DNA of 64,000 bases, from the NCBI GenBank assembly GCA_026399835.1, contig JAPLQE010000084.1:1-64000 (forward strand), written 5' to 3'. The translations under genes were made by a program, and so were the position numbers. This DNA is from Burkholderiales bacterium (GTDB lineage: Bacteria; Pseudomonadota; Gammaproteobacteria; Burkholderiales; Burkholderiaceae_E). Shown here piece by piece: positions 1 to 64,000 of the stretch. The notes below the pieces were generated by a model. It searched no databases and was not told where the DNA came from. It saw only the letters and a list, made by a program, of their open reading frames with translations. Numbering within the stretch: the first letter of the stretch is position 1; each line of letters begins with the position of its first letter.

Positions 1-228
1 ATGTTCGCGACGATGGCGCCGGGCCTGCGCGAGCGGGTGCTCGCGAAGTTCCCGGGTCCGGGCTTCACGTCCACCCTGCAGATCAGCGACATCGCCCACC
101 TCGCCGATCCGAACCGCTTCGGCGTGGATGCCTGGCGCCACGACCTCGGCCGCCGGGACCGGGAGGCGTGGCTGCGATCGGTGATCTCGGGCGAGGTCGT
201 CCAGGCGCTTCCGGGCGAGGCGCCCTGA
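1..228 (+). CDS. 3' end of an unrecognised protein
   Basis: The reading frame is open to the left edge, so this is probably the tail of a longer gene; the ATG at the first base may be an internal methionine. The visible 75 residues are hydrophilic, with an Arg-rich stretch (about residues 45-58) and a short C-terminal tail, and carry no membrane segment or motif I recognise. The stop at 226-228 is followed by a GC-rich gap before the lipoprotein methyltransferase gene. No function is proposed. Confidence 0.5.
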   Translation: MFATMAPGLRERVLAKFPGPGFTSTLQISDIAHLADPNRFGVDAWRHDLGRRDREAWLRSVISGEVVQALPGEAP

Positions 229-365
229 GGCGGGTCGGTGGCCGGGCCCCGGCGCCGTCGGGACGGGGGCCCGATCGAGGTCCCGGCCCGGGGCGCCGCT
301 TGCGGCGCGCCGCCGCCACTGTCAAGCTCGCGCGCGTCGCCGTCCAACCCCGCCGAGCCCGCACG

Positions 366-1226
366 ATGCACCTGCCTGCCCGCCGCACCGCCCTCGTGAC
401 CCTGCTGTCGGCCGCGCTGGCCGCATGCTCGACCGGCGGGGCCGGCGACGAGACCTACCGTCCGCTCGTCGGCCAGGGCGGCAAGGACGTGATGTGGGTG
501 CCGACCCTCGATACGCTGTTGCTGCCGATGCTCGAGCTGGCGGGGGTGACCGCCGACGACCTCGTCTACGACCTCGGCTCGGGGGACGGCAAGATCCCGA
601 TCTGGGCCGCCCGCCGCTTCGGTGCACGGGCCGTCGGCATCGAGTACGACGCGAAGCTGTCCGCGCTGGCGCAGCGCAACGCCGAGCGGGCCGGCGTGAC
701 CGACCGCGTGAAGATGATCCACGGCGACATCTTCAAGGAGGACTTCTCGTCGGCCACCGTGCTCACCCTGTACCTCGGCGAAGCGCTGAACGAGAAGGTG
801 AGGCCGACCATCCTCGCGATGCGCCCGGGCACGCGCGTCGTGTCGAACTCGTTCGGCATGGGCACCTGGGAGCCCGACCGCACGGTGCGGCTGCCCGAAC
901 AGAACCCGCTGTTCCTGTGGATCGTGCCGGCGCGCGTGGCGGGCGACTGGACGCTCGAGGGCCTGCCCGAGGGCGGGCGGGCGATGCTTCGGCTCGAGCA
1001 GCGCCACCAGGTGGTCAGCGGGACGCTGACCGACGCCGACCGGCGCGTGCGGCCGGTCGAGGGGCGGCTCGACGGCGCGCGGCTCGCGCTCGATCTCGGG
1101 GCGGGCACGGCGGGTGGCGCCGGCCTGCCGCGCCGTCTGCTGCTCGAGGTGCGCGACGATGCGCTGCGCGGTGCACCCGGCTCGGATGCGGCGCGCACGC
1201 TGACCGGGCGCCGCGCGCGCCCGTGA
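366..1226 (+). CDS. SAM-dependent methyltransferase-fold lipoprotein
   Basis: A 286-residue protein with an N-terminal lipoprotein signal: Arg-rich start, hydrophobic core and a lipobox Leu-Ala-Ala-Cys with the lipidated Cys at about residue 21. A Rossmann methyltransferase motif I (DLGSGDG, residues about 69-75) is followed by an acidic strand end (GIEYD), the normal S-adenosylmethionine pocket. The C-terminal third is Arg- and Leu-rich and resembles no catalytic domain I know. The start was set at 366 because it begins the signal peptide; the frame is open upstream but that part reads as non-coding. Export of a SAM-dependent enzyme would be odd, since SAM is cytoplasmic, so it may bind another ligand or be inner-membrane anchored. 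Substrate unknown. Confidence 0.85.
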   Translation: MHLPARRTALVTLLSAALAACSTGGAGDETYRPLVGQGGKDVMWVPTLDTLLLPMLELAGVTADDLVYDLGSGDGKIPIWAARRFGARAVGIEYDAKLSALAQRNAERAGVTDRVKMIHGDIFKEDFSSATVLTLYLGEALNEKVRPTILAMRPGTRVVSNSFGMGTWEPDRTVRLPEQNPLFLWIVPARVAGDWTLEGLPEGGRAMLRLEQRHQVVSGTLTDADRRVRPVEGRLDGARLALDLGAGTAGGAGLPRRLLLEVRDDALRGAPGSDAARTLTGRRARP

Positions 1227-1254
1227 GCGGCGCCTCGCGATCGAGCGCGGCGTG

Positions 1255-1647
1255 TCAGTCCTGGTCGCCGGGCTTCGCGATCCGCGCGGCCAGGTTCGAG
1301 CGCCACTGGATCGCCACCGCCGACGCCGCCAGCAGCAGCACCGCGCCGCTCTCGTAGACCAGGTCCACCGTGCTGATGCCCTTGCCCTGCAGGATGATCA
1401 GCCTGCACAGCGCGGTGATCGCGATGAAGATCGTGATCGTGATCGGGATCTCGCGGCTCCGGTAGAACGCCGCGATCATGCCCAGCACCTCGGCGTAGAT
1501 GAACAGCAGCAGCAGGTCGGTGAGCTTCACGCCGCCGCCTTGCAGCATGAGCAGCATCTCCTGACCGACCGCCAGAACGGTGAATCCTGCGATCAGGATC
1601 AGGATCGACTTCTCGGTCGAGAGGATCAGCTTGTGGACGTCGGGCAT
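1255..1647 (-). CDS. PsiE-like phosphate-starvation-inducible membrane protein
   Basis: A 130-residue protein with four predicted membrane helices (about residues 14-35, 42-62, 68-85 and 97-114) and short polar loops, the size and layout of the PsiE family. PsiE proteins are inner-membrane proteins named for induction under phosphate starvation; their biochemical role is not settled. The start at 1647 (sequence MPDVHKL) is preferred because the open frame upstream reads as low-complexity Ser/Arg sequence. It lies convergent to the methyltransferase lipoprotein gene, 28 bases away. No Pho box was identified by eye. Confidence 0.8.
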   Translation of the reverse strand: MPDVHKLILSTEKSILILIAGFTVLAVGQEMLLMLQGGGVKLTDLLLLFIYAEVLGMIAAFYRSREIPITITIFIAITALCRLIILQGKGISTVDLVYESGAVLLLAASAVAIQWRSNLAARIAKPGDQD

Positions 1648-1833
1648 CGGGAACCTCGTGCGGCGCACGGTCGAGGGGCCGCTCCGGGATGTCGGTGCGG
1701 CACCCGCGAGCTTAGCGGCAACGCTGCCGCCCGAGGCCAAGTCCCCGCGGAGGCCCCGCGCGGATCCGGACCGCGCCGCGCCTGTCCTGCCTCGGCCTCG
1801 ATCAGCGGAGCCGCCGGGATCCGCCGTGCCGGC

Positions 1834-3384
1834 TCAGCGGACCTTCTGCAGGTCGCCCGGCTTCCAGCTGCTGTCGAACGCCGCTTCGGTCGGACCGTAG
1901 AGCCGGATGATGACGAAATAGCCCTTGCCGGGCACGGTGGCCAGCCAGTTGCGCGCCTTGCCGGCGGGTGCCTTGGGACCCATGAACACGTCGGTGCTGC
2001 CGTCCGCGTTCGCCACGGGCGCATCGCGCGACCCGAGCGAGGGGAACGGCTGGCCGTTGGCCAGGCCCGAGGCATTCTCGGCCTCGTACAGCGTGACCGA
2101 CCAGAAGTTGGCGGCCGGAATGCCCGCCGGCAGGTTCAGGCGATAGGCCCGTCCGCCCGACAGGTTCCCGCCCTCGCCGTCGGTGAAGGCGATCATGTAC
2201 TTGGCGCCCTTGCCGGGGACCTGGGACAGCATGCCCGGACTGACCGAGTAGTAGTTGGTGAAGAACCAGATCCGCATGTCGTGGTCGAGGAATCCCGCCG
2301 CCGGCCGTCGCCACGCGAGGTCGAACGGCCCGGCCGGCTTCTCCCTGGTCGCGTCGGCCATCGGATTGACCCAGCGCCGGTCGGGATACATGCGCAGCGA
2401 GCGTCCGCCGACGGTCTCCTGGAAGCCCACGACCCGGCTCATCTTGTAGGCGGTCCGCGCGGCGCGGTCGAGGATGGCGCGCGTCCGCGCATCGGGCGCG
2501 AAGGGCTCGCCCCGGACGATGCCGATGGCCGCCAGCAGGCCGAGCGAGTCGGCGTCGGCCAGGCTGGCGCCCTCGCTGTCGACCAGTCGCTTGAGCTGAT
2601 CGAAGGCGCGACCGTCGGCGACCGGCAGCATGTTGGCGGGGACGCCGGAGGCATCCGGGAAACGCATCGGCCGCGCGGTGTCCTTGGCGCCCAGCGGGTA
2701 GATCCTCGACTGCTCGATCAGCGAGACCGCGGGCCTCACGTCGCGCGGGTCCTGGTAGAAGGCCCGCAGGAAGATGAACACGTTGTTCGTGCCGGACCGG
2801 TAGACGTAGTGGTCGGCGGGTACCGGGCCGGTGTAGCCCGGCGGCAGGATCAGGAACCTGCCGCCCTTGCCGGCGTCCGGGCCGGGCAGTCCGACATCGC
2901 CCGCGAAGGCGCCGCCGTCCACCGGGATGGGGCGCTGCCAGAAGTCCAGCAGGATCCCCTGGAGGTTCGGCGGCGCCTCGAACACCATCGGGCCGTCCTT
3001 GCCCAGGTCGACGTAGCTCATCGCGTAGATGACATCGGAGTTCGGCGTCGTCACCAGCGTCCTGGCGTCGAGCCGCTTCTTCCACACGGGCAGCACCTCG
3101 TAGCCGCTGCCGAACACCTTCTCGGACCCCTCCTTCATGCCGAGCGTGTTGATGAGCGGCAGCGCCCACAGGTAGGCCTGCGTGGCGCGCTGGAACAGCA
3201 GCTCGTCCATCAGCGTCCGGCTCGACTGGGCCGTGGGCCGGTTCTCGAAGCTGGGGCTGGCGGCCAATGCGTCGTGGCGGGACGGCTGCGACAGCGCTGC
3301 GGCCGGCGCGATCACGGCGGCAGCGAGGGCGAACGCTGCGGCGCGCGCGCAGGCCTTGAACACTCGGAGGGCGGAACGGTGCAT
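1834..3384 (-). CDS. DUF1254/DUF1214 exported protein
   Basis: A 516-residue protein with a cleavable signal peptide (Arg/Lys-rich start, Ala-rich core to about residue 31). The first half has the DUF1254 hallmarks: a helical start about residues 55-75 containing YLWALPLINTLGMK, then TPNSDVIYAMSYVDL. The C-terminal half matches DUF1214, with Tyr, Asn and Trp-rich strands such as WFFTNYYSVSPGML and a terminal segment containing YFVIIRLYGPTEAAFDSSW. This family is periplasmic or envelope-associated with no proven reaction. The start at 3384 was chosen because it begins the signal peptide; an in-frame ATG 84 bases upstream would add a charged, non-signal extension. It is flanked by a non-coding gap of about 190 bases downstream. 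Confidence 0.88.
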   Translation of the reverse strand: MHRSALRVFKACARAAAFALAAAVIAPAAALSQPSRHDALAASPSFENRPTAQSSRTLMDELLFQRATQAYLWALPLINTLGMKEGSEKVFGSGYEVLPVWKKRLDARTLVTTPNSDVIYAMSYVDLGKDGPMVFEAPPNLQGILLDFWQRPIPVDGGAFAGDVGLPGPDAGKGGRFLILPPGYTGPVPADHYVYRSGTNNVFIFLRAFYQDPRDVRPAVSLIEQSRIYPLGAKDTARPMRFPDASGVPANMLPVADGRAFDQLKRLVDSEGASLADADSLGLLAAIGIVRGEPFAPDARTRAILDRAARTAYKMSRVVGFQETVGGRSLRMYPDRRWVNPMADATREKPAGPFDLAWRRPAAGFLDHDMRIWFFTNYYSVSPGMLSQVPGKGAKYMIAFTDGEGGNLSGGRAYRLNLPAGIPAANFWSVTLYEAENASGLANGQPFPSLGSRDAPVANADGSTDVFMGPKAPAGKARNWLATVPGKGYFVIIRLYGPTEAAFDSSWKPGDLQKVR

Positions 3385-3544
3385 TCGGAGGGGCGTCCAG
3401 GTCAGGTCACCCCCGAGACTAAGTGTACGGTCTGCATTAGGCAAATGCATGGAGCGCATCGATTGCATGCCTTCCGTGCAGGGTCGCCGGCCCCTGGGAC
3501 GGCAGGGCGCCGTCGGACCGTCGCTCGCCCGAACCGGGGCGCGC

Positions 3545-4351
3545 TCAGACGGCGTTCGCAGCCCGGAGCGCGGCGATCTCCCCCGCCGAGTAGCCGAGCT
3601 CCCCCAGGATCTCGTCGGTCTGCTCGCCCCAGTCGGGCGCGCCGCGCGCCACCCGCGCCGGTGTGCGCGAGAGCTTCACCGGCTGCGAGATCACCCGCAC
3701 CGGCGCGCCGTCGGAGGTCGTGGTCTGCGCGACCACGCCGAGGTGGCGCACCTGCGGGTCCTCGACCCGCTCCGGCACCGTGTAGAGCGGGCCTGCGGGC
3801 ACGCCCGCGTCGTTCAGCGCGCGCACCCAGCGGTCCACCGTGCCGCCGGAGAACACCGCCTGCAGCGCCTCGCTGAGCGAGGCGCGGTGCCGCACGCGCA
3901 GCGGCTCGCTCGCCCACTCGGGGCGCCCGACCCAGTCGGGCCGGCCGATCGTCTCGCACAGCCGCCGCCAGGTGGCCTCGCCGGTGGCGCCGATGTTGAA
4001 GCGGCCGTCGGACGCGTCGAACAGGCCCATCGGCGCGCTGGTCGGATGGTCGTTGCCCGCCGGTTGCGGCACCGCGCCGTCGTTGACGTAGCGCGCGACC
4101 TGGAAGTCCATCATCGCGATCATCGAGTGCAGCAGCGAGGCCTGCACCCACTGGCCGCGACCGGAGACTTCGCGCTCGCGCAGCGCCACCAGCACGCCGA
4201 TCGCGGCGAAGAGCCCGGTGGAGAGGTCCGACACCGCGAGCCCGGCGCGCAGCGGTCCGGTCGCCTCGGTGCCGGTGAGCGACATCAGGCCGCCCATGCC
4301 CTGCACGATCTGGTCGACGCCCGGGCGCAGCGCGTAGGGGCCGTCCTGCCC
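3545..4351 (-). pseudogene. CaiB/BaiF (family III) CoA-transferase, 5' part missing
   Basis: The frame encodes the last 268 residues of a family III CoA transferase. It begins at GQDGPYALRPGVDQIVQGMG, which carries the Asp (in GVDQ) that forms the aspartyl-CoA intermediate in this family, and continues through the linker and C-terminal domain to a normal end (GYSAGEIAALRAANAV). Full-length relatives are near 400 residues, so about 130 N-terminal residues, most of the CoA-binding Rossmann half, are absent. Upstream in this frame the translation becomes Arg/Pro-rich nonsense, while another frame encodes a VOC protein whose end is missing. The two genes therefore meet at a junction near 4350. 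Without its N-terminal half the enzyme should not fold, hence the pseudogene call; an assembly collapse is the alternative. Confidence 0.75.
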
Positions 4352-4644
4352 GACAGCACCTCGCAGCCCGCCTCGAGCAGCTTCGCCTCGTAGGCCGCCG
4401 GGTCGTCGACGACGATCCCGAAGTGGTGGATGCACGGCCCGGCACCGGCGAACCCGGCCTCGGGCGCGTCCTCGCTGTCGTACTGGATCATCGTGAGAAA
4501 CAGGTAGCCGTCGCTCAGGTGATGCGACGTGCGCCCCGGGTTCTTCACCGTCGACACGTGGCGGAATCCGAACACGCCCTCGTACAGCGCGCTCGCCTGC
4601 GCCAGGTCCGGGACCTTGAGCGCGATGTGGTTGATGCGGGGCAT
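4348..4644 (-). pseudogene. VOC (glyoxalase/dioxygenase fold) protein, 3' part missing
   Basis: The gene starts at 4644 with MPRINHIALKVPDLAQ, the classic first strand and helix of a vicinal-oxygen-chelate domain with its metal-binding His, and has a strong purine-rich ribosome site (GGAGGAG) just upstream. The fold proceeds through YLFLTMIQY and a second His strand (IHHFGIVVDD) to GCEVLSG at residue 99. Beyond this the frame runs into what is clearly another gene (CoA transferase) read out of frame. VOC proteins of this type are about 130-150 residues, so the last strands and probably a metal ligand are missing. It was probably an isomerase or lyase working with the CoA transferase next to it. 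Confidence 0.7.
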
Positions 4645-4815
4645 CGGCGTCTCCTCCGGGCCACGGTCCGTCGCGGGCCGGATGGCCCGTCCGCGTTCCG
4701 TTCGCCTCCGCGAGACCGGACCCCGTGCGACCGGGCCGCGACAAGCGGCCTGCGGCCGTCCGACGCGACGGGCCCGGGGAATCGGCACGCGCGTCTCGTC
4801 CGTCGAAACGCACGC

Positions 4816-4844
4816 TTGTCCAACCAACGTCAAGCTGGTATTAC
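4816..4844 (+). promoter_or_regulatory. Candidate sigma-70 promoter for the small membrane protein gene
   Basis: TTGTCC at 4816-4821 and TATTAC at 4839-4844 are separated by 17 bases, each matching four of six consensus positions. They sit in the most AT-rich stretch of this neighbourhood, 34 bases before the ATG at 4878. Assigned from sequence only. Confidence 0.45.
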
Positions 4845-4849
4845 AGGTC

Positions 4850-4864
4850 TTCTTGTCACAAGAA
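4850..4864. promoter_or_regulatory. Perfect 7-1-7 palindrome, possible operator
   Basis: TTCTTGT-C-ACAAGAA is a perfect inverted repeat with a one-base centre. It starts six bases after the candidate -10 box, where the transcript would begin, and lies 13 bases before the ATG at 4878. A repressor bound here would block the promoter; it could also form a weak 5' hairpin. The regulator is unknown. Confidence 0.4.
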
Positions 4865-4877
4865 ATGCACAACCGCC

Positions 4878-5108
4878 ATGGCCCATGTCGTGATCCCCTC
4901 GTTCCTCGTGGTCGGACTGCTGTTCGGCCTCCTCACCTACCCGCACCGGCACCTGTTCGGAGAAGGGCCGCCGCAGCAGCACGTCGACCCGCAGGGCGGG
5001 CTGGGCGGACGGCTGTTCTGGGCGGCGGTGGGCACCTTCCTGTGGCCGATCCTGATCGTCAGCGGGCTGCACGGCCTGTATCGGGTGTACTCGGCGCGCC
5101 GCACCTGA
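4878..5108 (+). CDS. Small two-helix membrane protein
   Basis: A 76-residue protein with one hydrophobic helix at about residues 4-20 and a second at about 50-66. Between them is a polar loop rich in His, Pro, Gln and Gly (YPHRHLFGEG... QQHVDPQGG), and the C-terminus is basic. It belongs to no family I can name. The start at 4878 places the first helix at the N-terminus and fits the promoter and palindrome just upstream; the open frame further 5' is Arg-rich and non-coding in character. It is divergent from the VOC gene and has its own promoter region, so it is probably expressed independently. Confidence 0.7.
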   Translation: MAHVVIPSFLVVGLLFGLLTYPHRHLFGEGPPQQHVDPQGGLGGRLFWAAVGTFLWPILIVSGLHGLYRVYSARRT

Positions 5109-5130
5109 GCGGGCGGCGGGCGGCGCGTCC

Positions 5131-5802
5131 TCAGTCGATCGCCCCGCCACCCACCCTCAGATCCGGCCCGGTGTGCGTGGCTGCGATGCGCAGCGCCTCG
5201 CGCACCCCGTCCACCATCGTCGACAGCGGCAGGCTCGGTGCGCCCGGCCAGACCGCGGCCTGCTCGGGCAGGTAGGGCACGTGCACGAAGCCGCTGCGCA
5301 CGCGCGTGCCGGCGAGCGCGTGCTGCAGCCCGTAGAACACGTGGTTGCAGACGAAGGTGCCCGCCGTCTGCGACACCGCCGCCGGCACGCCGCGCGCGGC
5401 GAGCCCCGCGACGATCGCCTTGACCGGCAGCGTGCTGAAGTACGCGGCCGGGCCGCCGCGCACCACCGGCACGTCGATCGGCCGGGCGCAGGCGTTGTCG
5501 GGGATGCGGGCATCGTCGACGTTGATCGCGATGCGCTCGATCGACAGCTCCGCGCGCCCGCCCGCCTGCCCGAGCGACACCGCGAGCCGCGGCCCGTGCC
5601 GCCGCAGCGCGGCGCGCAGCACGCGCAGCGAGCTGCGGAACTCGGTCGGCAGGCGCACGGCCCGCACGGTCGCACCGGCGACGGTCTCGCCGTCGAGCGC
5701 GCTCGCGATCAGCCAGCTCGGGTTGACGGATTCGCCGCCGAAGGGCTCGAAGCCGGTCAGCAGGATGACGGGGGTGGCGGTACGCGGAGCGGCTCTGGGC
5801 AT
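5131..5802 (-). CDS. pcp: Pyroglutamyl-peptidase I
   Basis: A 223-residue cytoplasmic cysteine peptidase that removes N-terminal pyroglutamate from peptides. The N-terminal signature LLTGFEPFGG (about residues 14-23) is typical of the family. The catalytic triad can be read: Glu-85 in GGRAELSIER, Cys-152 in TAGTFVCNH and His-174 in GFVHVPYLP. Length matches the family (200-225 residues). The start at 5802 is chosen because the signature strand follows at once; an upstream open frame in another register belongs to the divergent DapA-family gene. It is convergent with the small membrane protein gene. Confidence 0.93.
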   Translation of the reverse strand: MPRAAPRTATPVILLTGFEPFGGESVNPSWLIASALDGETVAGATVRAVRLPTEFRSSLRVLRAALRRHGPRLAVSLGQAGGRAELSIERIAINVDDARIPDNACARPIDVPVVRGGPAAYFSTLPVKAIVAGLAARGVPAAVSQTAGTFVCNHVFYGLQHALAGTRVRSGFVHVPYLPEQAAVWPGAPSLPLSTMVDGVREALRIAATHTGPDLRVGGGAID

Positions 5803-5860
5803 GGCCCGACGATAGACGAGCCGGGCGGGCCGTGCGATGGCACCGGATGCAGGGGCCGGG

Positions 5861-5866
5861 GATAAT
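5861..5866 (+). promoter_or_regulatory. -10 box (GATAAT) close to the start of the DapA-family gene
   Basis: GATAAT matches five of six -10 consensus positions and ends only six bases before the ATG at 5873. Transcription would then begin at or next to the start codon, which suggests a leaderless transcript; no Shine-Dalgarno sequence lies between. No convincing -35 box is visible. Confidence 0.35.
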
Positions 5867-5872
5867 CGCCGC

Positions 5873-6811
5873 ATGAACCCGACCCGAGGACTCGACGAAA
5901 CCGCCGCCGGGATGTACGTGATCTCGGCCACCCCCTTCACCGCCCAGGGCGCGCTCGACCTCGAGTCGACGCGCTCGCTGATGTCGTTCTACCTCGACCA
6001 AGGCGTCACCGGCATGACGATCCTCGGCATCATGGGCGAGGCGCCCAAGCTGTCGGGCGAGGAGAGCGCCGCCTTCGTCGACGCATCGCTGCGCGCGGTC
6101 GGCGGGCGGGTGCCGATCATCGTCGGCGCGAGCGCCGCGGGCCTCGACAACCTGGCCGCGTTCTCGCGCCGCGTGGTCGATGCGGGTGCGGCCGGCGTGA
6201 TGGTCGCGCCGGTGCCGGGGCTGCGCTCCGACGAGCAGGTCTACGGCTACTTCGAGCAGGTCGCGGCGCGCCTGGGCGACATCCCGTGGGTGCTGCAGGA
6301 CTATCCGCAGACCACCACGGTGTTCATGTCGCCGACGGTGATCCTGAAGATGATCGCGGACTTCCCGAACCTGGTGATGGTCAAGCACGAGGACTGGCCG
6401 GGGCTGGCCAAGATCACGAAGCTGCGCGACGCCGAGCGGGCCGGCGCGCGGCGCGTGTCGATCCTGGTGGGCAACGGCGGCATCCACTACCCGCAGGAGC
6501 TCGCGCGCGGCGTGGATGGCGCGATGACCGGCTTCGCCTACCCCGAAGCGCTGGTGAAGACCTACGACCTGTTCAAGGCCGGCCGCATCGACGACGCCGA
6601 GGACCTGTTCGACGCCTACCTGCCCATCGTGCGCCATGAACTGCAGCCGGGCCTGGGGCTGGCGGTGCGCAAGCACCTGCTGATGAAGCGCGGCGCGATC
6701 GCCAGCGACGCGGTGCGCGCGCCCGGCCCGAAGCTGTCGGCGCGCGACGTCGAGGAGGTCGCGCACCTGGTGCGCCGCATGGAGCGGCGCGTCGCCGCGC
6801 TCGGGCTGTGA
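5873..6811 (+). CDS. Dihydrodipicolinate synthase (DapA)-family aldolase/lyase
   Basis: A 312-residue TIM-barrel class I aldolase. Signature segments are SATPFTAQGALD near the N-terminus, the substrate-binding loop GIMGEAPKLS (in place of the usual GTTGE), the Tyr in VLQDYP, and the Schiff-base Lys in LVMVKHEDWPG. Because the GTTGE motif is changed to GIMGE and the sequence differs from true DapA, it is more likely a keto-acid lyase or dehydratase of the wider family than the lysine-pathway enzyme. The start at 5873 is supported by the -10 box right upstream. It is divergent from pcp. Confidence 0.88.
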   Translation: MNPTRGLDETAAGMYVISATPFTAQGALDLESTRSLMSFYLDQGVTGMTILGIMGEAPKLSGEESAAFVDASLRAVGGRVPIIVGASAAGLDNLAAFSRRVVDAGAAGVMVAPVPGLRSDEQVYGYFEQVAARLGDIPWVLQDYPQTTTVFMSPTVILKMIADFPNLVMVKHEDWPGLAKITKLRDAERAGARRVSILVGNGGIHYPQELARGVDGAMTGFAYPEALVKTYDLFKAGRIDDAEDLFDAYLPIVRHELQPGLGLAVRKHLLMKRGAIASDAVRAPGPKLSARDVEEVAHLVRRMERRVAALGL

Positions 6812-6886
6812 GCGCGGCCGCCGGCGATCGGCGAGCGCTTCGGCGTGATCTCGATCCCGTCGCGGACAGCGCGCCGCGTGCGTCGG

Positions 6887-7549
6887 CTACCGCCAGGTGA
6901 AGCGCGGCTGGTCGAAGTGCGCGACCCGCGTCGCGCGGCCGAGCAGCAGCACCTCGCGAAGCTGGTAGATCATCGCCGCGGTCGGCGCGGCCACCCAGTT
7001 GTCGCCCAGCGGCATGCGCAGCACCGGTGCGCCGCCGGGCTCGTGCGGTGCGTCGAGGATCGGTGCGTCGTCGCGCAGCCATTCGTCGAGCGGCACGCGG
7101 TGCACCGACTCGACCTCCTCGGGCGCGGGCTGCAGCGTGCGCGCCTCGCCGCCCCAGACCACCACCGGGGTGATCACGAAGCCGCTGCGTGTGGCGTAGT
7201 CGTCGAGGCGACCGAGCACCGCGCCGGGCCCGGCCTCGAGCCCGACCTCCTCGTGCAGCTCGCGCAGGGCCGCGGCCTCGGGCGTCTCGTCGCCGTCGAT
7301 GCGACCGCCGGGCAGCGCCCACTGGCCGGCGTGCCGGTTCATGTGCGCGGGACGGCGGGTCAGCAGCAGCGCCGCGTCGTCGCGCCACTGCGGATGCCGG
7401 GGGAAGCCGTTCAGGTCGGCGCCGTGGCCGGCGTCGACCAGGACCAGCGCCACCGCGGCCCGCCGCCGCGCGTCGTCCGGGATCGCCTGCACCGGCCAGC
7501 CGGCGAGGCGGGCGGCGACGCCCGACCTCAGCGTGTCGTCGAGCCGCAT
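6887..7549 (-). CDS. NUDIX hydrolase, CoA-pyrophosphatase (NudL)-like
   Basis: A 220-residue protein with a complete Nudix box (G-x5-E-x7-REUxEExGU) in GRIDGDETPEAAALRELHEE. It is preceded by LLLTRRPAHMNRHAGQWALP, which resembles the element used by NudL-type enzymes to cleave CoA and its derivatives to phosphopantetheine and 3',5'-ADP. A metal-dependent, cytoplasmic housecleaning role is therefore likely. The C-terminal extension (PTAAMIYQLREVLLLGR) also fits this subgroup. The start at 7549 was chosen because the long open frame further upstream is antisense to other genes. It is convergent with the DapA-family gene. Confidence 0.87.
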   Translation of the reverse strand: MRLDDTLRSGVAARLAGWPVQAIPDDARRRAAVALVLVDAGHGADLNGFPRHPQWRDDAALLLTRRPAHMNRHAGQWALPGGRIDGDETPEAAALRELHEEVGLEAGPGAVLGRLDDYATRSGFVITPVVVWGGEARTLQPAPEEVESVHRVPLDEWLRDDAPILDAPHEPGGAPVLRMPLGDNWVAAPTAAMIYQLREVLLLGRATRVAHFDQPRFTWR

Positions 7550-7879
7550 CGGCCTGCCGCCTGCTGCCGGGCCGCGTGCGCGGGCCTGCCGGCCGCCTTC
7601 GCCATCGATCGTCTCCAGTCGCTTCGCATCCGGTGGTCCGGGCCGCGGGGCTCGCGGGGTGCGCCCAGCGTCATGCCGCGCGCCGCGTCCCGTCGCGGCG
7701 TCGCCGGGCGAGCGGTCGATTGTAGCCATGCTGGCCGGTGCGTCCGGACCGGGGCTCGACCCGAGGGCCTGCCCGCGGCCCCGGGTGGCGGCCGCCCCGA
7801 CCTGCCTGCGGTCGGCCGAGGGCGCCGCCGCCGCGGGCGGGGGCGTAAGCTGTGCATCCGCAGCCCACGAGGAGCCGCC
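7550..7879. other. Non-coding gap between the NUDIX gene and the Gly/Tyr-rich gene
   Basis: A very GC-rich stretch between divergent genes. I see no convincing coding frame, hairpin with a U-tract or clear promoter hexamers. The purine-rich ribosome site for the following gene (GAGGAG) lies at its right end. Confidence 0.4.
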
Positions 7880-8281
7880 ATGCGAATCCACCTGAACGCC
7901 ATCGCTGCCGCCTGTCTCGCCCTCGCGGCCCTGGCCGCCGCCGGACCGGCCGAGGCGCGCCACGGGCACGGCTGGCGCGGCGGCGTGTACGTTGGTGTCG
8001 GGCCGTTCTTCCCGTCCTACTGGCCGGGCTACTACGGCGCCGGCTACTACGGCGGCTACTACGGCTCGTCGGTCTACGGCTGGCCGTACTACGCCGCGCC
8101 GCCGGTGGTGGTCGCGGCCGCGCCCACGGTCTACATCGAGCGTGCCGAGGCCGCGCCGGCCGCGGCCCCGGCGGCTGCCACGCCGCCGGGCGGCTTCTGG
8201 TACTGGTGCGCCGACTCGCGGGCCTACTACCCGTCGGTCCCGAGCTGCGCCTCGGCCTGGATGCCGGTCGCCCCGCGCTGA
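7880..8281 (+). CDS. Small exported Gly/Tyr-rich protein
   Basis: A 133-residue protein with a clean Sec signal peptide (MRIHLNAIAAACLALAALAA, cleavage likely near AEARHG). A low-complexity mature region follows, rich in Gly, Tyr, Ser and Trp (repeated GYYGxxYYGG-type units), then an Ala/Pro-rich segment. The C-terminal domain contains WYWCADSRAYYPSVPSCASAW, with two Cys that could form a disulfide. Proteins of this build are common in Burkholderiales envelopes and have no defined role. The ribosome site GAGGAG lies 4 bases before the ATG. Confidence 0.8.
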   Translation: MRIHLNAIAAACLALAALAAAGPAEARHGHGWRGGVYVGVGPFFPSYWPGYYGAGYYGGYYGSSVYGWPYYAAPPVVVAAAPTVYIERAEAAPAAAPAAATPPGGFWYWCADSRAYYPSVPSCASAWMPVAPR

Positions 8282-8401
8282 CGGCCGGCGCGTCACGCGG
8301 ACGAGAGGGCGCCGGAGGGCCTCGGCCCCGGTGCTAGACTCGCCCGCGTCCCTGCGCTGCCTCGTGTCTTCGCGTGCGGGACCTCGAACAAGGAGCCCCT
8401 C

Positions 8402-8884
8402 GTGAAGTCCTCGCGCCGCCCCCTCTTGCTGTCGTCGTTCGCCGCGGGCCTCGTGCTCGCCGTCGCGCCCGTGCTGTCGTTCGCCCAGGTCGCCGTCGGC
8501 GATCCGTGGGTCCGCGCCACGGTGCCCCAGCAGCAGGCCTCGGGTGCGTTCATGACGCTGACCGCACCGAAGGGCGCCAAGCTCGTCGAGGCGCGCTCGC
8601 CGGTGGCCGGCACCGTCGAGGTCCACGAGATGAAGCGCGACGGCGACGTGATGCGCATGCGCGCGATCGACGGCCTGGACCTGCCCGCGGGCCGCACCGT
8701 CAAGCTCGAGCCGGGCGGCTACCACGTGATGCTGATGAACCTGAAGCAGACGCTGAACGCCGGCGACACCGTGCCCCTGACGCTGATCTTCGAGAGCGCG
8801 GACCGCACGCGCCAGACCGTCGAGGTCAAGGCGCCAGTGCGGCCCCTCGCGTCGGGGTCGGCGGCACCGGCGCACAAGCACTGA
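8402..8884 (+). CDS. PCu(A)C-type periplasmic copper chaperone
   Basis: A 160-residue exported protein starting with GTG and a signal peptide ending near SFAQ. It carries the full Cu(I) motif H-x10-M-x21-H-x-M, read as HEM...M...HVM in the middle of the protein. Members deliver copper to the Cu(A) site of cytochrome c oxidase in the periplasm, and a His-rich tail (APAHKH) may add a metal site. A candidate -10 (TAGACT, 8335-8340) lies upstream. Its last 59 bases overlap the end of the convergent DUF2272 lipoprotein gene, so the two transcripts would be antisense there. Confidence 0.93.
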   Translation: MKSSRRPLLLSSFAAGLVLAVAPVLSFAQVAVGDPWVRATVPQQQASGAFMTLTAPKGAKLVEARSPVAGTVEVHEMKRDGDVMRMRAIDGLDLPAGRTVKLEPGGYHVMLMNLKQTLNAGDTVPLTLIFESADRTRQTVEVKAPVRPLASGSAAPAHKH

Positions 8885-9755
8885 GCGGCACCGGCCCGCG
8901 CCGCGCGACCACCGCGGCCCAGGGCCGCTTCGGGTCCGGCAGCAGCCGGCCCTCGGCGTCGACCGGCACGCGGCTCATCGCGACCACGTCGGACACGTTG
9001 CCGCCGATCGTCTGGATCTCCCCGGGGCGCGCGGCGACCACCAGGTCGCAGTGATACGCGCCGCGGCGCAGCGCGCCGTAGGGCACGAAGCCGCTGCGCT
9101 GGGCGAGCTCGGCCGTGCCCTCGCGGGCCTGGCAGACCAGGTCCCCGACCCGCGGCACCGCACGGGCCGCGTCGCGCGTCTCGAAGGCGTCGTTGGGGCG
9201 GGCGCGCATGAAGCGCTCGATGTAGTCCCAGTGCAGTACCGTCGCCGGGAACTCGTCGCCGCCGAGGCCCGCGCCGCGCGCGAGCCAGGACACGAAGGCC
9301 GCCGACCACGGCCGCAGCTCGCCCGCGGTCCCGACGATCGGCGCGCGGGTCACGCCGTACCAGTAGACCAGCACGCGCGAGAGCATCGGCGGATGCAGCT
9401 CGTGGGTCGGTGCCCCGGGGTCGGCGAAGGCGAGCCGTCCGCCCGCGCCCGCGCTGGCGTCGCGCGAGGCGAGCGGGTCGCCGGGCGCGGCCACCTCGGG
9501 GGAGCCGAACAGCGCCCACTCCTGCCGCGCGAGGAACACCATCCGCTCGCAGGCGCTGGGCACCGGGAAGGCGGGCGCGACGTTCTGCGAGGCGGCGAGC
9601 GCGGGCGCGGGCCGCTCGACGATGCGCGGCTCGGGGCGGGGGGTCGCGCAGCCGGCGAGCGTCGCGGCCAGCGCGGCGATGCAGAGGGCGCGCCAGCGGG
9701 CGAGGGTGCCCCAGCGGGCGAGGGGGTGGGGGCGCCGGTTCGTGCCGCCGCTCAC
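8826..9755 (-). CDS. DUF2272 lipoprotein
   Basis: A 309-residue protein with a lipoprotein signal (basic start, core ALCIAALAATLAGC with lipobox LAGC). The mature part matches DUF2272 hallmarks: a CERMVFLARQEWALFG start, WSAAFVSWLARGAG, then a compact core with the Cys in RVGDLVCQAREG, the His in GAYHCDLVV and a final IGGNVSDVVAMSR. This Cys/His arrangement resembles the NlpC/P60 or CHAP cysteine peptidase fold, so a wall-related function is possible but not shown. The start is GTG at 9755, which overlaps the stop of the upstream CoA transferase by four bases (GTGA), implying translational coupling. The 3' end overlaps the PCu(A)C gene. Confidence 0.85.
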   Translation of the reverse strand: MSGGTNRRPHPLARWGTLARWRALCIAALAATLAGCATPRPEPRIVERPAPALAASQNVAPAFPVPSACERMVFLARQEWALFGSPEVAAPGDPLASRDASAGAGGRLAFADPGAPTHELHPPMLSRVLVYWYGVTRAPIVGTAGELRPWSAAFVSWLARGAGLGGDEFPATVLHWDYIERFMRARPNDAFETRDAARAVPRVGDLVCQAREGTAELAQRSGFVPYGALRRGAYHCDLVVAARPGEIQTIGGNVSDVVAMSRVPVDAEGRLLPDPKRPWAAVVARRGPVPLSACAPVPPTPTRGAALAP

Positions 9756-11227
9756 GCGCCACCCGCCGTGTCGTCGAATCCGGACCAGTCCGGTGCGTGC
9801 GTGCCCGGCGGCATCGACGGACGCATCGGTCCGGGCGCCTGCCCGTCGAAGCGCGGCGCGCAGCGGATCCCGGCCAGCCGCCCGAAGCCGCTGTCGGACT
9901 CGAGCATCCGGTCCTCGAAGGAGCGCGCCGGCACCGTCAGTCCGTCCTCCACGCGGCCCAGGCCCCGCAGCCAGCGGCCGGTGCCCGCCAGCGACACGCG
10001 CACGTGCCAGCTGCCGCCCTCGGTGGCCTGGCGGTGCAGCGCGGCCAGCGCGCCGAAGGCCATCAGCCAGCCCGAGGCGAAATCGACGATCTGCACCGGC
10101 ATCGCCTTCGGGGCGGCCTCGCCCGCGGCCTGCGCCTCGGCCACGTTGAAGCCGGTGGCGGTCTGCACCAGCGAGTCGAAGCCGCGGCGCCCGGCCCACG
10201 GTCCGGTGTGCCCGTAGGCCGACAGCGACACGCAGACGATGCCGGGCCGCAGCCGTGCGAGCGCCTCCGGGCCGAAGCCGAGCGCCTCGAGCGCTCCCGG
10301 CCGATAGCCCTGCTGCAGGACGTGGGCCCCGCGCACCAGCGTGCGCATCGTGTCGCGGCCGGCCTCGGTGCGCAGGTCGAGGTGTGCCGAGCGCTTGCCG
10401 CGGCTGGTGTCGGCGATCGCATCGATGTTCGGCAGCGAGGGCGCGTTGAGCAGCAGCACGTCCGCCCCGCAGGCCGCCAGCGTGCGGCCCGCGACCGGCC
10501 CGGCCAGGATCCGCGTGAGGTCGAGCACGCGCAGCCCGTGCAGCGGCCGCGTCGGCGGACCCGCGGCGGGCAGGGCGCAGGGCGGCGCGTCGCCGATCCG
10601 TTCGATCGACACCGTCGGCAGCGCCGCGACCGCCAGGCCCTGCGGGTGCGAGTCCCAGTCGTCGAAGGCGCGGGCGGCCGCCACCACCAGGCCGGCGGCC
10701 GCGGCCGCGTCCTCGAAGTCGATCGCGCGCCAGCCGCGCAGCGCCCGCGCCACCGCCTCCCGGGTCGTCGCCACGCCCGTCGGCAGGCCGAGCAGGCGCA
10801 GCGCGCCGTCGCGGTGATGGGCGAAGTTCGCGTGGATCCGCACGAAGTCCGGGGCCTCGCTGCCGCCGCAGGGGTACAGGCCCGAGACCGGGTCCCACAG
10901 CGGCGGCACGCGCTGGTCGATCGAGAACCGGCAGGTGGTCTCGGCCGCGGCGTCGAGGCGCTCGACCGATGCGCGCACCGGCGCGGCGCCGGGCGTGCGC
11001 AGCGCGCCGAGCGTGGCCGCGGCCAGCGTGGCCGCGCCCAGGCTCGTCTGTGCCGCGGTCGCCACCGCGAACGAGGAGGGCAGCACCGCGCCCTCGCCCG
11101 GGAGGTCGAGCCGGGCGAGCGTGGCCGCGGGCAGGGCCGCGTCGCGCCACAGCGCGGCGACCGCGTCGAAGGGGCTGACGGGCGGGGCGGATGTGGTGGA
11201 CGTGGCGGGCTTGGCAGGAACGGGCAT
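9752..11227 (-). CDS. CaiB/BaiF family CoA-transferase, long form
   Basis: A 491-residue family III CoA transferase. The N-terminal region is a long Ala-rich lead plus a variable domain. The core begins near residue 245 with GLRVLDLTRILAGPVAGRTL, the conserved first strand and CoA loop, followed by SRGKRSAHLDLRT and the catalytic-Asp region (RRGFDSLVQTATGFN). It would exchange CoA between carboxylic acids in the cytoplasm; substrates are unknown. The start at 11227 is the first ATG after an Ala/Pro-rich upstream stretch, and a GTG slightly upstream is possible. It is coupled to the DUF2272 lipoprotein by a GTGA overlap, which is unexpected for an enzyme and an envelope protein. It is divergent from the EamA transporter gene. 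Confidence 0.85.
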   Translation of the reverse strand: MPVPAKPATSTTSAPPVSPFDAVAALWRDAALPAATLARLDLPGEGAVLPSSFAVATAAQTSLGAATLAAATLGALRTPGAAPVRASVERLDAAAETTCRFSIDQRVPPLWDPVSGLYPCGGSEAPDFVRIHANFAHHRDGALRLLGLPTGVATTREAVARALRGWRAIDFEDAAAAAGLVVAAARAFDDWDSHPQGLAVAALPTVSIERIGDAPPCALPAAGPPTRPLHGLRVLDLTRILAGPVAGRTLAACGADVLLLNAPSLPNIDAIADTSRGKRSAHLDLRTEAGRDTMRTLVRGAHVLQQGYRPGALEALGFGPEALARLRPGIVCVSLSAYGHTGPWAGRRGFDSLVQTATGFNVAEAQAAGEAAPKAMPVQIVDFASGWLMAFGALAALHRQATEGGSWHVRVSLAGTGRWLRGLGRVEDGLTVPARSFEDRMLESDSGFGRLAGIRCAPRFDGQAPGPMRPSMPPGTHAPDWSGFDDTAGGA

Positions 11228-11380
11228 GGCGGCAGGCGCGGCGGGGGGCGCATTCGGGGGCACCGTCCGATTGTCCGCCAGCCGCGTGCCGAGCGCGCAT
11301 CGCGGCGGGCCGCGAGCCGGGGCCGCATCCGGAACGCCGCCTTCGGCAGGGGGCCGGGCCGGGCGTACCATGGCTGCAGC

Positions 11381-12313
11381 ATGTCCGCCCACCCCGAGGT
11401 CGCCCCCGCGGGCCCAGCGTCCGCCCAGTCCGCGTGCCGCTCGGCGACGCTGCGCGGCATGATGTGGATGGCGCTCGGCGGCCTGCTGCTGGTGACGATG
11501 AATGCGCTGATGAAGCGCATGACCGCCGAGATGTCGCCGTTCCAGGCGCAGTTCCTGCGCTACCTGTTCGGTCTGGCGGTGATGCTCCCCTGGGTGATGC
11601 GCGCGGGCCTCGCCGCGTACCGCCCGAACCGCCTGCCGGGCCAGCTCTGGCGCGGCGTCATCCACACCGCGGCGCTCACGCTCTTCTTCGTCGCCCTGCC
11701 GCACGTGCCGCTCGCCGACATGACCGCGATCCTGTTCACCTCGCCGATCTTCGTGCTGGCCGGTGCCGCCCTGGTGCTGCGCGAGCAGGTGACCGCCGCG
11801 CGCTGGGCCGCGGCCGCGGTCGGCTTCGCGGGCGTCGCCGTCGTCGTCTGGCCGCACCTGCGCGGCGGCGAGGCCGGCGTCTGGAGCCTGGTGATGCTCG
11901 CCTCCTCGCCGTTCTTCGCAGCCTCGTTCCTCATCAACAAGGCGCTGACGAAGCACGACTCGCCGGCGGTGATCGTCACCTGGCAGAACCTGGTGGTCAC
12001 GCTGCTCGCGCTGCCGCTCGCGCTGCCGTTCTGGGAGGCGCCGAGCGCGTTCCAGTGGGGCGCGTTCCTGGTCTGCGGGCTGCTCGGCAGCGCCGCGCAT
12101 GTCGCGATGACGCGGGCGTTCTCGCTCGGCGACATCTCGGCGATGCAGCCGGTCCGCTTCCTCGACCTGGTCTGGTCCTCGCTGCTCGGCCTGGCGCTGT
12201 TCGGCGACTCGCCGACCTTCGACACGATGGCGGGCGGCGCGATCATCGTCGCCTCGACCATCTGGATCGCGCGGCGCGAGGCGATCGAGCGGCGCTCGCG
12301 CCCCGGGACTTAG
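11381..12313 (+). CDS. EamA/DMT-family transporter
   Basis: A 310-residue inner-membrane protein with about ten hydrophobic helices arranged as two EamA repeats, each of five helices (about residues 30-155 and 165-295). Signature pieces include FFVALPHVPLADMTAILFTSPIF in the first repeat and MTRAFSLGDISAMQPVRFLDL in the second. DMT transporters of this size usually export metabolites or amino acids. The ATG at 11381 precedes the first helix after a soluble lead, and another ATG 11 bases upstream is out of frame. It is divergent from the CoA transferase across about 150 bases, so a shared regulatory region is possible. Confidence 0.88.
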   Translation: MSAHPEVAPAGPASAQSACRSATLRGMMWMALGGLLLVTMNALMKRMTAEMSPFQAQFLRYLFGLAVMLPWVMRAGLAAYRPNRLPGQLWRGVIHTAALTLFFVALPHVPLADMTAILFTSPIFVLAGAALVLREQVTAARWAAAAVGFAGVAVVVWPHLRGGEAGVWSLVMLASSPFFAASFLINKALTKHDSPAVIVTWQNLVVTLLALPLALPFWEAPSAFQWGAFLVCGLLGSAAHVAMTRAFSLGDISAMQPVRFLDLVWSSLLGLALFGDSPTFDTMAGGAIIVASTIWIARREAIERRSRPGT

Positions 12314-12531
12314 GGCAGCGCCCGGGTCGGGCGCGTTGCCGGCCGGCGACGGCCGGTCGCTGCAGATCGGCCGCCGGTCGGCCTGGCGGCCCATCCGTGC
12401 CTTCGAGCCCCCCGCGGGCGCTGCCGGCCGCGTCCGGGCAGAGGCACAATCTCGGTACGCGAGCTGCCGGCCCGCTCCCTTCCCCTCCAGTCCTGCGCCG
12501 CGGCGCAGCGCCGCGCGGAAACGACCCATCG

Positions 12532-15500
12532 ATGGCACGCACCGAACAGCGCCGTTACTCGCGACTCGCGACCCGACTGGACGCCCGGGTGCGCGCTGCG
12601 GGCAGCGCCGCGCGGGTGCAGGTGCGCGACTACTGCCTGACCGGCCTGCTCGCCGTGCCCTGCGGGGACGCCGACCGCGCGGCGGTCGCACGCCTCGTGC
12701 GGGGCGAGGTCGTGGAGCTCGCGCTCGACGGCGGCCCCGTGCTCAAGGCGGTGCTCGCGCGTGCGGGCGCGGCCGGGCTCGGGCTGCTGGTGAGCTCGCT
12801 GCCCGAGGAGGCTCTCGCGGTCCTGAACGCCGCGGCCGTTGCGGCCCGCGCCGCCGCGACGGCCGCGGAACCGCCGAACCCTGCGGCGGCGGCGAGCGCC
12901 AGGCAGGTGATGCAGCGCGCCTGCCAGCGGCAGTTCGCGGCCTCGCTGAACAAGGTGCTCGAGGGGCTCCTGTCCGCGCTGCCGGCCGCCCTGGACGGCG
13001 CGGTCGCGATGCGCCAGGGCGTGACGCTGCGCAGCGACTTCGTCGGGGCCGCGCATCGGGTGCGCCATGACCGCGCCGGCATCGCGTCCCGATTCAACGC
13101 CGCGCTGCGCGAGGCGATGCGCCATCCGAACCGCCGCCGCGGCGAGGCATCGCTCGACGAACTGCCGATCGCGCTGGCCCTGGTCGACGACGCGCAGTTC
13201 GAGGAGTGGCTGAGCCTGTCGGCCGTGGTCCAGCGGATCGAGTCCGACCACAGCCTGCCGCTCGCCGACCTGCGCCGGCGCTACGGCGCGCTGCGCGTGC
13301 TGCCCCTCGACCGGGTCAGCGACCCCTTCGGCCCGGAGGCGATCATGCGTGCGTTCCAGCAGGCGATCGAGCCGCTGGAGCTGGCGACGCCGGTCCGGGT
13401 GGTCGTCTACGACACCTTCGGCGAGGTGCTCCGGGCCCAGTGCGCGGCGCTCTACGACGCGCTGAACCAGTTGCTGGCGCCGCTCGACGAGCCAAGCGCG
13501 GCCCGGCGCATCGTGCGTCGCGCGGCGCGGCCGCGGTCCGAGTCGGTCGGCGAGCCCGGGACTGAGCGGGCCGCAGTCGCAGCCACGGCGGCGCCGAACA
13601 TTGCGGCCACCGGGGCCGCCGGGGTCGCCGGGGTCGCTGCGCTCGGCACCGCTGCCGCATCCACCGCAGCCACCGCAGCCACCGTAGCCACCGCATCCAC
13701 CGCATCCACCGCATCCACCGCATCCACCGCATCCACCGCATCCACCGCATCCACCGCATCCACCGCAGCCACCGCAGCCACCGCAGCCACCGCAGCCGCC
13801 GCATCGGGCCTCGCCGTCCGGACGGCGCCGCGCGTCGCGGCCCGGGCACTCGCCGCCGTCGCGTCGCCGGCCCCCCGGACCGCTGCCGCGACCGCGTCGC
13901 CCGGCACGCAGAGCCTGCTCGAGCTGGTCGGGCGACTCCGCCACCAGCGCGCCCGGGTCCGTCCCGCCGGCGCGTCGACCAATGGGTCCGAGACGACCGA
14001 TCCGGCGCCCGTGCCGGCCGACCCGTCCGCGCTGCCCGGCCTGCTCGACGCGCTGCTGGCGGCGGCGACCGCGCCGACCGCCGATGGCGTGCCCGCGGCG
14101 GATGCCGCGGGGCCGGCGCTCAGCGAGCGCTTGACCCTCGCCCTGGACGCTCTGCCCATCGCGCCCGCGCAGCGCAGTACGATCGAGTTGGCGACCGGCC
14201 TGATCGGCCGCGCGCTGTCCGAGCCCGACGCCGACACCGCGATCCGCCGGCTGCTGCGGCGCCTCGAGGCGCCGCTGCTGCGGCTCGCGCTGCGCGACCC
14301 GGCCTTCCTGGCGTCGCGCATCCATCCGGGCCGCCGGCTCGTCGACCTGCTCGAGCAGTGCTCGATCGCCACCGACGACCGCGGCCGCTTCGAGGACCCG
14401 AAGCTCGATCGGCTGCTGAACCGGATGGTCGAGCGTGTGGCCGCCGAGGTCGGTCGTGACCCGACAGTCCTCGAGCGCAATGCCCGGGTCCTCGAGCGTC
14501 TGCTCGGGCCGATCCGCAAGGCCCGCCGGCATCGCGTCGAGCGGCTGCAGCAGGCGTTCGAGGCGCGCGAGGGGGTGCGCGTTGCGCGGCGCCGCGTCGA
14601 TGCCGCGCTCGCCGCGCGGCTCGGCGGCCGGCGCGTGCCGCCTGCCATCCAGGGCCTGCTCGAGTGCGGCTGGACCCAGTCCATGACGCTCGCCGAGATC
14701 CGTGGTGGCGCGTCGGGCGGCGCCACCGAGCGCGCGCTCGGCACGCTCGTGCGTCTGGTCGACGCGCTGTCGGGCGAGCGCGACGCCGCGCCGGCCGACG
14801 CGCGCCGCGCGCTGGACACAGAGGTCGAGCCGACCCTGCGGGCGATGGGCACCGAGCCCGACCGGATCGATGCCTGCCTCTCGGGGCTGGCGACCGCGCT
14901 CGATGCCGTCGAGCGGCGCGGACCGGTAGCAGGCGGCACGCCGCTCCCCGTGCCGCAGGCCGAGCCCGAAGACACAGACCCCGCGTTTTCGCGCCGCCTG
15001 CGCATCGGCGACTGGTGGCAGCTCGATGGCGGGGACGGCACGCGCGCGATGCAGCTGGTGTGGCTCAGCACGCCGCCGCGCGCCTGCGGCTTCGCGAGCC
15101 GCTCGGCGAGCGAGCGCCACGAGCTGACCCTCGGCGCGGTCGCGCGCGAGGTCGAGGCGGGTCGGATGCGCCCCTGCTCGGACCGCGACCGCCCGCTGCT
15201 CGAGCGCTCCGAGCTCGACCTGCTGGACGAGGGGTGGCAGGCGCTGCGCCAGCGCGCGCAGTGCGATCCGGTCACCGGGCTGCCGAACCGGCGCAGCTTC
15301 CTCGCCACGCTCGCCCGCACCGACGGTACGCCGTCCGCGCAGGCGGGCGAGCGTTGGATCGGCCTGGTGCAGTTCGACACGCTGCGCATCGTCGGCGCGC
15401 GCTGCGGCGTCGACGCGGCCGAGTCGCTGCTGCGCGTGCTGGTCGAGCAGGCGTGCGAGGCGCTCGGCCCCGCCGCGCAGCTGGCCAGCCACGGCGACGA

Positions 15501-16581
15501 CACGCTCGCGTTCGCCATCGCGGCCCGGGACGGCGTCGACGGCGAGCCGGTCGCGGCCGCGCTGCTCGAGCGGCTGCGCGACCATCCGTTCGAGCACGGC
15601 GAGGAGCGTTACCGGATCGGCGTGCACATCGGGCTCGCGCGCTTCGTGCCGGGGCGCGACGAGCCCGAGGAGGTGATCGGACGCGCCGAGTCGGCCTGCG
15701 CCGCCGCCCGCGAGCAGGGCCGCAACCGGGTTCAGGTCCACGAGCGCAGCAGCCGGGAACTGCGCACCCAGGAGTCGCTCGTCGACTGGGCCGGCCGCCT
15801 GGACCGGCTGCTCGAGGGCGACGGGCTCTTCCTGCGCTGTCAGCGCATCCAGCCGATCGGCAGCGACGCGGCGCTGACGCCTTACTTCGAGGTCCTGCTG
15901 GGAATCGATTCGGCCGACGGCCCCGCCGATCCCTCGGACTTCGTCGCCGCGGTCGAGCGGCTCAAGCGCTCCCACGAGCTGGACCTGTGGGTGATGCGCC
16001 AGACGCTCGACTGGATCGACGCGAACCCCGCCGTGTTCGATGCGATCGGCGGCTTCGCGATCAACGTCTCGCCGCGCTCGCTCGACAGCCCGGAGATCCT
16101 GGGCTTGCTGCACCAGCGGCTCGGACGCCTCGGCCCCGACGCCGCCAAGCTGACCTTCGAGCTGACCGAGAACTCCGCGATCGAATGCTACGGCGCGGCG
16201 CAGGACTTCATCCGGCAGGTCCGGCGCTACGGCTGCCGGCTCTCGCTCGACGACTTCGGCAGCGGCTACGCGTCCTACGCGCACCTGAAGAACCTGCGCA
16301 CCGATGTGCTGAAGATCGACGGTTCGTTCGTGCGCGACATCGCGACGAATCCGGGCGACCTGGCGATGGTGCGCTCGATGCACGAGGTCGCCCGCTCGCT
16401 CGGGATGCGCACCGTCGCCGAATACGTCGAGAACCACGAGATCCTCGACATGCTGCGGGCGATCGGCATCGACTACGGCCAGGGCTGGGCGATCCATGCC
16501 GCCTGCCGGATCGACGCGCTTGCCGATGCGCCCGACACGCTGATCCTCGCCTACGAGCCGGCGGACGCCGCCGCCGCATAG
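12532..16581 (+). CDS. PilZ-like / DUF1631 / degenerate GGDEF / EAL protein
   Basis: A 1349-residue cyclic-di-GMP-linked protein. An N-terminal PilZ-like segment (EQRRYSRL near residue 4, then DYCLTGLL) is followed by a DUF1631 region from about residue 124. Next come an Ala/Ser/Thr repeat linker (residues about 376-423), further helical DUF1631-like sequence, a GGDEF domain (about 905-1075) and an EAL domain (about 1105-1340). The GGDEF active-site loop reads SHGDDT in place of GGDEF, so cyclase activity is unlikely. The EAL half keeps ELTENSAI, LDDFGSG, VLKIDGSF and AEYVE, with EVLL in place of EAL, so phosphodiesterase activity is plausible. No membrane helices are apparent, suggesting a cytoplasmic protein. 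Confidence 0.87.
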   Translation: MARTEQRRYSRLATRLDARVRAAGSAARVQVRDYCLTGLLAVPCGDADRAAVARLVRGEVVELALDGGPVLKAVLARAGAAGLGLLVSSLPEEALAVLNAAAVAARAAATAAEPPNPAAAASARQVMQRACQRQFAASLNKVLEGLLSALPAALDGAVAMRQGVTLRSDFVGAAHRVRHDRAGIASRFNAALREAMRHPNRRRGEASLDELPIALALVDDAQFEEWLSLSAVVQRIESDHSLPLADLRRRYGALRVLPLDRVSDPFGPEAIMRAFQQAIEPLELATPVRVVVYDTFGEVLRAQCAALYDALNQLLAPLDEPSAARRIVRRAARPRSESVGEPGTERAAVAATAAPNIAATGAAGVAGVAALGTAAASTAATAATVATASTASTASTASTASTASTASTASTAATAATAATAAAASGLAVRTAPRVAARALAAVASPAPRTAAATASPGTQSLLELVGRLRHQRARVRPAGASTNGSETTDPAPVPADPSALPGLLDALLAAATAPTADGVPAADAAGPALSERLTLALDALPIAPAQRSTIELATGLIGRALSEPDADTAIRRLLRRLEAPLLRLALRDPAFLASRIHPGRRLVDLLEQCSIATDDRGRFEDPKLDRLLNRMVERVAAEVGRDPTVLERNARVLERLLGPIRKARRHRVERLQQAFEAREGVRVARRRVDAALAARLGGRRVPPAIQGLLECGWTQSMTLAEIRGGASGGATERALGTLVRLVDALSGERDAAPADARRALDTEVEPTLRAMGTEPDRIDACLSGLATALDAVERRGPVAGGTPLPVPQAEPEDTDPAFSRRLRIGDWWQLDGGDGTRAMQLVWLSTPPRACGFASRSASERHELTLGAVAREVEAGRMRPCSDRDRPLLERSELDLLDEGWQALRQRAQCDPVTGLPNRRSFLATLARTDGTPSAQAGERWIGLVQFDTLRIVGARCGVDAAESLLRVLVEQACEALGPAAQLASHGDDTLAFAIAARDGVDGEPVAAALLERLRDHPFEHGEERYRIGVHIGLARFVPGRDEPEEVIGRAESACAAAREQGRNRVQVHERSSRELRTQESLVDWAGRLDRLLEGDGLFLRCQRIQPIGSDAALTPYFEVLLGIDSADGPADPSDFVAAVERLKRSHELDLWVMRQTLDWIDANPAVFDAIGGFAINVSPRSLDSPEILGLLHQRLGRLGPDAAKLTFELTENSAIECYGAAQDFIRQVRRYGCRLSLDDFGSGYASYAHLKNLRTDVLKIDGSFVRDIATNPGDLAMVRSMHEVARSLGMRTVAEYVENHEILDMLRAIGIDYGQGWAIHAACRIDALADAPDTLILAYEPADAAAA
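13657..13800 (+). repeat. 9-bp tandem repeat (16 units) inside the GGDEF/EAL gene
   Basis: Sixteen in-frame 9-base units encode Ala-Ser-Thr, Ala-Ala-Thr or Val-Ala-Thr tripeptides. Eight consecutive units (13693-13764) are identical GCATCCACC, flanked by GCAGCCACC variants. Because the unit is a multiple of three, slippage would change linker length without breaking the frame. On the other strand the same DNA gives a Met-Arg-Trp repeat that I regard as a shadow. Confidence 0.9.
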
Positions 16582-16604
16582 CGGCGTCTCGCGCTGCGCC
16601 CGGG

Positions 16605-18482
16605 TCAGTCCAGCCGGTAGCCGTCGGCCGGCAGCCGCCGCCAGCTGCCGTCGCCGGGCAGCTCGAGCACGTCGGCGTGGAAGCGCACGACGCCCGGCCG
16701 GTGGCTGACGCTCACCGGCGTCGTCCGCGTCAGGGCGAGCGCGCGGTACAGATGCTCTTCGTTGGCCGCGTCGAGCGCGCTGGTCGCCTCGTCGAGCATC
16801 GCGTAGCGCGGCTCGGCGAGCAGCACCCGGGCGAACGCCAGCCGCTGCTGCTCGCCGATCGAGAGCACCCGGGCCCAGTCGTGCTCGGCGGCGAGCCCGC
16901 CCGATCGCTCGGCGAGCTCGCCGAGGTTCACGCGGGCGAGCAGCGCATGCAGCGCGGCGTCGTCGATCGGACGGCCCCGGTCCGGATACAGCAGCTGGTC
17001 GCGCAGCGTGCCGAGCGCCATGTACGGCTGCTGCGGCAGGAACATCAGCTGCTCGGGTCCGGGCCGCTCGATGCCCCCGCTGCCTGCGGTCCACAGCCCC
17101 GCCACCGCGCGCAGCAGCGAGCTCTTGCCGCCGCCGCTGCCCCCCGCGATCAGCAGCCCGCGGCCCGGCTCGACGGCGAGCGTCAGGTCGACGACCAGCG
17201 TGCGTGCGCGGTCCGGCGTCTCGAGCGTGACATGCTCGAACGCGAGCCGGTGGCCCCCTGTCGTGATGATCCGCGGGCCGTCGGACCCCGGCGACGCCGG
17301 CGGCTGCTGCCCGGCCAGGCGCGTGCCGGACCCGGCGCCTTCGGCGTGCGCATCGAGCGAGCGCGCGAAGCCGTAGAGCCGGTCCACGCCGGCCGAGAGC
17401 CGGCTCAGCCCCTCGAAGTGCTCGACGACGACCGTCATCGCCGCGAGGATCGCGGCGAACGCGCCGCCCGCCTGCACCGCGCGCCCGACCTCGAGCTCGC
17501 CCGACAGCACCCGCGAGGCGATGATGGCGCTGGGCAGGACGATGGTGAGGAAGCTGAATGCGTACTGGAACAGGTTCAGCCCGAACTGCGTGCGGATCAG
17601 CCGCCGCCAGTTCTCGAACACCGCCTCGAACCGGCCCTTGGCGCGCTCGGCCTCGTCGGCCTCGCCGTGCGACAGCGCGATCGGCTCGGCGTGCTCGCGG
17701 ATGCGCACCAGCGCGAAGCGGAAGTCCGCCTCGCGCCGCAGCTGCCGGAAGTTCAGCCCCACCAGCGGCCGGCCGAACACCGTCATCGTGACCGTGGTGC
17801 CCAGCAGCGCATAGCCGACGAGGAAGTACACCAGCGTGTGCGAGATCGACCACAGCACCGCGACGAAGGCGACGAGCTGGATCGACGCGCCGACCGCGAT
17901 CGTCAGGAAGTACAGCGACTGCTGCGTGAAGGTCGCGACATCCTCGGCGATCCGCTGGTCCGGATTGTCGATGTCGCCCGCCGGTCCGGGGGCGTAGTAG
18001 GCGCGGTCGCGCAGCCATGCGTCGACGAAGCGGTGGGTGAGCCAGCGCCGCCAGTGCAGGCCCAGCGTGTCGCGCACCCAGTAGTAGGTGGCCCAGATCG
18101 GCACCGCGACCACGAGCAGGCCCAGGGTCCACCGGATCGATGCCCAGAAGCGCGCCGCGTCGCGGGCGGCCAGCGCCGAGGTCAGCTCGCCGCTCTGGTG
18201 GACGAACTGCAGGTTGAAGGCGGTCTGTCCGAGGAGCAGCACGGCCGCCGTCACCAGCAGCACGCTCGCTCGCCAGCGTTCCTCGGAGCGCCAGTAGGGA
18301 CCCGCGATCGCCCGGAAGCGCCGCCAGCGCCGCAGGTCGAAGCGCGCGCGCTCGATGCGGCCCGCGTCGGCCGCGGCCGTTCCCGGTGCCGCGTCGATGG
18401 CGGACAATGGCGCTCGCCCACCCCGGTCAGCGGATTCCCCGATGCCCTCGTCACCCTTCGAGCCACCCGTCGATCTCGGCAT
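16605..18482 (-). CDS. ABC transporter, fused permease/ATPase (SbmA/YddA type)
   Basis: A 625-residue protein with an N-terminal transmembrane domain (about residues 65-360) containing helices such as VLLVTAAVLLLGQTAFNLQF and WRRWLTHRFVDAWLRDRAYY, a segment typical of the SbmA/BacA/YddA and peroxisomal ABCD group. The ATPase domain carries Walker A GGSGGGKSS near residue 446, a Q-loop (FLPQQPYMALGTLRD), signature LSIGEQQR and Walker B YAMLDEATSALD near 560. Relatives act in uptake or export of peptides, vitamins or acyl chains across the inner membrane. The ATG at 18482 overlaps the divergent GH84-like gene by 41 bases; a TTG at 18407 would avoid this and is a reasonable alternative start. 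Confidence 0.87.
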   Translation of the reverse strand: MPRSTGGSKGDEGIGESADRGGRAPLSAIDAAPGTAAADAGRIERARFDLRRWRRFRAIAGPYWRSEERWRASVLLVTAAVLLLGQTAFNLQFVHQSGELTSALAARDAARFWASIRWTLGLLVVAVPIWATYYWVRDTLGLHWRRWLTHRFVDAWLRDRAYYAPGPAGDIDNPDQRIAEDVATFTQQSLYFLTIAVGASIQLVAFVAVLWSISHTLVYFLVGYALLGTTVTMTVFGRPLVGLNFRQLRREADFRFALVRIREHAEPIALSHGEADEAERAKGRFEAVFENWRRLIRTQFGLNLFQYAFSFLTIVLPSAIIASRVLSGELEVGRAVQAGGAFAAILAAMTVVVEHFEGLSRLSAGVDRLYGFARSLDAHAEGAGSGTRLAGQQPPASPGSDGPRIITTGGHRLAFEHVTLETPDRARTLVVDLTLAVEPGRGLLIAGGSGGGKSSLLRAVAGLWTAGSGGIERPGPEQLMFLPQQPYMALGTLRDQLLYPDRGRPIDDAALHALLARVNLGELAERSGGLAAEHDWARVLSIGEQQRLAFARVLLAEPRYAMLDEATSALDAANEEHLYRALALTRTTPVSVSHRPGVVRFHADVLELPGDGSWRRLPADGYRLD

Positions 18483-19536
18483 CGTCGAAGGCTACTACGG
18501 CCGCCCCTGGCGCTGGAGCGAGCGCGAGCGCGTCGTCTCGCGCATCGCGCCGGCCGGCTACCGGTTCTTCCTGTACGCGCCCAAGGCCGCGACCGCGCTG
18601 CGCCGGCGCTGGCGCGAGCCGATGACCGCCGACGAGCTCGCGCCGATGGCGGCCTTCGCCCGGCACTGCCGCGCGCTCGGCGTGCGCTTCGGCGTCGGCC
18701 TGAGCCCGAGCGAGTTCGATGCGACGCCGGGCGCCGCCGACTGGGCGCACCTGGCCGCGCGCATCGCGGTCCTCGACGATGCGGTCGGACTGGATGCGCT
18801 CGCGCTGCTGTTCGACGACATCCGTGGCGACGATCCGACGCTGGCCGATCGCCAGGCCGCGATCGTCGCGTTCGCCTCGGAGCGCACGCGCGCGCACCGG
18901 CTCTACGCGTGCCCGAGCTACTACTCCGACGATCCGGTGCTGGACCGGGTCTTCGGCGCGCGTCCACCCGATTACCTCGAGCGCCTCGGCCGCCTGCTCG
19001 ATCCGGCGATCGGCGTGTTCTGGACCGGCGAGGAGGTCTGCTCGCGCGAGTACGGCGCGGCCCACCTCGAGCGGGTCGCGGCCACGCTGCGGCGCGCGCC
19101 GGTGCTGTGGGACAACTATCCGGTCAACGACGGACAGCGGATGTCGCAGTGCCTGCACCTGCGCGGCGTCACCGGCCGGCCCGCGTCGAACGCAGGGCTG
19201 ATCGCGGGCCATGCGGTCAATCCTGCCCTGCAGCCCGAGCTGGGCTGCATCCCGCTGCTCACGCTGGCCGAGCGCTACCGGGTCGGTGACGCGGCGTATG
19301 CCTACGGCGACGCGTTCGCGCGGGCCTGCGCCGAGGTGCTCGGCGACGAGGGCCTGGCGCGCGCGGTGCGCGGCGACCTCATCTGGCTGCAGGACACCGG
19401 CCTGGACCGGCTGGGCGAACTCGCGCCCACGCTGCGCGCGAAGTACGCGGCCTTCGACCATCCGGCCGCGCGCGAGCTCGTCGACTGGCTGGACGGCGGC
19501 TGGCGGATCACCGACGAGATCGTCCGCACGCAGTAG
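18442..19536 (+). CDS. GH84-like beta-N-acetylglucosaminidase domain protein
   Basis: A 364-residue protein that begins almost at once with LGIVEGYYGRPWRW, the hallmark opening of the GH84/O-GlcNAcase catalytic barrel, followed by FFLYAPKA. The paired Asp of the substrate-assisted mechanism are at residues 125-126 in ALLFDDI. Later conserved pieces include YACPSYYSDDPVLD, VFWTGEEVCSREY and LWDNYPVNDG. No signal peptide is present, so it is probably cytoplasmic, where it could trim GlcNAc-containing material such as recycled wall sugars. The start at 18442 fits the domain boundary. The neighbouring ABC gene overlaps its 5' end on the other strand. Confidence 0.88.
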   Translation: MPSSPFEPPVDLGIVEGYYGRPWRWSERERVVSRIAPAGYRFFLYAPKAATALRRRWREPMTADELAPMAAFARHCRALGVRFGVGLSPSEFDATPGAADWAHLAARIAVLDDAVGLDALALLFDDIRGDDPTLADRQAAIVAFASERTRAHRLYACPSYYSDDPVLDRVFGARPPDYLERLGRLLDPAIGVFWTGEEVCSREYGAAHLERVAATLRRAPVLWDNYPVNDGQRMSQCLHLRGVTGRPASNAGLIAGHAVNPALQPELGCIPLLTLAERYRVGDAAYAYGDAFARACAEVLGDEGLARAVRGDLIWLQDTGLDRLGELAPTLRAKYAAFDHPAARELVDWLDGGWRITDEIVRTQ

Positions 19537-19547
19537 GCGGGGGCCGA

Positions 19548-19568
19548 GGTCAAGCGGCCGGCTTGACC
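19548..19568. terminator. Hairpin between convergent GH84-like and methyltransferase genes
   Basis: GGTCAAGC and GCTTGACC form a perfect 8-bp stem with a 5-base loop just after the GH84-like stop and spanning the stop codon of the convergent methyltransferase gene. There is no T-tract on either side, so it is only a candidate bidirectional terminator. Confidence 0.4.
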
Positions 19569-20230
19569 CAGGTGAACACGCGCATCGGCGGGATGTTCCA
19601 GGCCTCCCACTCGAACTTGGCCGTGCCCAGGTGCGGCGAGGTGAACTCGGCGACCCGCGGCCGCACCTGGTAGGCGACGAAGCGCCCGCCGGGGGCGAGC
19701 ACCGCGGACACCGCGGCGGCGATGCGTTCGCCCACGTCCTGCGGCATCGTCGAGAACGGGATGCCCGAGACGATGGCGTCGGGCGCCGGCAGGCGCCGCG
19801 TGGCGAGCAGCTCGGCGATGCGCTCGGCGCTCGCGTTCTCGGCGAAGTGGCGCGGATCCCGTGCGGTGCGGGCGAGCCGGGCGTGGAAGACCGGGTCGAG
19901 CTCGATGCTCAGCAGCCGGGCCTGCGGGCTCATCGCCTTGAGGAATGCGCGCGTCGTGCCGCCGGTGCCCGGGCCGAGCTCGACCACGGTGCGCGCCTCG
20001 GCGATGCGCGCGTTGTTCACCAGCCGGCGCTCGAGGCGGTGCGAGCTCGGCACGACGGAGCCCACGCCCGAGGGGTCGCGCACGAAGCCCATCAGGAAGG
20101 CCAGGCGATCGCCGGTGCCGCTCGCGGCGGGCGGCGCGTCCTGCGAGATCGGCAGGTCGCCGAGGTCGTCGTCCATCGGGCTCACGGCGGCGCGGGCGGC
20201 GGGCGTGCGGTCGTTGCGGGCATTCGGCAT
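19550..20230 (-). CDS. Class I methyltransferase, phospholipid N-methyltransferase-like
   Basis: A 226-residue soluble protein. After an unstructured acidic lead, the region FLMGFVRDPSGVGSVVPSS precedes motif I VVELGPGTGGTTRAFL, then LSIELDP (acidic loop binding SAM) and DAIVSGIPFSTMP as motif IV. This set and order match the Rhodobacter-type PmtA group and the related rRNA adenine dimethylase-like family, which methylate phosphatidylethanolamine at the membrane. The C-terminus (IPPMRVFTWVKP) is also typical. Lipid methylation is an inference from that similarity. The ATG at 20230 was taken as start, with MDDDLGD further in as an alternative. Confidence 0.82.
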   Translation of the reverse strand: MPNARNDRTPAARAAVSPMDDDLGDLPISQDAPPAASGTGDRLAFLMGFVRDPSGVGSVVPSSHRLERRLVNNARIAEARTVVELGPGTGGTTRAFLKAMSPQARLLSIELDPVFHARLARTARDPRHFAENASAERIAELLATRRLPAPDAIVSGIPFSTMPQDVGERIAAAVSAVLAPGGRFVAYQVRPRVAEFTSPHLGTAKFEWEAWNIPPMRVFTWVKPAA

Positions 20231-20372
20231 CGGGGTCCCCGTTGATCGTTCTGTGTGGTCGGGCACCAGCAAGCATAGCGCCCGCCGGTACTGCAATTCG
20301 TCGCGACCGTGCGGCCCGGTCGGGTCAAGGGCGGCGAGGGGTCGCTCGTGCGGCCCTCGGCGCGCGGTCTCC

Positions 20373-22112
20373 TCAGCGTGCGGCGGGCTCGATCTCGCCG
20401 TCGTCGTCGGCGCCGGCCGGCGCGCCCAGCGGGTCGCGCGGGGCGAGCCGGTGTCGCAGCACCCGGTCGGCCAGCCGGCCGCGGTACGGCAGCCCGGCCT
20501 GGCGCGCCTCCCAGAGCAGCGCGGCCATCGTGGTCACGTTGTACAGCGCCGACGCGGCCTGGCGGGCGAGCTCGGCGCGGTCCGCGGCGGCCGCGTCGGC
20601 GGCGAGCGCGAACGCCCGGTCGACCACCTCGGCCTGCAGCGCGGCCGTCGCGGCGGGGCAGGGCTCGCCCTCGGCCAGCAGGGCGTCGACGTGCGCGCGC
20701 AGCGCCGGCAGCGCACCGTCGCGCCTGACCGCACGCAGCACGTCGAGGGCGACGATGTTGCTGGTGCCCTCCCAGATGGAGCCCAGGTGCGCATCGCGCA
20801 GCAGGCGGGCGTCGCTCCATTCCTCGATGTAGCCGCAGCCGCCGCGCACCTCCATCGCGTCGCCGGTGACGACGCGGGCATCGCGGCACGCGCGGAACTT
20901 GATCAGCGGCGTCATGATCCGCGCGAGCGTGGCGGCCTCGCCGCCGTCGCGGTCGGCGCGCTCGAGCGCGGCCGCGGTCTGGAACACCATCGTGCGGGCC
21001 TGCTCGGTGCGCAGCGCCATCTTCGCGAGCTGACGGCGCATCAAGGGCATCTCGGCCAGCGGCCGGCCGAATGCGACGCGGTGACGCGCGACGTGCAGCG
21101 CCTCGGTGAGCGCGCGGCGCATCAGGCCGGCGGCGCGCACGCCGTTCGACAGCCGCGAGTTGTTGACCATGTCGGCCATCTGCTGGAAGCCGCGGCCACG
21201 CTCGCCGACGAGCCACGCGAGCGCACCCTCGAGCCGGATCTCGCCGCTGGCCATGGAGCGGGTGCCGAGCTTGTCCTTCAGGCGCAGGATCCGGTAGGCG
21301 TTCGACGTGCCGTCGGGCCGCGTGCGCGGCAGCAGGAACAGCGACACGCCCTTGAGTCCGGGGTGCGTGTCCGGCGGCTCGCTGCGCGCCAGCACCATCG
21401 CGAAGCCGGCGTCCGGATTCGAGCAGAACCACTTGTCGCCCTGCAGCGCCCAGCCGCCGTCGCCGTCCTGGCGGGCCAGCGTGGCCGTGCCGGCGACGTC
21501 CGAGCCCGCGCCCTGCTCGGTCATGAACATCGCGCCCTGGTGGAGCGCGTCGAGGTCGGTCGCGGTCACCAGGGGCAGCACGCGCTCGACGAGCGCCGGA
21601 TCGCCGTAGCGGCGCAGCGTCCGCGCGAGGGAGTCGGTCATCGACACCGGGCAGCACAGGCCGAACTCGGCCTGCACCAGCAGGTAGGTCAGAGCGTATT
21701 TCGCCGACGCCGGCATCGGCGCGTCCCAGCCGAGCACGCCCGCGCGGTGCGACATCGCGGCCAGCCCGAAGTCGCAGAAGGCGACGCGCTCGAGCTCGAC
21801 GTAGGCCGGGTGCTTGACCACGCGGCGCTCGTCGGCGCCGCGCCGCGTGCGCACCGACAGGGTCGGAGGATGCTTGTCGGCGGTCGAGGCCAGCTCGTCG
21901 AGCGGGCCGCCGGCGAGCGCGCCGAGCCGCTCCAGATGCGGACGCAGGTGCTCGAACAGCGGCCGCGGCAGGTACAGGCCGAACAGCGCGTCGGCCATCG
22001 GGTCGGCGCGGTACAGGTTCAGGCCGCGCGCATCGGGGATGGCGTCGGCGCCGGTCCGGCCGGCGAGCGCCTCGGGGCGGATCCCGAGCCCGTCGGGGCG
22101 AGTCCTCTCCAT
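20373..22112 (-). CDS. Acyl-CoA dehydrogenase, AidB-like/isovaleryl type
   Basis: A 579-residue flavoprotein, longer than the usual 380-400, with the extended N-terminus of AidB-like members (PMADALFGLYLPRPLFEHL). Typical elements are MFMTEQGAGSDVAGT (FAD and substrate loop), GDKWFCSNPDAG, a middle beta domain and the C-terminal helices with GGCGYIEEWSDARLLRDAHL and WEGTSNIVALDVLRAV. It would oxidise an acyl-CoA in the cytoplasm, or act as an AidB-like flavoprotein. It ends in an acidic tail. The gene is 22 bases downstream of the Bug binding protein gene, in an apparent operon with it and the broken hydratase gene. Confidence 0.9.
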   Translation of the reverse strand: MERTRPDGLGIRPEALAGRTGADAIPDARGLNLYRADPMADALFGLYLPRPLFEHLRPHLERLGALAGGPLDELASTADKHPPTLSVRTRRGADERRVVKHPAYVELERVAFCDFGLAAMSHRAGVLGWDAPMPASAKYALTYLLVQAEFGLCCPVSMTDSLARTLRRYGDPALVERVLPLVTATDLDALHQGAMFMTEQGAGSDVAGTATLARQDGDGGWALQGDKWFCSNPDAGFAMVLARSEPPDTHPGLKGVSLFLLPRTRPDGTSNAYRILRLKDKLGTRSMASGEIRLEGALAWLVGERGRGFQQMADMVNNSRLSNGVRAAGLMRRALTEALHVARHRVAFGRPLAEMPLMRRQLAKMALRTEQARTMVFQTAAALERADRDGGEAATLARIMTPLIKFRACRDARVVTGDAMEVRGGCGYIEEWSDARLLRDAHLGSIWEGTSNIVALDVLRAVRRDGALPALRAHVDALLAEGEPCPAATAALQAEVVDRAFALAADAAAADRAELARQAASALYNVTTMAALLWEARQAGLPYRGRLADRVLRHRLAPRDPLGAPAGADDDGEIEPAAR

Positions 22113-22134
22113 CTGCCGGCTCCGTCGGCCCGAG

Positions 22135-23127
22135 TTAGTCGACCTTCGCGCCCGAGGCCCGCACGATCGGCCCCCAGCGGTCGCGGTCCTCGCGGATCAC
22201 GCGGGCGAACTCGTCGGGCGTGCTCGTCCACAGCTCGAAGCCGGCCGCCGAGATCCGCTGGCGCATTTCCGCCGAGCGCATGCCGACGATCAGCGACTCG
22301 TTGAGCTTCTGCACCACCGGCTTCGGGATGCCCGTCGGGCCGACGATGCCGAACCACAGGTCGCTGCCGGCCTCGGAGAACCCCTTGACGCCGGACTCGG
22401 CCATCGTCGGCACGGCCGCCGCGTACGGCGAGCGCCGCTCGCTGGTGACCGCGAGCGCCTTGACGCGGCCGGACTGCGCCGAGGGCATCGCGGTGATCAG
22501 GATGTCGAACATGAAGGTGATGTTGCCGGCGATCACGTCGGCGAGCGCCGGTGCGCTGCCGCGGTACGGCACGTGCTGCATCGGCGCGCCGGTGACCATC
22601 TTCAGCACCTCGCCCGACAGGTGGTTCGACGAGCCGTTGCCGGCCGAGCCGAAGGTGACCTTGTCGGGGTTGGCCTTCGCGTAGGCGACCAGGTCGCCGA
22701 CGCTGTCGATGCCGAGCTTCGGGTTCACCACCAGCACGTTCACGTAGCGCACCGCGAGCGTGAGCGGCGTGAAGTCGCGGCTGGTGTCGTGCGGCAGGCG
22801 GGTGCCGTAGAGGTGCGGGTTGATCGCGTGCGTGCCGGTGGTGGCCAGCCCGATCGTGTAGCCGTCCGGGGCGGCGCGCGCGACGCGCTCCATGCCGATG
22901 GAGGCGCCCGCGCCCGGCACGTTCTCGACGATCACCGGCTGGCCGACGACCTCGGACAGCTTCTGCGCGGCGCCGCGCGAGAAGCCGTCGGTGGGACCGC
23001 CGGGCGGGAAGGGCACGATCCAGCGGATGGGCTTGCCCGGGAATGCCTGCGCCGCCGCGGAACGCGGCTGCAGGAGGGCGGGCGCCGCGGCCACGGCCGC
23101 GAGCGCGCCGACGATGCGTCGTCGCAT
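22135..23127 (-). CDS. Bug-family tripartite tricarboxylate transporter binding protein
   Basis: A 330-residue periplasmic protein with an Arg-rich signal peptide (MRRRIVGALAAVAAAP, cleavage near SAAAQA). The mature start FPGKPIRWIVPFPPGGPTDG and the loop NVPGAGASIGMERVARAAPDG are diagnostic for Bug proteins, which bind small carboxylates and are strongly expanded in Burkholderiales. Later AGNITFMFDILITAMP and the C-terminal FARVIREDRDRWGPIVR also fit. No TctA/TctB membrane genes are present nearby, so this is an orphan receptor that may share a transporter encoded elsewhere or act as a sensor. Its context is acyl-CoA catabolism. Confidence 0.93.
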   Translation of the reverse strand: MRRRIVGALAAVAAAPALLQPRSAAAQAFPGKPIRWIVPFPPGGPTDGFSRGAAQKLSEVVGQPVIVENVPGAGASIGMERVARAAPDGYTIGLATTGTHAINPHLYGTRLPHDTSRDFTPLTLAVRYVNVLVVNPKLGIDSVGDLVAYAKANPDKVTFGSAGNGSSNHLSGEVLKMVTGAPMQHVPYRGSAPALADVIAGNITFMFDILITAMPSAQSGRVKALAVTSERRSPYAAAVPTMAESGVKGFSEAGSDLWFGIVGPTGIPKPVVQKLNESLIVGMRSAEMRQRISAAGFELWTSTPDEFARVIREDRDRWGPIVRASGAKVD

Positions 23128-23183
23128 GGGTGTCTCCCCCGTCCTTCTCTTTCTGGTGCGTGAGCGTAGCACGCACCCGGTGC

Positions 23184-23917
23184 TCACTCGAACGGCAGCT
23201 CGTCCCACCACGGGAAGAAGTCGGGCAGGTCGGCCGAGACGCGATCGGGGAACTTCGCCGGGCGCTTCTCGAGGAAGGCGCCCACGCCCTCGCGCACGTC
23301 GGCCGAGCGTCCGCGCGACTGGATCGCGCGGCTGTCGACGCGGTGCGCGCGCATCGGATCGTCGGCGCCCGCCATCCGCCACAGCATCTGGCGGGCCAGC
23401 GTGACCGCGACCGGCGCGGTGTGGTCGGCGATCTCGCGGGCGAGCGCGCGTGCAGCCGGCAGCAGCTCGTCGGGGGCGTGCACCGAGCGCACCAGCCGCT
23501 CGCGATGCGCCTCCTGCGCGTCGAACACCCGGCCGGTGTAGCACCATTCGAGCGCGGTCTGGATGCCGACCAGCCGCGGCAGGAACCAGCTCGACGCCGC
23601 CTCGGGCGTGATGCCGCGCCGCACGAAGCCGAAGCGCGCGGCGCTCGAGGCCATCCGGATGTCCATCGCGAGCTGCATCGTGACGCCGATGCCGACCGCC
23701 GCGCCGTTGATCGCGCCGATCACCGGCTTGAGGCTGCGGAAGATGCGCAGCGTCACCATGCCGCCGCCGTCGCGGTAGACGTCGCCGACCCGGACCGCCT
23801 CGCGCGCCTCGTCGCGGCGCTCCGCGTAGTCGACATCTTCTCGGGACGGTTCAGCGTGATCGTCGCCACGCCGTCCTCGACGGCGTAGAGCAGGGTCTCG
23901 AAGCTGCGCTCGGTCAT
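23184..23917 (-). pseudogene. Enoyl-CoA hydratase/isomerase family gene with internal deletion and frameshift
   Basis: The gene starts at 23917 with MTERSFETLLYAVEDGVATI and runs to LNRPEKM in one frame. Two bases later the remaining protein continues in another frame from DYAERRDEA, through SLKPVIGAINGAAVGIGVTM, GFVRRGITPEAASSWFLPR and on to FFPWWDELPFE. Crotonases of this subgroup have about 40 residues between these points, including the FCAGAD peptide that supplies half of the oxyanion hole. The junction at about 23833 therefore removes that part and breaks the frame, so no full protein can be made. The second half is well conserved, suggesting a recent event or an assembly collapse. It lies upstream of the Bug and acyl-CoA dehydrogenase genes. 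Confidence 0.8.
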
Positions 23918-24047
23918 GGGGGGGGGCTCCGGTTGTCCGCGTGGGGGCGGCACCGATTATCGCGGCGCCGGTGGGCCGCGCGTGCCGGAATCGGGGACAA
24001 TCCCGGGCGTGGCCGTGATGCCGGGCCACCTTCGGCAGGAGACTCCG

Positions 24048-24452
24048 ATGCGTGCGGCCGCTTGCGCCGGCAGCCTCTACTTCGCGCTCGTCTTCGCGCT
24101 GGCCTTCGCGCTCGGTGCACTGCGCGTGACCACGCTCGTCCCGCTGCTCGGCGAGCTCGGCGCCGTCGCCCTGGAGGTACCGGTGGTGCTGGCGGCCTCG
24201 TGGTCGGCCAGTGCGTGGCTGACCCGCTCGTTCCGCGTGCCGCGCACCAGCGTCGCGCGCCTCGCGATGGGCGGCCTGGCGCTGGTGCTGCTGGCGGTGG
24301 CCGAGCTGACGCTGGGCACGCTGCTCTTCGGGCGCGGCGCGGCGGCGCAGCTCGCCGCGCTGCGCACGCCCCCCGGGGTGATCGGCCTGGTCGGGCAGAT
24401 CGGATTCGGACTGGTTCCGTTCATCCAGCTACAGTGGGTGCTGCGCCGCTGA
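24048..24452 (+). CDS. Four-helix integral membrane protein, unknown
   Basis: A 134-residue protein with four hydrophobic helices (about residues 5-28, 32-52, 73-92 and 107-128) and very short loops, so most of the chain is embedded in the inner membrane. No conserved motif was recognised; Pro, Arg and Ser in the second loop (SFRVPRTSVAR) would face the cytoplasm. The ATG at 24048 begins the first helix and has the purine-rich stretch CAGGAGA 5-11 bases upstream. It is divergent from the broken hydratase gene and precedes the second hydratase gene by 44 bases, but its role in acyl-CoA metabolism is unproven. Confidence 0.7.
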   Translation: MRAAACAGSLYFALVFALAFALGALRVTTLVPLLGELGAVALEVPVVLAASWSASAWLTRSFRVPRTSVARLAMGGLALVLLAVAELTLGTLLFGRGAAAQLAALRTPPGVIGLVGQIGFGLVPFIQLQWVLRR

Positions 24453-24496
24453 GGTGCCGGTAACATCGGTCGCCGCACCAGGCGGGGAGACACGGG

Positions 24497-25162
24497 ATGG
24501 ACACCAGCGAGCCGAGCGGATTCGAGACGCTGCGCATCGAGACGCCGCGGCCGAAGACCGTCGGCACCTGGTCGGGGTTCGATGCGCCCGGCGCCGAGGG
24601 CCGCTTCGCGCACGAGCAGGAGGTCTACCTGCAGATGACGCGACGCTGGCGCGAGCTGTCGAAGCCGACGATCGCAGCCGTCCACGGGCAGTGCATCGCC
24701 GGCGGACTGATGCTCGCCTGGGCCTGCGACCTGATCGTCGCCGCCGAGGACGCGCGCTTCCGGGACCCGGTGGTCGCGATGGGCGTGCTCGGCGTCGAGT
24801 GGTTCGCGCATCCCTGGGAGCTCGGCCCGCACAAGGCCAAGGAGCTGCTCTTCCTCGCCGAGTCCTGGAGCGCCGACGAGGCCCATCGGCTCGGCATGGT
24901 CAACCGCGTGGTGCCGCGCGAGCGGCTCGACGAGACGGTGCTCGACATGGCGGTGCGGATCGCCGCGATGCCGACGCTCGCGGTGCGGCTCGCCAAGGAG
25001 GCGGTCAACCGCAGCGTCGACATCATGGGACAGTCGAATGCGATCGACGCGGCCTTCGGGCTGCACCACGTCTGCCACGCCCACAACATGCTGCGTTTCG
25101 GGCTGCCGGTCGATCCGGCTGGGCTGCCCGAGGCGCTGCGCCCGAAGCCTCCGACGGCCTGA
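24497..25162 (+). CDS. Enoyl-CoA hydratase/isomerase family protein lacking an N-terminal segment
   Basis: A 221-residue crotonase-fold protein. It begins normally (FETLRIE) but jumps to PRPKTVGTWSGFDAPGAEGR, omitting in frame about 60 residues that in relatives hold the LNRP strand and the GHDL oxyanion-hole peptide. The rest is intact: KPTIAAVHGQCIAGGLMLAWACDLIVA, VVAMGVLGVEWFAHPWELG and the helix with AKEAVNRSVDI. Relatives are about 280-290 residues. With one of two oxyanion-hole strands missing, activity is doubtful, although the frame is open and a ribosome site is present. It lies upstream of two acyl-CoA dehydrogenase genes in one apparent operon. Confidence 0.75.
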   Translation: MDTSEPSGFETLRIETPRPKTVGTWSGFDAPGAEGRFAHEQEVYLQMTRRWRELSKPTIAAVHGQCIAGGLMLAWACDLIVAAEDARFRDPVVAMGVLGVEWFAHPWELGPHKAKELLFLAESWSADEAHRLGMVNRVVPRERLDETVLDMAVRIAAMPTLAVRLAKEAVNRSVDIMGQSNAIDAAFGLHHVCHAHNMLRFGLPVDPAGLPEALRPKPPTA

Positions 25163-25199
25163 ACGCCGCGTCCCGTCAGTCTCAGCAGGAACGACACCG

Positions 25200-26309
25200 A
25201 TGAGTCTCGAACGCAGCACCGAGCAGCGCCTGCTCGCCGACGCGGCGACCCGCTGGATCGCCGACGCCGAAGACCTGCCCGCCGACGCGCGCTGGCGTGC
25301 GATCGCCGGCTTCGGCTGGCTCGCCATGCTCGTGCCGGAGGCCGACGGCGGCCTCGGGCAGGACCTGGCCGACGCCTGCGCGCTCGCCGAGGCGCTGGGC
25401 GCGGGCCCGGCCCGCGACCCGTGGCTGCCGGTCGCGGTGCAGGCCGCGGGGCTGCTCGCCGCGTGCACCGACGCCGCGCTTCGCGCGCGCTGGCTGCCGG
25501 CGCTCGCCGACGGCGCGGCGCGTGTCGTGCCCGCGGCGTGCGAGCGCGGCGGCCGGGGCCGCGCGCGCCCCGACGCGACGCGCGCGCGCCGCGAGGCCGG
25601 CGGCTGGGTGCTCGACGGCGTCGAGCGCACCGTGCCCGGCGGCGACGGCGCCGACGCATGGCTGGTCGGCGCGGCGACCGAGGACGGCGGGCTCGCGGTC
25701 TTCGTGCTGACCCCGGGGCGGGCCGGCCTCCACGCGAGGCCGCTCGACACCGTCGACGGCGGACGCGCCTGCCGGCTCGACCTGCAGGGCGTGCGCGTGG
25801 GCGACGACGCGCGACTCGCCGGCGTCGGCGCGGCCGAGTCCGCCCGCGTCGACGACCGTGCACTGGTGGTCGCCTGCGCCGAGTCGGTCGGCTCGATGGA
25901 CACGCTGCTGCGCGAGACCGTCGCCTACCTGCGCACGCGCGTGCAGTTCGGCCGGCCGCTCGCCATGAACCAGGCGCTGCGCCACCGTGTCGCCGACCTC
26001 GCGATCGCGGTCGAGGAGGCGCGCTCCTCGGCGCTCGCCTCGGTGCTCGCGCTCGACGACGCGGCCCGCGCCGGCGACGCCCGTGCGCACGCCCGCGCCG
26101 CGGCGGGCGCCCGCGCGAAGGTCGGCGCGGTCGCCCGTCGGGTCGCCGAGGAGGCGATCCAGCTGCACGGCGGCATGGGCGTCACCGACGAGCTGCGCAT
26201 CGCGCGGCACCTCAAGCGCCAGCTCGCGCTCGACGCGATGCTGGGCGCGCCCGACTGGCACCTGCGGCGTCACGCGACGCTGCGCACCGCGACCGAGGCG
26301 ACCCGATGA
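25200..26309 (+). CDS. Acyl-CoA dehydrogenase, small subunit-like
   Basis: A 369-residue acyl-CoA dehydrogenase-fold protein with a reduced and Ala/Arg-rich middle domain. The N-terminal helices (GFGWLAMLVPEADGGLGQDL) and the C-terminal helix bundle (TRVQFGRPLAMNQALRHRVADL, then EEAIQLHGGMGVTDELRIARHLK) are clear. The region that normally carries the FAD-contacting TEPxxGSD loop is replaced by ACERGGRGRARPD, so it may be a partner subunit of the dehydrogenase encoded immediately downstream, as in the heteromeric enzymes that act on steroid-type acyl-CoA. Stop and start overlap as ATGA with the next gene, supporting coupling. The catalytic role is inferred. Confidence 0.85.
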   Translation: MSLERSTEQRLLADAATRWIADAEDLPADARWRAIAGFGWLAMLVPEADGGLGQDLADACALAEALGAGPARDPWLPVAVQAAGLLAACTDAALRARWLPALADGAARVVPAACERGGRGRARPDATRARREAGGWVLDGVERTVPGGDGADAWLVGAATEDGGLAVFVLTPGRAGLHARPLDTVDGGRACRLDLQGVRVGDDARLAGVGAAESARVDDRALVVACAESVGSMDTLLRETVAYLRTRVQFGRPLAMNQALRHRVADLAIAVEEARSSALASVLALDDAARAGDARAHARAAAGARAKVGAVARRVAEEAIQLHGGMGVTDELRIARHLKRQLALDAMLGAPDWHLRRHATLRTATEATR

Positions 26310-27496
26310 CTCCGATCCTCGATGCCGACGACCTGGCCTTCCGCGACGAGGTCCGCGCCTTCCTGCACGAGCGGCTCACGCCCGATCTCGTGCGTGCCAC
26401 GCGGCTGAACACGTCGGTGTTCTCCGAGCACGAGGTCTGCATGCGCTGGCACCGCGCGCTGCACGCGCGCGGCTGGGTCGCACCCGCGTGGCCCGTCGAG
26501 CACGGCGGCACCGGCTGGCCGCTGGTGCGCCGCTGGATCTGGGAGACCGAGCTGTCGCGCGCCGGCGCCCCGCCCCTGTCGCCGATGGGCCTGCGGATGG
26601 CCGGTCCGGTGATCATGCGCTTCGGCACGCCCGCGCAGCGCGCGCACTACCTGCCGCGGATGCTGTCGGGCGAGGACACCTGGTGCCAGGGCTACTCCGA
26701 GCCGGGCTCGGGCTCGGACCTCGCATCGCTGTCGACGCGCGCGGTGCGCGACGGCGACCACTATGTGGTCGACGGCACCAAGATCTGGACCACGCACGCC
26801 CACCATGCGAACCGGATGTTCGCGCTGGTGCGCACCGGCGCCGACTCGGCGCGCCGCCAGGACGGCATCAGCTTCCTGCTGATCGACATGGCGAGCCCGG
26901 GCATCACCGTGCGTCCGATCCGCAGCGCCAGTGGCGACCACGAGGTCAACCAGGTGTTCTTCGACGGCGTGCGCGTGCCGGTGGCCGACCGCGTCGGTGA
27001 CGAGGGGCAGGGCTGGACGGTGGCGAAGTACCTGCTCGAGTTCGAGCGGGGCGGTGCGATCGTCGCGGCCCGGCTGCGCGCCGCGCTCGAGCGGCTGGTC
27101 GCGCTCGCCGAGCGGCGCGGGCTGCTCGAGGACCCGGACCTCGCGCTCGCGATGTCGGCGGTCGAGGTCGACGTCGACGCGCTCGAGGCGACCGAACTGC
27201 GCGTGATGGCCACGATGCAGGTCGGGCAGAACCCGGGCGGCCTGGTGTCCTCGATGCTCAAGCTGCGCTGGAGCGAGATCCAGCAGTCGATCACGCGGCT
27301 CGGCGTGCGCCTGCTCGGCCCCGATGCGCTCGCCTGGGAGACCGGGCGGCCGATGCATGATGCGGTGTCGGCCGCCGGCCTCGACGACGAGGCGCGCCCG
27401 CTGGTCGCGCAGTACCTGAACGCGCGGGCCTACACGATCTTCGGCGGGTCCTCGGAGATCCAACGGGAGATCGTGGCGAGGGAGGTGCTGGGCTGA
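26306..27496 (+). CDS. Acyl-CoA dehydrogenase, catalytic-type subunit
   Basis: A 396-residue flavoenzyme with the full set of family features: WPVEHGGTGWP, the FAD loop CQGYSEPGSGSDLASL, VDGTKIWTTHAHHANRMF, the middle beta domain and C-terminal FGGSSEIQREIVAREVLG, where the final helices bind FAD. It should desaturate an acyl-CoA in the cytoplasm and pass electrons to ETF. It begins in a 4-base ATGA overlap with the preceding subunit-like gene, so the two are probably made in equal amounts. The context (hydratase remnant upstream, acyl-CoA genes nearby) points to beta-oxidation of an unusual acid. Confidence 0.93.
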   Translation: MTPILDADDLAFRDEVRAFLHERLTPDLVRATRLNTSVFSEHEVCMRWHRALHARGWVAPAWPVEHGGTGWPLVRRWIWETELSRAGAPPLSPMGLRMAGPVIMRFGTPAQRAHYLPRMLSGEDTWCQGYSEPGSGSDLASLSTRAVRDGDHYVVDGTKIWTTHAHHANRMFALVRTGADSARRQDGISFLLIDMASPGITVRPIRSASGDHEVNQVFFDGVRVPVADRVGDEGQGWTVAKYLLEFERGGAIVAARLRAALERLVALAERRGLLEDPDLALAMSAVEVDVDALEATELRVMATMQVGQNPGGLVSSMLKLRWSEIQQSITRLGVRLLGPDALAWETGRPMHDAVSAAGLDDEARPLVAQYLNARAYTIFGGSSEIQREIVAREVLG

Positions 27497-27501
27497 AGCG
27501 T

Positions 27502-27517
27502 GGCCGCGGGCGCGGCC
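27502..27517 (+). terminator. GC-rich hairpin after the acyl-CoA dehydrogenase operon
   Basis: GGCCGC and GCGGCC form a 6-bp all-GC stem with a 4-base loop, starting five bases after the stop codon and followed by TTA. There is no long U-tract, so it is only a possible terminator. Confidence 0.3.
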
Positions 27518-27642
27518 TTACCCGAGGCAAGCGGGGCCGCGCCCCCGACCGACCGGTGACCCGTGTCGGGGGATGACCGTCGTGTAGGAGGTCGCCTGCG
27601 GCGGGTAGACTCCCAGCTAACCGAAGTCGAGGATGCCGCATC

Positions 27643-28335
27643 ATGAACCGAGCCACGCAACACGCCGTCCCCCTGCTGCGAGCGCTGCTGCTCGGCACGG
27701 CCGCGCTCGCGGCCGGATGCGCCATGTTCGGCGGCGGCGAGCCGGTCCGCGTCTACGAGCGCGAGGTCTTCGACCGCCCCACCGCCTTCTCGCGCGAGTT
27801 CGTCGCCTCGCCCGCCGACACCTGCAACGCCGCGCGCCGCGCGCTGCTCAGCCAGGGCTACATCGTGCAGACCGCGCAGGACGAGCAGATGGACGCGCGC
27901 AAGCGCTTCCAGCCCGAGGCCGAGTCGCACGTGCAGATCGAGTTCCACGTCGTGTGCTCGCCGCTCGCGCGCGGCCAGCCCACCTCGGTGGCGTTCGTGA
28001 GCGCCGTCCAGGACCGCTACGCGCTGAAGAAGAACCCGATGTCGGCCAGCGTGGGTGTCAGCCCCTTCGGCTCGATCTCGCTGCCGCTGGCCTCGGCCAC
28101 CGACTCGCTGGTCAAGATCGGCAGCGAGACGATCCCGCCCGGCCGCTTCTACGACCGGTTCTTCGACCTGGTCGAGCAGTTCCTCGCCGAGCAGAAAGGG
28201 CTGGACGAGCCGCCGGCCGCCGTCGCGGCGCCGTCGCATGCGCACCTGCCCGCCAAGCCCGCCAAGCCCCCCAAGCCCGCGGCCGAGCTCGAGCGCACCG
28301 GCGTGCTGCCCGTCACGCTGCCGGCGAACCGCTGA
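27643..28335 (+). CDS. DUF2242 lipoprotein
   Basis: A 230-residue lipoprotein: signal MNRATQHAVPLLRALLLGTA with lipobox LAAGC and a Cys near residue 26. The mature part matches DUF2242, with AFSREFVASPADTCNAARRALLSQGY and the Gly-rich FGSISLPLASATDSLVKIGSETI, and ends in a Pro/Lys/Ala tail (AKPAKPPKPA) that may cross the wall. Family members are found mainly in Burkholderiales and have no defined role. A TAGACT -10-like box lies upstream at about 27606. Confidence 0.88.
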   Translation: MNRATQHAVPLLRALLLGTAALAAGCAMFGGGEPVRVYEREVFDRPTAFSREFVASPADTCNAARRALLSQGYIVQTAQDEQMDARKRFQPEAESHVQIEFHVVCSPLARGQPTSVAFVSAVQDRYALKKNPMSASVGVSPFGSISLPLASATDSLVKIGSETIPPGRFYDRFFDLVEQFLAEQKGLDEPPAAVAAPSHAHLPAKPAKPPKPAAELERTGVLPVTLPANR

Positions 28336-28366
28336 GCCCGGCCGAGCCGGCGAGGTCCGCGGGCTC
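28334..28366 (+). terminator. Nested hairpin after the DUF2242 gene
   Basis: GAGCCCG and CGGGCTC form the outer 7-bp stem, enclosing a smaller GCCG...CGGC stem, and the element begins at the stop codon of the DUF2242 gene. No U-tract follows, so termination is only suggested. Confidence 0.3.
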
Positions 28367-28546
28367 GAGTCGCCAGGCGCGGCCGAAGCCGCCGTTCAGG
28401 CTCGCAGCGGCGCACTCGATCCGTCGGAACGCGAGCGCGGGGCTCCGAGGCGGGGCGTCGTCGTTCATGGCGCTCGTGCGGACTCGGTCCACTGTAGCTC
28501 CCGCGCGCCTGTGCTTCAATGCACGGACCGAACCGAGAGCATCGCG

Positions 28547-29113
28547 ATGACCGAGGCGCGCACGCCCCTTCACACCCGCAACATCCGCCTCGACGGCTAC
28601 GCACGGCCCGACGGCATGCTCGACATCGAGGCCCGGCTGACCGACGTCAAGCACTACGACATGCCGCTGTGGGCCCGCGGCCCGCTGCCCGCCGGCGAGC
28701 CGATGCACCACATGGTCGTGACCATGACGGTCGACGCCGGCGGCACGATCCGCGCGTTCGAGGCCCGCACCCTGGCCTCGCCGAAGGAGGTCTGCACCGT
28801 CGGCGCCGAGCACTTCTCGCGGCTGGTGGGCCTGTCGATCCGAAAGGGCTTCCTCAAGGCCGCGGCCGAGCGGATCGGCGGCGTCGAGGGCTGCACGCAC
28901 ATCCGCGAGATGCTGCAGCAGATGGCCACGGTGGCCTTCCAGTCGATGCGCGAGACCCGGGTCAGGCGCTACGACGACGCGCCGCGCGAGAAGCCGGTCG
29001 TCGTCGACACCTGCATCGCGTGGTCGTCCAAGGGGGACTGGGTTCGCGAGCGCTTCCCGGACTTCTACACCGGAGATCCGACGGATGCGCCCGGCGCGTC
29101 CGGCGTGTCATGA
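28547..29113 (+). CDS. DUF2889 protein
   Basis: A 188-residue soluble protein. It carries the DUF2889 landmarks HTRNIRLDGYARPDG near the start, DIEARLTDVKHYDM, MHHMVVTMTVD and EVCTVGAEHFSRLVGLSIRKGFLK, ending with CIAWSSKGDWVRERFPDFY. The conserved His and Cys suggest metal or cofactor binding. Members often sit beside aromatic or CoA-ester degradation genes in Betaproteobacteria; the function is unknown. The ATG at 28547 starts the conserved block. The next gene begins 7 bases after its stop. Confidence 0.9.
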   Translation: MTEARTPLHTRNIRLDGYARPDGMLDIEARLTDVKHYDMPLWARGPLPAGEPMHHMVVTMTVDAGGTIRAFEARTLASPKEVCTVGAEHFSRLVGLSIRKGFLKAAAERIGGVEGCTHIREMLQQMATVAFQSMRETRVRRYDDAPREKPVVVDTCIAWSSKGDWVRERFPDFYTGDPTDAPGASGVS

Positions 29114-29120
29114 TGCGTTC

Positions 29121-29669
29121 ATGGTGCAGACCCTCTCACCGCTGATCCGCGAAGCCACGGCGATCGACGCCGAGTCGATCGCCCGCGTGCGCGTCGCGAG
29201 CTGGCGGGCCTCGTACCGCGGGATCATCGACGACGCCTACCTCGATGCGCTCTCGGTCGACGCCGGCCGCGACCGCTACCTGCGCACCTTCGATCCCGCC
29301 CCCGCCGCCGGCTTCACCCGGGTGGCCGCCGACGACGACGGCCGCGTGGTCGGCTTCGCGACCGGCGGCGTTGCGCGCGGCCCGGCAGCGGCCCGCCGCC
29401 AGGGCGAGGTCTGGATGATCTACCTGATGCCCGATGCGCAGCGCCACGGCCTGGGGACGCGACTCATGCGCTCGATGGCGCGCGGCCTGGACCGCCGCGG
29501 CCTGGGCTCGATGGTCGTCTGGGCGCTGGCCCGCAACGACCCGGCCCGCGTCTTCTACGAGCGGCTGGGCGGTCGGGTCATCGCCGAGCGCACGTCCACC
29601 GTCGGCGCCCAGCGGCTCGACGAGGTCGCCTACGGCTGGGACGATCTGCTGGGCCTGATCGGAGGCTGA
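29121..29669 (+). CDS. GNAT-family N-acetyltransferase
   Basis: A 182-residue acetyltransferase with the GNAT layout: IREATAIDAESIARVRVASWRASYRGII (first helices, with the Trp of YhhY/PhnO-like members), a central beta-sheet, the acetyl-CoA loop YLMPDAQRHGLGTRLMRSMA (QRHGLG, equivalent to Q/RxxGxG/A) and VVWALARNDPARVFYERLGG. The acceptor substrate cannot be told from sequence. The ATG at 29121 is 7 bases after the DUF2889 stop, so the two are probably co-transcribed. Confidence 0.9.
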   Translation: MVQTLSPLIREATAIDAESIARVRVASWRASYRGIIDDAYLDALSVDAGRDRYLRTFDPAPAAGFTRVAADDDGRVVGFATGGVARGPAAARRQGEVWMIYLMPDAQRHGLGTRLMRSMARGLDRRGLGSMVVWALARNDPARVFYERLGGRVIAERTSTVGAQRLDEVAYGWDDLLGLIGG

Positions 29670-29755
29670 GCGGCGGGAGCGCCCGGCGCCGCCACGCCCT
29701 CGGCGTGGCCTGCCCCTACAATGCGGGGCATCGTCCTCACCTGCACGGATCGGTC

Positions 29756-30604
<849 letters not shown>

Positions 30605-30620
30605 ACCGGGAGTCCCGACC

Positions 30621-30929
30621 GTGCAGACCTCGAACGCCATGCCTACCGATGCCGAGCGCACCGCCTTCGTGTCACGCCTCGAGCGCGAGGGCTTCGACGA
30701 GATCCTGACGAAGACGCTCGAGCCGGACGTCGTCATCGGCCTGCATACGCATCCGTACGACGTGCTGGCCCTGGTGCTCGACGGCGAGGCGACGATCGAC
30801 TGCGGGGGCGGTGCGCGCACCTTCCGCCCGGGCGACGTGCTGGAGGTCGCGGCCGACCAGCCGCACACCGAGCACTACGGGCCGAAGGGCTACACCTTCC
30901 TGCTGGGGCGGCGGCACAAAGCGCCCTGA
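30621..30929 (+). CDS. Single-domain cupin protein
   Basis: A 102-residue cupin. The metal-binding motif is visible as HTHPYDVLALVLDGEA (two His, then acidic residue) followed by FRPGDVLEVAADQPHTEHYG. Start is GTG at 30621, nine bases after a GGGAG ribosome site; an ATG at 30639 is possible. Such small cupins bind a metal and a small ligand or act as isomerases. It sits between the hydroxyacyl-CoA dehydrogenase and the first two-component system, 12 bases from the latter, so co-transcription with the regulator is possible. Confidence 0.85.
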   Translation: MQTSNAMPTDAERTAFVSRLEREGFDEILTKTLEPDVVIGLHTHPYDVLALVLDGEATIDCGGGARTFRPGDVLEVAADQPHTEHYGPKGYTFLLGRRHKAP

Positions 30930-30941
30930 TCCCGGCCCCCC

Positions 30942-31601
30942 ATGATCACGCTGCTCGTCGTCGACGATCACGCCCTGTTCCGCGGCGGCATGCGCCTGCT
31001 GCTGGCCGACCTCGGCGTGTCCGCGCGCGTGCTCGAGGCCGACTCGGTCGAGGCCGCGGTGGCGATGGACGAGCGGCCCGACCTGGTCCTGCTCGACCTG
31101 CACCTGTGCGGCCTGAGCGGGCAGCCGGCGCTCGCGATGATCCGCGAGCGGATGCCGGACGCGACCGTGGTCGCGCTGTCGGGCGAGGAGGACCCCAAGC
31201 GGATCCGCGCGACGATCGAGGACGGCGCCTCGGGGTTCATCCCGAAGACCTCCACCCCCGGCGTGATGATCGGTGCGCTGCGGCTCGTGCTGGCCGGCGG
31301 GGTCTACCTGCCGCCCCAGGTGCTGCGCGCCGACGCGGCGCCCGCGATCTCGGCGGGACGCGCGCCGATGGCCTCGGCCGGCGTGCTGGAGTCGCTCACG
31401 CCGCGCCAGGTCGACTCGCTGATGCTCGCGATCCGCGGCAAGTCGAACAAGGCGATCGCCCGCGACCTCGGCGTTTCGGAGGGGACGGTCAAGCAGCACC
31501 TGTCGGCCGCATTCCGCGTGCTCGGTGTCGACAACCGGACGCAGGCGGTCTTCGCGGCCGCCCGGCTCGGACTGGCGGGTCCTGCGCCGCATGTCGGCTG
31601 A
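30942..31601 (+). CDS. LuxR-family response regulator (first copy)
   Basis: A 219-residue NarL/FixJ-type regulator. The receiver starts LLVVDDHALFRGGMRLL, with phospho-acceptor Asp-52 in LVLLDLHL, a Ser in ALSGEE and Lys in FIPKTS. The HTH domain is in LTPRQVDSLMLAIRGKSNKAIARDLGVSEGTVKQHL. It overlaps the next kinase gene by 11 bases, so the two are coupled. It is clearly paralogous to the regulator at 39382, with which it shares the phrases RVLEA, GFIPK and LAGGxYLPPQxLR. Its target may be the large fusion gene downstream. Confidence 0.92.
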   Translation: MITLLVVDDHALFRGGMRLLLADLGVSARVLEADSVEAAVAMDERPDLVLLDLHLCGLSGQPALAMIRERMPDATVVALSGEEDPKRIRATIEDGASGFIPKTSTPGVMIGALRLVLAGGVYLPPQVLRADAAPAISAGRAPMASAGVLESLTPRQVDSLMLAIRGKSNKAIARDLGVSEGTVKQHLSAAFRVLGVDNRTQAVFAAARLGLAGPAPHVG

Positions 31602-33363
31602 GGCCCGGGTCGGCGCGCCCGCAGGCGTGCGCACCGATCCGATCCGGCCCGCCGCGGCCGCCGAGGATGCGCAGCAGGCCGCGCTCGCGCGCCTGGCCCG
31701 ACAGGCGCGCGACGATGTCTGGCCGGTGGCGCTCGCCGTGGTCGCCCTGTTCGGCGTGACAGTCGGGCACCTGCCCGCCGGTGTGCAGGCGGGCTGGGTC
31801 GGCGCCGCGGCGCTGGTCATGCTGGTCCGCGGGCGGGCGCTCGAGCGTCTGGCGGCGGACACGGCCCGCCCCGCGCCTGCGCGGCTGCGCCGCGCGGGCG
31901 GCATCGGCATCGCGAGCGCGGCCGCGTTCGCTGCGGTCGCCGGCGCCGCCCCCTGGCTGCCCGACGCCGAGCGCGTGCTGCTCACGCTGGTGGTGCTCGC
32001 CCTGGCGACGCTGACCTCGATCGGTGCAGCAGGCGCGCGACCGGTGGCGGCGTGCGCGCTGCTGCTCGGGGCCTCGGCGCTCGGCTGGCTGCTCGTGCCC
32101 GCGGACACGCTGTCCGTCGGTGTCCGGGTCGGCATTGCCGCGCTGCTGTGCGGGATCGTGGTGCTGCTGCGGCGGCGGGCCGGTGAGCTCGATGCCCTGC
32201 TGGCCGAGGCGCACGGGCTGCGCGCGGACCGGGCCACGCTCGGCGCGAGCCGCGACGAGGCGCTCGCCCGACTGCGCACGGCCGAAGGCGCCACTGCCCG
32301 CACGATCGCCGCGATCGGGCACCGGCTGCGCCAGCCGGTCTACGCGCTGCGGCTGTTCGCCGCGTCGCTCGGCGAGCGGCCGCTCGAGGCGCGTGCCGCC
32401 GAGCTGGCGCGGCGCGTCGACGGCTCGGGGCAGGACCTGGCCCACGACCTCGAGACGCTGCTCGACCTGTCTCGGCTCGAGGGCGGCACGCTGCACCCCG
32501 AGCGCGAGCCGGTCGAGACCGAGAGCATGGTGCGGCGGGTGATCGCCTCGCTCGAGCCGCTGGCGGTCCTGCAGGGGCTGAGCCTCGGCCACGAGCTCGA
32601 GCCCGGACTGCGGGCCGACACCGATCGCCGGCTGCTCGAGCGGGTGCTGCGCACGTTCGTCGTCGGTGCGATCGCGCGGACCGGGTCCGGTGGCGTGACG
32701 ATCGAGGCTCGGCGCGAGGCGGGCCGGTGCGTGATCGAGGTGATCGACAGCGGTCGCGCGCTGGAGCCCGAGGAACTCGCGCGGCTGACGGACATGCGGG
32801 TACCCCCGGACCCCTCGGGGGATCTCGCGCCCGCGGTGGCCGCGAGGCTGGTGCTGCGGCTCGATGCATCGTTGCGCGCGCACACCGAGCCCGATGCGGG
32901 CACGACCCTGCGGCTCGAGCTGCCGCTGGCGCCCGACGCCGCGCCCGGTGAGGCGCTCGCCGCACCCGAGGAGGGCGCGTCGGCGGGCGCGCTCGCCGGC
33001 CTGCACGTGCTGGTCGTCGACGACGAGCCGGCGGTGCGCGCCGGCACCCGCTTCGTGCTCGGGGACCGGGGCGCCCGCGTCAGCGTCGCCGCGGACCCGG
33101 CCGAGGCGATGGCGAGCGCGCTCGCCGACCGCCCGGACGCGGCGCTCGTCGACCTGCGCCTCGGGCGCGGCGACTTCGGCCTGCAGCTCGCCCTGCGGCT
33201 GCGCGAGCACTGGCCGGGCCTGGTGCTGATCCTCATCAGCGGCGACCGGACGCCCGAGGCGGTGCGCGCAGCCGAGGCGGCCGGCCTGCCGGTGCTGGGC
33301 AAGCCGATCGATGCCGAGCGGCTGGTGCGCGCGCTGCGACAGGCCGGCGGGCCTACAGCGTGA
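31591..33363 (+). CDS. Hybrid sensor kinase-like protein with degenerate ATP domain
   Basis: A 590-residue membrane protein: an N-terminal block of about six helices (residues about 45-210), a coiled segment, an HisKA domain with AIGHRLRQPVYALRLF (His-244), then a catalytic-domain remnant and a C-terminal receiver (HVLVVDDEP from about 471, Asp-521, Lys near 570). In the ATP-binding domain the N-box Asn is lost (LLERVLRTFVVGAIART), the G1 box reads DSGRALEPEE, and the GLGLA G2 loop is replaced by DLAPAVAARLV. It therefore probably cannot autophosphorylate, and may act as a phosphatase or accept phosphate from another kinase. The receiver is intact. It is coupled to the response regulator just upstream. 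Confidence 0.85.
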   Translation: MSAEARVGAPAGVRTDPIRPAAAAEDAQQAALARLARQARDDVWPVALAVVALFGVTVGHLPAGVQAGWVGAAALVMLVRGRALERLAADTARPAPARLRRAGGIGIASAAAFAAVAGAAPWLPDAERVLLTLVVLALATLTSIGAAGARPVAACALLLGASALGWLLVPADTLSVGVRVGIAALLCGIVVLLRRRAGELDALLAEAHGLRADRATLGASRDEALARLRTAEGATARTIAAIGHRLRQPVYALRLFAASLGERPLEARAAELARRVDGSGQDLAHDLETLLDLSRLEGGTLHPEREPVETESMVRRVIASLEPLAVLQGLSLGHELEPGLRADTDRRLLERVLRTFVVGAIARTGSGGVTIEARREAGRCVIEVIDSGRALEPEELARLTDMRVPPDPSGDLAPAVAARLVLRLDASLRAHTEPDAGTTLRLELPLAPDAAPGEALAAPEEGASAGALAGLHVLVVDDEPAVRAGTRFVLGDRGARVSVAADPAEAMASALADRPDAALVDLRLGRGDFGLQLALRLREHWPGLVLILISGDRTPEAVRAAEAAGLPVLGKPIDAERLVRALRQAGGPTA

Positions 33364-36300
33364 CCTGCAGCGGCGCGCCGATCGCCGCACCGTGCGCGTC
33401 GACCTGCTCGACCTCGAGCGACCAGCGCCCGTCGGCATCGCGCTGCACGCCCAGCTGCGTGAAGTGCCGCGGCACGGTGGCCTCGGCGCCCAGCACCCGC
33501 GCATGGGCGACCAGCGTGGCATCGTCCGAGAACGGCAGCCGCACGAGGCCACGGGCGAGTTCGCGCGGGCTGCCGTTGGCGAACGGCAGCGTGGTGTTCA
33601 GGCCCGAGGCGACCACGACGATCAGCCGTGCACGCCGGTGCCCGGGACCGACGCGGTCCTCGATCTCGATCTCGATCACGCACGAGTAGTGCGGGTCGCC
33701 GCACAGCAGCACCACCGGTGCACCCTCGCACGCGAGCACCGCCCGCAGCAGCTCGCGGCAGCTGGCCGGGTAGCCGTGCCAGTCGTCGGCCCGCAGCGCG
33801 GTCGCCGCCGAGCCGTCGAGCTCGCTCGCGCGCGGCAGGCCGATCGGGCTGCCGCACAGCAGCAGCCGGGGCGCCGCGGCAGGGCTCGTCGGGCCGGTCT
33901 TCAGCCAGTCCGCGAGCGCATCGTGCTGCGCCCGGCTCATGATCCGGTCGTCCTTCCAGGAGGAAGCGCTGCGCCGCGTCCGCTCGGTGCGTGCATCGAG
34001 CGCGAAGCCGCGCAGCGTCGCCGCCTCGAACGGATGCCAGAAGCCGCGCGTCACGCGGTCGCCGTCGTGGGACGGGGTCTGCGGCGACGTGCCGAGACGC
34101 AGGCCCCGCCACTGGTAGGCGAGCGCCGCGCCGAAGCCTTCCCGGAACCGCGCCGACAGCGGGGTCTCGAGCCCCGTCGGCATCGCTGACGTGGACGAGG
34201 CCCCCGGCCAGTCGTCGCCGAACTCGTGGTCGTCGACGACCGTCCAGGTCGGCAGGCTCGCCAGCAGCGTCGCCATCTCGGGGCTGGGCAGCTGCTCGTC
34301 GGCGAGCGATTCGCCCGAGAACGCCTCGCGGTAGCGCTGCGAGGCGCGCTCCTCCGGGATGCCGGTGTCGAACAGGTCGGCGGTCGCGTCGACGTAGACC
34401 TGGTCGCCCAGCAGGAGCAGCGCGTCGATGGTCGGTGCGTCGCGCTGCACGCGGGCGTTCATCGCGGCGATCGGGGCCGCCGAGGCGCCGCGCTCGAAGG
34501 CGAGCCCCGGCCAGCGGCACGACCCCACCAGGAAGGTGATCCGGCGCGGCGCGCGATCGCCCGCGGCACGCAGCTCGAAGAGGTGGCGCAGCCACGGCGC
34601 GCGGTTCCAGGTGTCGGTGATGGCGATCCGCCGGGCCATGTACGCGTCGGACAGCTCGCGCAGGTCGGGCGCGGCGTCCCAGCCGTCGTCCGCCCCGGGC
34701 CCGTCCGCCCCGGGCCCGTCCGGATCCAGGTCGACACCGGTGTCGACGTACGGATGCGGGATGTCGGGCTGCGGACCGCCCGCGCCGAGCGGGCATTCCC
34801 AGGTCAGTCGCCGGTAGTCGCCCGGCAGCGCTTTGTCGAGCTGCTCGTGCACCCAGACCGAGCCGGGCGCGGGCTGCACGCGCACGCTTCGGAACGGCCG
34901 CAGCTCGATCCACACCTCCAGCTCGAAGCGCGTCGGCTCGAGCGTGTAGCGCAGCATCGGTCCGACCCAGGGCGTGGCGTCGACCTCGAGCTGCGGGCTG
35001 AGCCGGACCGCGTCCTGCCGGTCTGCCGCGCCGTGCGCGGCCTCGCGTTCATCGAGCCAGCGCTGCGGGTCGTCGACGAACGCGCGCAGCGTCTCCTGCA
35101 GGCCGGCACCGGGCCTGCGTTCGGCGCGCGCTGCGGGCGCCGGCGCGCCGTTGTGCCGCCCGAACAGGAAGTCCATGTGGCCGATGCCCTCGGGCAGATA
35201 CATCCCGCAGCGTCCGATGGTGGGCACCGTGCGCCGCAGCAGCGACATCGCGAGAAAGGTGCGGGCCGCGCTCGCCGGATCGAAGACGCCGTTGGCCCGC
35301 CCGGTGGCGAACAGCGTCGGGAAGGTCCAGTGCTCGCCGAGCGCCTTCTGCGTCAGGTAGGCGTTGCGGCCGTGCGCATCGGTGAGCCGCTGGCGCCGCA
35401 GGATGTAGAACAGGTGCCTGAAGACCGACAGGTGCGCCGGACCGACCAGCTCGTGCAGCCGCGAATGGGTCCTGGGGTCGAGGTTGTCGTGGTCCCACTC
35501 GCGCCCGTAGAAGAGCGTCATGCGGTTGCAGATCAGGTCGCCGTAGCGTTCGTGATCCGTCGGATCCTCGCCGCGCCGCTTCGCGTCGTCGAGGTGGATC
35601 GCGTTGGCCGTGCCCTCCCACGGGATCGAGGCCGCCAGGCGGTCGATCACCTGGTCCATCCCGAGGGCCGGCGAGCCGGGCAGGGGATCGAGCACCTGGT
35701 CCCCGACCACGTCGCGGTAGAACGCCGCGAGCGACGCCGACACGCGGTTCCAGCGCGAGGGCACCGTCCAAGGATGCACGGCGTGCATCACCAGCCCCGA
35801 GATCCGCGAGCGGCGGTCGTCGCGCGCGAGTCGGCCTGACAGGACCGAGATCGACAGCGCCGCCGCGCCGACGCAGTGGGCGAACACCCGGATCCCGTCG
35901 GACGCGGGCGTGCCCTGCGCGTGCAGCACCGCCTCGATCTTCGCGAACGCGCCGGGGATGTCGCAGGCGGCCACGTCGTCGATCGTCGACGCCTGGCGCG
36001 GGGTGTCGCCCAGCAGGTTCGAGAGCCGGTGGTCGAGCACCCACACGTCCCAGCCGGCGTCGACGAAGCACGCGGCCATCGGGCAGTCGACGCTCGACGT
36101 GGTGTAGACCTCGCCGCCGTGCGCCAGCCCGTGGATGAACAGCATCGGCCCGCGCGCCGTGCGCAGACCGTTCGCGGGGGCGCGGTAGCGCGACAGCCGC
36201 AGCGTGATGCGCTCGGCCGAGTGCTCGGTGCGCGGCACGCTGAATGCGAACGGCTCCGGACCGATGCGCGTGCCGTCGGCCAGCCGCAGCGCCGACAGCG

Positions 36301-39130
36301 GCGCGTACGCGAGCGGGCGCAGGTTCGGCGCGTCGCGGTCGGGGCCGCGGAAGCTCCAGTAGTGGGTCTGCGCCAGCGCCCGCAGCCACAGCGCACCGAC
36401 CGCCGACATCGCGGCCACCGCATGCGGCGTGTCGGGGGCGCCCCGCAGCTGGTAGGGGCCGCGCGCCAGCAGGTCGAGCACGTCGACCCGCATCGCCCAC
36501 GGCGCGCCGCGACGACCGTCCCGGGTCGGATGCAGGTCCAGGCGCAGCAGTGCGTCCCAGATGTTGCGGGCGCCGCCGGTGTAGGCCAGCCGCTTGCCGC
36601 CCTGGAGCACGAGCGGCGAGCCGCCGGGGACCGGCAGCGTCACGGTGTAGTCGAGCGTCCGGTGGGTGGTGTGCATGCGCAGCGCGCGCAGGAACAGGCG
36701 CAGGCTGTCCCAGGCGGCGCGCGCGCCGTGCTCCCGCAGCGTGCGCGTCAGCTCGGCCATGAAGCGGCCGCCGGGACGCCGCGCCCTGAACGCGCGCAGC
36801 GAGCCGATCAGGCGCCCTGCGAGCGTGAACGGATTGCCCGGCGGATCGGCGCGCAGCAGGTGCAGCGTGCAGGTCCCGCGCAGGACCGTCCGCTCGGTGC
36901 CGCCCGGCGCCGCGCCGCGCGCGTCGACCACCGACAGCGTCGCCGCGCCCGTCCAGGCGAGGGCCGGATCGGCCACCCAGCGCCAGGGATCGATGTCAGC
37001 GTCGATGCGCAGCGCGAGCCGGGCCTGACCAGCCTGCAGCGTGGCCACCGTGCCGCCCTGCAGCGGCGGCTGCACCGCGTCGAAGAGGGGCGCCAGCGCG
37101 CCGAGCGGCAGCCGCTCGCCCGGCTCGGTGAGCAGGGCCTCGGTGAACCCCAGCCGGGTGCCGGGGGGCGAGGCGACGCCGTCGGCGGTCCCGGCCGGCA
37201 GACCCTGCAGCCCGTCCGGGTGCGCTCGAACGCGCACCGCCCACGGTCCGGCCGCAGGCGGCGCGACGAGCCGGTGGCCGGCCTCGGCATCGAGCGCGCG
37301 GGCGATCCGGCGTGCCGCGCGGATCGAGACCGCCGCGATCGTCGCCATCGGATTGACGCCGAGGGCGCTCGGCAGGATCGCGCCGTCGAGCACGTGCAGC
37401 CCGTCGTGCACCGCGCACGGGTCCGACGAGGCGGGGTCGTACACGCGGCCGATGTCGTCGACCGCCCCGGCCTCGCGGTGCTCGCCCATCACGCAGCCGC
37501 CGATCGGGTGCACGGTCACCAGCCTGCGGTCGGTCGTGCCGAAGATCGACTCGGCCGATGCAGGCAGCAGCCGCCAGGCCGGGTTCGGCATGTGGAAGCC
37601 GCCGTCGAAGCCGCCCGCGCGTCCTGCGTGCTCGAGGGCGGCCTCGATGCCGGCGATGGTCGGGTCCGCGGGCGCGTAGCCGAGGCTGAAGCGCAGCCGC
37701 GGGCGGCAGTTGCCGGCGGTCGCCTCGAGGGTGATCGAGCCGGTGGCGCCGTCGCGGCCCATCGCGAGCAGCACCTGGCTGCGATCCGGCAGGTCGTCAC
37801 GCACTGCGGCCGGGTCGCCTCCGTCCGCCCAGGCATGCTGCGAGGGCGCCCGCGCGTTGGTCATCGACTGCACCGTGCCGGCCGCCGACAGCAGCGTGCC
37901 GATCAGCGGCGCCATGCCCGCGGGCACGGCGCCCTCCTGGAGCACCGCGTCGCGCGGCAGCGCGCCCGGCGTCGTCCCCGCACCGTCCGTGGCGATCACG
38001 CCGACGATGGTCGGCCCCACCTGAGGGCGCCCCTGCGCCGCGTCGTCCGGCCGGGCGACCGCGTGCACCGGCGTGCGCTGGCCCCAGCCGAAGGACAGCA
38101 GGTCGCCGTTGCCGGAGAACCGGCGGCCCAGCGTCGCGGGCATCGGCAGCGTGTCGGATGCCGATCGCATCAGCAGCTCGGCCGACCCGAGCGCGCCCGC
38201 CGCGATCACCACCACGTTGGCGAGCACCTCGAAGCCGTCGGCCCGTTCGTGGCCCGCACCGAGCGTGGCGATGCGCTCGAAGCGCACCACCCAGCGGGCC
38301 GGCGCGCCGCTGCCGGGCACGCGGGCGCCGGGCGGAGCCCGCGACACGAGCACGGCCTGCGCGCCGGTCCAGAAGCGTGCGCCGCGCTCGGCCGCGAGCG
38401 GAATGGCGCTCGCATGCAGCGTGTTCTTCGAGCCGTGGTTGCAGCCGGTCACGCAGTTGCCGCAGGCGATGCACGCCCGTCGCTCGACGCCGACCGCGCT
38501 CGTGCCGTCGTGCCCGGCCACCGCGATCGGCGCGGCGCTGACCCGGGCTTCGGGGATCGCGCGGGCGAGCCGCTCCAGGGCCCTGTACTTGGGGAAGCGC
38601 TCGGGCGCCTCGAACGGTGCCACGCCGATCACGGTCCGCGCCCAGCCGTAGGCGTGGCGCAGCGCCGCGCGGTCAGAGCGGATCGCCTGAGGCCAGCGCG
38701 GATCGTCGAGCACCGCGTCGCGGGGCTCGAGGAACACGCCGGCGTTGATCAGCGAGCCGCCGCCGAGCCCGCAGCCGACCAGCGCCATCGCGTCGTCGTC
38801 GATGCGCAGGTCGAAGAGCGCGTCCCGGTAGCCGCGCGGCACGCCATCCGCGGCGCGCGTGAACTGCACGTGCCCGGGCAGCTCGCCGAGCGTCTCGGCG
38901 AACTCGCCGGCAACGAACTCGCGCCCCCGTTCGAACACCCAGACGCTGCGGTGGTCGGCCGCGAGCTCGAGTGCGGCGAAGCTGCCGCCGTAGCCCGAGC
39001 CGACGACCACCACGTCGCAGGCGCGTGTCCCGGGCGACGCATGCTCCGCGAGGAAGGACTCGGCCGGCTGCGCGTAGCGCGTGCGGGACAGGGGAGGGCG
39101 GGAGTCCCGCGCGGCGCTCGGCTCGTTCAT
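33353..39130 (-). CDS. Giant fusion: GMC oxidoreductase - alpha/beta hydrolase - PhoD-like phosphoesterase
   Basis: A 1925-residue protein. Residues about 35-620 are a GMC oxidoreductase: FAD GxGxxG in VVVGSGYGGSFAALELA, a Cys cluster ACIACGNCVTGCNHGSKNTL typical of cholesterol-oxidase relatives, TVHPIGGCVMGEH and GVNPMATIAAVSIRAA. A linker (about 640-980) leads to an alpha/beta hydrolase (about 985-1340) with LFIHGLAHGG and nucleophile Cys in FAHCVGAAAL. The C-terminal part (about 1400-1925) is PhoD-like, with VGSCRWPG, LLLGDQVYVDAT, VVDDHEFGDDW and GDPHYSCVIEIE. No signal peptide is evident, so it is probably cytoplasmic. A lipid or sterol-like substrate processed by oxidation, ester cleavage and phosphodiester cleavage is an inference. 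Confidence 0.88.
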   Translation of the reverse strand: MNEPSAARDSRPPLSRTRYAQPAESFLAEHASPGTRACDVVVVGSGYGGSFAALELAADHRSVWVFERGREFVAGEFAETLGELPGHVQFTRAADGVPRGYRDALFDLRIDDDAMALVGCGLGGGSLINAGVFLEPRDAVLDDPRWPQAIRSDRAALRHAYGWARTVIGVAPFEAPERFPKYRALERLARAIPEARVSAAPIAVAGHDGTSAVGVERRACIACGNCVTGCNHGSKNTLHASAIPLAAERGARFWTGAQAVLVSRAPPGARVPGSGAPARWVVRFERIATLGAGHERADGFEVLANVVVIAAGALGSAELLMRSASDTLPMPATLGRRFSGNGDLLSFGWGQRTPVHAVARPDDAAQGRPQVGPTIVGVIATDGAGTTPGALPRDAVLQEGAVPAGMAPLIGTLLSAAGTVQSMTNARAPSQHAWADGGDPAAVRDDLPDRSQVLLAMGRDGATGSITLEATAGNCRPRLRFSLGYAPADPTIAGIEAALEHAGRAGGFDGGFHMPNPAWRLLPASAESIFGTTDRRLVTVHPIGGCVMGEHREAGAVDDIGRVYDPASSDPCAVHDGLHVLDGAILPSALGVNPMATIAAVSIRAARRIARALDAEAGHRLVAPPAAGPWAVRVRAHPDGLQGLPAGTADGVASPPGTRLGFTEALLTEPGERLPLGALAPLFDAVQPPLQGGTVATLQAGQARLALRIDADIDPWRWVADPALAWTGAATLSVVDARGAAPGGTERTVLRGTCTLHLLRADPPGNPFTLAGRLIGSLRAFRARRPGGRFMAELTRTLREHGARAAWDSLRLFLRALRMHTTHRTLDYTVTLPVPGGSPLVLQGGKRLAYTGGARNIWDALLRLDLHPTRDGRRGAPWAMRVDVLDLLARGPYQLRGAPDTPHAVAAMSAVGALWLRALAQTHYWSFRGPDRDAPNLRPLAYAPLSALRLADGTRIGPEPFAFSVPRTEHSAERITLRLSRYRAPANGLRTARGPMLFIHGLAHGGEVYTTSSVDCPMAACFVDAGWDVWVLDHRLSNLLGDTPRQASTIDDVAACDIPGAFAKIEAVLHAQGTPASDGIRVFAHCVGAAALSISVLSGRLARDDRRSRISGLVMHAVHPWTVPSRWNRVSASLAAFYRDVVGDQVLDPLPGSPALGMDQVIDRLAASIPWEGTANAIHLDDAKRRGEDPTDHERYGDLICNRMTLFYGREWDHDNLDPRTHSRLHELVGPAHLSVFRHLFYILRRQRLTDAHGRNAYLTQKALGEHWTFPTLFATGRANGVFDPASAARTFLAMSLLRRTVPTIGRCGMYLPEGIGHMDFLFGRHNGAPAPAARAERRPGAGLQETLRAFVDDPQRWLDEREAAHGAADRQDAVRLSPQLEVDATPWVGPMLRYTLEPTRFELEVWIELRPFRSVRVQPAPGSVWVHEQLDKALPGDYRRLTWECPLGAGGPQPDIPHPYVDTGVDLDPDGPGADGPGADDGWDAAPDLRELSDAYMARRIAITDTWNRAPWLRHLFELRAAGDRAPRRITFLVGSCRWPGLAFERGASAAPIAAMNARVQRDAPTIDALLLLGDQVYVDATADLFDTGIPEERASQRYREAFSGESLADEQLPSPEMATLLASLPTWTVVDDHEFGDDWPGASSTSAMPTGLETPLSARFREGFGAALAYQWRGLRLGTSPQTPSHDGDRVTRGFWHPFEAATLRGFALDARTERTRRSASSWKDDRIMSRAQHDALADWLKTGPTSPAAAPRLLLCGSPIGLPRASELDGSAATALRADDWHGYPASCRELLRAVLACEGAPVVLLCGDPHYSCVIEIEIEDRVGPGHRRARLIVVVASGLNTTLPFANGSPRELARGLVRLPFSDDATLVAHARVLGAEATVPRHFTQLGVQRDADGRWSLEVEQVDAHGAAIGAPLQVTL
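34689..34718 (-). repeat. 15-bp tandem duplication in the fusion gene
   Basis: Two perfect copies of TCCGCCCCGGGCCCG lie side by side and encode the repeated Gly-Pro-Gly-Ala-Asp linker in the C-terminal third of the fusion protein. The unit is a multiple of three and keeps the frame. Confidence 0.8.
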
Positions 39131-39152
39131 CCGCCGTATGAAAGCTTGGCCA

Positions 39153-39166
39153 TGACCGCCCGGTCA
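39153..39166. promoter_or_regulatory. TGACCG-CC-CGGTCA inverted repeat upstream of the fusion gene
   Basis: A 6-2-6 inverted repeat of the type often bound by TetR-family repressors. It overlaps a possible -35 box (TTGACC on the minus strand, 39167-39162); a TTTCAT -10 candidate sits 18 bases further, 8 bases before the ATG at 39130. No TetR gene is present in this window, so the regulator is unknown. Confidence 0.4.
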
Positions 39167-39219
39167 AGCACGACGGGGTGCCGGGGCGACTGGCCAAAAG
39201 GCCTAGACCATCCGGGCGA

Positions 39220-39249
39220 TTGCACGGACCCGTCTGCCTGGCGTGTAAT
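39220..39249 (+). promoter_or_regulatory. Candidate promoter for the second response-regulator gene
   Basis: TTGCAC (39220-39225) and TGTAAT (39244-39249) are 18 bases apart; the -10 matches five of six consensus positions, the -35 only three. It lies about 130 bases before the ATG at 39382, leaving a long leader that includes a pyrimidine tract. Confidence 0.3.
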
Positions 39250-39297
39250 CCGCTCAAAGGGCCTCGGAGACGGTTGCCGAGCGTCCGCCTCGCTGCG

Positions 39298-39326
39298 CTC
39301 CTCTCCTCTCCTTTCCTTTCCCCCTC
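39298..39326 (+). repeat. Pyrimidine-rich CT tract in the leader of the second response regulator
   Basis: A run of C and T, mainly CTCCT/CTTTCC units with no purine, lies 56 bases before the ATG at 39382. It stands out in otherwise GC-balanced sequence and could be a slippage-prone or single-stranded element. It is non-coding. Confidence 0.5.
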
Positions 39327-39381
39327 GTCGCCTGCATTGCGCTTGCGGACGCCCCCCCGTCCCTCCCTTAGCCGAGTCGCG

Positions 39382-40032
39382 ATGAACCTGCTGCTGATCG
39401 ACGACCACACGATGTTCCGCAGCGGGCTCAGGTTCCTGCTCGCGGAGATCGACGCCGGGGTCCGCGTCCTCGAGGCGGGCAGCTGCGCCGAGGCGCACGG
39501 CTACCGTGACGAGCCGATCGACCTGGTGCTGCTCGACCTCTCGATGCCCGGTCCGTCGGGCGAGGCCGCGATCGCTGACGTGCGCGCCGCCTTCGCCCGT
39601 GCGACGCAGGTCGTCGTGTCGGGCGAGGACGATCCCTGCCTGGTGCACCGCTCGATCGCGGCCGGCGCCGCCGGGTTCATTCCCAAGTCCTCGCCGCCGG
39701 CGGCGTTCGCCGATGCGCTGCGTCGCGTGCTGGCCGGCGGCACCTACCTGCCGCCGCAGGCGCTGCGCGGCCGTGCCGCGGCGGGCACGCGTCCGCTGTC
39801 CGCGGTCGTCGATGGCCTGTCGGCCAGGCAGTCCGAGGTGTTCGGACGTGCGGTCCAGGGCCAGACCCTGGGCACCATCGCCCGCGAGCTCGAGCTGTCC
39901 GAGGATGCGGTGGACGATGCCCTGTCGGCCGCGCTGCAGGCGCTCGGCGTCGCCGACCGCACCGAGGCGGTCTACGCCACCGCGCGGCTCGGCGTCAGCG
40001 TTCCGGTGCGCTCCCCGGCGCACGCTCGCTGA
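39382..40032 (+). CDS. LuxR-family response regulator (second copy)
   Basis: A 216-residue regulator with a receiver (LLLIDDHTMFRSGLRFLL, Asp-52 in LVLLDLSMPG, VSGEDD, Lys in FIPKSS) and a C-terminal HTH in LSARQSEVFGRAVQGQTLGTIARELELSEDAVDDAL, slightly divergent from the LuxR consensus. It is paralogous to the regulator at 30942. The ATG at 39382 starts the receiver strand. Its last 38 bases overlap the end of the convergent kinase gene, so expression of one may affect the other. It may control the GMC fusion gene, its divergent neighbour. Confidence 0.9.
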   Translation: MNLLLIDDHTMFRSGLRFLLAEIDAGVRVLEAGSCAEAHGYRDEPIDLVLLDLSMPGPSGEAAIADVRAAFARATQVVVSGEDDPCLVHRSIAAGAAGFIPKSSPPAAFADALRRVLAGGTYLPPQALRGRAAAGTRPLSAVVDGLSARQSEVFGRAVQGQTLGTIARELELSEDAVDDALSAALQALGVADRTEAVYATARLGVSVPVRSPAHAR

Positions 40033-41767
40033 CACTGCGCCGCAGCCACGCCGCGAGCGTCCGCTCGGAGACCGGCTTGCGGTAGACCGCCACGTCGGCC
40101 GCACGGTCCGCGCCGCGGTCGGCGGTCTCGAGGTCGCCGGTCACGATCGCCGCGGGCAGGCCGGGGCACAGCGCGCGCGCGCGCGCCACCGCGTCGAATC
40201 CGTCGCCGCGCCCGCCCAGCCGGTAGTCGGCGATCAGCGCCGCGGGCGGCGGCCCCCGCCAGCCGGCCAGCGCGTCGAGCAGCGCCTCGGTGGTCTCGAA
40301 CACATGCGGCCGGCAGCGCCATGCGAGCAGCATCTCGGTCATCGCGATCCGCACCCGCTGATCGTCGTCGAGCACCAGGACGTCGAGCGAGTCGGGCGCC
40401 GCGGGCTCGGCCGTGCCGCGACCGGCGTGCGCCTGCGGCGCATCGGGCGCGACGGCCGTGCCGTCGACGAGCTCGAGGGCGAGGGTGAAGGTGCTGCCCG
40501 CGCCCTCGGCCGAGCGCAGCTCGATGCGGTGACCGAGCAGCTCGCAGAGCCGCCGCACGATCGCCAGGCCCAGGCCCGAGCCGCGCTCGGGCGCGCGGTT
40601 GGGGTTGCGAAGCTGGTGGAACTCGTCGAAGACACGCTCGAGGTCGGCCGCGGGGATGCCGCTGCCGGTGTCGCGCACGGCCAGCAGCACCCGCGGCCCC
40701 TCGACGGCGGCCGTGACCTCGACCTCGCCGCGCTCGGTGTACTTGATCGCGTTGTCGATCAGGTTGCGCAGCACGCGCTCGAACAGGAACGGATCGGTGC
40801 GCACCCGCAGGCATTCGTCGACGCGCAGGTGCAGCGCCAGCCCCTTCTGCGCGGCCGCCACCGACAGCTCGCCGACCACCGGCTCGACCAGGGTGCGCAG
40901 CCCGACCTCGCTGACCGAGGCGCTGACCGCGCCGGCATCGAGCTTCGAGAGGTCGAGCAGCCCCGAGAACAGCTTGTCGAGCGATGTGGCTGCCGACTGG
41001 ATGTGCTGCACGAACTGCTGGCGGTTCTCTGCTTTGCCGCGCTCGAGCAGCGACGAGAACAGCATCAGGGTGTGCAGGGGCTGGCGCAGGTCGTGGCTGG
41101 CCGCGGCGAGGAAGCGCGACTTCGACAGGCTCGCCTCCTCGGCCGCGCGGCGCGCCTCCTGTGCCGCCTCGGTCTCGCTGCGCAGACGTTCGAGCAGCAC
41201 GTCCTTCTCGCGGCTGATCCGCACCGATCCGATGAAGTCCTGGCTGATGCGCATGGAGAACCGCGTCATCAGCAGCCCCAGGCCGGTCAGCGCGAGGGCC
41301 GGCGCCCAGCCCACTTCGCTGTGCGTCGCCCAGTAGGCGATCATCGACCCGAAGTTGATCCATGCGCCGGTCGCGAAGGTGGGTGGATGCGTCGACGCGT
41401 TGATCAGCGCGCCGAGCGAGTAGAGCGCGAGGAGCATGGTCACGAGGAACAGCAGCGGCGGATCCTCGGTCTGCAGCGAGTTCAGCCAGATGCCCGCGCC
41501 GACCGCGATCGTGTTCATCACCGTCAGCCACCACAGCCGCTCCTCGGCGCGCGCGACCTCGGCGGGCGGTGCGTCCTCCGGCATCGCGGCGATCGGCACG
41601 CACATCCGCTGGTTGACGATCGCGGCGGTGGCGACGATCGCGCCCCAGACCAGGCTCGGCCAGCCCCCGCCCATCCAGGCGAACAGCCCGCCGACGGCGA
41701 TCGCGATGCCGGCGACCACCGGTCCGGTGTGGATCGACTGCGTGGCGCGCAGCCGGACCGAACGCAC
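39995..41767 (-). CDS. Hybrid sensor histidine kinase/response regulator (second copy, intact)
   Basis: A 590-residue membrane kinase. Six hydrophobic segments lie in the first 170 residues (GPVVAGIAIAVGGLFAWMGG, then VNTIAVGAG-type helices), followed by a coiled segment, HisKA with SHDLRQPLHTLMLF (His-225), a complete ATPase domain (RNLIDNAIKYT, DTGSGIP, GSGLGLAIV) and a C-terminal receiver with Asp near 514 in LIADYRLGG. It should autophosphorylate. The start used is GTG at 41767; the frame is open upstream to a CTG at 41827 with a GGAG site seven bases before it, so the N-terminus may be longer. It is convergent with its partner regulator and overlaps it by 38 bases. Confidence 0.9.
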   Translation of the reverse strand: MRSVRLRATQSIHTGPVVAGIAIAVGGLFAWMGGGWPSLVWGAIVATAAIVNQRMCVPIAAMPEDAPPAEVARAEERLWWLTVMNTIAVGAGIWLNSLQTEDPPLLFLVTMLLALYSLGALINASTHPPTFATGAWINFGSMIAYWATHSEVGWAPALALTGLGLLMTRFSMRISQDFIGSVRISREKDVLLERLRSETEAAQEARRAAEEASLSKSRFLAAASHDLRQPLHTLMLFSSLLERGKAENRQQFVQHIQSAATSLDKLFSGLLDLSKLDAGAVSASVSEVGLRTLVEPVVGELSVAAAQKGLALHLRVDECLRVRTDPFLFERVLRNLIDNAIKYTERGEVEVTAAVEGPRVLLAVRDTGSGIPAADLERVFDEFHQLRNPNRAPERGSGLGLAIVRRLCELLGHRIELRSAEGAGSTFTLALELVDGTAVAPDAPQAHAGRGTAEPAAPDSLDVLVLDDDQRVRIAMTEMLLAWRCRPHVFETTEALLDALAGWRGPPPAALIADYRLGGRGDGFDAVARARALCPGLPAAIVTGDLETADRGADRAADVAVYRKPVSERTLAAWLRRSVSERAPGSAPER

Positions 41768-41991
41768 AGCGGCGAGTCGGTCGGTCTCGTCAGAGCCGAC
41801 GCCGATGGAGGATCGATAGGGGATCAGGGGGGTCTCCGGGGCGGGCGGCGCAGCGGTCGGATCGCGGCGATGCGGCCGAGGTTAACCGCTGCCGAGTTCG
41901 GGCGGCAATGCGCCCCGCGCGGTCACGGGTCATGTCGATGACGCCGCGTGGCGGGCGGTCAGCGTGCCGTCATGTTCGGGTCCGCATTCGT

Positions 41992-42015
41992 GACGCGATC
42001 GTGTCCGATCGCGTC
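41992..42015. repeat. 9-bp inverted repeat with 6-base loop
   Basis: GACGCGATC and GATCGCGTC are perfect arms around GTGTCC. It lies about 230 bases before the LuxR start in the intergenic region and could be a protein-binding site or an RNA hairpin. Confidence 0.5.
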
Positions 42016-42132
42016 CCTGCATCGACCCGACCCGCTCGATCCGGCTGCGTCCGACCGGCCGGTGCCCGGCCCGCCGCATCCCGAGGCGCCGGGCGAACCG
42101 CCGGATCCGCTGCCCGGGCGCGGGGCGCGCGT

Positions 42133-42146
42133 TGGCCGATCGGCCA
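42133..42146. promoter_or_regulatory. Perfect 14-bp palindrome (TGGCCGATCGGCCA)
   Basis: A perfect palindrome in the same intergenic region, about 100 bases before the LuxR start. Such symmetric sites suit dimeric regulators, possibly autoregulation by the LuxR-type protein. Confidence 0.4.
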
Positions 42147-42243
42147 GCGCCTGCGGCCCTCGGACTGGCCGTGCGTCGGATGGTCGCGGGGCCGCAGGTC
42201 CGCAAGACTAAGGACTCGCCATCGGTCCACCCGGGAGTCCGCC

Positions 42244-42885
42244 TTGTTCAACTCCGCTTCCTCCGAACCGCACGCCCCGTTCCTGCGGGACACCGCGCCT
42301 TCGGCGCGCATGTCGCCGAACCCGCCTTCGCCGATCCCGACCCAAGCCGCCGTCGCCGGGCCGGACCTGGCCGACCTGATCGACGATCCCTGGCTCGCGC
42401 TGTCGGCCGACGGCGCGCTGCTGGGCGCGAACCGGGCCGCGCGGCGGCTGCTGCAGGCCGGCGACACCCTGGTGCTCGAGCGGGGCCGCGTGGTGCCCGC
42501 CGACCTGAGGTTGCGCGTGACCTGGCGCGCGGCGCTGGACGAGGCGCGGGCGGGGCGGCGCCGGCTGCTGTGGTCGCGCGAGGCCGAGGCGCGCTCGCTG
42601 TCGCTGCAGCCCGGCGGCGCGAACGCGCCGGTGCTGCTGCGGGTCGGCGACGACTCGACCGGGCGCCTGCGCCGGCTGTGGGCCTATGCGCAGGCGAACG
42701 CGCTGTCGGCCCAGGAGACCCGCGTGCTCGAGGCGCTGGCCGACGGCGAGTCGCCGGCCGGCGTCGCGCGCCGCCACCAGGTGGGCATCTCCACCGTCCG
42801 CACCCAGATCCGCGGCATCGTCACCAAGACCCGCGTGGGCGGGATGCGCGAGCTGCTCGCGCACATGGCGCGCGTGGTGGCCTGA
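42244..42885 (+). CDS. Orphan LuxR-type transcriptional regulator
   Basis: A 213-residue protein with a C-terminal LuxR HTH (LSAQETRVLEALADGESPAGVARRHQVGISTVRTQIRGI) and an N-terminal PAS-like sensory part (LADLIDDPWLALSADGALLGANRAARRLLQAGDT). It is not a standard response regulator, having no receiver. Start: TTG at 42244 has a GGGAG ribosome site 6 bases upstream; ATG at 42310 lacks one, so the TTG is preferred but uncertain. It follows a long regulatory region with palindromes and is divergent from the kinase. A ligand- or redox-sensing regulator of this neighbourhood is plausible. Confidence 0.82.
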   Translation: MFNSASSEPHAPFLRDTAPSARMSPNPPSPIPTQAAVAGPDLADLIDDPWLALSADGALLGANRAARRLLQAGDTLVLERGRVVPADLRLRVTWRAALDEARAGRRRLLWSREAEARSLSLQPGGANAPVLLRVGDDSTGRLRRLWAYAQANALSAQETRVLEALADGESPAGVARRHQVGISTVRTQIRGIVTKTRVGGMRELLAHMARVVA

Positions 42886-42918
42886 GCGACCCGCGTCCGC
42901 GCGCTGCGGTGACGCGCC

Positions 42919-42948
42919 GGTGCGGTCCGGTGCGGCCCGGTGCGGTCC
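42919..42948. repeat. Three 10-bp tandem units
   Basis: GGTGCGGTCC, GGTGCGGCCC and GGTGCGGTCC follow each other in the short gap between the LuxR-type gene and the convergent dehydrogenase gene. It is non-coding and close to the dehydrogenase stop codon. Confidence 0.5.
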
Positions 42949-42957
42949 GCCGAGCCG

Positions 42958-43830
42958 TCAGCGCGGTCCGGTGATGTGCGCGAACAGCGCCGAGACGTCC
43001 TGCGTGCCGAGGCCTGCACGTCGCGCCGCCTGCATCTGGCTGCGCACCAGCGCCGCGACCGGCGCCGGCCGGTCGAGCTCCTGCGCCAGCCCGAGGAAGT
43101 AGCGCAGGTCCTTCTCCATCAGCCCGAGCTGGAACTGCGGCGAGAAGTCGCCCGCGGCCATCTTCGGGATCTTGGTCTTCACGAGACGCGAGCCGGCCGC
43201 ACCCTCGCCGAGCAGCTCGCGGACCGCCTCCGGGTCGAGGCCCGCGGCGAGCGCCACCGACATCGCCTCGGCGAGCGCCGCGTTCATCGTGCCCGACAGC
43301 ATGTTGTTGATCAGCTTGATCGTCGCGCCCGCGCCGGAGTCGCCCATGTGGCGCGACATCCGGCCCATCGCCGCGAACAGCGGCTGCGCCGCGTCGAACG
43401 CGGACCGCGGGCCGCCGACCATGAACACCAGCTCGCGGCCGCGGGCCTGGGCGATGCTGCCCGACACCGGCGCGTCGAGATGATGGACACCGCGGGCCGC
43501 AGCCGCGCGCGAGACCTCGCGCACCATCGCCGGCGTGTTGGTGCTGCTGTCGACGATCGTGGTGCCCGGGGCGGCCGCGGCGACCACGCCGTGCTCGCCG
43601 AGCATCACCTGCCGGGTCGCCTCGTCGTCGGCCACCATCGAGACGACGAAGGCCGCGCCCCGCACTGCCTCGGCCGGGGTGGCGCAGACCGTGGCGCCGC
43701 GTGCGGCGAACCGATCGGTGCGGCCGGGGCCGCGGTTCCAGACCCGCAGCGCGAAGCCGGCGGCCAGCAGGTTCTCGGCCATCGGGGCGCCCATCGCGCC
43801 CAGGCCGGTGAAGGCGATCGTCGTGCTCAT
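42958..43830 (-). CDS. 3-hydroxyisobutyrate-dehydrogenase-like NAD(P)-dependent enzyme
   Basis: A 290-residue beta-hydroxyacid dehydrogenase. The N-terminal Rossmann motif is in FTGLGAMGAPMAENLLAAGF, followed by SMVADDEATRQVM, the substrate loop DAPVSGSIAQA and the catalytic Lys in GATIKLINNMLSGT. The C-terminal helical domain is standard. It reduces or oxidises a small hydroxyacid; candidates are 3-hydroxyisobutyrate and tartronate semialdehyde. Its start at 43830 overlaps the stop of the preceding gene as ATGA, placing it last in a three-gene operon with panE. Confidence 0.9.
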   Translation of the reverse strand: MSTTIAFTGLGAMGAPMAENLLAAGFALRVWNRGPGRTDRFAARGATVCATPAEAVRGAAFVVSMVADDEATRQVMLGEHGVVAAAAPGTTIVDSSTNTPAMVREVSRAAAARGVHHLDAPVSGSIAQARGRELVFMVGGPRSAFDAAQPLFAAMGRMSRHMGDSGAGATIKLINNMLSGTMNAALAEAMSVALAAGLDPEAVRELLGEGAAGSRLVKTKIPKMAAGDFSPQFQLGLMEKDLRYFLGLAQELDRPAPVAALVRSQMQAARRAGLGTQDVSALFAHITGPR

Positions 43831-44369
43831 CGTGAATCTCCGGTGTCGGAGCCGCCCGGAGGCAGCGGGGGATAGTCGAAGTCGAGCCGCTCGAGCAGCC
43901 GGGCGCCGGTCGGGCGCAGCGCCGCCTGCGGCGGCTTGGTCGGGCGCGACAGCGCACGCCCCCAGGCGAGCTCGGGGCCGTCGCGCAGCCCGTCGCGGGG
44001 CAGGCCGCTGGCGGCGTCCACGCGCAGCGTCACGCGGCTGTGGCCGCGCTCGGCCCAGGCGTCGTAGCGCAGCACGACCGTGCCGGGCCGGGCGTCGGCC
44101 GCGTCGGCCGCGTCGCGCTCGCAGCCGCCCTCGGGCGCGAGCCTCAGCGCGTCGCTCGCGCGGCCCTCGGCGGGCGCGGTGCGCAGCGCGTGGCCGTCGA
44201 GCACCCAGCGCTCGCTGGCGCCGTCGCGGTGCAGCGCGAACCGGTGCACACCGTCGGCCGGCCGGCCCGAGGTCACTTCGGCGCGCAGCACCACACGCGG
44301 CCTCGCGTCGAGCCGCGCCAGCGCCGCGGCGACCGCGTCGCAGCCGGGCGGGACGGCGTCGGCGCTCAT
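43827..44369 (-). CDS. Unknown protein between panE and the dehydrogenase
   Basis: A 180-residue protein with no recognised family. It shows an alternating beta-strand pattern (RVVLRAEV, HRFALHRDG, TVVLRYDAW, SRVTLRVDAAS) and a Pro-rich C-terminus, but no signal peptide. The pattern resembles beta-barrel or LolA-like folds, though I would not assign it. It is linked by 4-base ATGA overlaps on both sides (44366-44369 with panE, 43827-43830 with the dehydrogenase), so it is probably translated with them and may serve the same pathway. Confidence 0.75.
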   Translation of the reverse strand: MSADAVPPGCDAVAAALARLDARPRVVLRAEVTSGRPADGVHRFALHRDGASERWVLDGHALRTAPAEGRASDALRLAPEGGCERDAADAADARPGTVVLRYDAWAERGHSRVTLRVDAASGLPRDGLRDGPELAWGRALSRPTKPPQAALRPTGARLLERLDFDYPPLPPGGSDTGDSR

Positions 44370-45355
44370 CCGCGGGCGGCGCGCTCGCGCTCGAGCATGC
44401 GAACCAGCGCATGCAGCGCGCGGTTCATCGGCACCGGCACGCCGAGCGCTTCGCCGCGCGCGACGACGTAGCCGTTCAGCGAGTCGATCTCGGTCGCGCG
44501 GCCGCGGGCGAGGTCCTGCTCGGTCGACGAGGTGGCGCCGGCCATCGCCGCGCCGAGCGCGAGCGCCGCTGCGTGCAGCGTCCGGCCATCGGCGATCGCC
44601 ACGTCGTCGGCGCGGGCGACCGCCACGCACTCGTCGATCACGACGCGGGCGGTCGCCGCGAGGCCGGCGTCGGCCACGATCGGGCCGTAGCGGCCGCGGG
44701 TCAGCGCCGACAGGGCGTTGAAGGTCGCGTTCATCACCAGCTTGGTCCAGAGCTCGGCGCGCACGTCCGCCGAGACCGGGCAGGGGACGCCGGCGCGCTC
44801 GAACACGGCGGCGACGGACGCCATCGACGCCGCATCGATCGGCCGCGGCCCGCCCGGGTAGGCGCCCAGCACCAGGTCGCCGCGACCGGCGTGCACCACG
44901 TGGCCCGGCCCGCCCATCGACGCGCCGACGTAGACGACCGCGGCCAGCGGATCGAGCCCCGGCGCGGCCGCACGCGCCCGCTCGACGTTGTCGACGCCGT
45001 TCTGCATCGACACCACCGTGGCGCCCGGGCGCAGCCGCGCGGCGATCTCGCGCGCGGCCTCGGCGGTGTCGGCGGACTTCACGCACAGCAGCACCAGGCC
45101 GGCCGCGGCGACCGGATCGGGCGAGGTGTCGGCCGCAAGCCGGACCACGGTGCGCGCCCCGCCGCTGTCGAACCACAGCCCGCGCTCGCGGATCGCCGCG
45201 ACATGCGGTCCGCGCCCGATCAGCGTCACCGGGGCGCCGGCCAGCGCGAGCTTCGCGCCGTAGTGGCAACCGACCGCCCCCGCCCCGAACACCGCGATGT
45301 CCGGCCAGGCGCCCGCGCCCGGCTCCGATCCTGCGCCTGTCATGCCGCCTGACAT
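44366..45355 (-). CDS. panE: 2-dehydropantoate 2-reductase
   Basis: A 329-residue enzyme of the ketopantoate reductase family, which makes pantoate for coenzyme A synthesis with NADPH. The GxGxxG is in IAVFGAGAVGCHYGAKLALAG. A conserved Lys is in ELWTKLVMNATFNALSALTRG, matching the active-site Lys of the family, and the C-terminal Ser/Glu helix (SSTEQDLARGRATEIDSLNGYVV) binds substrate. Start is 45355; an ATG four codons further in is possible. It heads an operon with an unknown gene and a hydroxyacid dehydrogenase, so a specialised keto-acid reductase is an alternative to the housekeeping enzyme. Confidence 0.87.
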   Translation of the reverse strand: MSGGMTGAGSEPGAGAWPDIAVFGAGAVGCHYGAKLALAGAPVTLIGRGPHVAAIRERGLWFDSGGARTVVRLAADTSPDPVAAAGLVLLCVKSADTAEAAREIAARLRPGATVVSMQNGVDNVERARAAAPGLDPLAAVVYVGASMGGPGHVVHAGRGDLVLGAYPGGPRPIDAASMASVAAVFERAGVPCPVSADVRAELWTKLVMNATFNALSALTRGRYGPIVADAGLAATARVVIDECVAVARADDVAIADGRTLHAAALALGAAMAGATSSTEQDLARGRATEIDSLNGYVVARGEALGVPVPMNRALHALVRMLERERAARG

Positions 45356-45456
45356 GCCTCTCCCCGCGCCGTGGCGGCGCGGTCCTCGCCGTCATCCTGG
45401 TCGGTCCATTCTAGGCGGGCCGTAGAATCGGACGGTTCCATCTTTCCGGGGGCTCC

Positions 45457-46992
45457 ATGATCGGGCCGTTCTTCGCTCCGCAGCGCTTCGAGGATCCCGA
45501 GGCGGCGCTCGCCCGGGTCCGCGAGATCTACGACGCCGGCGTCGCCCACCTGCGCGAGGCGCTCGGCCGCTACGTGGCCGGCGACGACGGCATCGGCCGC
45601 GTGCGGGCCTGCTATCCGTTCGTGCGGGTCGAGACCGACACCGTGGCCCGCGCCGACTCGCGCCTGGCCTACGGCTTCGTCGCCGGCCCCGGCACCTTCG
45701 AGACCACGCTGACCCGGCCCGACGTGTTCGGCCAGTACTACGCCGAGCAGTTCCGGCTGCTGGTCGCCAACCACGGCGTGGCGCTCACCGTGGGCACCAG
45801 CCACCAGGCGATCCCGGTGCACTTCGCCTTCGCCGAGGGCGCCCACGTCGAGGCCGAGCTCGATCCGGCGCGGCTGCTGCGCATGCGCGACCTGTTCGAC
45901 CTGCCCGACCTCGCGTCGATGGACGACGGCATCGCCAACGGCACGCACGAGCCGCGCGCCGGCGACGCGCAGCCGCTGGCGCTGTTCACCGCGCCGCGCG
46001 TGGACTACTCGCTGCACCGGCTGCGCCACTACACCGGCACCGCGCCCGCGCACTTCCAGAACTTCGTGCTGTTCACCAACTATCAGTTCTACATCGACGA
46101 GTTCGTGCGGCTCGGCCGCGAACTGATGGCGATGCCGGGCGACGGCGCCGCCGACGGCTACGTCGCCTTCGTCGAGCCGGGCGACCGCGTGCACGCCCGC
46201 CACGCCCCGGCGCCGGCCGACGGCGCGCCGGGCCGTGACGGACCGCTCGGCGCCGCGGTCGGCGACGAGGAGCCATCCGAGGCGCCGCAGCCGGCGCGGC
46301 TGCCGCAGATGCCCGCCTACCACCTGGTCCGCGAGGACGGCACCGGCATCACGATGATCAACATCGGCGTGGGCCCGTCCAACGCCAAGACCATCACCGA
46401 CCATGTCGCGGTGCTGCGCCCGCATGCGTGGATCATGCTCGGGCACTGCGCCGGCCTGCACGCCACCCAGCGGCTCGGCGACTACGTGCTGGCGCACGGC
46501 TACGTCCGCGAGGACCACGTGCTCGACGAGGAGCTGCCGCTGTGGGTGCCGGTGCCGGCGCTCGCCGAGATCCAGGTCGCGCTCGAGGCGGCGGTCGCCG
46601 ACGTCACCCAGCTCGAGGGCTACGAGCTCAAGCGGATCATGCGCACCGGCACGGTCGCCTCGACCGACAACCGCAACTGGGAGCTGCTGCCGCACCACGG
46701 CCCGACGCGCCGCTTCTCGCAGAGCCGCGCGATCGCGCTCGACATGGAGAGCGCGACGATCGCCGCCAACGGCTTCCGCTTCCGTGTGCCCTACGGCACC
46801 CTGCTGTGCGTGTCCGACAAGCCGCTGCACGGCGAGATCAAGCTGCCCGGCATGGCGAACCGCTTCTATCGGGCGAGCGTCGACCAGCACCTGCGGATCG
46901 GCATGCGGGCGGTCGAGCTGCTGCGCCGCGCCGGCAACAACCGCCTGCACAGCCGCAAGCTGCGCAGCTTCGCCGAGGTGGCCTTCCAGTAG
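45457..46992 (+). CDS. amn: AMP nucleosidase
   Basis: A 511-residue cytoplasmic enzyme that splits AMP into adenine and ribose 5-phosphate, helping to control adenylate pools. The N-terminal family domain is seen in YGFVAGPGTFETTLTRPDVF and HFQNFVLFTNYQFYIDEFVRLG. The nucleoside-phosphorylase-like C-terminal domain has NIGVGPSNAKTITDH, GHCAGLH, AIALDMESATIAANGFRFRV and LCVSDKPLHGEIK. Length is close to the family (480-510). A Pro/Ala insertion near residues 245-285 is a variable loop. A TAGAAT -10 box lies about 28 bases before the start. Confidence 0.93.
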   Translation: MIGPFFAPQRFEDPEAALARVREIYDAGVAHLREALGRYVAGDDGIGRVRACYPFVRVETDTVARADSRLAYGFVAGPGTFETTLTRPDVFGQYYAEQFRLLVANHGVALTVGTSHQAIPVHFAFAEGAHVEAELDPARLLRMRDLFDLPDLASMDDGIANGTHEPRAGDAQPLALFTAPRVDYSLHRLRHYTGTAPAHFQNFVLFTNYQFYIDEFVRLGRELMAMPGDGAADGYVAFVEPGDRVHARHAPAPADGAPGRDGPLGAAVGDEEPSEAPQPARLPQMPAYHLVREDGTGITMINIGVGPSNAKTITDHVAVLRPHAWIMLGHCAGLHATQRLGDYVLAHGYVREDHVLDEELPLWVPVPALAEIQVALEAAVADVTQLEGYELKRIMRTGTVASTDNRNWELLPHHGPTRRFSQSRAIALDMESATIAANGFRFRVPYGTLLCVSDKPLHGEIKLPGMANRFYRASVDQHLRIGMRAVELLRRAGNNRLHSRKLRSFAEVAFQ

Positions 46993-47000
46993 GCGCGACC

Positions 47001-49124
47001 ATGGCCCTCTCCGAACCGAGCGTCGTGCCCGGCCCCGACGCGAGCTGGCTCGACGCGCTGAACCCCGAGCAGCGCCTGGCCGCGACCTTCGGCGGGCGCG
47101 ACGCCGACGGCCGCTTCGCCAGCGGCCCGCTGTTGGTGATCGCGGGCGCCGGCACCGGCAAGACCGCGACGCTCGCGCACCGCGTCGCGCACCTCGTGGT
47201 CGAGGGCGTGGACCCCGCACGCATCCTGCTGCTGACCTTCAGCCGCCGCGCCGCGCACGAGATGACGCGCCGCGCCGAGCGGCTGGCCGCGCAGGCGCTG
47301 TCGCGGCGCGCCGGCCGGATGCCGGCCGCGGGCGACGACGCGCCGCGCCTGCGCCTGCCCTGGGCCGGCACCTTTCACGCCATCGGCGCGCGGCTGCTGC
47401 GCGCGCACGCTGCGCAGGTCGGCCTGGACGAGGCCTTCGGCATCCTCGACCGGGGCGACGCCGCCGACCTGATGGACGTCGCGCGCCACGAGCTCGGGCT
47501 GTCGGGCAAGGCCAAGCGCTTCCCGCGCAAGGACGCCTGCCTCGCCATCTACTCGCACCGCGTGAACACCGGCTGGCCGCTCGAGCGGGTGCTGCGCGAG
47601 GTGTTCCCGTGGTGCGCGGAATGGGCCGACGAGCTGGTCGCGCTGTTCCGCGACTACATCGCGCGCAAGCAGTCCAACGGCGTGCTCGACTACGACGACC
47701 TGCTGCTGTGGTGGGACGCGGCGATGTCCGACGCGGCGCTGGCCGCCGAGATCGCCGCGGGCTTCGATCACGTGCTGGTCGACGAGTACCAGGACACCAA
47801 CGCGCTGCAGGCGCGCGTGCTGCGCGCGCTGCGCCCGGACGGCCGCGGCCTGACCGTGGTCGGCGACGATGCGCAGTCGATCTATGCGTTCCGCGCGGCC
47901 GACGTCGGCAACATCCTCGACTTCCCCGAGCAGTTCGATCCGCCGGCCGCCCGGATCGCGCTCGAGACCAACTACCGCTCGGTGCAGCCGGTGCTCGACG
48001 CCGCGGGCGCGCTGATCGCCGAGGGCCGGCGCCAGTACCCCAAGCGACTGCGCGCCGCGCGCAGCGGCGGCGAGACGCCGGCGCTGGTGACCGTCGCCGA
48101 CACCCGCGAGCAGGCCGACTGGGTGATCGCGCAGGTGCTCGCGCAGCGCGAGGCCGGGGTGCCGATGAAGCGCCAGGCGGTGCTGTTCCGCAGCAGCCAC
48201 CACAGCGACCTGCTCGAGGTCGAGCTCGCGCGACGCAACATCCCGTACGTCAAGCACGGCGGGCTCAAGTTCCTCGAGGCCGCGCACGTCAAGGACTTGC
48301 TCGCGGTGCTGCGCTGGGCCGACATGCCGCGCCACGGCATCGCCGCGTTCCGGGTGCTGCAGCTCATGCCCGGCATGGGGCCGGCCAACGCCAAGCGTGC
48401 CATCGAGCACGTGGCCGCGGCGGGCGGGGCGCTCGGCGCGCTCGCCGGCTTCGTGCCGCCGCCGCCGGCCCGCGACGGCTGGCCGGCGTTCGCCGCGTTG
48501 ATGGCCACGCTCGCCGATCCGGACACGCCCTGGGCCGGGCAGATCGACGCGGTGTCGGCCTGGTACCGGCCGCTGCTCGAGCAGCGCTTCGACGATGCGG
48601 CGGTGCGCGCCGCCGACCTCGACATGCTCGCGGTGGTCGCCGCGCGCGAGGGCTCGCGCGAGCGCTTCCTGACCGAGATGACGCTCGACCCGCCGTCGGC
48701 CAGCGGCGACCTCGCCGGCGACCCGCTGCGCGACGAGGACTGGCTGGTGCTGTCGACCGTGCACTCGGCCAAGGGACAGGAATGGGACGCGGTCTACGTG
48801 ATCGACGTGACCGACGGCAACTTCCCGAACGAGTACCAGACCGGCAGCGACGCCGGCATCGACGAGGAGCGACGGCTGCTCTACGTCGCGATGACCCGCG
48901 CCAAGGACACGCTGCACCTGGTCGAGCCGCTGCGCCACGCGGTCGTCCAGCAGCCGCGGCTGGGGCCCGCCTACGTGCACGCGGCGCGCAGCCGCTTCAT
49001 GACGCGCGGCGTGCTGGCGACGCTGCGGCGCATCGGGCCGCCGCCGGCGCCCGCGAAGGGCGGCGCGGCGCCGGGGCGCGCCGCGCCCGTCGACGTCGGC
49101 GCGAAGATCCGCGCCCTGTTCTGA
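47001..49124 (+). CDS. UvrD/Rep-type ATP-dependent DNA helicase
   Basis: A 707-residue SF1 helicase. Walker A is in VIAGAGTGKTAT (about residue 46), followed by LLTFSRRAAHEM, DYDDLLLWW, Walker B LVDEYQDTNALQ, VVGDDAQSIYAFRAA, LETNYRS, the second-domain motif LSTVHSAKGQEWDAVYVID and RLLYVAMTRAKD. It is expected to unwind DNA 3' to 5' in repair or replication restart. The C-terminus is short and lacks the extended tail of true UvrD, so it is a UvrD-like paralogue. It follows amn by 8 bases and precedes a WYL regulator by 17, suggesting one transcript. Confidence 0.92.
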   Translation: MALSEPSVVPGPDASWLDALNPEQRLAATFGGRDADGRFASGPLLVIAGAGTGKTATLAHRVAHLVVEGVDPARILLLTFSRRAAHEMTRRAERLAAQALSRRAGRMPAAGDDAPRLRLPWAGTFHAIGARLLRAHAAQVGLDEAFGILDRGDAADLMDVARHELGLSGKAKRFPRKDACLAIYSHRVNTGWPLERVLREVFPWCAEWADELVALFRDYIARKQSNGVLDYDDLLLWWDAAMSDAALAAEIAAGFDHVLVDEYQDTNALQARVLRALRPDGRGLTVVGDDAQSIYAFRAADVGNILDFPEQFDPPAARIALETNYRSVQPVLDAAGALIAEGRRQYPKRLRAARSGGETPALVTVADTREQADWVIAQVLAQREAGVPMKRQAVLFRSSHHSDLLEVELARRNIPYVKHGGLKFLEAAHVKDLLAVLRWADMPRHGIAAFRVLQLMPGMGPANAKRAIEHVAAAGGALGALAGFVPPPPARDGWPAFAALMATLADPDTPWAGQIDAVSAWYRPLLEQRFDDAAVRAADLDMLAVVAAREGSRERFLTEMTLDPPSASGDLAGDPLRDEDWLVLSTVHSAKGQEWDAVYVIDVTDGNFPNEYQTGSDAGIDEERRLLYVAMTRAKDTLHLVEPLRHAVVQQPRLGPAYVHAARSRFMTRGVLATLRRIGPPPAPAKGGAAPGRAAPVDVGAKIRALF

Positions 49125-49141
49125 AGGAGCGTCTCGCGGCC

Positions 49142-50167
49142 ATGAGACAGACCGAGCGCTACTACCGCATCGACCAGCTGATCCGCTCGCGCGGCACCAT
49201 CGCCTTCAAGGAACTCCAGGAGGCCCTCGAGGTCTCGCGCGCCACCCTCACGCGCGACCTCGCCGCGCTGCGCGACCGGTTCAACGCGCCGATCGTCTTC
49301 GACCGCGACCGCGGCGGCTACGTGCTCGCCGACGCGGGCTTCGGGCCGCAGTACGAGCTGCCGGGCCTGTGGTTCAGCGACCGCGAGATCCTCGCGCTGC
49401 TGACGATGCACCGGATGCTCGAGGACCTCGGCTCGGGCGGACTGCTCGGCGATCAGGTCGGCCCGCTGGTCGAGCGGCTCGAGGCGCTGCTCGGCCAGGG
49501 CGCGGGCGGTGCCCGCGTGGTGCGCGAGCGGGTGCGGATCATTCCGGCGCAGAACCGGCCGGTGGCGCCGCGCTTCTTCGAGCTGGTGGGCAGCGCGCTG
49601 GTCGGCCGCCAGCGCCTGGAGATCGCCTACCACTCGCGCGGGCGCGACGAGCGCGGCCGCCGCGAGGTGTCGCCGCAGCGCCTCGTCCACTGGCGCAACG
49701 CCTGGTACCTCGATGCGTTCTGCCACCGTGCCGAGGCGCTGCGCGTGTTCGCGCTCGATGCGGTGGAGGAGGCGCGGCTGCTCGACCGCCGCGCGCTCGA
49801 CGTCTCGCTCGCCGAGGTCGATCGCGCGCTGGGCAGCGGCTACGGCATCTTCCGCGGGCGGCCTCGCAGCTGGGCGGTGCTGCGCTTCTCGCCGGAGGCG
49901 GCGCGCTGGGTGCGCGCCGAGGTCTGGCATCCGAAGCAGCAGGCGCACGACCTGCCCGACGGCGGCTGGGAACTGACGCTGCCGTACTCGGCGAGCCCGG
50001 AGCTCGAGATGGACATCCTGCGGCACGGCGAGCAGGTCGAGGTGGTCGCGCCGCCCGCGCTGCGCGAGCGGATCGCGCAGCGGCTGGCGAAGGCGGCGAA
50101 GGGCTACAAGGCGCCGCCAGCGCGGCGCGGGCGCGCCGCAGCTTCCGAAGCCGTGAAGAAACCGTAG
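49142..50167 (+). CDS. HTH-WYL transcriptional regulator
   Basis: A 341-residue protein. An N-terminal helix-turn-helix (RYYRIDQLIRSRGTIAFKELQEALEVSRATLTRDLAAL) is followed by a WYL domain with PQRLVHWRNAWYLDAFCHRAEALRVFALDAV and a C-terminal WCX-type extension. WYL regulators bind nucleic acids or nucleotides and often control DNA-damage or helicase genes, which fits the UvrD-like helicase just upstream. The last codons (SEAVKKP) are encoded by the left arm of a long palindrome beginning at 50147. Confidence 0.9.
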   Translation: MRQTERYYRIDQLIRSRGTIAFKELQEALEVSRATLTRDLAALRDRFNAPIVFDRDRGGYVLADAGFGPQYELPGLWFSDREILALLTMHRMLEDLGSGGLLGDQVGPLVERLEALLGQGAGGARVVRERVRIIPAQNRPVAPRFFELVGSALVGRQRLEIAYHSRGRDERGRREVSPQRLVHWRNAWYLDAFCHRAEALRVFALDAVEEARLLDRRALDVSLAEVDRALGSGYGIFRGRPRSWAVLRFSPEAARWVRAEVWHPKQQAHDLPDGGWELTLPYSASPELEMDILRHGEQVEVVAPPALRERIAQRLAKAAKGYKAPPARRGRAAASEAVKKP

Positions 50168-50268
50168 CGAGCAGGCCCGAGCCGGCGCCGAGGAGCGCAG
50201 CCGTACAGGCGTACGGCGAGCACCGCAGGCGCCGGATCGGGACGCGCAGTAGGTTTATTCACGGCTTC
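50147..50268. repeat. 122-bp imperfect palindrome between convergent genes
   Basis: Outer arms GAAGCCGTGAA...AAACC and GGTTT...TTCACGGCTTC differ by one base. Inside lie CCCGA/TCGGG, CCGGCGCC/GGCGCCGG and GCCGTAC-AGGC-GTACGGC at the centre. The element could extrude as a cruciform or form one long RNA hairpin. It spans the end of the WYL regulator gene and stops three bases before the stop of the convergent oxidoreductase gene, so it may end transcription from both sides. It looks like a dispersed-repeat type unit, though no second copy was noticed here. Confidence 0.8.
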
Positions 50269-50270
50269 TG

Positions 50271-51263
50271 TCAGTCCACGGCGACCAGCACCTTCCCGAC
50301 GTTGGCCATCGCCTCGGTCGCCTCGTGCGCGGCCACGATCTCGTCGAGCGCGAAGGTGCGGAACACCTGGTGGCGCAGCGCGTCGCGCGCCAGGGCATCG
50401 GTGATCCAGCGCGCCGCCTCGTCGTGCGCCTCGCGCGACATCGCGTAGACCAGCACGAAGCGCGCGGTCAGATCCTTGGCGAGCATCGGCCAGAACGGGA
50501 TCGTCGGCTCGGGCACCGCGTCCGACGCGTACGCGGCGATCACGCCGCCGGCCTGCAGCAGCGCCACGTCGGTCGCGAGGTTCGCGCCGAACGCCACCTC
50601 GATCACGCGGTCGAGCCCCGCGTCGGCGCCGGTGATCGCGCGCACGCGCGCGGCCACGTCCTCGGTGCGGCGGTCGATCACCTCGTGGGCGCCGGCCTCG
50701 CGTGCGCGCTCGGCCTGCTCGGGGCGGCTCACCGTCGCGATCACCCGCGCGCCCTCGAGCCGCGCGATCTGCACCGCGTAGTAGCCGACCGCGCCCGCGC
50801 CGCCCTGCACGAGCACCGTCTTGCCGGCGACCGGGCCGTCGGCCATCACGCAGCGGTGCGCGGTCATCGCGGGGATGCCCATGCAGGCGCCCGCGTCGAA
50901 GCCCGCGCCGTCGGGCAGGCGCACCGCCTTGTTCGCCGGCACCACCGACCATTGCGCGGCGGTGCCCTGGAAGCGGCCCTGCGTCGCCTCGTAGACCCAG
51001 ACACGTTCGCCGACGCGCGCGGCATCGACGCCCGCCCCCACCGCGTCGATCACGCCCGCGCCATCCTGGTGGGGGACGATGTACGGGAACGGCATCGCGA
51101 CGTTGCCGCGAGCGCCGCCGCGGTTCTTGGTGTCCGACGGGTTCACCGCCGAGCGGTGGATGCGCACGCGCACCTCGCCCGGCGCCGGCTCGGGGGTGGG
51201 GCGCTCGCCGACCTGCAGGACCTCGCGGGCGGGTCCCTTGCGTTCGTACCAGGCTGCCTTCAT
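50271..51263 (-). CDS. Zinc-independent alcohol dehydrogenase / NADPH:quinone reductase-like
   Basis: A 330-residue MDR-superfamily enzyme. The N-terminal domain begins MKAAWYERKGPAREVLQVGE, with HRSAVNPSDTKNRGG. The Rossmann NADPH motif is VLVQGGAGAVGYYAVQIARLEGARV, the AxxGxxG pattern of quinone oxidoreductases. No zinc-binding Cys cluster is visible. It probably reduces quinones or enones in the cytoplasm. A flanking ATG 126 bases upstream would add a non-conserved lead, so 51263 is preferred. The gene ends next to the palindrome that separates it from the WYL gene. Confidence 0.9.
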   Translation of the reverse strand: MKAAWYERKGPAREVLQVGERPTPEPAPGEVRVRIHRSAVNPSDTKNRGGARGNVAMPFPYIVPHQDGAGVIDAVGAGVDAARVGERVWVYEATQGRFQGTAAQWSVVPANKAVRLPDGAGFDAGACMGIPAMTAHRCVMADGPVAGKTVLVQGGAGAVGYYAVQIARLEGARVIATVSRPEQAERAREAGAHEVIDRRTEDVAARVRAITGADAGLDRVIEVAFGANLATDVALLQAGGVIAAYASDAVPEPTIPFWPMLAKDLTARFVLVYAMSREAHDEAARWITDALARDALRHQVFRTFALDEIVAAHEATEAMANVGKVLVAVD

Positions 51264-51355
51264 CGAAACGTCTCCGTGGCCGCGCGCGGCCCCAGGCGGG
51301 CGCGCGTCGCGCAGCCGGGCATCCTGCCACGGAACGTCCCCGGGCCGCGCACGCC

Positions 51356-51361
51356 TACAAT
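51356..51361 (+). promoter_or_regulatory. -10 box (TACAAT) next to the yaeQ start
   Basis: TACAAT matches five of six -10 positions and ends eight bases before the ATG at 51370, implying a very short or absent leader. A -35 box is not clear. Confidence 0.35.
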
Positions 51362-51369
51362 CGCGGCCC

Positions 51370-51936
51370 ATGGCCCTGCGTTCCACCATCTACAAGGCCG
51401 AGCTGACGATCGCCGACATGGATCGCGGCCGGTATGCCGACCACGCGCTGACGATCGCGCTGCATCCCTCCGAGACCGAGGAGCGGATGATGCTGCGCCT
51501 GCTCGCGTTCGCGCTCTTCGCCGACGACGCGCTGGGCTTCGGCCGGGGGCTGTCCGCCGAAGAGGAGCCGGACGTCGTGCTGCGCGACGACACCGGCCTC
51601 ATCCGGCTGTGGATCGAGGTCGGCCTGCCGGACGACAAGTGGGTGAAGAAGGCCTGCGGCCGCGCCGACCGGGTGGTGGTGCTCGCCTACGGCGGGCATC
51701 GGGCCGAGGTCTGGTGGCGCCAGCAGCAGGCCGCGCTCGAGCGCTTCGAGAACCTGTCGGTGGTGGCGATCGATCCCGAGGCGACGGCCGCGCTCGGGCG
51801 GCTCGCCGCGCGCTCGATGAAGCTGTCCTGCACGGTGCAGGACGGGCAGGTCTGGATCGGCGGCGTCGCCGACGGCGACGGCGTGAACCTGACGCCGGCC
51901 TGGTGGCGCGGCACGCGGCTCGACGAGGGCGCCTGA
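51370..51936 (+). CDS. yaeQ: YaeQ family protein
   Basis: A 188-residue protein that follows YaeQ throughout: MALRSTIYKAELTIADMDRG at the start, YADHALTIALHPSETEERMMLRLLAFALFAD, DDTGLIRLWIEVGLPDDKWVKKACGRADRVVVLAYG and EVWW. YaeQ adopts a PD-(D/E)xK nuclease-like fold and was linked genetically to suppression of RfaH defects, but its activity is unproven. The start is immediately after a TACAAT box. It is divergent from the oxidoreductase gene. Confidence 0.93.
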   Translation: MALRSTIYKAELTIADMDRGRYADHALTIALHPSETEERMMLRLLAFALFADDALGFGRGLSAEEEPDVVLRDDTGLIRLWIEVGLPDDKWVKKACGRADRVVVLAYGGHRAEVWWRQQQAALERFENLSVVAIDPEATAALGRLAARSMKLSCTVQDGQVWIGGVADGDGVNLTPAWWRGTRLDEGA

Positions 51937-51948
51937 GGCGCCCGCGGT

Positions 51949-52407
51949 TCAGGCCAGCGAGACCGATTCCATCGGATAGCGGTGGCCGAGCTCGGCCGCG
52001 AGCCGGGCCAGCGGCCCGGCCGCCGCCGGCTGCTCGCCCGCGGCGAGCATCAGCAGGTGCTCCAGGGGCCCGAGGCTGACCAGCGTGGCGCGCAGCGCGC
52101 CCGCGCCCGGCGGCGTCTCGGTGCGCAGCAGCCGCAGCGCGTCGCGCTCGCGGTCACCGCTGCTGCGGCCGCAGATCTCGACCACCGACAGCTCGACCCG
52201 CGAGGCCACCCGCGGCCGGCGAAGCACCTCGCGCCAGATCCCGGCCAGCCGTTCGCAGAGCGCATCGGCATCGACCTGCCCGGACAGCCGCAGCGCGATC
52301 CTCGGCGCGTCGGCACCGTCGGGCCCGCATCCGTCCTCGCACCGGGGCGCGGCGGTCGCGGCACGGGGCGAGTGCGGGGGCGAGGCGGGGGCGAGGCTCG
52401 GGTTCAC
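51949..52407 (-). CDS. Small protein with condensation-domain-like sequence
   Basis: A 152-residue protein, start taken as GTG at 52407 (codons [10 protein letters not shown]). After a disordered lead, the segment [38 protein letters not shown] resembles the opening of nonribosomal peptide condensation or acyltransferase domains. The later part ([35 protein letters not shown]) aligns in layout with the strand before their HHxxxDG motif. The catalytic His-His is absent ([10 protein letters not shown]), so it cannot be an active condensation domain. It could be a remnant or a binding protein. Confidence in any assignment is low. Confidence 0.55.
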
Positions 52408-52507
52408 GGTCCAAGCTTCGCATGGGAGATGTGACCATGGCGTGACCGAAGTCGCGCCACTCACCCGAACGTGTCGGTTCCGACACGCTCCGGAACGCTG
52501 CCCGGGT

Positions 52508-53347
52508 TCAGCGCACCCGACGCTTGAACGGCAGGGTGCTGGTGAGCCCGCCGTCGACCGGCAGCGCCTGGCCGTTGACGTACGAGGCCTCGTCGCTCGC
52601 CAGGAACAGCGCCGCGGCCGCGATCTCCTGCGGCAGGCCGTAGCGCTGCAGCGGATTGATCTGGCCGAGCTTGTCCTCGTGCCCCGCGGCGCGGGCATGG
52701 TCGAAGATCGGCCGGGTCATGCCGGTCTCGATCAGCCCCGGGCAGATCGCGTTGATGCGCACGCCCGTGCCCCAGAACGAGTTGGCGGCGGTCTGCACCA
52801 GGCTCACGACGCCGGCCTTGCTCGCGCTGTACGGATTGCCGCCTGCATTCGCGCGCAGCCCGGCCACGGAGGCGGTGCAGACGATCGCACCGCGCCCCTG
52901 CGCGACCATGTGAGCGCCGGCGTGCTTGACCGCGAGGAAGGGGCCGATCAGGTTCACGCGCAGCACCTCCTCCCAGAGCTCGACGGTCTGCTCGTGGATC
53001 GGCACGTCGCCGCCGCTCACGCCGGCGTTCGCGTAGACCACGTCGAGACCGCCGAGCTCGCGGATCGCGCGCGCGACGAAGGCCTGCACGTCGGCATCGC
53101 TGCCCGCGTCGGCGGCCTGCGCGAGCGCCACCCCGCCGTCGGCGCGGATCATCGCGGCGGTCTGCTCGACGGCCTCGGCGCTGCGGTCGACGGCGAGCAC
53201 CGCTGCGCCCTCGGCCGCGAACAGCCGCGCCGCGGCGCGGCCGATGCCGCTGCCGGCGCCGGTGACGATCGCGCGCTTGCCGGCCAGCCGGCCGGCCGCG
53301 CGCGTCGGGTCGCCGCCGATGACGGCGGGCATCTTCTCGTTGGACAT
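52508..53347 (-). CDS. SDR-family oxidoreductase
   Basis: A 279-residue short-chain dehydrogenase. The cofactor motif TGxxxGxG is in [18 protein letters not shown], the NNAG-equivalent is [11 protein letters not shown], the catalytic Tyr-Lys is YSASKAG with Ser in VCTASVAG, and the C-terminus has [34 protein letters not shown]. It would oxidise or reduce a secondary alcohol. The ATG at 53347 has GAGGAG upstream. It is divergent from the SEC-C protein gene. Confidence 0.92.
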
Positions 53348-53386
53348 CGGAACGCTCCTCCTCGACGGGCCTGTACGATACGCGGC

Positions 53387-54133
<747 letters not shown>

Positions 54134-54135
54134 CG

Positions 54136-55407
54136 ATGGCCGCGCACGGCGCGGACTCGCGCTACGCGTGGCTGCGGCTGTGCGTGTCGCTCGCCCTGAT
54201 GACCGTGGGCGCGAGCGGCATGTACGTGGTGAGCGTCGTGCTGCCCGCGGTGCAGGCCGACTTCGGCGTCGACCGCTCGGCCGCATCGATGCCGTACACG
54301 ATGATGATGATCGGCTTCGGCATCGGCGGCCTGTTCATGGGCCGGCTGGCCGACCGCTACGGCATCATGCTGCCGAGCGCGATCGGCGCGTTCGGGCTCG
54401 GCATCGGCTTCGTGCTGGCCGGCAGCGCCCCCGGCCTGCTGCTGTTCGGCCTCGCGCAGGGCATCCTGATCGGCGCGCTCGGCACCGCGACCACCTTCTC
54501 GCCGCTGATCGCGGACACCTCGCTCTGGTTCGAGAAGCGCCGCGGCATCGCGGTGGCGATCTGCGCGAGCGGCAACTACCTGGGCGGCGCGCTGTGGCCG
54601 CCGATCACCCAGCACTTCGTCGAGACGGTCGGCTGGCGCACCACCTACGTCGGCATCGGCGTGTTCTGCGTCGTGACGATGCTGCCGCTCGCGCTGATGC
54701 TGCGCCGCCGCCCGCCCGCGCCGCCGTCGGCCGCGGCCGCGGCCGCGTCGGCCGCGAACCGTCCCGCCGCCGCACGAGGCGTCGACTTCGCGCGCCCGCT
54801 CGGCATGTCGCCGCGCGCGCTGCAGTGGCTGCTCAACGTCGCGGGCCTCGCGTGCTGCGTGGCGATGGCGATGCCGCAGGTGCACATCGTCGCCTACTGC
54901 ACCGACCTCGGCTTCGGCGCGGCCCGCGGCGCCGAGATGCTGTCGCTGATGCTCGGCTCGGGCGTCGTCAGCCGGCTGGTGTCCGGAGCGATCTCCGACC
55001 GCATCGGCGGACTGCGCACGCTGCTGCTCGGCTCGGTGCTGCAGGGCGTCGCGCTGCTGATGTTCCTGCCGTTCGACGGGATGGTGTCGCTCTACCTGAT
55101 CTCGGCGATGTTCGGCCTCTTCCAGGGCGGCATCGTGCCGTCCTACGCGCTCATCGTCCGAGAACACTTCCCGGCGTCCGAGGCGGGCACTCGGGTGAGC
55201 CAGGTGATCACCTCGACGCTGGTGGGCATGGCCCTCGGCGGCTGGATGTCGGGTGCGATCTTCGACGCGACCGGCTCCTATCATGCCGCCTTCGTCAACG
55301 GCATCGGCTGGAACCTGCTGAACGTCACCATCGCGGTGGTGCTGCTGCGGCGCGCGGGCCCGCTGCGACCGCGGGCGTCGGCGCCGGGCGGCCCGGTCGC
55401 CGCCTGA
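54136..55407 (+). CDS. MFS transporter
   Basis: A 423-residue inner-membrane protein with about twelve helices in two halves, separated by a long charged central loop (about residues 190-220). The first half holds an A-motif-like loop ([17 protein letters not shown]) and the second [19 protein letters not shown] at 54136 is used; a TTG two codons upstream is possible. It starts three bases after the SEC-C gene, so the two are probably co-expressed. Metabolite import or efflux cannot be told apart; relatives of this type often carry carboxylates. Confidence 0.9.
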
Positions 55408-55445
55408 GGGCGCCCGTCGTCCGGCGGCGCCCTCGGGCCTCGTCC

Positions 55446-56579
55446 TCAGGGCGTGGCGAGACCGTCCATCGCCATCGCCTCGAAGTCGCAGCCGCGCAGT
55501 CGGGCCAGGTCGGCCGCCAGCCGCGCCGAGTCCCAGCGTGCGTCGGGCGCGCCCTCGATCGTCAGCCCGGGCCCGACGCCGGCGACGATCATCCCGTAGG
55601 TCTTGAGCGCCTGCAGGATGGCGCGCGACGCGGGGCTCGCATCCGCCGGGATCGCGACGTCGGCCTTCAGGCGCAGCCGCAGCCCGATCGGCGGCAGCCC
55701 CCCGTCGTGCGCGGCGGAGGCGGCACGGCGTGCGGGCGGCACCCAGGCGGCGCGGACCGCGGGGACGGTGACGCGCAGCGCGTGGCGGATCACGCCCGCT
55801 ATGGCCTCGTCGTAGCGCACGAGGCCGGGGAAGACCGGCAGGCCGCCGTCGTCGACCGGCGTGCCCACCGCATCGACCGGTGCGCCGTCGGCGACGTCGA
55901 GCTTCCAGCTCGTGCCGCTCTGGGCGTCCCAGGTCCCGTCGATGCGGCGTGCGGCGCCCCGCAGCTCGTGGAGCAGGCCGGTGTCGCGGTCGACCAGCAC
56001 CAGCCTCGCCGAGGCGTCGGCCGAGGGCTGCAGGTCGACCGGGATCGGCCAGGCGCGCGTCGCGTCGGTGCCGGCGAAGCGCACCACGACGGTGGGCTGC
56101 AGGCGGTCGACGACGGCGTACGGCACGCCGGCGAGCGCGCCGAAGCCGGGCGCGAGCTGCGCGCCCTGGCCGATCGCGGCGATCAGCGCATGCGAGGCGC
56201 GGTCCGGCACCGCACGCACGAGGTCGCGGTTCCAGGCGTCGTCGATCGGGAACGGCAGCGCGCCCGACAGCGACTGTCCGATGCCGGGCAGCGCGGTCGA
56301 GGGCACGCCGTAGCGGACCTTGCCGATCAGCGGCAGGGCACCGGTCGACGCGGCGCCCGCGCCGGCCGCGGAGGCGTCGGGCGGACTGCCGAGCGGCTTG
56401 TTGCTGGTGAGGCTCATCGACTCGACGGCGACCGCGGTCGCCGGTGTCGACGGACCCGCCGGATCGCCGCCGGCACAGGCGGCGAGCAGCACGACGAGCG
56501 CTGCCGCGGACGCGCCGCGAAGGCGGATCGCCACGCGAAGCGCGGTATGGGGCGCGCTCGAAAAGGAAGACAGTGCCAT
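55446..56579 (-). CDS. Lipoprotein of unknown function
   Basis: A 377-residue protein with a lipoprotein signal (MALSSFSSAPHTALRVAIRL, then lipobox LLAAC at about residue 36). The mature part begins disordered (Gly, Pro and Thr-rich), then shows strand-rich sequence (KVRYGVPSTALPGIGQSLSG, VVVRFAGTDATRAWPIPVDL, LVLVDRDTGLLHELRGAARR), suggestive of a beta-propeller or beta-sandwich. The last third (SPASRAILQALKTYGMIVAG, DFEAMAMDG) resembles C-terminal blocks of some envelope hydrolase-associated proteins, but no family was recognised. It is followed by a serine hydrolase gene on the same strand. Confidence 0.78.
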   Translation of the reverse strand: MALSSFSSAPHTALRVAIRLRGASAAALVVLLAACAGGDPAGPSTPATAVAVESMSLTSNKPLGSPPDASAAGAGAASTGALPLIGKVRYGVPSTALPGIGQSLSGALPFPIDDAWNRDLVRAVPDRASHALIAAIGQGAQLAPGFGALAGVPYAVVDRLQPTVVVRFAGTDATRAWPIPVDLQPSADASARLVLVDRDTGLLHELRGAARRIDGTWDAQSGTSWKLDVADGAPVDAVGTPVDDGGLPVFPGLVRYDEAIAGVIRHALRVTVPAVRAAWVPPARRAASAAHDGGLPPIGLRLRLKADVAIPADASPASRAILQALKTYGMIVAGVGPGLTIEGAPDARWDSARLAADLARLRGCDFEAMAMDGLATP

Positions 56580-56653
56580 GCCCGAACTGTATGTGCTGGA
56601 GTGCACACTGGGCGTACCGTTCGGGGGGCGAAATCGACCGCTCGGGAAAACCC

Positions 56654-57736
56654 TCAGAGCAGGGCGGTCGCGATTCTCGCGAACAGGGCGTCGGTCTGAT
56701 CGGGCTGCACCCAGCGCGATGCGACAACGAGGTCGCGTTCGGGATCGATCCAGGTCACGTGCCCGCCGGCGCCGATCATGAACACGCTCGAGGGGCTCGC
56801 CGACGGGTACACCGGGCGCGCCGAGCCGTTGCGCCACACCAGCATCCCGTAGAACGGGGCGATCGGGCACGGCGCCATCATCCGCTCGATCCAGCCGCGC
56901 GACAGCAGCCGCCGGCCCGCGTGCTCGCCGCCGCGCAGCAGCAGGCCGCCGACGCGTGCCTGGTCGCGCGCCGAGATCGACACGCCGCCGCCCCAGTGCG
57001 TGCCGCCGGGCACCGACTGCACGCGACGCGTGCCGCCCTGTCCCTCGGTGCGATCCGGCAGATCGACCCACGCGTCGTCGTAGCCGACCCAGCGCCAGTC
57101 GCCGCTCGCGCCGAGCGGCCCGAGGATCGAGGCCTCGAAGACCTCGGGCAGCGGTCGTCCGAACAGGTGCAGCAGCGCGAGCGAGAGCTGGTTGATGCGG
57201 ACGTCGTTGTACTCCCAGAAGGTGCCGGGCGCGCGCAGCGGCCGAGCGTCGCCCTTGCGGCCTGCCGCCGGCTCGCCGCCGTAGGCCACCGTGCGGTAGC
57301 GGTCGACGGTGTCGGGCAGCCCGAGGCAGCTGCCCTCCCATTCGCTCGTCTGCTGCAGCATCTGCGTCCAGGTGACCGACGCGGCGCGCGGCGTGTCGAA
57401 GCCGATGCCGGCTGGCACGCGCGTGCGCACCGGCTCGTCGGGGTCGGGCAGCAGGCCCGCGTCGTGCGCGACGCCGGCGAGCAGCGCGAGGTAGGTCTTG
57501 GCGATGCTGAAGGTCAGGTCCGCGCGGTCGGGCTCGCCCCAGGCCGCGACCTCGACGCCGCGGTGCACGATCGTGCCCGAGCTCGGGCCGCGCGCATGCA
57601 CCGGCCCGCGCAGCACGTTCCACGGCGGCGGGTCCTGCAGGTGGATGCCCCAGTGGCCGGGGTCGGCGGCGGGGTCGCGCGCCCACGGGGTCTCGTGGGC
57701 GGCGGCGAAGGCGAGTGCGTCCGAGAAGGCGGTCAT
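56654..57736 (-). CDS. Class C beta-lactamase-related serine hydrolase
   Basis: A 360-residue protein of the beta-lactamase/esterase superfamily. The SxxK nucleophile tetrad is SIAKTY (in ADLTFSIAKTYLALLAGV), the YxN motif is EYNDVRIN and the C-terminal HxG-type motif is GAGGHVTWIDPERDLVV. There is no signal peptide, so it is probably a cytoplasmic or membrane-peripheral esterase rather than a beta-lactamase. It is divergent from the acyl-CoA synthetase gene; only 47 bases separate the two starts, holding TATACGATGG as a possible shared promoter core. Confidence 0.88.
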   Translation of the reverse strand: MTAFSDALAFAAAHETPWARDPAADPGHWGIHLQDPPPWNVLRGPVHARGPSSGTIVHRGVEVAAWGEPDRADLTFSIAKTYLALLAGVAHDAGLLPDPDEPVRTRVPAGIGFDTPRAASVTWTQMLQQTSEWEGSCLGLPDTVDRYRTVAYGGEPAAGRKGDARPLRAPGTFWEYNDVRINQLSLALLHLFGRPLPEVFEASILGPLGASGDWRWVGYDDAWVDLPDRTEGQGGTRRVQSVPGGTHWGGGVSISARDQARVGGLLLRGGEHAGRRLLSRGWIERMMAPCPIAPFYGMLVWRNGSARPVYPSASPSSVFMIGAGGHVTWIDPERDLVVASRWVQPDQTDALFARIATALL

Positions 57737-57783
57737 CGGTCGATCCTATACGATGGCGACAGCCCATCGACAGGAGACGTTCC

Positions 57784-59379
57784 ATGCAATCCGCCGTCCG
57801 AAGCCAGACGCTCGGCGACCTGCTGCGCCGAACCGCCGCCCGCCTGCCCGACAAGCCCGCGATCCGCTGCGGCGCCACCGCCTGGACGTACCGCGAGTTC
57901 GACACGATCGTGAACCGTCTGGCCCGGGGCCTGGCCGAGGGCGGCGCCGGCGCGCCGGTCTGTGCGGGTGACCGCGTCGCGGTGCTGTCGCGCAACTCGC
58001 ATGCGTTCGCGGCCCTGCGCTTCGCGCTCGCGCGGCTGGGCGCGGTGCTCGTGCCGATCAACTTCATGCTGAACGCCGACGAGGTCGCGTACATCCTCAA
58101 GCACTCCGACGCGCGCCTGCTCGCGCTCGGGCCCGACCTGGTCGAGCTCGGCCGCGCCGCCGCTGCGAAGGGCACCTCGGTCGAGCACATGCTCTGGCTC
58201 GAGGGCGAGGACCCCGCCGAGCCGCCCGCCGGCCTGCGCACCTTCGCCGGACTGCTGTCCGACGACGCGAGCGCGCCCGCGGTCGAGCTCGACTCGCGGA
58301 TGCTCGCGCAGATCATCTACACCAGCGGCACCGAGTCGCTGCCCAAGGGCGCGATGCTCACGCACGAGGCGGTGTGCTGGGAGTACGTGAGCTGCGTGGT
58401 CGAGGGCGAGATCGCCGAGTCCGACACGATGCTGCACGCGCTGCCGCTCTACCACTGCGCGCAGCTCGACGTGTTCCTGGGGCCCGCGGTCTATGTCGGC
58501 GCGTCCAGCGTCATCACCGGTAAGCCCACGCCCGACACCATCCTCGCGCTCCTGGCCTCGCACCGCATCGACTCGTTCTTCGCGCCGCCCTCGATCTGGA
58601 TCGCGCTGATGCGCTCGCCGGGCTTCGAGACGGCCGATCTGGGCGCGCTGCGCAAGGGCTACTACGGCGCGTCGATCATGCCGGTGGCGGTGCTCAAGGA
58701 GATGGGCGAGCGGCTGCCCAAGGTGCGCCTCTGGAACTTCTACGGCCAGACCGAGATCGCGCCGCTGGCCACCGTGCTCAAGCCCGAGGACCAGCTGCGC
58801 CGCGCCGGCTCCGCGGGCCGCGCGGTGCTCAACGTCGAGACCCGCGTGGTCGACGACGCGATGCGCGACGTGGCCGTCGGTGAGGTCGGCGAGATCGTCC
58901 ACCGCTCGCCGCAGCTGCTCACCGGCTACTTCAACGATCCCGAGCGCACCGCCGCCGCCTTCGAGGGCGGCTGGTTCCACAGCGGCGACCTGGCGACCAT
59001 CGACGACGAGGGCTACATCACCGTCGTCGACCGCAAGAAGGACATGATCAAGACCGGCGGCGAGAACGTCGCCTCGCGCGAGGTCGAGGAGACGGTCTAC
59101 CGGTTCGAGGGCGTGTCCGAGGTCGCGGTCGTCGGCCTGCCGCATCCGTACTGGATCGAGGCGGTCACCGCGGTCATCGTGCGAAAGCCCGGCCACGAGG
59201 CGATGACCGAGGCGCAGGTCATCGCGCACTGCCGCGCACAGATGGCGCACTTCAAGGTGCCGAAGAAGGTGGTGTTCGTCGACGCGCTGCCGAAGAACCC
59301 GAGCGGCAAGCTGCTCAAGCGCGAGCTGCGCACCCGCTTCGAGGCGATGCTGAAGGACCTGCCGGCCGGGAACCGCTGA
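57784..59379 (+). CDS. Long-chain/benzoate-type acyl-CoA synthetase
   Basis: A 531-residue adenylate-forming ligase. The AMP-binding loop is IIYTSGTESLPKGAMLTH, where TTG is changed to TES. Other motifs are YGQTEIAPLA, GWFHSGDLATIDDEGYITVVDRKKDMIKTGGENV and the catalytic Lys near the end in PKNPSGKLLKRELR. It activates a carboxylate to its CoA thioester using ATP. The ribosome site AGGAGA lies just before the ATG. It probably feeds the acyl-CoA dehydrogenase system; the substrate is unknown. The following esterase gene starts on the last base of its stop codon. Confidence 0.93.
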   Translation: MQSAVRSQTLGDLLRRTAARLPDKPAIRCGATAWTYREFDTIVNRLARGLAEGGAGAPVCAGDRVAVLSRNSHAFAALRFALARLGAVLVPINFMLNADEVAYILKHSDARLLALGPDLVELGRAAAAKGTSVEHMLWLEGEDPAEPPAGLRTFAGLLSDDASAPAVELDSRMLAQIIYTSGTESLPKGAMLTHEAVCWEYVSCVVEGEIAESDTMLHALPLYHCAQLDVFLGPAVYVGASSVITGKPTPDTILALLASHRIDSFFAPPSIWIALMRSPGFETADLGALRKGYYGASIMPVAVLKEMGERLPKVRLWNFYGQTEIAPLATVLKPEDQLRRAGSAGRAVLNVETRVVDDAMRDVAVGEVGEIVHRSPQLLTGYFNDPERTAAAFEGGWFHSGDLATIDDEGYITVVDRKKDMIKTGGENVASREVEETVYRFEGVSEVAVVGLPHPYWIEAVTAVIVRKPGHEAMTEAQVIAHCRAQMAHFKVPKKVVFVDALPKNPSGKLLKRELRTRFEAMLKDLPAGNR

Positions 59380-60248
59380 TGGCGCGGGGGCGTCGTCGCG
59401 GCCTGCTCGCGAGCGTGGCCGCATTCGCCGCGGCCCCGCTCGCCGGCTGCTCGTGGGGTGGCGCGCTCGCGGCGGTGACGCCCGGCGATGCGCGCGAGCA
59501 GGCGGACCTGGCCTTCGGCGAGGACCCACGCCATCGGCTCGACATCTACGTGCCCGCCGGCACGCCGCCCGCGGCCGGCTGGCCGGTGGTGGTGTTCTTC
59601 TACGGCGGCTCGTGGAACGGCGGTGCGCGCGGCACCTATCGCTTCGTCGGCCGCGCGCTCGCCTCGCGCGGCATGTTGGCCGTGATCCCCGACTACCGCG
59701 TCTATCCGCAGGTCCGCTATCCGGCCTTCCTCGAGGACGGTGCACGCGCGCTCGCCTGGACACGCCGGCAGCTCGGCGGATGGGGCGGCGATCCGGCGCG
59801 GCTCTTCGTGGCCGGGCACAGCGCGGGCGCCTACAACGCCGCGATGCTCGCCTTCGACCGGCGCTGGCTCGCCGAGGCCGGCGTGCCGCCCGGCGCGCTC
59901 GCCGGCTTCTGGGGCCTCGCCGGCCCCTACGACTTCCTGCCGATCGAGAACCCCGACGTCAAGCCGGTGTTCTTCCATCCCGACTATCCGCCGGGCACGC
60001 AGCCGATCGACCATGCGCGCGGCTTCGACCGCCCGGTGTTCCTGGGCGCGGCCGCATCGGATTCTCTGGTCGATCCGAAGCGCAACACCGTGCAGCTCGC
60101 GGGCCGGCTGCGCGAGGCCGGCACGCCGGTCGTCGAGCGGCTCTATCCGCGCGCCAACCACGTGACGCTGGTCGGCGCCTTCGCCGGGCCCCTGCGCTGG
60201 ATCGCGCCGGTGCTCGACGACGTGACGGCGTTCGTCGTGGGCGGCTGA
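59379..60248 (+). CDS. Alpha/beta-hydrolase lipoprotein
   Basis: A 289-residue esterase-like protein. The N-terminal signal MARGRRRGLLASVAAFAAAP ends in a lipobox (LAGC, Cys near residue 24), so it is anchored in the envelope. The mature enzyme has the oxyanion hole in VFFYGGSWNGGARGTY, the nucleophile elbow in VAGHSAGAYNAAML (GxSxG) and a late His in ANHVTLVGAF. The family contains carboxylesterases and lipases. It overlaps the acyl-CoA synthetase by one base (TGATG), suggesting that esters are split outside and the acid activated inside. Confidence 0.9.
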   Translation: MARGRRRGLLASVAAFAAAPLAGCSWGGALAAVTPGDAREQADLAFGEDPRHRLDIYVPAGTPPAAGWPVVVFFYGGSWNGGARGTYRFVGRALASRGMLAVIPDYRVYPQVRYPAFLEDGARALAWTRRQLGGWGGDPARLFVAGHSAGAYNAAMLAFDRRWLAEAGVPPGALAGFWGLAGPYDFLPIENPDVKPVFFHPDYPPGTQPIDHARGFDRPVFLGAAASDSLVDPKRNTVQLAGRLREAGTPVVERLYPRANHVTLVGAFAGPLRWIAPVLDDVTAFVVGG

Positions 60249-60432
60249 GCGCCGCCAAGGCCTTTCCGAGGGCCTCGCTGCGGGCCGAAGCGATCGCGCG
60301 CCGGCCCGCGGCTGACGCTGCAGCCGCTCGACCCGGTGCGTTCGGCGGTCGGCTCGGACATTGGCGCGCGCGGGTTGTCCAGGCGGCCCGGTGCCGCTAG
60401 CATCGACCGGCGTCCAGCCAGGGGAGCGCAGC

Positions 60433-60822
60433 ATGAACATGCCGGTCCATTTCGACCGCGTGCAGGTGCTGTCGCTCGACATGCCGTTCATCCTGGGCAA
60501 GGCGCCCCCTTACGTGTCCGCAAGCCTGGACGTCGAGGCCGACGTGGCGCCCGTCGCGGGCTTCATCGCCGACACCAACACCGTCGTGCTGGTTGGCCAC
60601 GGCGTGACCTCGCTCGGCCGGACGCTGTCGGAGGCCTATCACCGACTGAACGCGTTCGTCTCCGAAGTCCGCCGCAACATCCTCGCCGAGCAGCTCGCAG
60701 CGCTCAAGGGCACGCGCCCGGCCTACCGCAGCGACGAGGAGATCGAGGCGATGCACCGCTTTGCCGATGCGATCATCTACCCGACGCGTGCCGAGCAGGT
60801 GATGCACCCCGACGATGCCTGA
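60433..60822 (+). pseudogene. Truncated class II aldolase/adducin-type gene
   Basis: A 129-residue reading frame with a good ribosome site (GGGGAGC) before the ATG. From about residue 36 it resembles the C-terminal half of class II aldolases (NTVVLVGHGVTSLGRTLSEAYHRL and LKGTRPAYRSDEEIEAMHRFADA). The N-terminal metal-binding half with its Zn His cluster is absent, replaced by an unrelated short lead. It may be translated but would lack the active site. The fragment cluster downstream supports decay. Confidence 0.65.
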
Positions 60823-60839
60823 CGGCGGGGATGGTCTCC

Positions 60840-60998
60840 GGCTGCAGCCACGACCGACAGGCACTTGATCTGCTGGCCGTTGGCGCACGCGTCGAACACG
60901 AAGTCGTACGCCCAGACGTGACTGGCGGCTCTGGGCGGCAGAAGCGATACGCAGGAACTCTCGCGCCAGGACGAACCATCCCGCGCGTAGCCGAACAC
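60840..60998 (-). mobile_element. IS3-family transposase (OrfB) fragment
   Basis: The frame contains PPRAASHVWAYDFVFDACAN and then GQQIKCLSVV, the start of the IS3 OrfB DDE domain with its first catalytic Asp (in VFDAC). Sequence on both sides is scrambled, and no terminal repeats or full DDE triad are visible. It is a remnant of an insertion, not a functional element. Confidence 0.75.
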
Positions 60999-61009
60999 CT
61001 GGGTGAAGC

Positions 61010-61114
61010 CTAAGTGTGAAGATCGTCCATGTCGCAGCCGAGTACTGCGGCCAGCTTCGCCAGCAGGTCAGCCGATGGCTTGGCCTTGGCGTGTTCGACC
61101 ATTGACAGCTCCAG
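61010..61114 (-). pseudogene. C-terminal fragment of an HTH (XRE) antitoxin
   Basis: The frame reads [20 protein letters not shown] then [13 protein letters not shown] and a stop. This is the usual end of an XRE-type antitoxin helix-turn-helix (SMVEHxKAKPSADxLxxLAxxLGCxxDDL). The N-terminal helices are missing. It directly follows a toxin-like start in another frame, so a deletion probably fused toxin and antitoxin. Confidence 0.65.
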
Positions 61115-61239
61115 TCGCCACGATAGGCGGCAGGATCGGCGGCAACCCGGCCAAGCTCGCCGCGCATCCGCCTGGTGATTCGCTTCGGCATCCTGAGCAG
61201 GGCTTTCAGGGCGGGTCTGGCGAAGCGGATCGCGAGCAT
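61115..61239 (-). pseudogene. N-terminal fragment of a RelE-family toxin
   Basis: From the ATG at 61239 the frame reads [20 protein letters not shown], then [18 protein letters not shown], the opening of RelE/ParE-type toxins (a ribosome-dependent mRNA interferase family). It loses its frame at about 61115, where the antitoxin-like segment begins. It is not functional as it stands. Confidence 0.6.
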
Positions 61240-61287
61240 GCGGTCGTGTTCCCCCTGCCGGGCCTTGGGAGGGCGTTTGAAACTCCT

Positions 61288-61494
61288 ATGCTCACGACGG
61301 GCATCTTCGGCACGCCCATGCTCTTCGGCATGCCGCAGGAGGTGCAGGACGCGCTGGCCGCCAACGTGGCCTTCCCCAGCCGCCTGGGCACGCCGGCCGA
61401 CTACGCCAAGCTCGCCAAGCACATCATCGAGAACGACATGCTCAACGGCGAGGTGATCCGGCTGGATGGGGCGATACGGCTGGCGCCGAAGTAG
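61288..61494 (+). pseudogene. C-terminal fragment of a 3-hydroxyacyl-CoA dehydrogenase type-2 SDR
   Basis: The 68-residue fragment [20 protein letters not shown] and then [20 protein letters not shown] to [17 protein letters not shown]-like ending matches the C-terminus of short-chain 3-hydroxyacyl-CoA dehydrogenases (HSD10 type). Cofactor and catalytic parts are absent. Taken with the neighbouring fragments it shows that an acyl-CoA gene was cut here. The sequence upstream of 61288 is unrelated. Confidence 0.75.
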
Positions 61495-61676
61495 GCGCTC
61501 GTGCGGTCGGTCCCGGCTTCCAATGGGGACGACGCGCGTCAGCAGCGTGGTGGCAAGGCCACTGCCGCGTGTGCATCGCGCTGCCGCACTTGTCGTCTTG
61601 CTTGCTCAACCCTCGTGCCCCATGTCTGCGATCTCATCGTCAGCTCTGGAGTGCGTGTTTCAGCGGCAAGGCCCCC

Positions 61677-64000
61677 TTAGGGCGACGGCTGACTCAGCGC
61701 TGTCACCCGGTCTTTCGCGGATTGGCCTGGAGCGAGCGGAACAAAGCCAGACACTTCCGGCAGTGGTTGGCCGCTCAACAGAGCCTCCAAGCCGTTGCGA
61801 CCGGCCGCATTGAGAAGGCCTTCAGCTTGACCCTCGCCGACGATGTCGCGGTACAGAGCAGCGCGAACGGCGGCTGCGGATGCCTCGGGAGCGTTAGGGT
61901 CAAGCGCCACTTTCCGTTCCACCGTGGTGGTTGAGCGTGGCGCTCCGGGGCGATTGGTTTCGAGCACGATCTGAGCAATGCCGAACGGAACGCCGTTCTC
62001 AGGCCTGATGATCTCGACGGTGTGACTGGCGCGTATCGCAAGGGTGCCCTTCGGTGTCCGAAGAGAGAGCTGCTGCGACGTGACCTCGCCTCGCGAGATG
62101 TCGCCGATCGGCAGACTTGCGATGAGGGATTGGGCAGATTCAACCACCGAAGTGCCCTGACGTGCGGCAGCGGAGAGTGGGCCATGGAATTGCTCGAGTA
62201 AACGGGTTTCTTTCGCCTTTAGGTCCTGCCTGATCTGGTACTGGGTCACGGACGCCGGCACTTCCGGACTGAGCGCCAACTGCTGCTCGTACTCGACGCC
62301 GAATCTCTTCCGCGCAATCTCAGGGACCCCCGTACGCTGTTCACGAGTCGAGCGGGGGGCCGAGTGATCGGGGGTGGTCACATCGAGGGTGATACGGCTT
62401 GTCGCGGTCAGTTGTTTGCCGAGCCTCGCGATGTTTACCGAATGATTGGCGTCGAGAGAGAACTTGTCGGCGTACGGTGTGCGATAACCGATCGGGTTTT
62501 GCTCCGAGCGCTGTTCCCAGGGCTTTCGTGGCCCTCCTCGAACCCCTTGCAGTTCTCGCTGCTGTTGTTCCCGTATGGAGGCACGAAGCTGGTCAGGGCT
62601 GGGTATCGTGGGTGGGGCAACCTGGGCGAGAGCGAACTTCCGGAGCGCTTGAATGCGTTGGGTCGCGTCGCGTGCGACGGCAGGATTGCTGGAGCCTTGA
62701 CGTTCCATCAGGAAATCGAACAGGGGCTTGTTACTGTTCTCGAACCAATCCGATACCGCTTTGTCGAGCGCACTCGGCGGCTTCAGCGAACCGTCGTCAT
62801 TGAACGGGGAGACGCCGGTGACCTGCTCGAAGTTTTTCAGCAGCTCGGTCTGCTGTGCCATCGCGCCCAGGGGAAAGACATGGACCGAGGCGTTTGCCGG
62901 CATGACGGTCGTCGTGAGGGCCGTCTCGAGTTGACTGATCGGTCGAAGAGCGGTTTCGCGGAGCGCGGCAAGCTGTTTTTGGGCATCCTGCGGTGGTGGG
63001 TCTGTTTCGAGCGGCGTAACGGTATCGGAATGTTGGCCTCGATATGCTTCCCAGAGATCGGCTTCAAGCTGCTTTCGAGTCTTGGGTGTGCCATCGGCCT
63101 CGAGCGCCGAGACGCGGGTTTCGGCCTCGAATGTGCGGAAGAGGTCGGTGCGAAAGCCTTGGAGCGTTTGGCGGACTGTTTCAAGGGTTCCGCCGAGGTA
63201 GCTGGAACTGATACCGCCTTGCTCAAATGCGTCCAACGCCTGAATGACCTCGGGGGGGAGTGGCAGCCGCCGTGGCGGGACGGCATCTGGACCGGGGACG
63301 GCAACTGGAATCCCTATCAAGCCAACGCCAACAGCACCGACGGAAAACGCAGACTTCCCCTCACCCTCACCGTAAAAGACGAGCGATTGAGTTGCCTTGT
63401 CGAGAACATAATGGCCATCCTCCTTTTTGGAGCGGGCCGTGACCACTGCGCCCCACGACCAGGGGATCAATGATCCGACAGGGACGGGGCCGACGTTGAA
63501 ATTGTTGAAGCCAAGCTGAATTGAATGCCTTGGAGATTCGCTTCTGAAATTGAACATCGGACCGGTGGCCTGGAAGCCAACGGTTGCTGAGGTCATGTAT
63601 GAGTCCGTCGGGTCCAGGCCTTGCCGGGATTTGGTGAAGGAGAACGAGGCCGAGGGGCCGCCCGCTGAGATGCCTGCTCCAACCCCGAATGAGCGACCTC
63701 CTCGTTCGTACGGCACGCCTTGGAAGATCTTGATGGTGTCGGATGCCTGATCGACGCCAACGCCGACGGACGGTCCATCCGTTTGATATCCAGCCCGCGC
63801 GCTGATCGTTCGGGTGTCGGTGCGGGTGGTGGTCGCCCCAGGTGCGTCTGGGGGGAGCGTCGTCGTGGATCCTGTCCTTCGGCTTAAGCCGAGCCCCCCT
63901 CCCGGCGCCCCGCCGCCCGCGGAGGCGTCCACGGTGAGGTTCCGCTGCGGCTCAATTGGGACCGCCCGGCCCAGAATCGGTGAAATTGGAGCTCTCGAGA
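61677..64000 (-). CDS. Large unrecognised protein, cut by the window edge
   Basis: The frame is open from the right edge to a stop at 61677, at least 774 residues; a GTG at 63932 is a possible start but the frame continues beyond the window. The first part is Gly/Ser/Thr-rich with short strands (VGVGVDQASDTIKIFQGVPY, SFGVGAGISAGGPSASFSF), like a beta-rich secreted or surface protein. The rest is helical and polar with coiled-coil tendency (EVIQALDAFEQGGISSSYLG, RKQLEADLWEAYRG). No family is recognised. Base composition is visibly lower in GC than in the rest of the window, suggesting acquired DNA. Confidence 0.6.
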   Translation of the reverse strand, partial: SRAPISPILGRAVPIEPQRNLTVDASAGGGAPGGGLGLSRRTGSTTTLPPDAPGATTTRTDTRTISARAGYQTDGPSVGVGVDQASDTIKIFQGVPYERGGRSFGVGAGISAGGPSASFSFTKSRQGLDPTDSYMTSATVGFQATGPMFNFRSESPRHSIQLGFNNFNVGPVPVGSLIPWSWGAVVTARSKKEDGHYVLDKATQSLVFYGEGEGKSAFSVGAVGVGLIGIPVAVPGPDAVPPRRLPLPPEVIQALDAFEQGGISSSYLGGTLETVRQTLQGFRTDLFRTFEAETRVSALEADGTPKTRKQLEADLWEAYRGQHSDTVTPLETDPPPQDAQKQLAALRETALRPISQLETALTTTVMPANASVHVFPLGAMAQQTELLKNFEQVTGVSPFNDDGSLKPPSALDKAVSDWFENSNKPLFDFLMERQGSSNPAVARDATQRIQALRKFALAQVAPPTIPSPDQLRASIREQQQRELQGVRGGPRKPWEQRSEQNPIGYRTPYADKFSLDANHSVNIARLGKQLTATSRITLDVTTPDHSAPRSTREQRTGVPEIARKRFGVEYEQQLALSPEVPASVTQYQIRQDLKAKETRLLEQFHGPLSAAARQGTSVVESAQSLIASLPIGDISRGEVTSQQLSLRTPKGTLAIRASHTVEIIRPENGVPFGIAQIVLETNRPGAPRSTTTVERKVALDPNAPEASAAAVRAALYRDIVGEGQAEGLLNAAGRNGLEALLSGQPLPEVSGFVPLAPGQSAKDRVTALSQPSP

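Follow-up and report, generated by a model that had tools for sequence, protein, structure and literature searches.

A single gene joining a GMC flavoenzyme, an acid-lipase-like hydrolase and a PhoD-type phosphoesterase beside histidine-kinase genes

Cholesterol oxidase of Streptomyces (4u2l, 2gew) is a single enzyme of about 500 amino acids with the GMC fold, which it shares with BcGDH, the FAD-dependent glucose dehydrogenase of Burkholderia cepacia (6a2u), and fructose dehydrogenase (8jej). The catalytic subunit of BcGDH is described in PMC6719666 as holding a 3Fe-4S cluster through C212, C218 and C222, and as one part of a complex whose other members are a multihaem cytochrome and a small hitchhiker subunit. 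Gastric and lysosomal acid lipases (1hlg, 1k8q, 6v7n) are stand-alone enzymes that use Ser and Asp, while the PHA synthase PhaC has a Cys nucleophile on an alpha/beta hydrolase resembling gastric lipase, within a triad that, in the account of PMC5509742, includes Asp. PhoD (2yeq) is an alkaline phosphatase/phosphodiesterase. Its family has a phospholipase D of S. chromofuscus among its members, according to PMC4223295. Here we describe a gene whose product joins relatives of all these proteins; a search of open-licence PMC papers returned no paper describing such a triple fusion.

The fusion gene and its proposed function

The window (the whole stretch of 64,000 nucleotides that was analysed) contains a single open frame at 33353-39130 on the minus strand, with an ATG start, 1925 codons and zero internal stops. 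The encoded chain combines a GMC flavoenzyme resembling cholesterol oxidase, an alpha/beta hydrolase (ABH) resembling acid lipases and a phosphoesterase of the PhoD type. An earlier note on this DNA had read an uninterrupted frame of about 5.8 kb with three enzyme folds and a series of motifs, and our analysis agrees: the motifs are all present (GSGYGGS 44-50, HPIGGC 541-546, VNPM 592-595, AHCVGA 1084-1089, GDQVYVD 1575-1581, DDHEFGDD 1633-1640 and GDPHYS 1811-1816), the GMC and PhoD folds are recognised by Pfam, and the ABH fold by a profile of relatives and an AlphaFold model. The parts of the gene are as follows.

33353..39130, minus strand: fusion ORF, in the order GMC, middle domain, ABH, PhoD (translation, Pfam, relatives, dN/dS below 1 in every segment)
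37283..39073, minus strand: GMC flavoenzyme domain, residues 20-616, with FAD motif 44-49 and active-site H541 and N593 (Pfam, profile, model)
38441..38473, minus strand: C220-x2-C223-x2-C226-x3-C230, predicted Fe-S cluster ligands (spacing compared with BcGDH)
36341..37168, minus strand: middle domain, residues 655-930, mixed alpha/beta, with invariant E664, Y828 and K846 (alignment, model)
35075..36253, minus strand: acid-lipase-like ABH, residues 960-1352, with predicted triad C1086, N1280 and H1318 (profile, model, alignment)
34601..34969, minus strand: beta-rich segment followed by a low-confidence linker ahead of PhoD, residues 1388-1510 (AlphaFold model; residues 1331-1510 have no Pfam match)
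33356..34600, minus strand: PhoD-type metallophosphoesterase, residues 1511-1925, with C1538, D1576, Y1579, D1633, D1634, H1635, E1636, D1639, D1640, D1812 and H1814 (Pfam, profile)

We lean towards the view that the product is a cytosolic chain of three enzymes, whose active sites look intact and which would act on amphipathic, lipid-like substrates of a single class under the control of a membrane histidine-kinase relay. The PhoD domain, as an Fe/Ca phosphoesterase, would take off a head group, either phosphate or phosphodiester, the ABH would cleave or transfer an acyl group via an acyl-thioester on C1086, and the GMC domain would dehydrogenate the freed hydroxyl with FAD, its electrons passing via a surface Fe-S cluster to an acceptor other than oxygen. 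The steps may follow this order, and intermediates might be channelled along the chain. The catalytic residues of each domain are kept over large divergence, and a lipid-like substrate is proposed because the closest solved relatives (cholesterol oxidase, gastric lipase, lysosomal acid lipase/cholesteryl ester hydrolase and the PhoD family) act on lipids.

A wider picture, which we hold more tentatively, is that of a kinase-gated lipid-processing machine composed of an Fe-S GMC dehydrogenase with an unclassified middle domain, a Cys-His-Asn hydrolase or acyltransferase and a metallophosphoesterase, which would have evolved stepwise, beginning as separate genes, continuing as two-gene fusions and ending as the single chain, the phosphoesterase having been drawn more than once from different families. 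If this is true, the separate, two-domain, split and three-domain forms of the family provide a series of intermediates for a multi-step conversion that has not been described. The family would also add an iron-sulfur enzyme to the GMC branch of cholesterol oxidase and a Cys-His-Asn triad to the catalysts with an acid-lipase fold, and the link to a sensory kinase would make the inducing signal accessible to experiment, and with it the substrate.

Fused, split and alternative gene arrangements

The triple fusion, for which the earlier note knew no precedent, is real and is not limited to this genome: it is spread through the Pseudomonadota and is already in databases, where it is named 'alpha/beta fold hydrolase'. 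The loci named below include the best 80 of 510 found via two motif patterns, one of them the cysteine motif of the GMC domain itself, and the taxonomic spread of these 80 is no census. Two-domain GMC-ABH proteins (WP_002741297.1, WP_149201188.1), also named 'alpha/beta fold hydrolase', contain the same first two enzymes with the phosphoesterase not fused. They form the sister side of the GMC tree, which was built rapidly from 86 of 99 domains plus the window, after removal of 13 near-duplicate or partial rows, and was assessed by SH-aLRT instead of bootstrapping.

Among the loci compared, partly from these best 80 of 510, ten are clean splits in which a GMC-ABH gene is followed downstream by an adjacent, separate PhoD gene (the class of 13 triple-split loci also counts L108, L095 and L137, whose arrangement is not a clean split), and possible 4-base start/stop overlaps were seen at four of nine split junctions examined. 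The earlier note had pointed to separate genes in close relatives as evidence against a genuine fusion. Such genes do exist, since the same-genus genome G005 has GMC-ABH and an adjacent PhoD gene, but they come from a remote branch of the family, with 30-37% identity per domain, and are not orthologues of the window's gene; this arrangement shows gene fusion or fission and not an artefact.

A different, PF00149-type metallophosphoesterase lies beside GMC or GMC-ABH in six Bacteroidota loci and on one Azospirillum plasmid. GMC, ABH, a patatin, an ADC-like protein and the PF00149-type phosphoesterase occur together in five Bacteroidota loci, and in Azospirillum the phosphoesterase is placed 34 bp upstream of GMC-ABH. 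Against the Pfam cut-off of 21.5 bits, L134 passes with 24.6 and L125 (21.1) and the Azospirillum protein (19.5) fall just under; the remaining members were counted by homology. Since different phosphoesterase families stand beside GMC or GMC-ABH, the partnership has probably arisen on more than one occasion. The earlier note's proposal of a single pathway for the three activities gains support from the same partners being adjacent genes and from the second phosphoesterase family beside GMC elsewhere. The note's reading of the reaction order from the domain order does not hold; where the phosphoesterase is a gene of its own, the PhoD type lies downstream and the PF00149 type upstream. Moreover, among 53 loci classed as without PhoD (including L046 and L099, both ending at a contig edge), only six have a PF00149-type homologue and L048 has an unrelated PF00149 gene; GMC-ABH without a recognised phosphoesterase nearby is therefore common, and the phosphoesterase step cannot be called obligatory.

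These arrangements bear on the view that the fusion is a convenience of co-expression, i.e. that three independent enzymes belong to one regulon with neither a common substrate nor channelling. Both split and fused forms occur, and the linker between ABH and PhoD is of low confidence, as would be expected from this view; we nevertheless regard it as doubtful, because the second-family phosphoesterase beside GMC or GMC-ABH elsewhere indicates a shared pathway, though not channelling.

Two single cases were also recorded. In L048 the PF00149 gene encodes 295 aa and lies about 65 bp downstream of GMC-ABH; it has no homologue in the other loci and may be there by chance. In the acidobacterial locus L108, a PhoD gene is found about 0.8 kb upstream of GMC-ABH.

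Active-site and ligand residues of the domains

Residue counts for the three enzyme domains refer to 56 or 36 rows reduced for redundancy, and domain counts to 99 GMC, 90 ABH and 46 PhoD domains. The single-sequence Pfam match of the ABH is weak and below the cut-off (residues 995-1035, E 0.043); a profile built from 56 relatives finds gastric lipase at 3.5e-22 and PHA synthase at 2.3e-7. In line with the structure prediction that the earlier note proposed, residues 960-1925 were modelled with AlphaFold (mean pLDDT 80.3), and PhoD and the gastric and lysosomal acid lipases ranked highest among the folds matched. The acid lipases are thus the best matches by both profile and fold, and their nucleophile, acid and His positions align with those of the window ABH; Ser is replaced by Cys and Asp by Asn in this domain, which is internal to the fusion, so that a Cys-His-Asn triad is predicted.

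The Cys nucleophile, correctly read from AHCVGA (1084-1089) in the earlier note, is present in 55 of 56 rows, the exception, L083, having Gly. It was also found in 89 of 90 ABH domains, from loci partly belonging to the best 80 of 510 and partly by eye: a script detected both ABH motifs in 74 of 90, and among the 16 exceptions read by eye only L083 had no Cys. The acid position is Asn in 53 of 56 rows and Ser or Thr in the other three, never Asp. The triad His was scored in 54 of 56 rows; both L037 and L083 show GH.D when inspected, and the shortfall comes from extraction or alignment (the L037 His fell outside the extracted stretch). In L083 the fused ABH without nucleophile adjoins a separate, intact ABH, which suggests that being fused may make no difference to catalysis.

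The near-invariant Cys would also suit a PHA-synthase-like acyltransferase, transferring acyl groups from CoA or another thioester to an alcohol; the other domains would then prepare or trim this acceptor, in biosynthesis or remodelling rather than degradation. PHA synthase, which has Cys and His as in the fusion, is among the profile and fold matches, and one GMC-ABH gene on an R. leguminosarum plasmid lies near phaC, phaE and a CoA-transferase gene. However, the match to PHA synthase is weaker than that to gastric lipase, the triad Asp of PhaC given in PMC5509742 corresponds to Asn in the fusion, and the link with PHA genes was seen in that single plasmid locus. This alternative therefore seems unlikely to us.

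The phosphoesterase step of the lipid-processing chain that we favour would fall to the PhoD domain. Pfam PhoD (PF09423) covers residues 1561-1823 with 55.8 bits, above the cut-off of 27, the profile match to 2yeq is 9.6e-25, and the four PhoD motifs are present in 46 of 46 domains (loci partly from the best 80 of 510). The metal-site residues C, D, DD and D of 2yeq are aligned and identical in the fusion; put in terms of the B. subtilis PhoD ligands (C180, D207, D265, D266, N271, N272, D436), five of seven are identical (C1538, D1576, D1633, D1634, D1812), while N271/N272 correspond to D1639/D1640, where Asp could still bind metal. Being internal to the fusion, this PhoD appears to have no N-terminal export signal. 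A simple hydropathy scan found neither an N-terminal hydrophobic segment nor a clear membrane segment in the chain, the latter being a point against the lipid-processing reading.

In the GMC domain, GMC_oxred_N (101-325) and GMC_oxred_C (462-601) both score above their Pfam cut-offs. The best profile match is to cholesterol oxidase (1.2e-53), with BcGDH at 3.1e-17, and a fold search with the AlphaFold model of residues 1-980 (pLDDT 88.9) placed cholesterol oxidase first, followed by fructose dehydrogenase and BcGDH. The GMC fold, the FAD motif and the His/Asn region are common to the fusion and cholesterol oxidase: H541 and N593, conserved in 56 of 56 rows, align with its conserved His and Asn, which we take to be catalytic. 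The region of E361, presumably the active-site Glu of the Streptomyces enzyme, falls between two aligned stretches.

The earlier note had likened this domain to cholesterol oxidase, which fits the fold, but three invariant cysteines in the 3Fe-4S spacing of FAD-glucose dehydrogenase suggest another type of enzyme. C-x5-C-x3-C is present in 99 of 99 GMC domains, and C223 in 97 of 99 (loci partly from the best 80 of 510). Among the 79 motif-found loci of the best 80 of 510 that have a usable GMC domain, 41 contain the exact cysteine pattern and 38 do not, and all 38 of the latter keep the three-cysteine spacing, as do 20 of 20 GMC domains found without the motif scan. The motif is absent from cholesterol oxidase 4u2l; it is shared with BcGDH and fructose dehydrogenase, the stretch being collinear by profile ranges, and its spacing is identical to that of C212/C218/C222 in BcGDH. 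Because the three cysteines are invariant and kept in this spacing, the GMC domain is more likely a dehydrogenase that would pass electrons via an Fe-S cluster. It differs from the BcGDH type in its fourth cysteine (at +3 from the first instead of +1) and, unlike BcGDH, has no hitchhiker (gamma) or cytochrome gene directly beside it, its immediate neighbours being response-regulator and kinase genes.

These residues also weigh on a sterol- or steroid-specific role, in which the chain would free sterols from esters, and perhaps phosphates, and oxidise the 3-hydroxyl, as an esterase and cholesterol oxidase combined. Its nearest folds, cholesterol oxidase and gastric lipase/cholesteryl ester hydrolase, and the aligned H541 and N593 fit such a role, but the score for the cholesterol oxidase family NF058674 is 119.2 bits against a cut-off of 850 (a family name that we accordingly rejected), the cysteine motif is foreign to cholesterol oxidase, and none of 10 neighbour proteins from Bacteroidota, cyanobacterial and other relatives was recognised as a steroid enzyme, which is a weak test. 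We judge sterol specificity quite improbable.

The middle domain is folded with mostly high confidence in the AlphaFold model, and E664, Y828 and K846 are invariant in 73 of 73 rows. It has no Pfam match better than E 0.067, and all 50 matches listed in a fold search that included it are GMC proteins. It stays in the GMC gene even where the ABH is a separate gene.

Conservation of the fused frame and its regulatory neighbours

Complete fused frames occur in nine of the 100 related genomes that were searched, and also in named isolates of the Pseudomonadota, one of them, WP_205239617.1, being an annotated 5727-bp fused gene on a complete plasmid. Within the genus, G008 (contig C549) is 93% identical over a 1736-aa open frame that is cut by the contig end and covers query residues 203-1918, and G011 is 75% identical, with an open frame of 1958 aa; dN/dS in these two comparisons is 0.25-0.62 across five segments, including the linker. 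Nothing was found in favour of an artefact of assembly or annotation that merged adjacent genes (the genome of the window is a draft of 93 contigs); this explanation has next to no probability and was rejected, since independent genomes carry the fused frame and dN/dS is below 1 also across the linkers.

A role in anti-phage defence was likewise rejected, a PADLOC search with the fusion being empty at E 0.01.

Linkage to regulators was counted in 38 loci, from which the window itself was excluded. They come from 49 triple-fused or triple-split loci, partly from the best 80 of 510, after removal of 11: near-duplicates (L038, L077, L135), short or truncated flanks (L051, L052, L060, L067, L069, L045) and odd or broken architecture (L108, L137). 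In 30 of the 38, a hybrid histidine kinase gene is no more than 300 bp away, and two more matches were found in the remaining flanks to 10 kb; the loci include relatives (e.g. two Acidovorax) and represent fewer than 38 independent cases. No other neighbour family occurs in more than nine of the 38, save those on the strand opposite to the fusion gene or regulator. In relatives that have the three enzymes in adjacent genes, a sensor-kinase gene is usually close by, which suggests a regulated pathway, so far undescribed, that probably acts on lipid-like molecules. The regulatory genes of the window are the following.

30942..31601, plus strand: NarL/LuxR-type response regulator, upstream of the 31525..33363 kinase (receiver then HTH, by eye)
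31525..33363, plus strand: hybrid histidine kinase with a hydrophobic N-terminal sensor part, convergent, with an 11-bp overlap with the fusion 3' end (translation, kinase match, hydropathy)
39178..40032, plus strand: NarL-type response regulator (Response_reg and GerE), divergent from the fusion gene (Pfam; ORF coordinates, the true start probably being later)
39995..41767, minus strand: hybrid histidine kinase of a second pair (HisKA, HATPase_c; receiver below the cut-off) (Pfam)

Phosphate-starvation control via a Pho box was considered and rejected: with a Pho-box pattern allowing up to 3 mismatches, no Pho-box-like site was found in 39130-41900, upstream of the start, and the window gave 30 matches against 41 expected from shuffles. 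Histidine-kinase and response-regulator genes flank the fusion gene on both sides, an arrangement that the earlier note did not mention.

Integrity and spread of the fused frame

In the window translation, the fusion gene is a single open frame from ATG to stop, and it contains all of the motifs listed in the earlier note:

33353-39130, minus strand: GMC-ABH-PhoD fusion gene, 1925 codons

In its product, GMC_oxred_N, GMC_oxred_C and PhoD are above their Pfam cut-offs and the alpha/beta hydrolase (ABH) match is under its own. With profiles built from relatives, all three enzyme domains are firmly predicted: the GMC profile matches cholesterol oxidase (1.2e-53), the hydrolase profile human gastric lipase (3.5e-22) and the PhoD profile B. 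subtilis PhoD (9.6e-25). The profile assignments agree with AlphaFold models, both for residues 1-980 (mean pLDDT 88.9) and for 960-1925 (mean pLDDT 80.3), and the three folds proposed earlier are supported. Two other places in the same genome, on contigs C4 and C74, give PhoD matches, the frames being 862 and 546 aa long.

The frame could have been the product of a frameshift or assembly error, but it holds, since complete fused frames occur in relatives and dN/dS is 0.25-0.62 in every segment, including the linker (window versus the same-genus loci L051 and L052, the latter without its first 202 residues). Some match to the fusion at E 0.001 was found in 23 of 101 genomes (its own and 100 relatives). 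Among the 100 relatives, nine have complete fused frames of 1855-2119 aa (G006, G011, G013, G015, G017 with two loci, G021, G025, G043 and G091), and in G008 and G010 the gene is cut off by contig ends. In a class sample of 369 genomes, own included, 13 match at 1e-20, and besides the window's own two (G243 and G259) have a single frame that matches both GMC and PhoD; the gene is therefore patchy in distribution across the class. Named carriers of fused frames among the matches listed include Ramlibacter, Acidovorax, Janthinobacterium, Variovorax, Hahella, Cellvibrionaceae and Rhizobium. Fused frames are also carried by Ensifer plasmids, one copy (WP_205239617.1) being annotated as an alpha/beta fold hydrolase. 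In two fused genes, of an Ensifer canadensis plasmid (L137, 9602-15590) and a Nitrospirae-labelled MAG (L095, 7036-12871), a frame change breaks the GMC part, reflecting either a pseudogene or a sequence error.

Predicted active sites

The GMC residues H541, N593 and C546 are invariant (56 rows). A C-x5-C-x3-C motif is present in 99/99 GMC domains, and a fourth cysteine in 97/99; because this motif was itself one of the two patterns of the scan that yielded the named loci (best 80 of 510 matches), the fair counts are 20/20 domains found without the scan and 38/38 found via the other pattern. The spacing is identical to that of the 3Fe-4S ligands C212, C218 and C222 in the catalytic subunit of the Burkholderia cepacia FAD-dependent glucose dehydrogenase (PMC6719666), with which the stretch aligns collinearly. 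Cholesterol oxidase has no cysteine at this position, and the two comparisons point to the GMC domain being an Fe-S dehydrogenase.

Where gastric lipase has the triad Ser153, Asp324 and His353, a numbering consistent with the alignment, the fusion family has a predicted Cys1086, Asn1280 and His1318. The acid position, Asn in 53 of 56 rows, has Ser or Thr in the other three and is Asp in none. The PHA synthase PhaC has a Cys-His-Asp triad (PMC5509742). Mutagenesis of B. subtilis PhoD covered seven ligands (PMC4223295); five of these are identical in the window protein, which has Asp in place of the two Asn.

Gene arrangements and phosphoesterase partners

Comparison of 105 loci (L035-L139) revealed four gene arrangements:

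State 1: separate genes for GMC (~785 aa, middle region included) and ABH (~356 aa)
State 2: GMC-ABH fusion, mostly ~1150 aa
State 3: longer GMC-ABH fusion, PhoD gene directly downstream (split form, 10 loci)
State 4: full GMC-ABH-PhoD fusion

At four of the nine GMC-ABH/PhoD junctions inspected in split loci there is a possible 4-base start/stop overlap. In a quick tree built from 87 GMC domains, 42 GMC-ABH and separate-gene rows are set apart from all PhoD-associated rows (branch SH-aLRT 100); one long outlier (L050, separate genes) falls outside. On the PhoD side, fused and split forms are mixed together, and all are Pseudomonadota wherever the record gives a phylum; the tree did not include L095. 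The earlier note named separately encoded domains in close relatives as a refutation; the window's genus does contain both a split form (G005) and a fused one (G011), but in distant lineages of the family. In an Acetobacteraceae MAG (L083), a GMC-ABH fusion (3518-7387) has lost the nucleophile Cys of its ABH domain (HGAG), and a separate intact ABH gene (HCLGA) lies downstream (8723-9928).

Six Bacteroidota loci (L106, L107, L117, L125, L133 and L134) have a metallophosphoesterase gene (frame 570-645 aa) adjoining GMC on its upstream side. In five of these (L117 is a short contig) the gene run also includes ABH, an acetoacetate-decarboxylase-like (ADC-like) protein and patatin:

L134, 9807-18448 (also L125, L106, L107, L133): ABH, ADC-like (PF06314), small proteins, patatin, phosphoesterase, GMC

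One small protein is weakly like anthrone oxygenase. A shorter run (GMC, ABH, ADC-like, patatin) occurs in two Nostocaceae loci (L081, L084) and in Nitrospira (L124). On an Azospirillum oryzae plasmid (L142), the gene for a 604-aa homologue of the Bacteroidota phosphoesterase (6068-7882) precedes GMC-ABH by 34 bp, possibly as a result of horizontal transfer. The L134 phosphoesterase is above the PF00149 cut-off, while those of L125 and Azospirillum are slightly under it; that of L125 has hydrophobic segments, read by eye, after its catalytic part. Since this PF00149-type family is distinct from PhoD, a phosphoesterase seems to have been recruited to the GMC/ABH pair at least twice. This recurrence is the strongest argument for a connection between the three activities. 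A counterargument is that, of the 53 loci lacking PhoD, the majority have no PF00149-type partner in the stretch covered, by a search confined to homologues of these phosphoesterases.

Regulatory neighbours and proposed role

Of 38 fused or split loci with flanking sequence, not all of them independent, 30 have a hybrid histidine kinase no more than 300 bp from the gene; the rest of the flanking sequence, up to 10 kb away, contains only two further matches. Given 28 matches to such kinases in the 4.95 Mb window genome, two of them adjoining the fusion gene, we estimate chance adjacency at well under 1% per locus. In the window, a pair lies on each side of the gene:

30942-33363: response regulator and hybrid kinase
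39178-41767: response regulator and hybrid kinase

A simple scan of 16 linked kinases gave 2 to 8 hydrophobic segments in their N-terminal parts. Of 49 loci, 28 have a NarL-type regulator no farther than 3 kb away (23/36 fused, 5/13 split), its place being taken in Ensifer, Rhizobium and Mesorhizobium by an adenylate-cyclase-domain protein. At GMC-ABH loci of the Paraburkholderia group, a related kinase is mostly 0.4-1.4 kb upstream. We infer that the adjacent kinase controls the fusion gene. On a Leptospira borgpetersenii plasmid, lbp2 (L140), a hybrid histidine kinase is two genes from GMC-ABH, in a stretch with an annotated sphingomyelin phosphodiesterase, an adenylate-cyclase-domain protein and a second GMC oxidoreductase.

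The product is most likely a regulated enzyme that dismantles or remodels an amphipathic lipid-like molecule, on which it would perform, in no implied order, alcohol dehydrogenation, acyl cleavage or transfer via a Cys thioester, and phosphate-ester cleavage. Sterol specificity and an acyltransferase role are live rivals, as is the explanation of the fusion by co-expression and nothing more. The component domains are of known kinds and the architecture is already in databases under a generic name; we found no description of it in the open-licence literature. Four features are likely to be new to the specialist: an Fe-S motif in the cholesterol-oxidase branch, a Cys-His-Asn triad, an unclassified middle domain and linkage to a kinase.

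Near the GMC-ABH gene of a Rhizobium leguminosarum plasmid (L141, 288-11473) are phaC/phaE, an iron-containing alcohol dehydrogenase and a CoA-transferase. A DUF6765 (PF20551) gene follows GMC in three cyanobacteria and immediately before GMC-ABH in the proteobacterial genome G072; these genes lie at:

L091: 12364-13431
L113: 12358-13425
L082: 10781-11860
L048: 10047-11180
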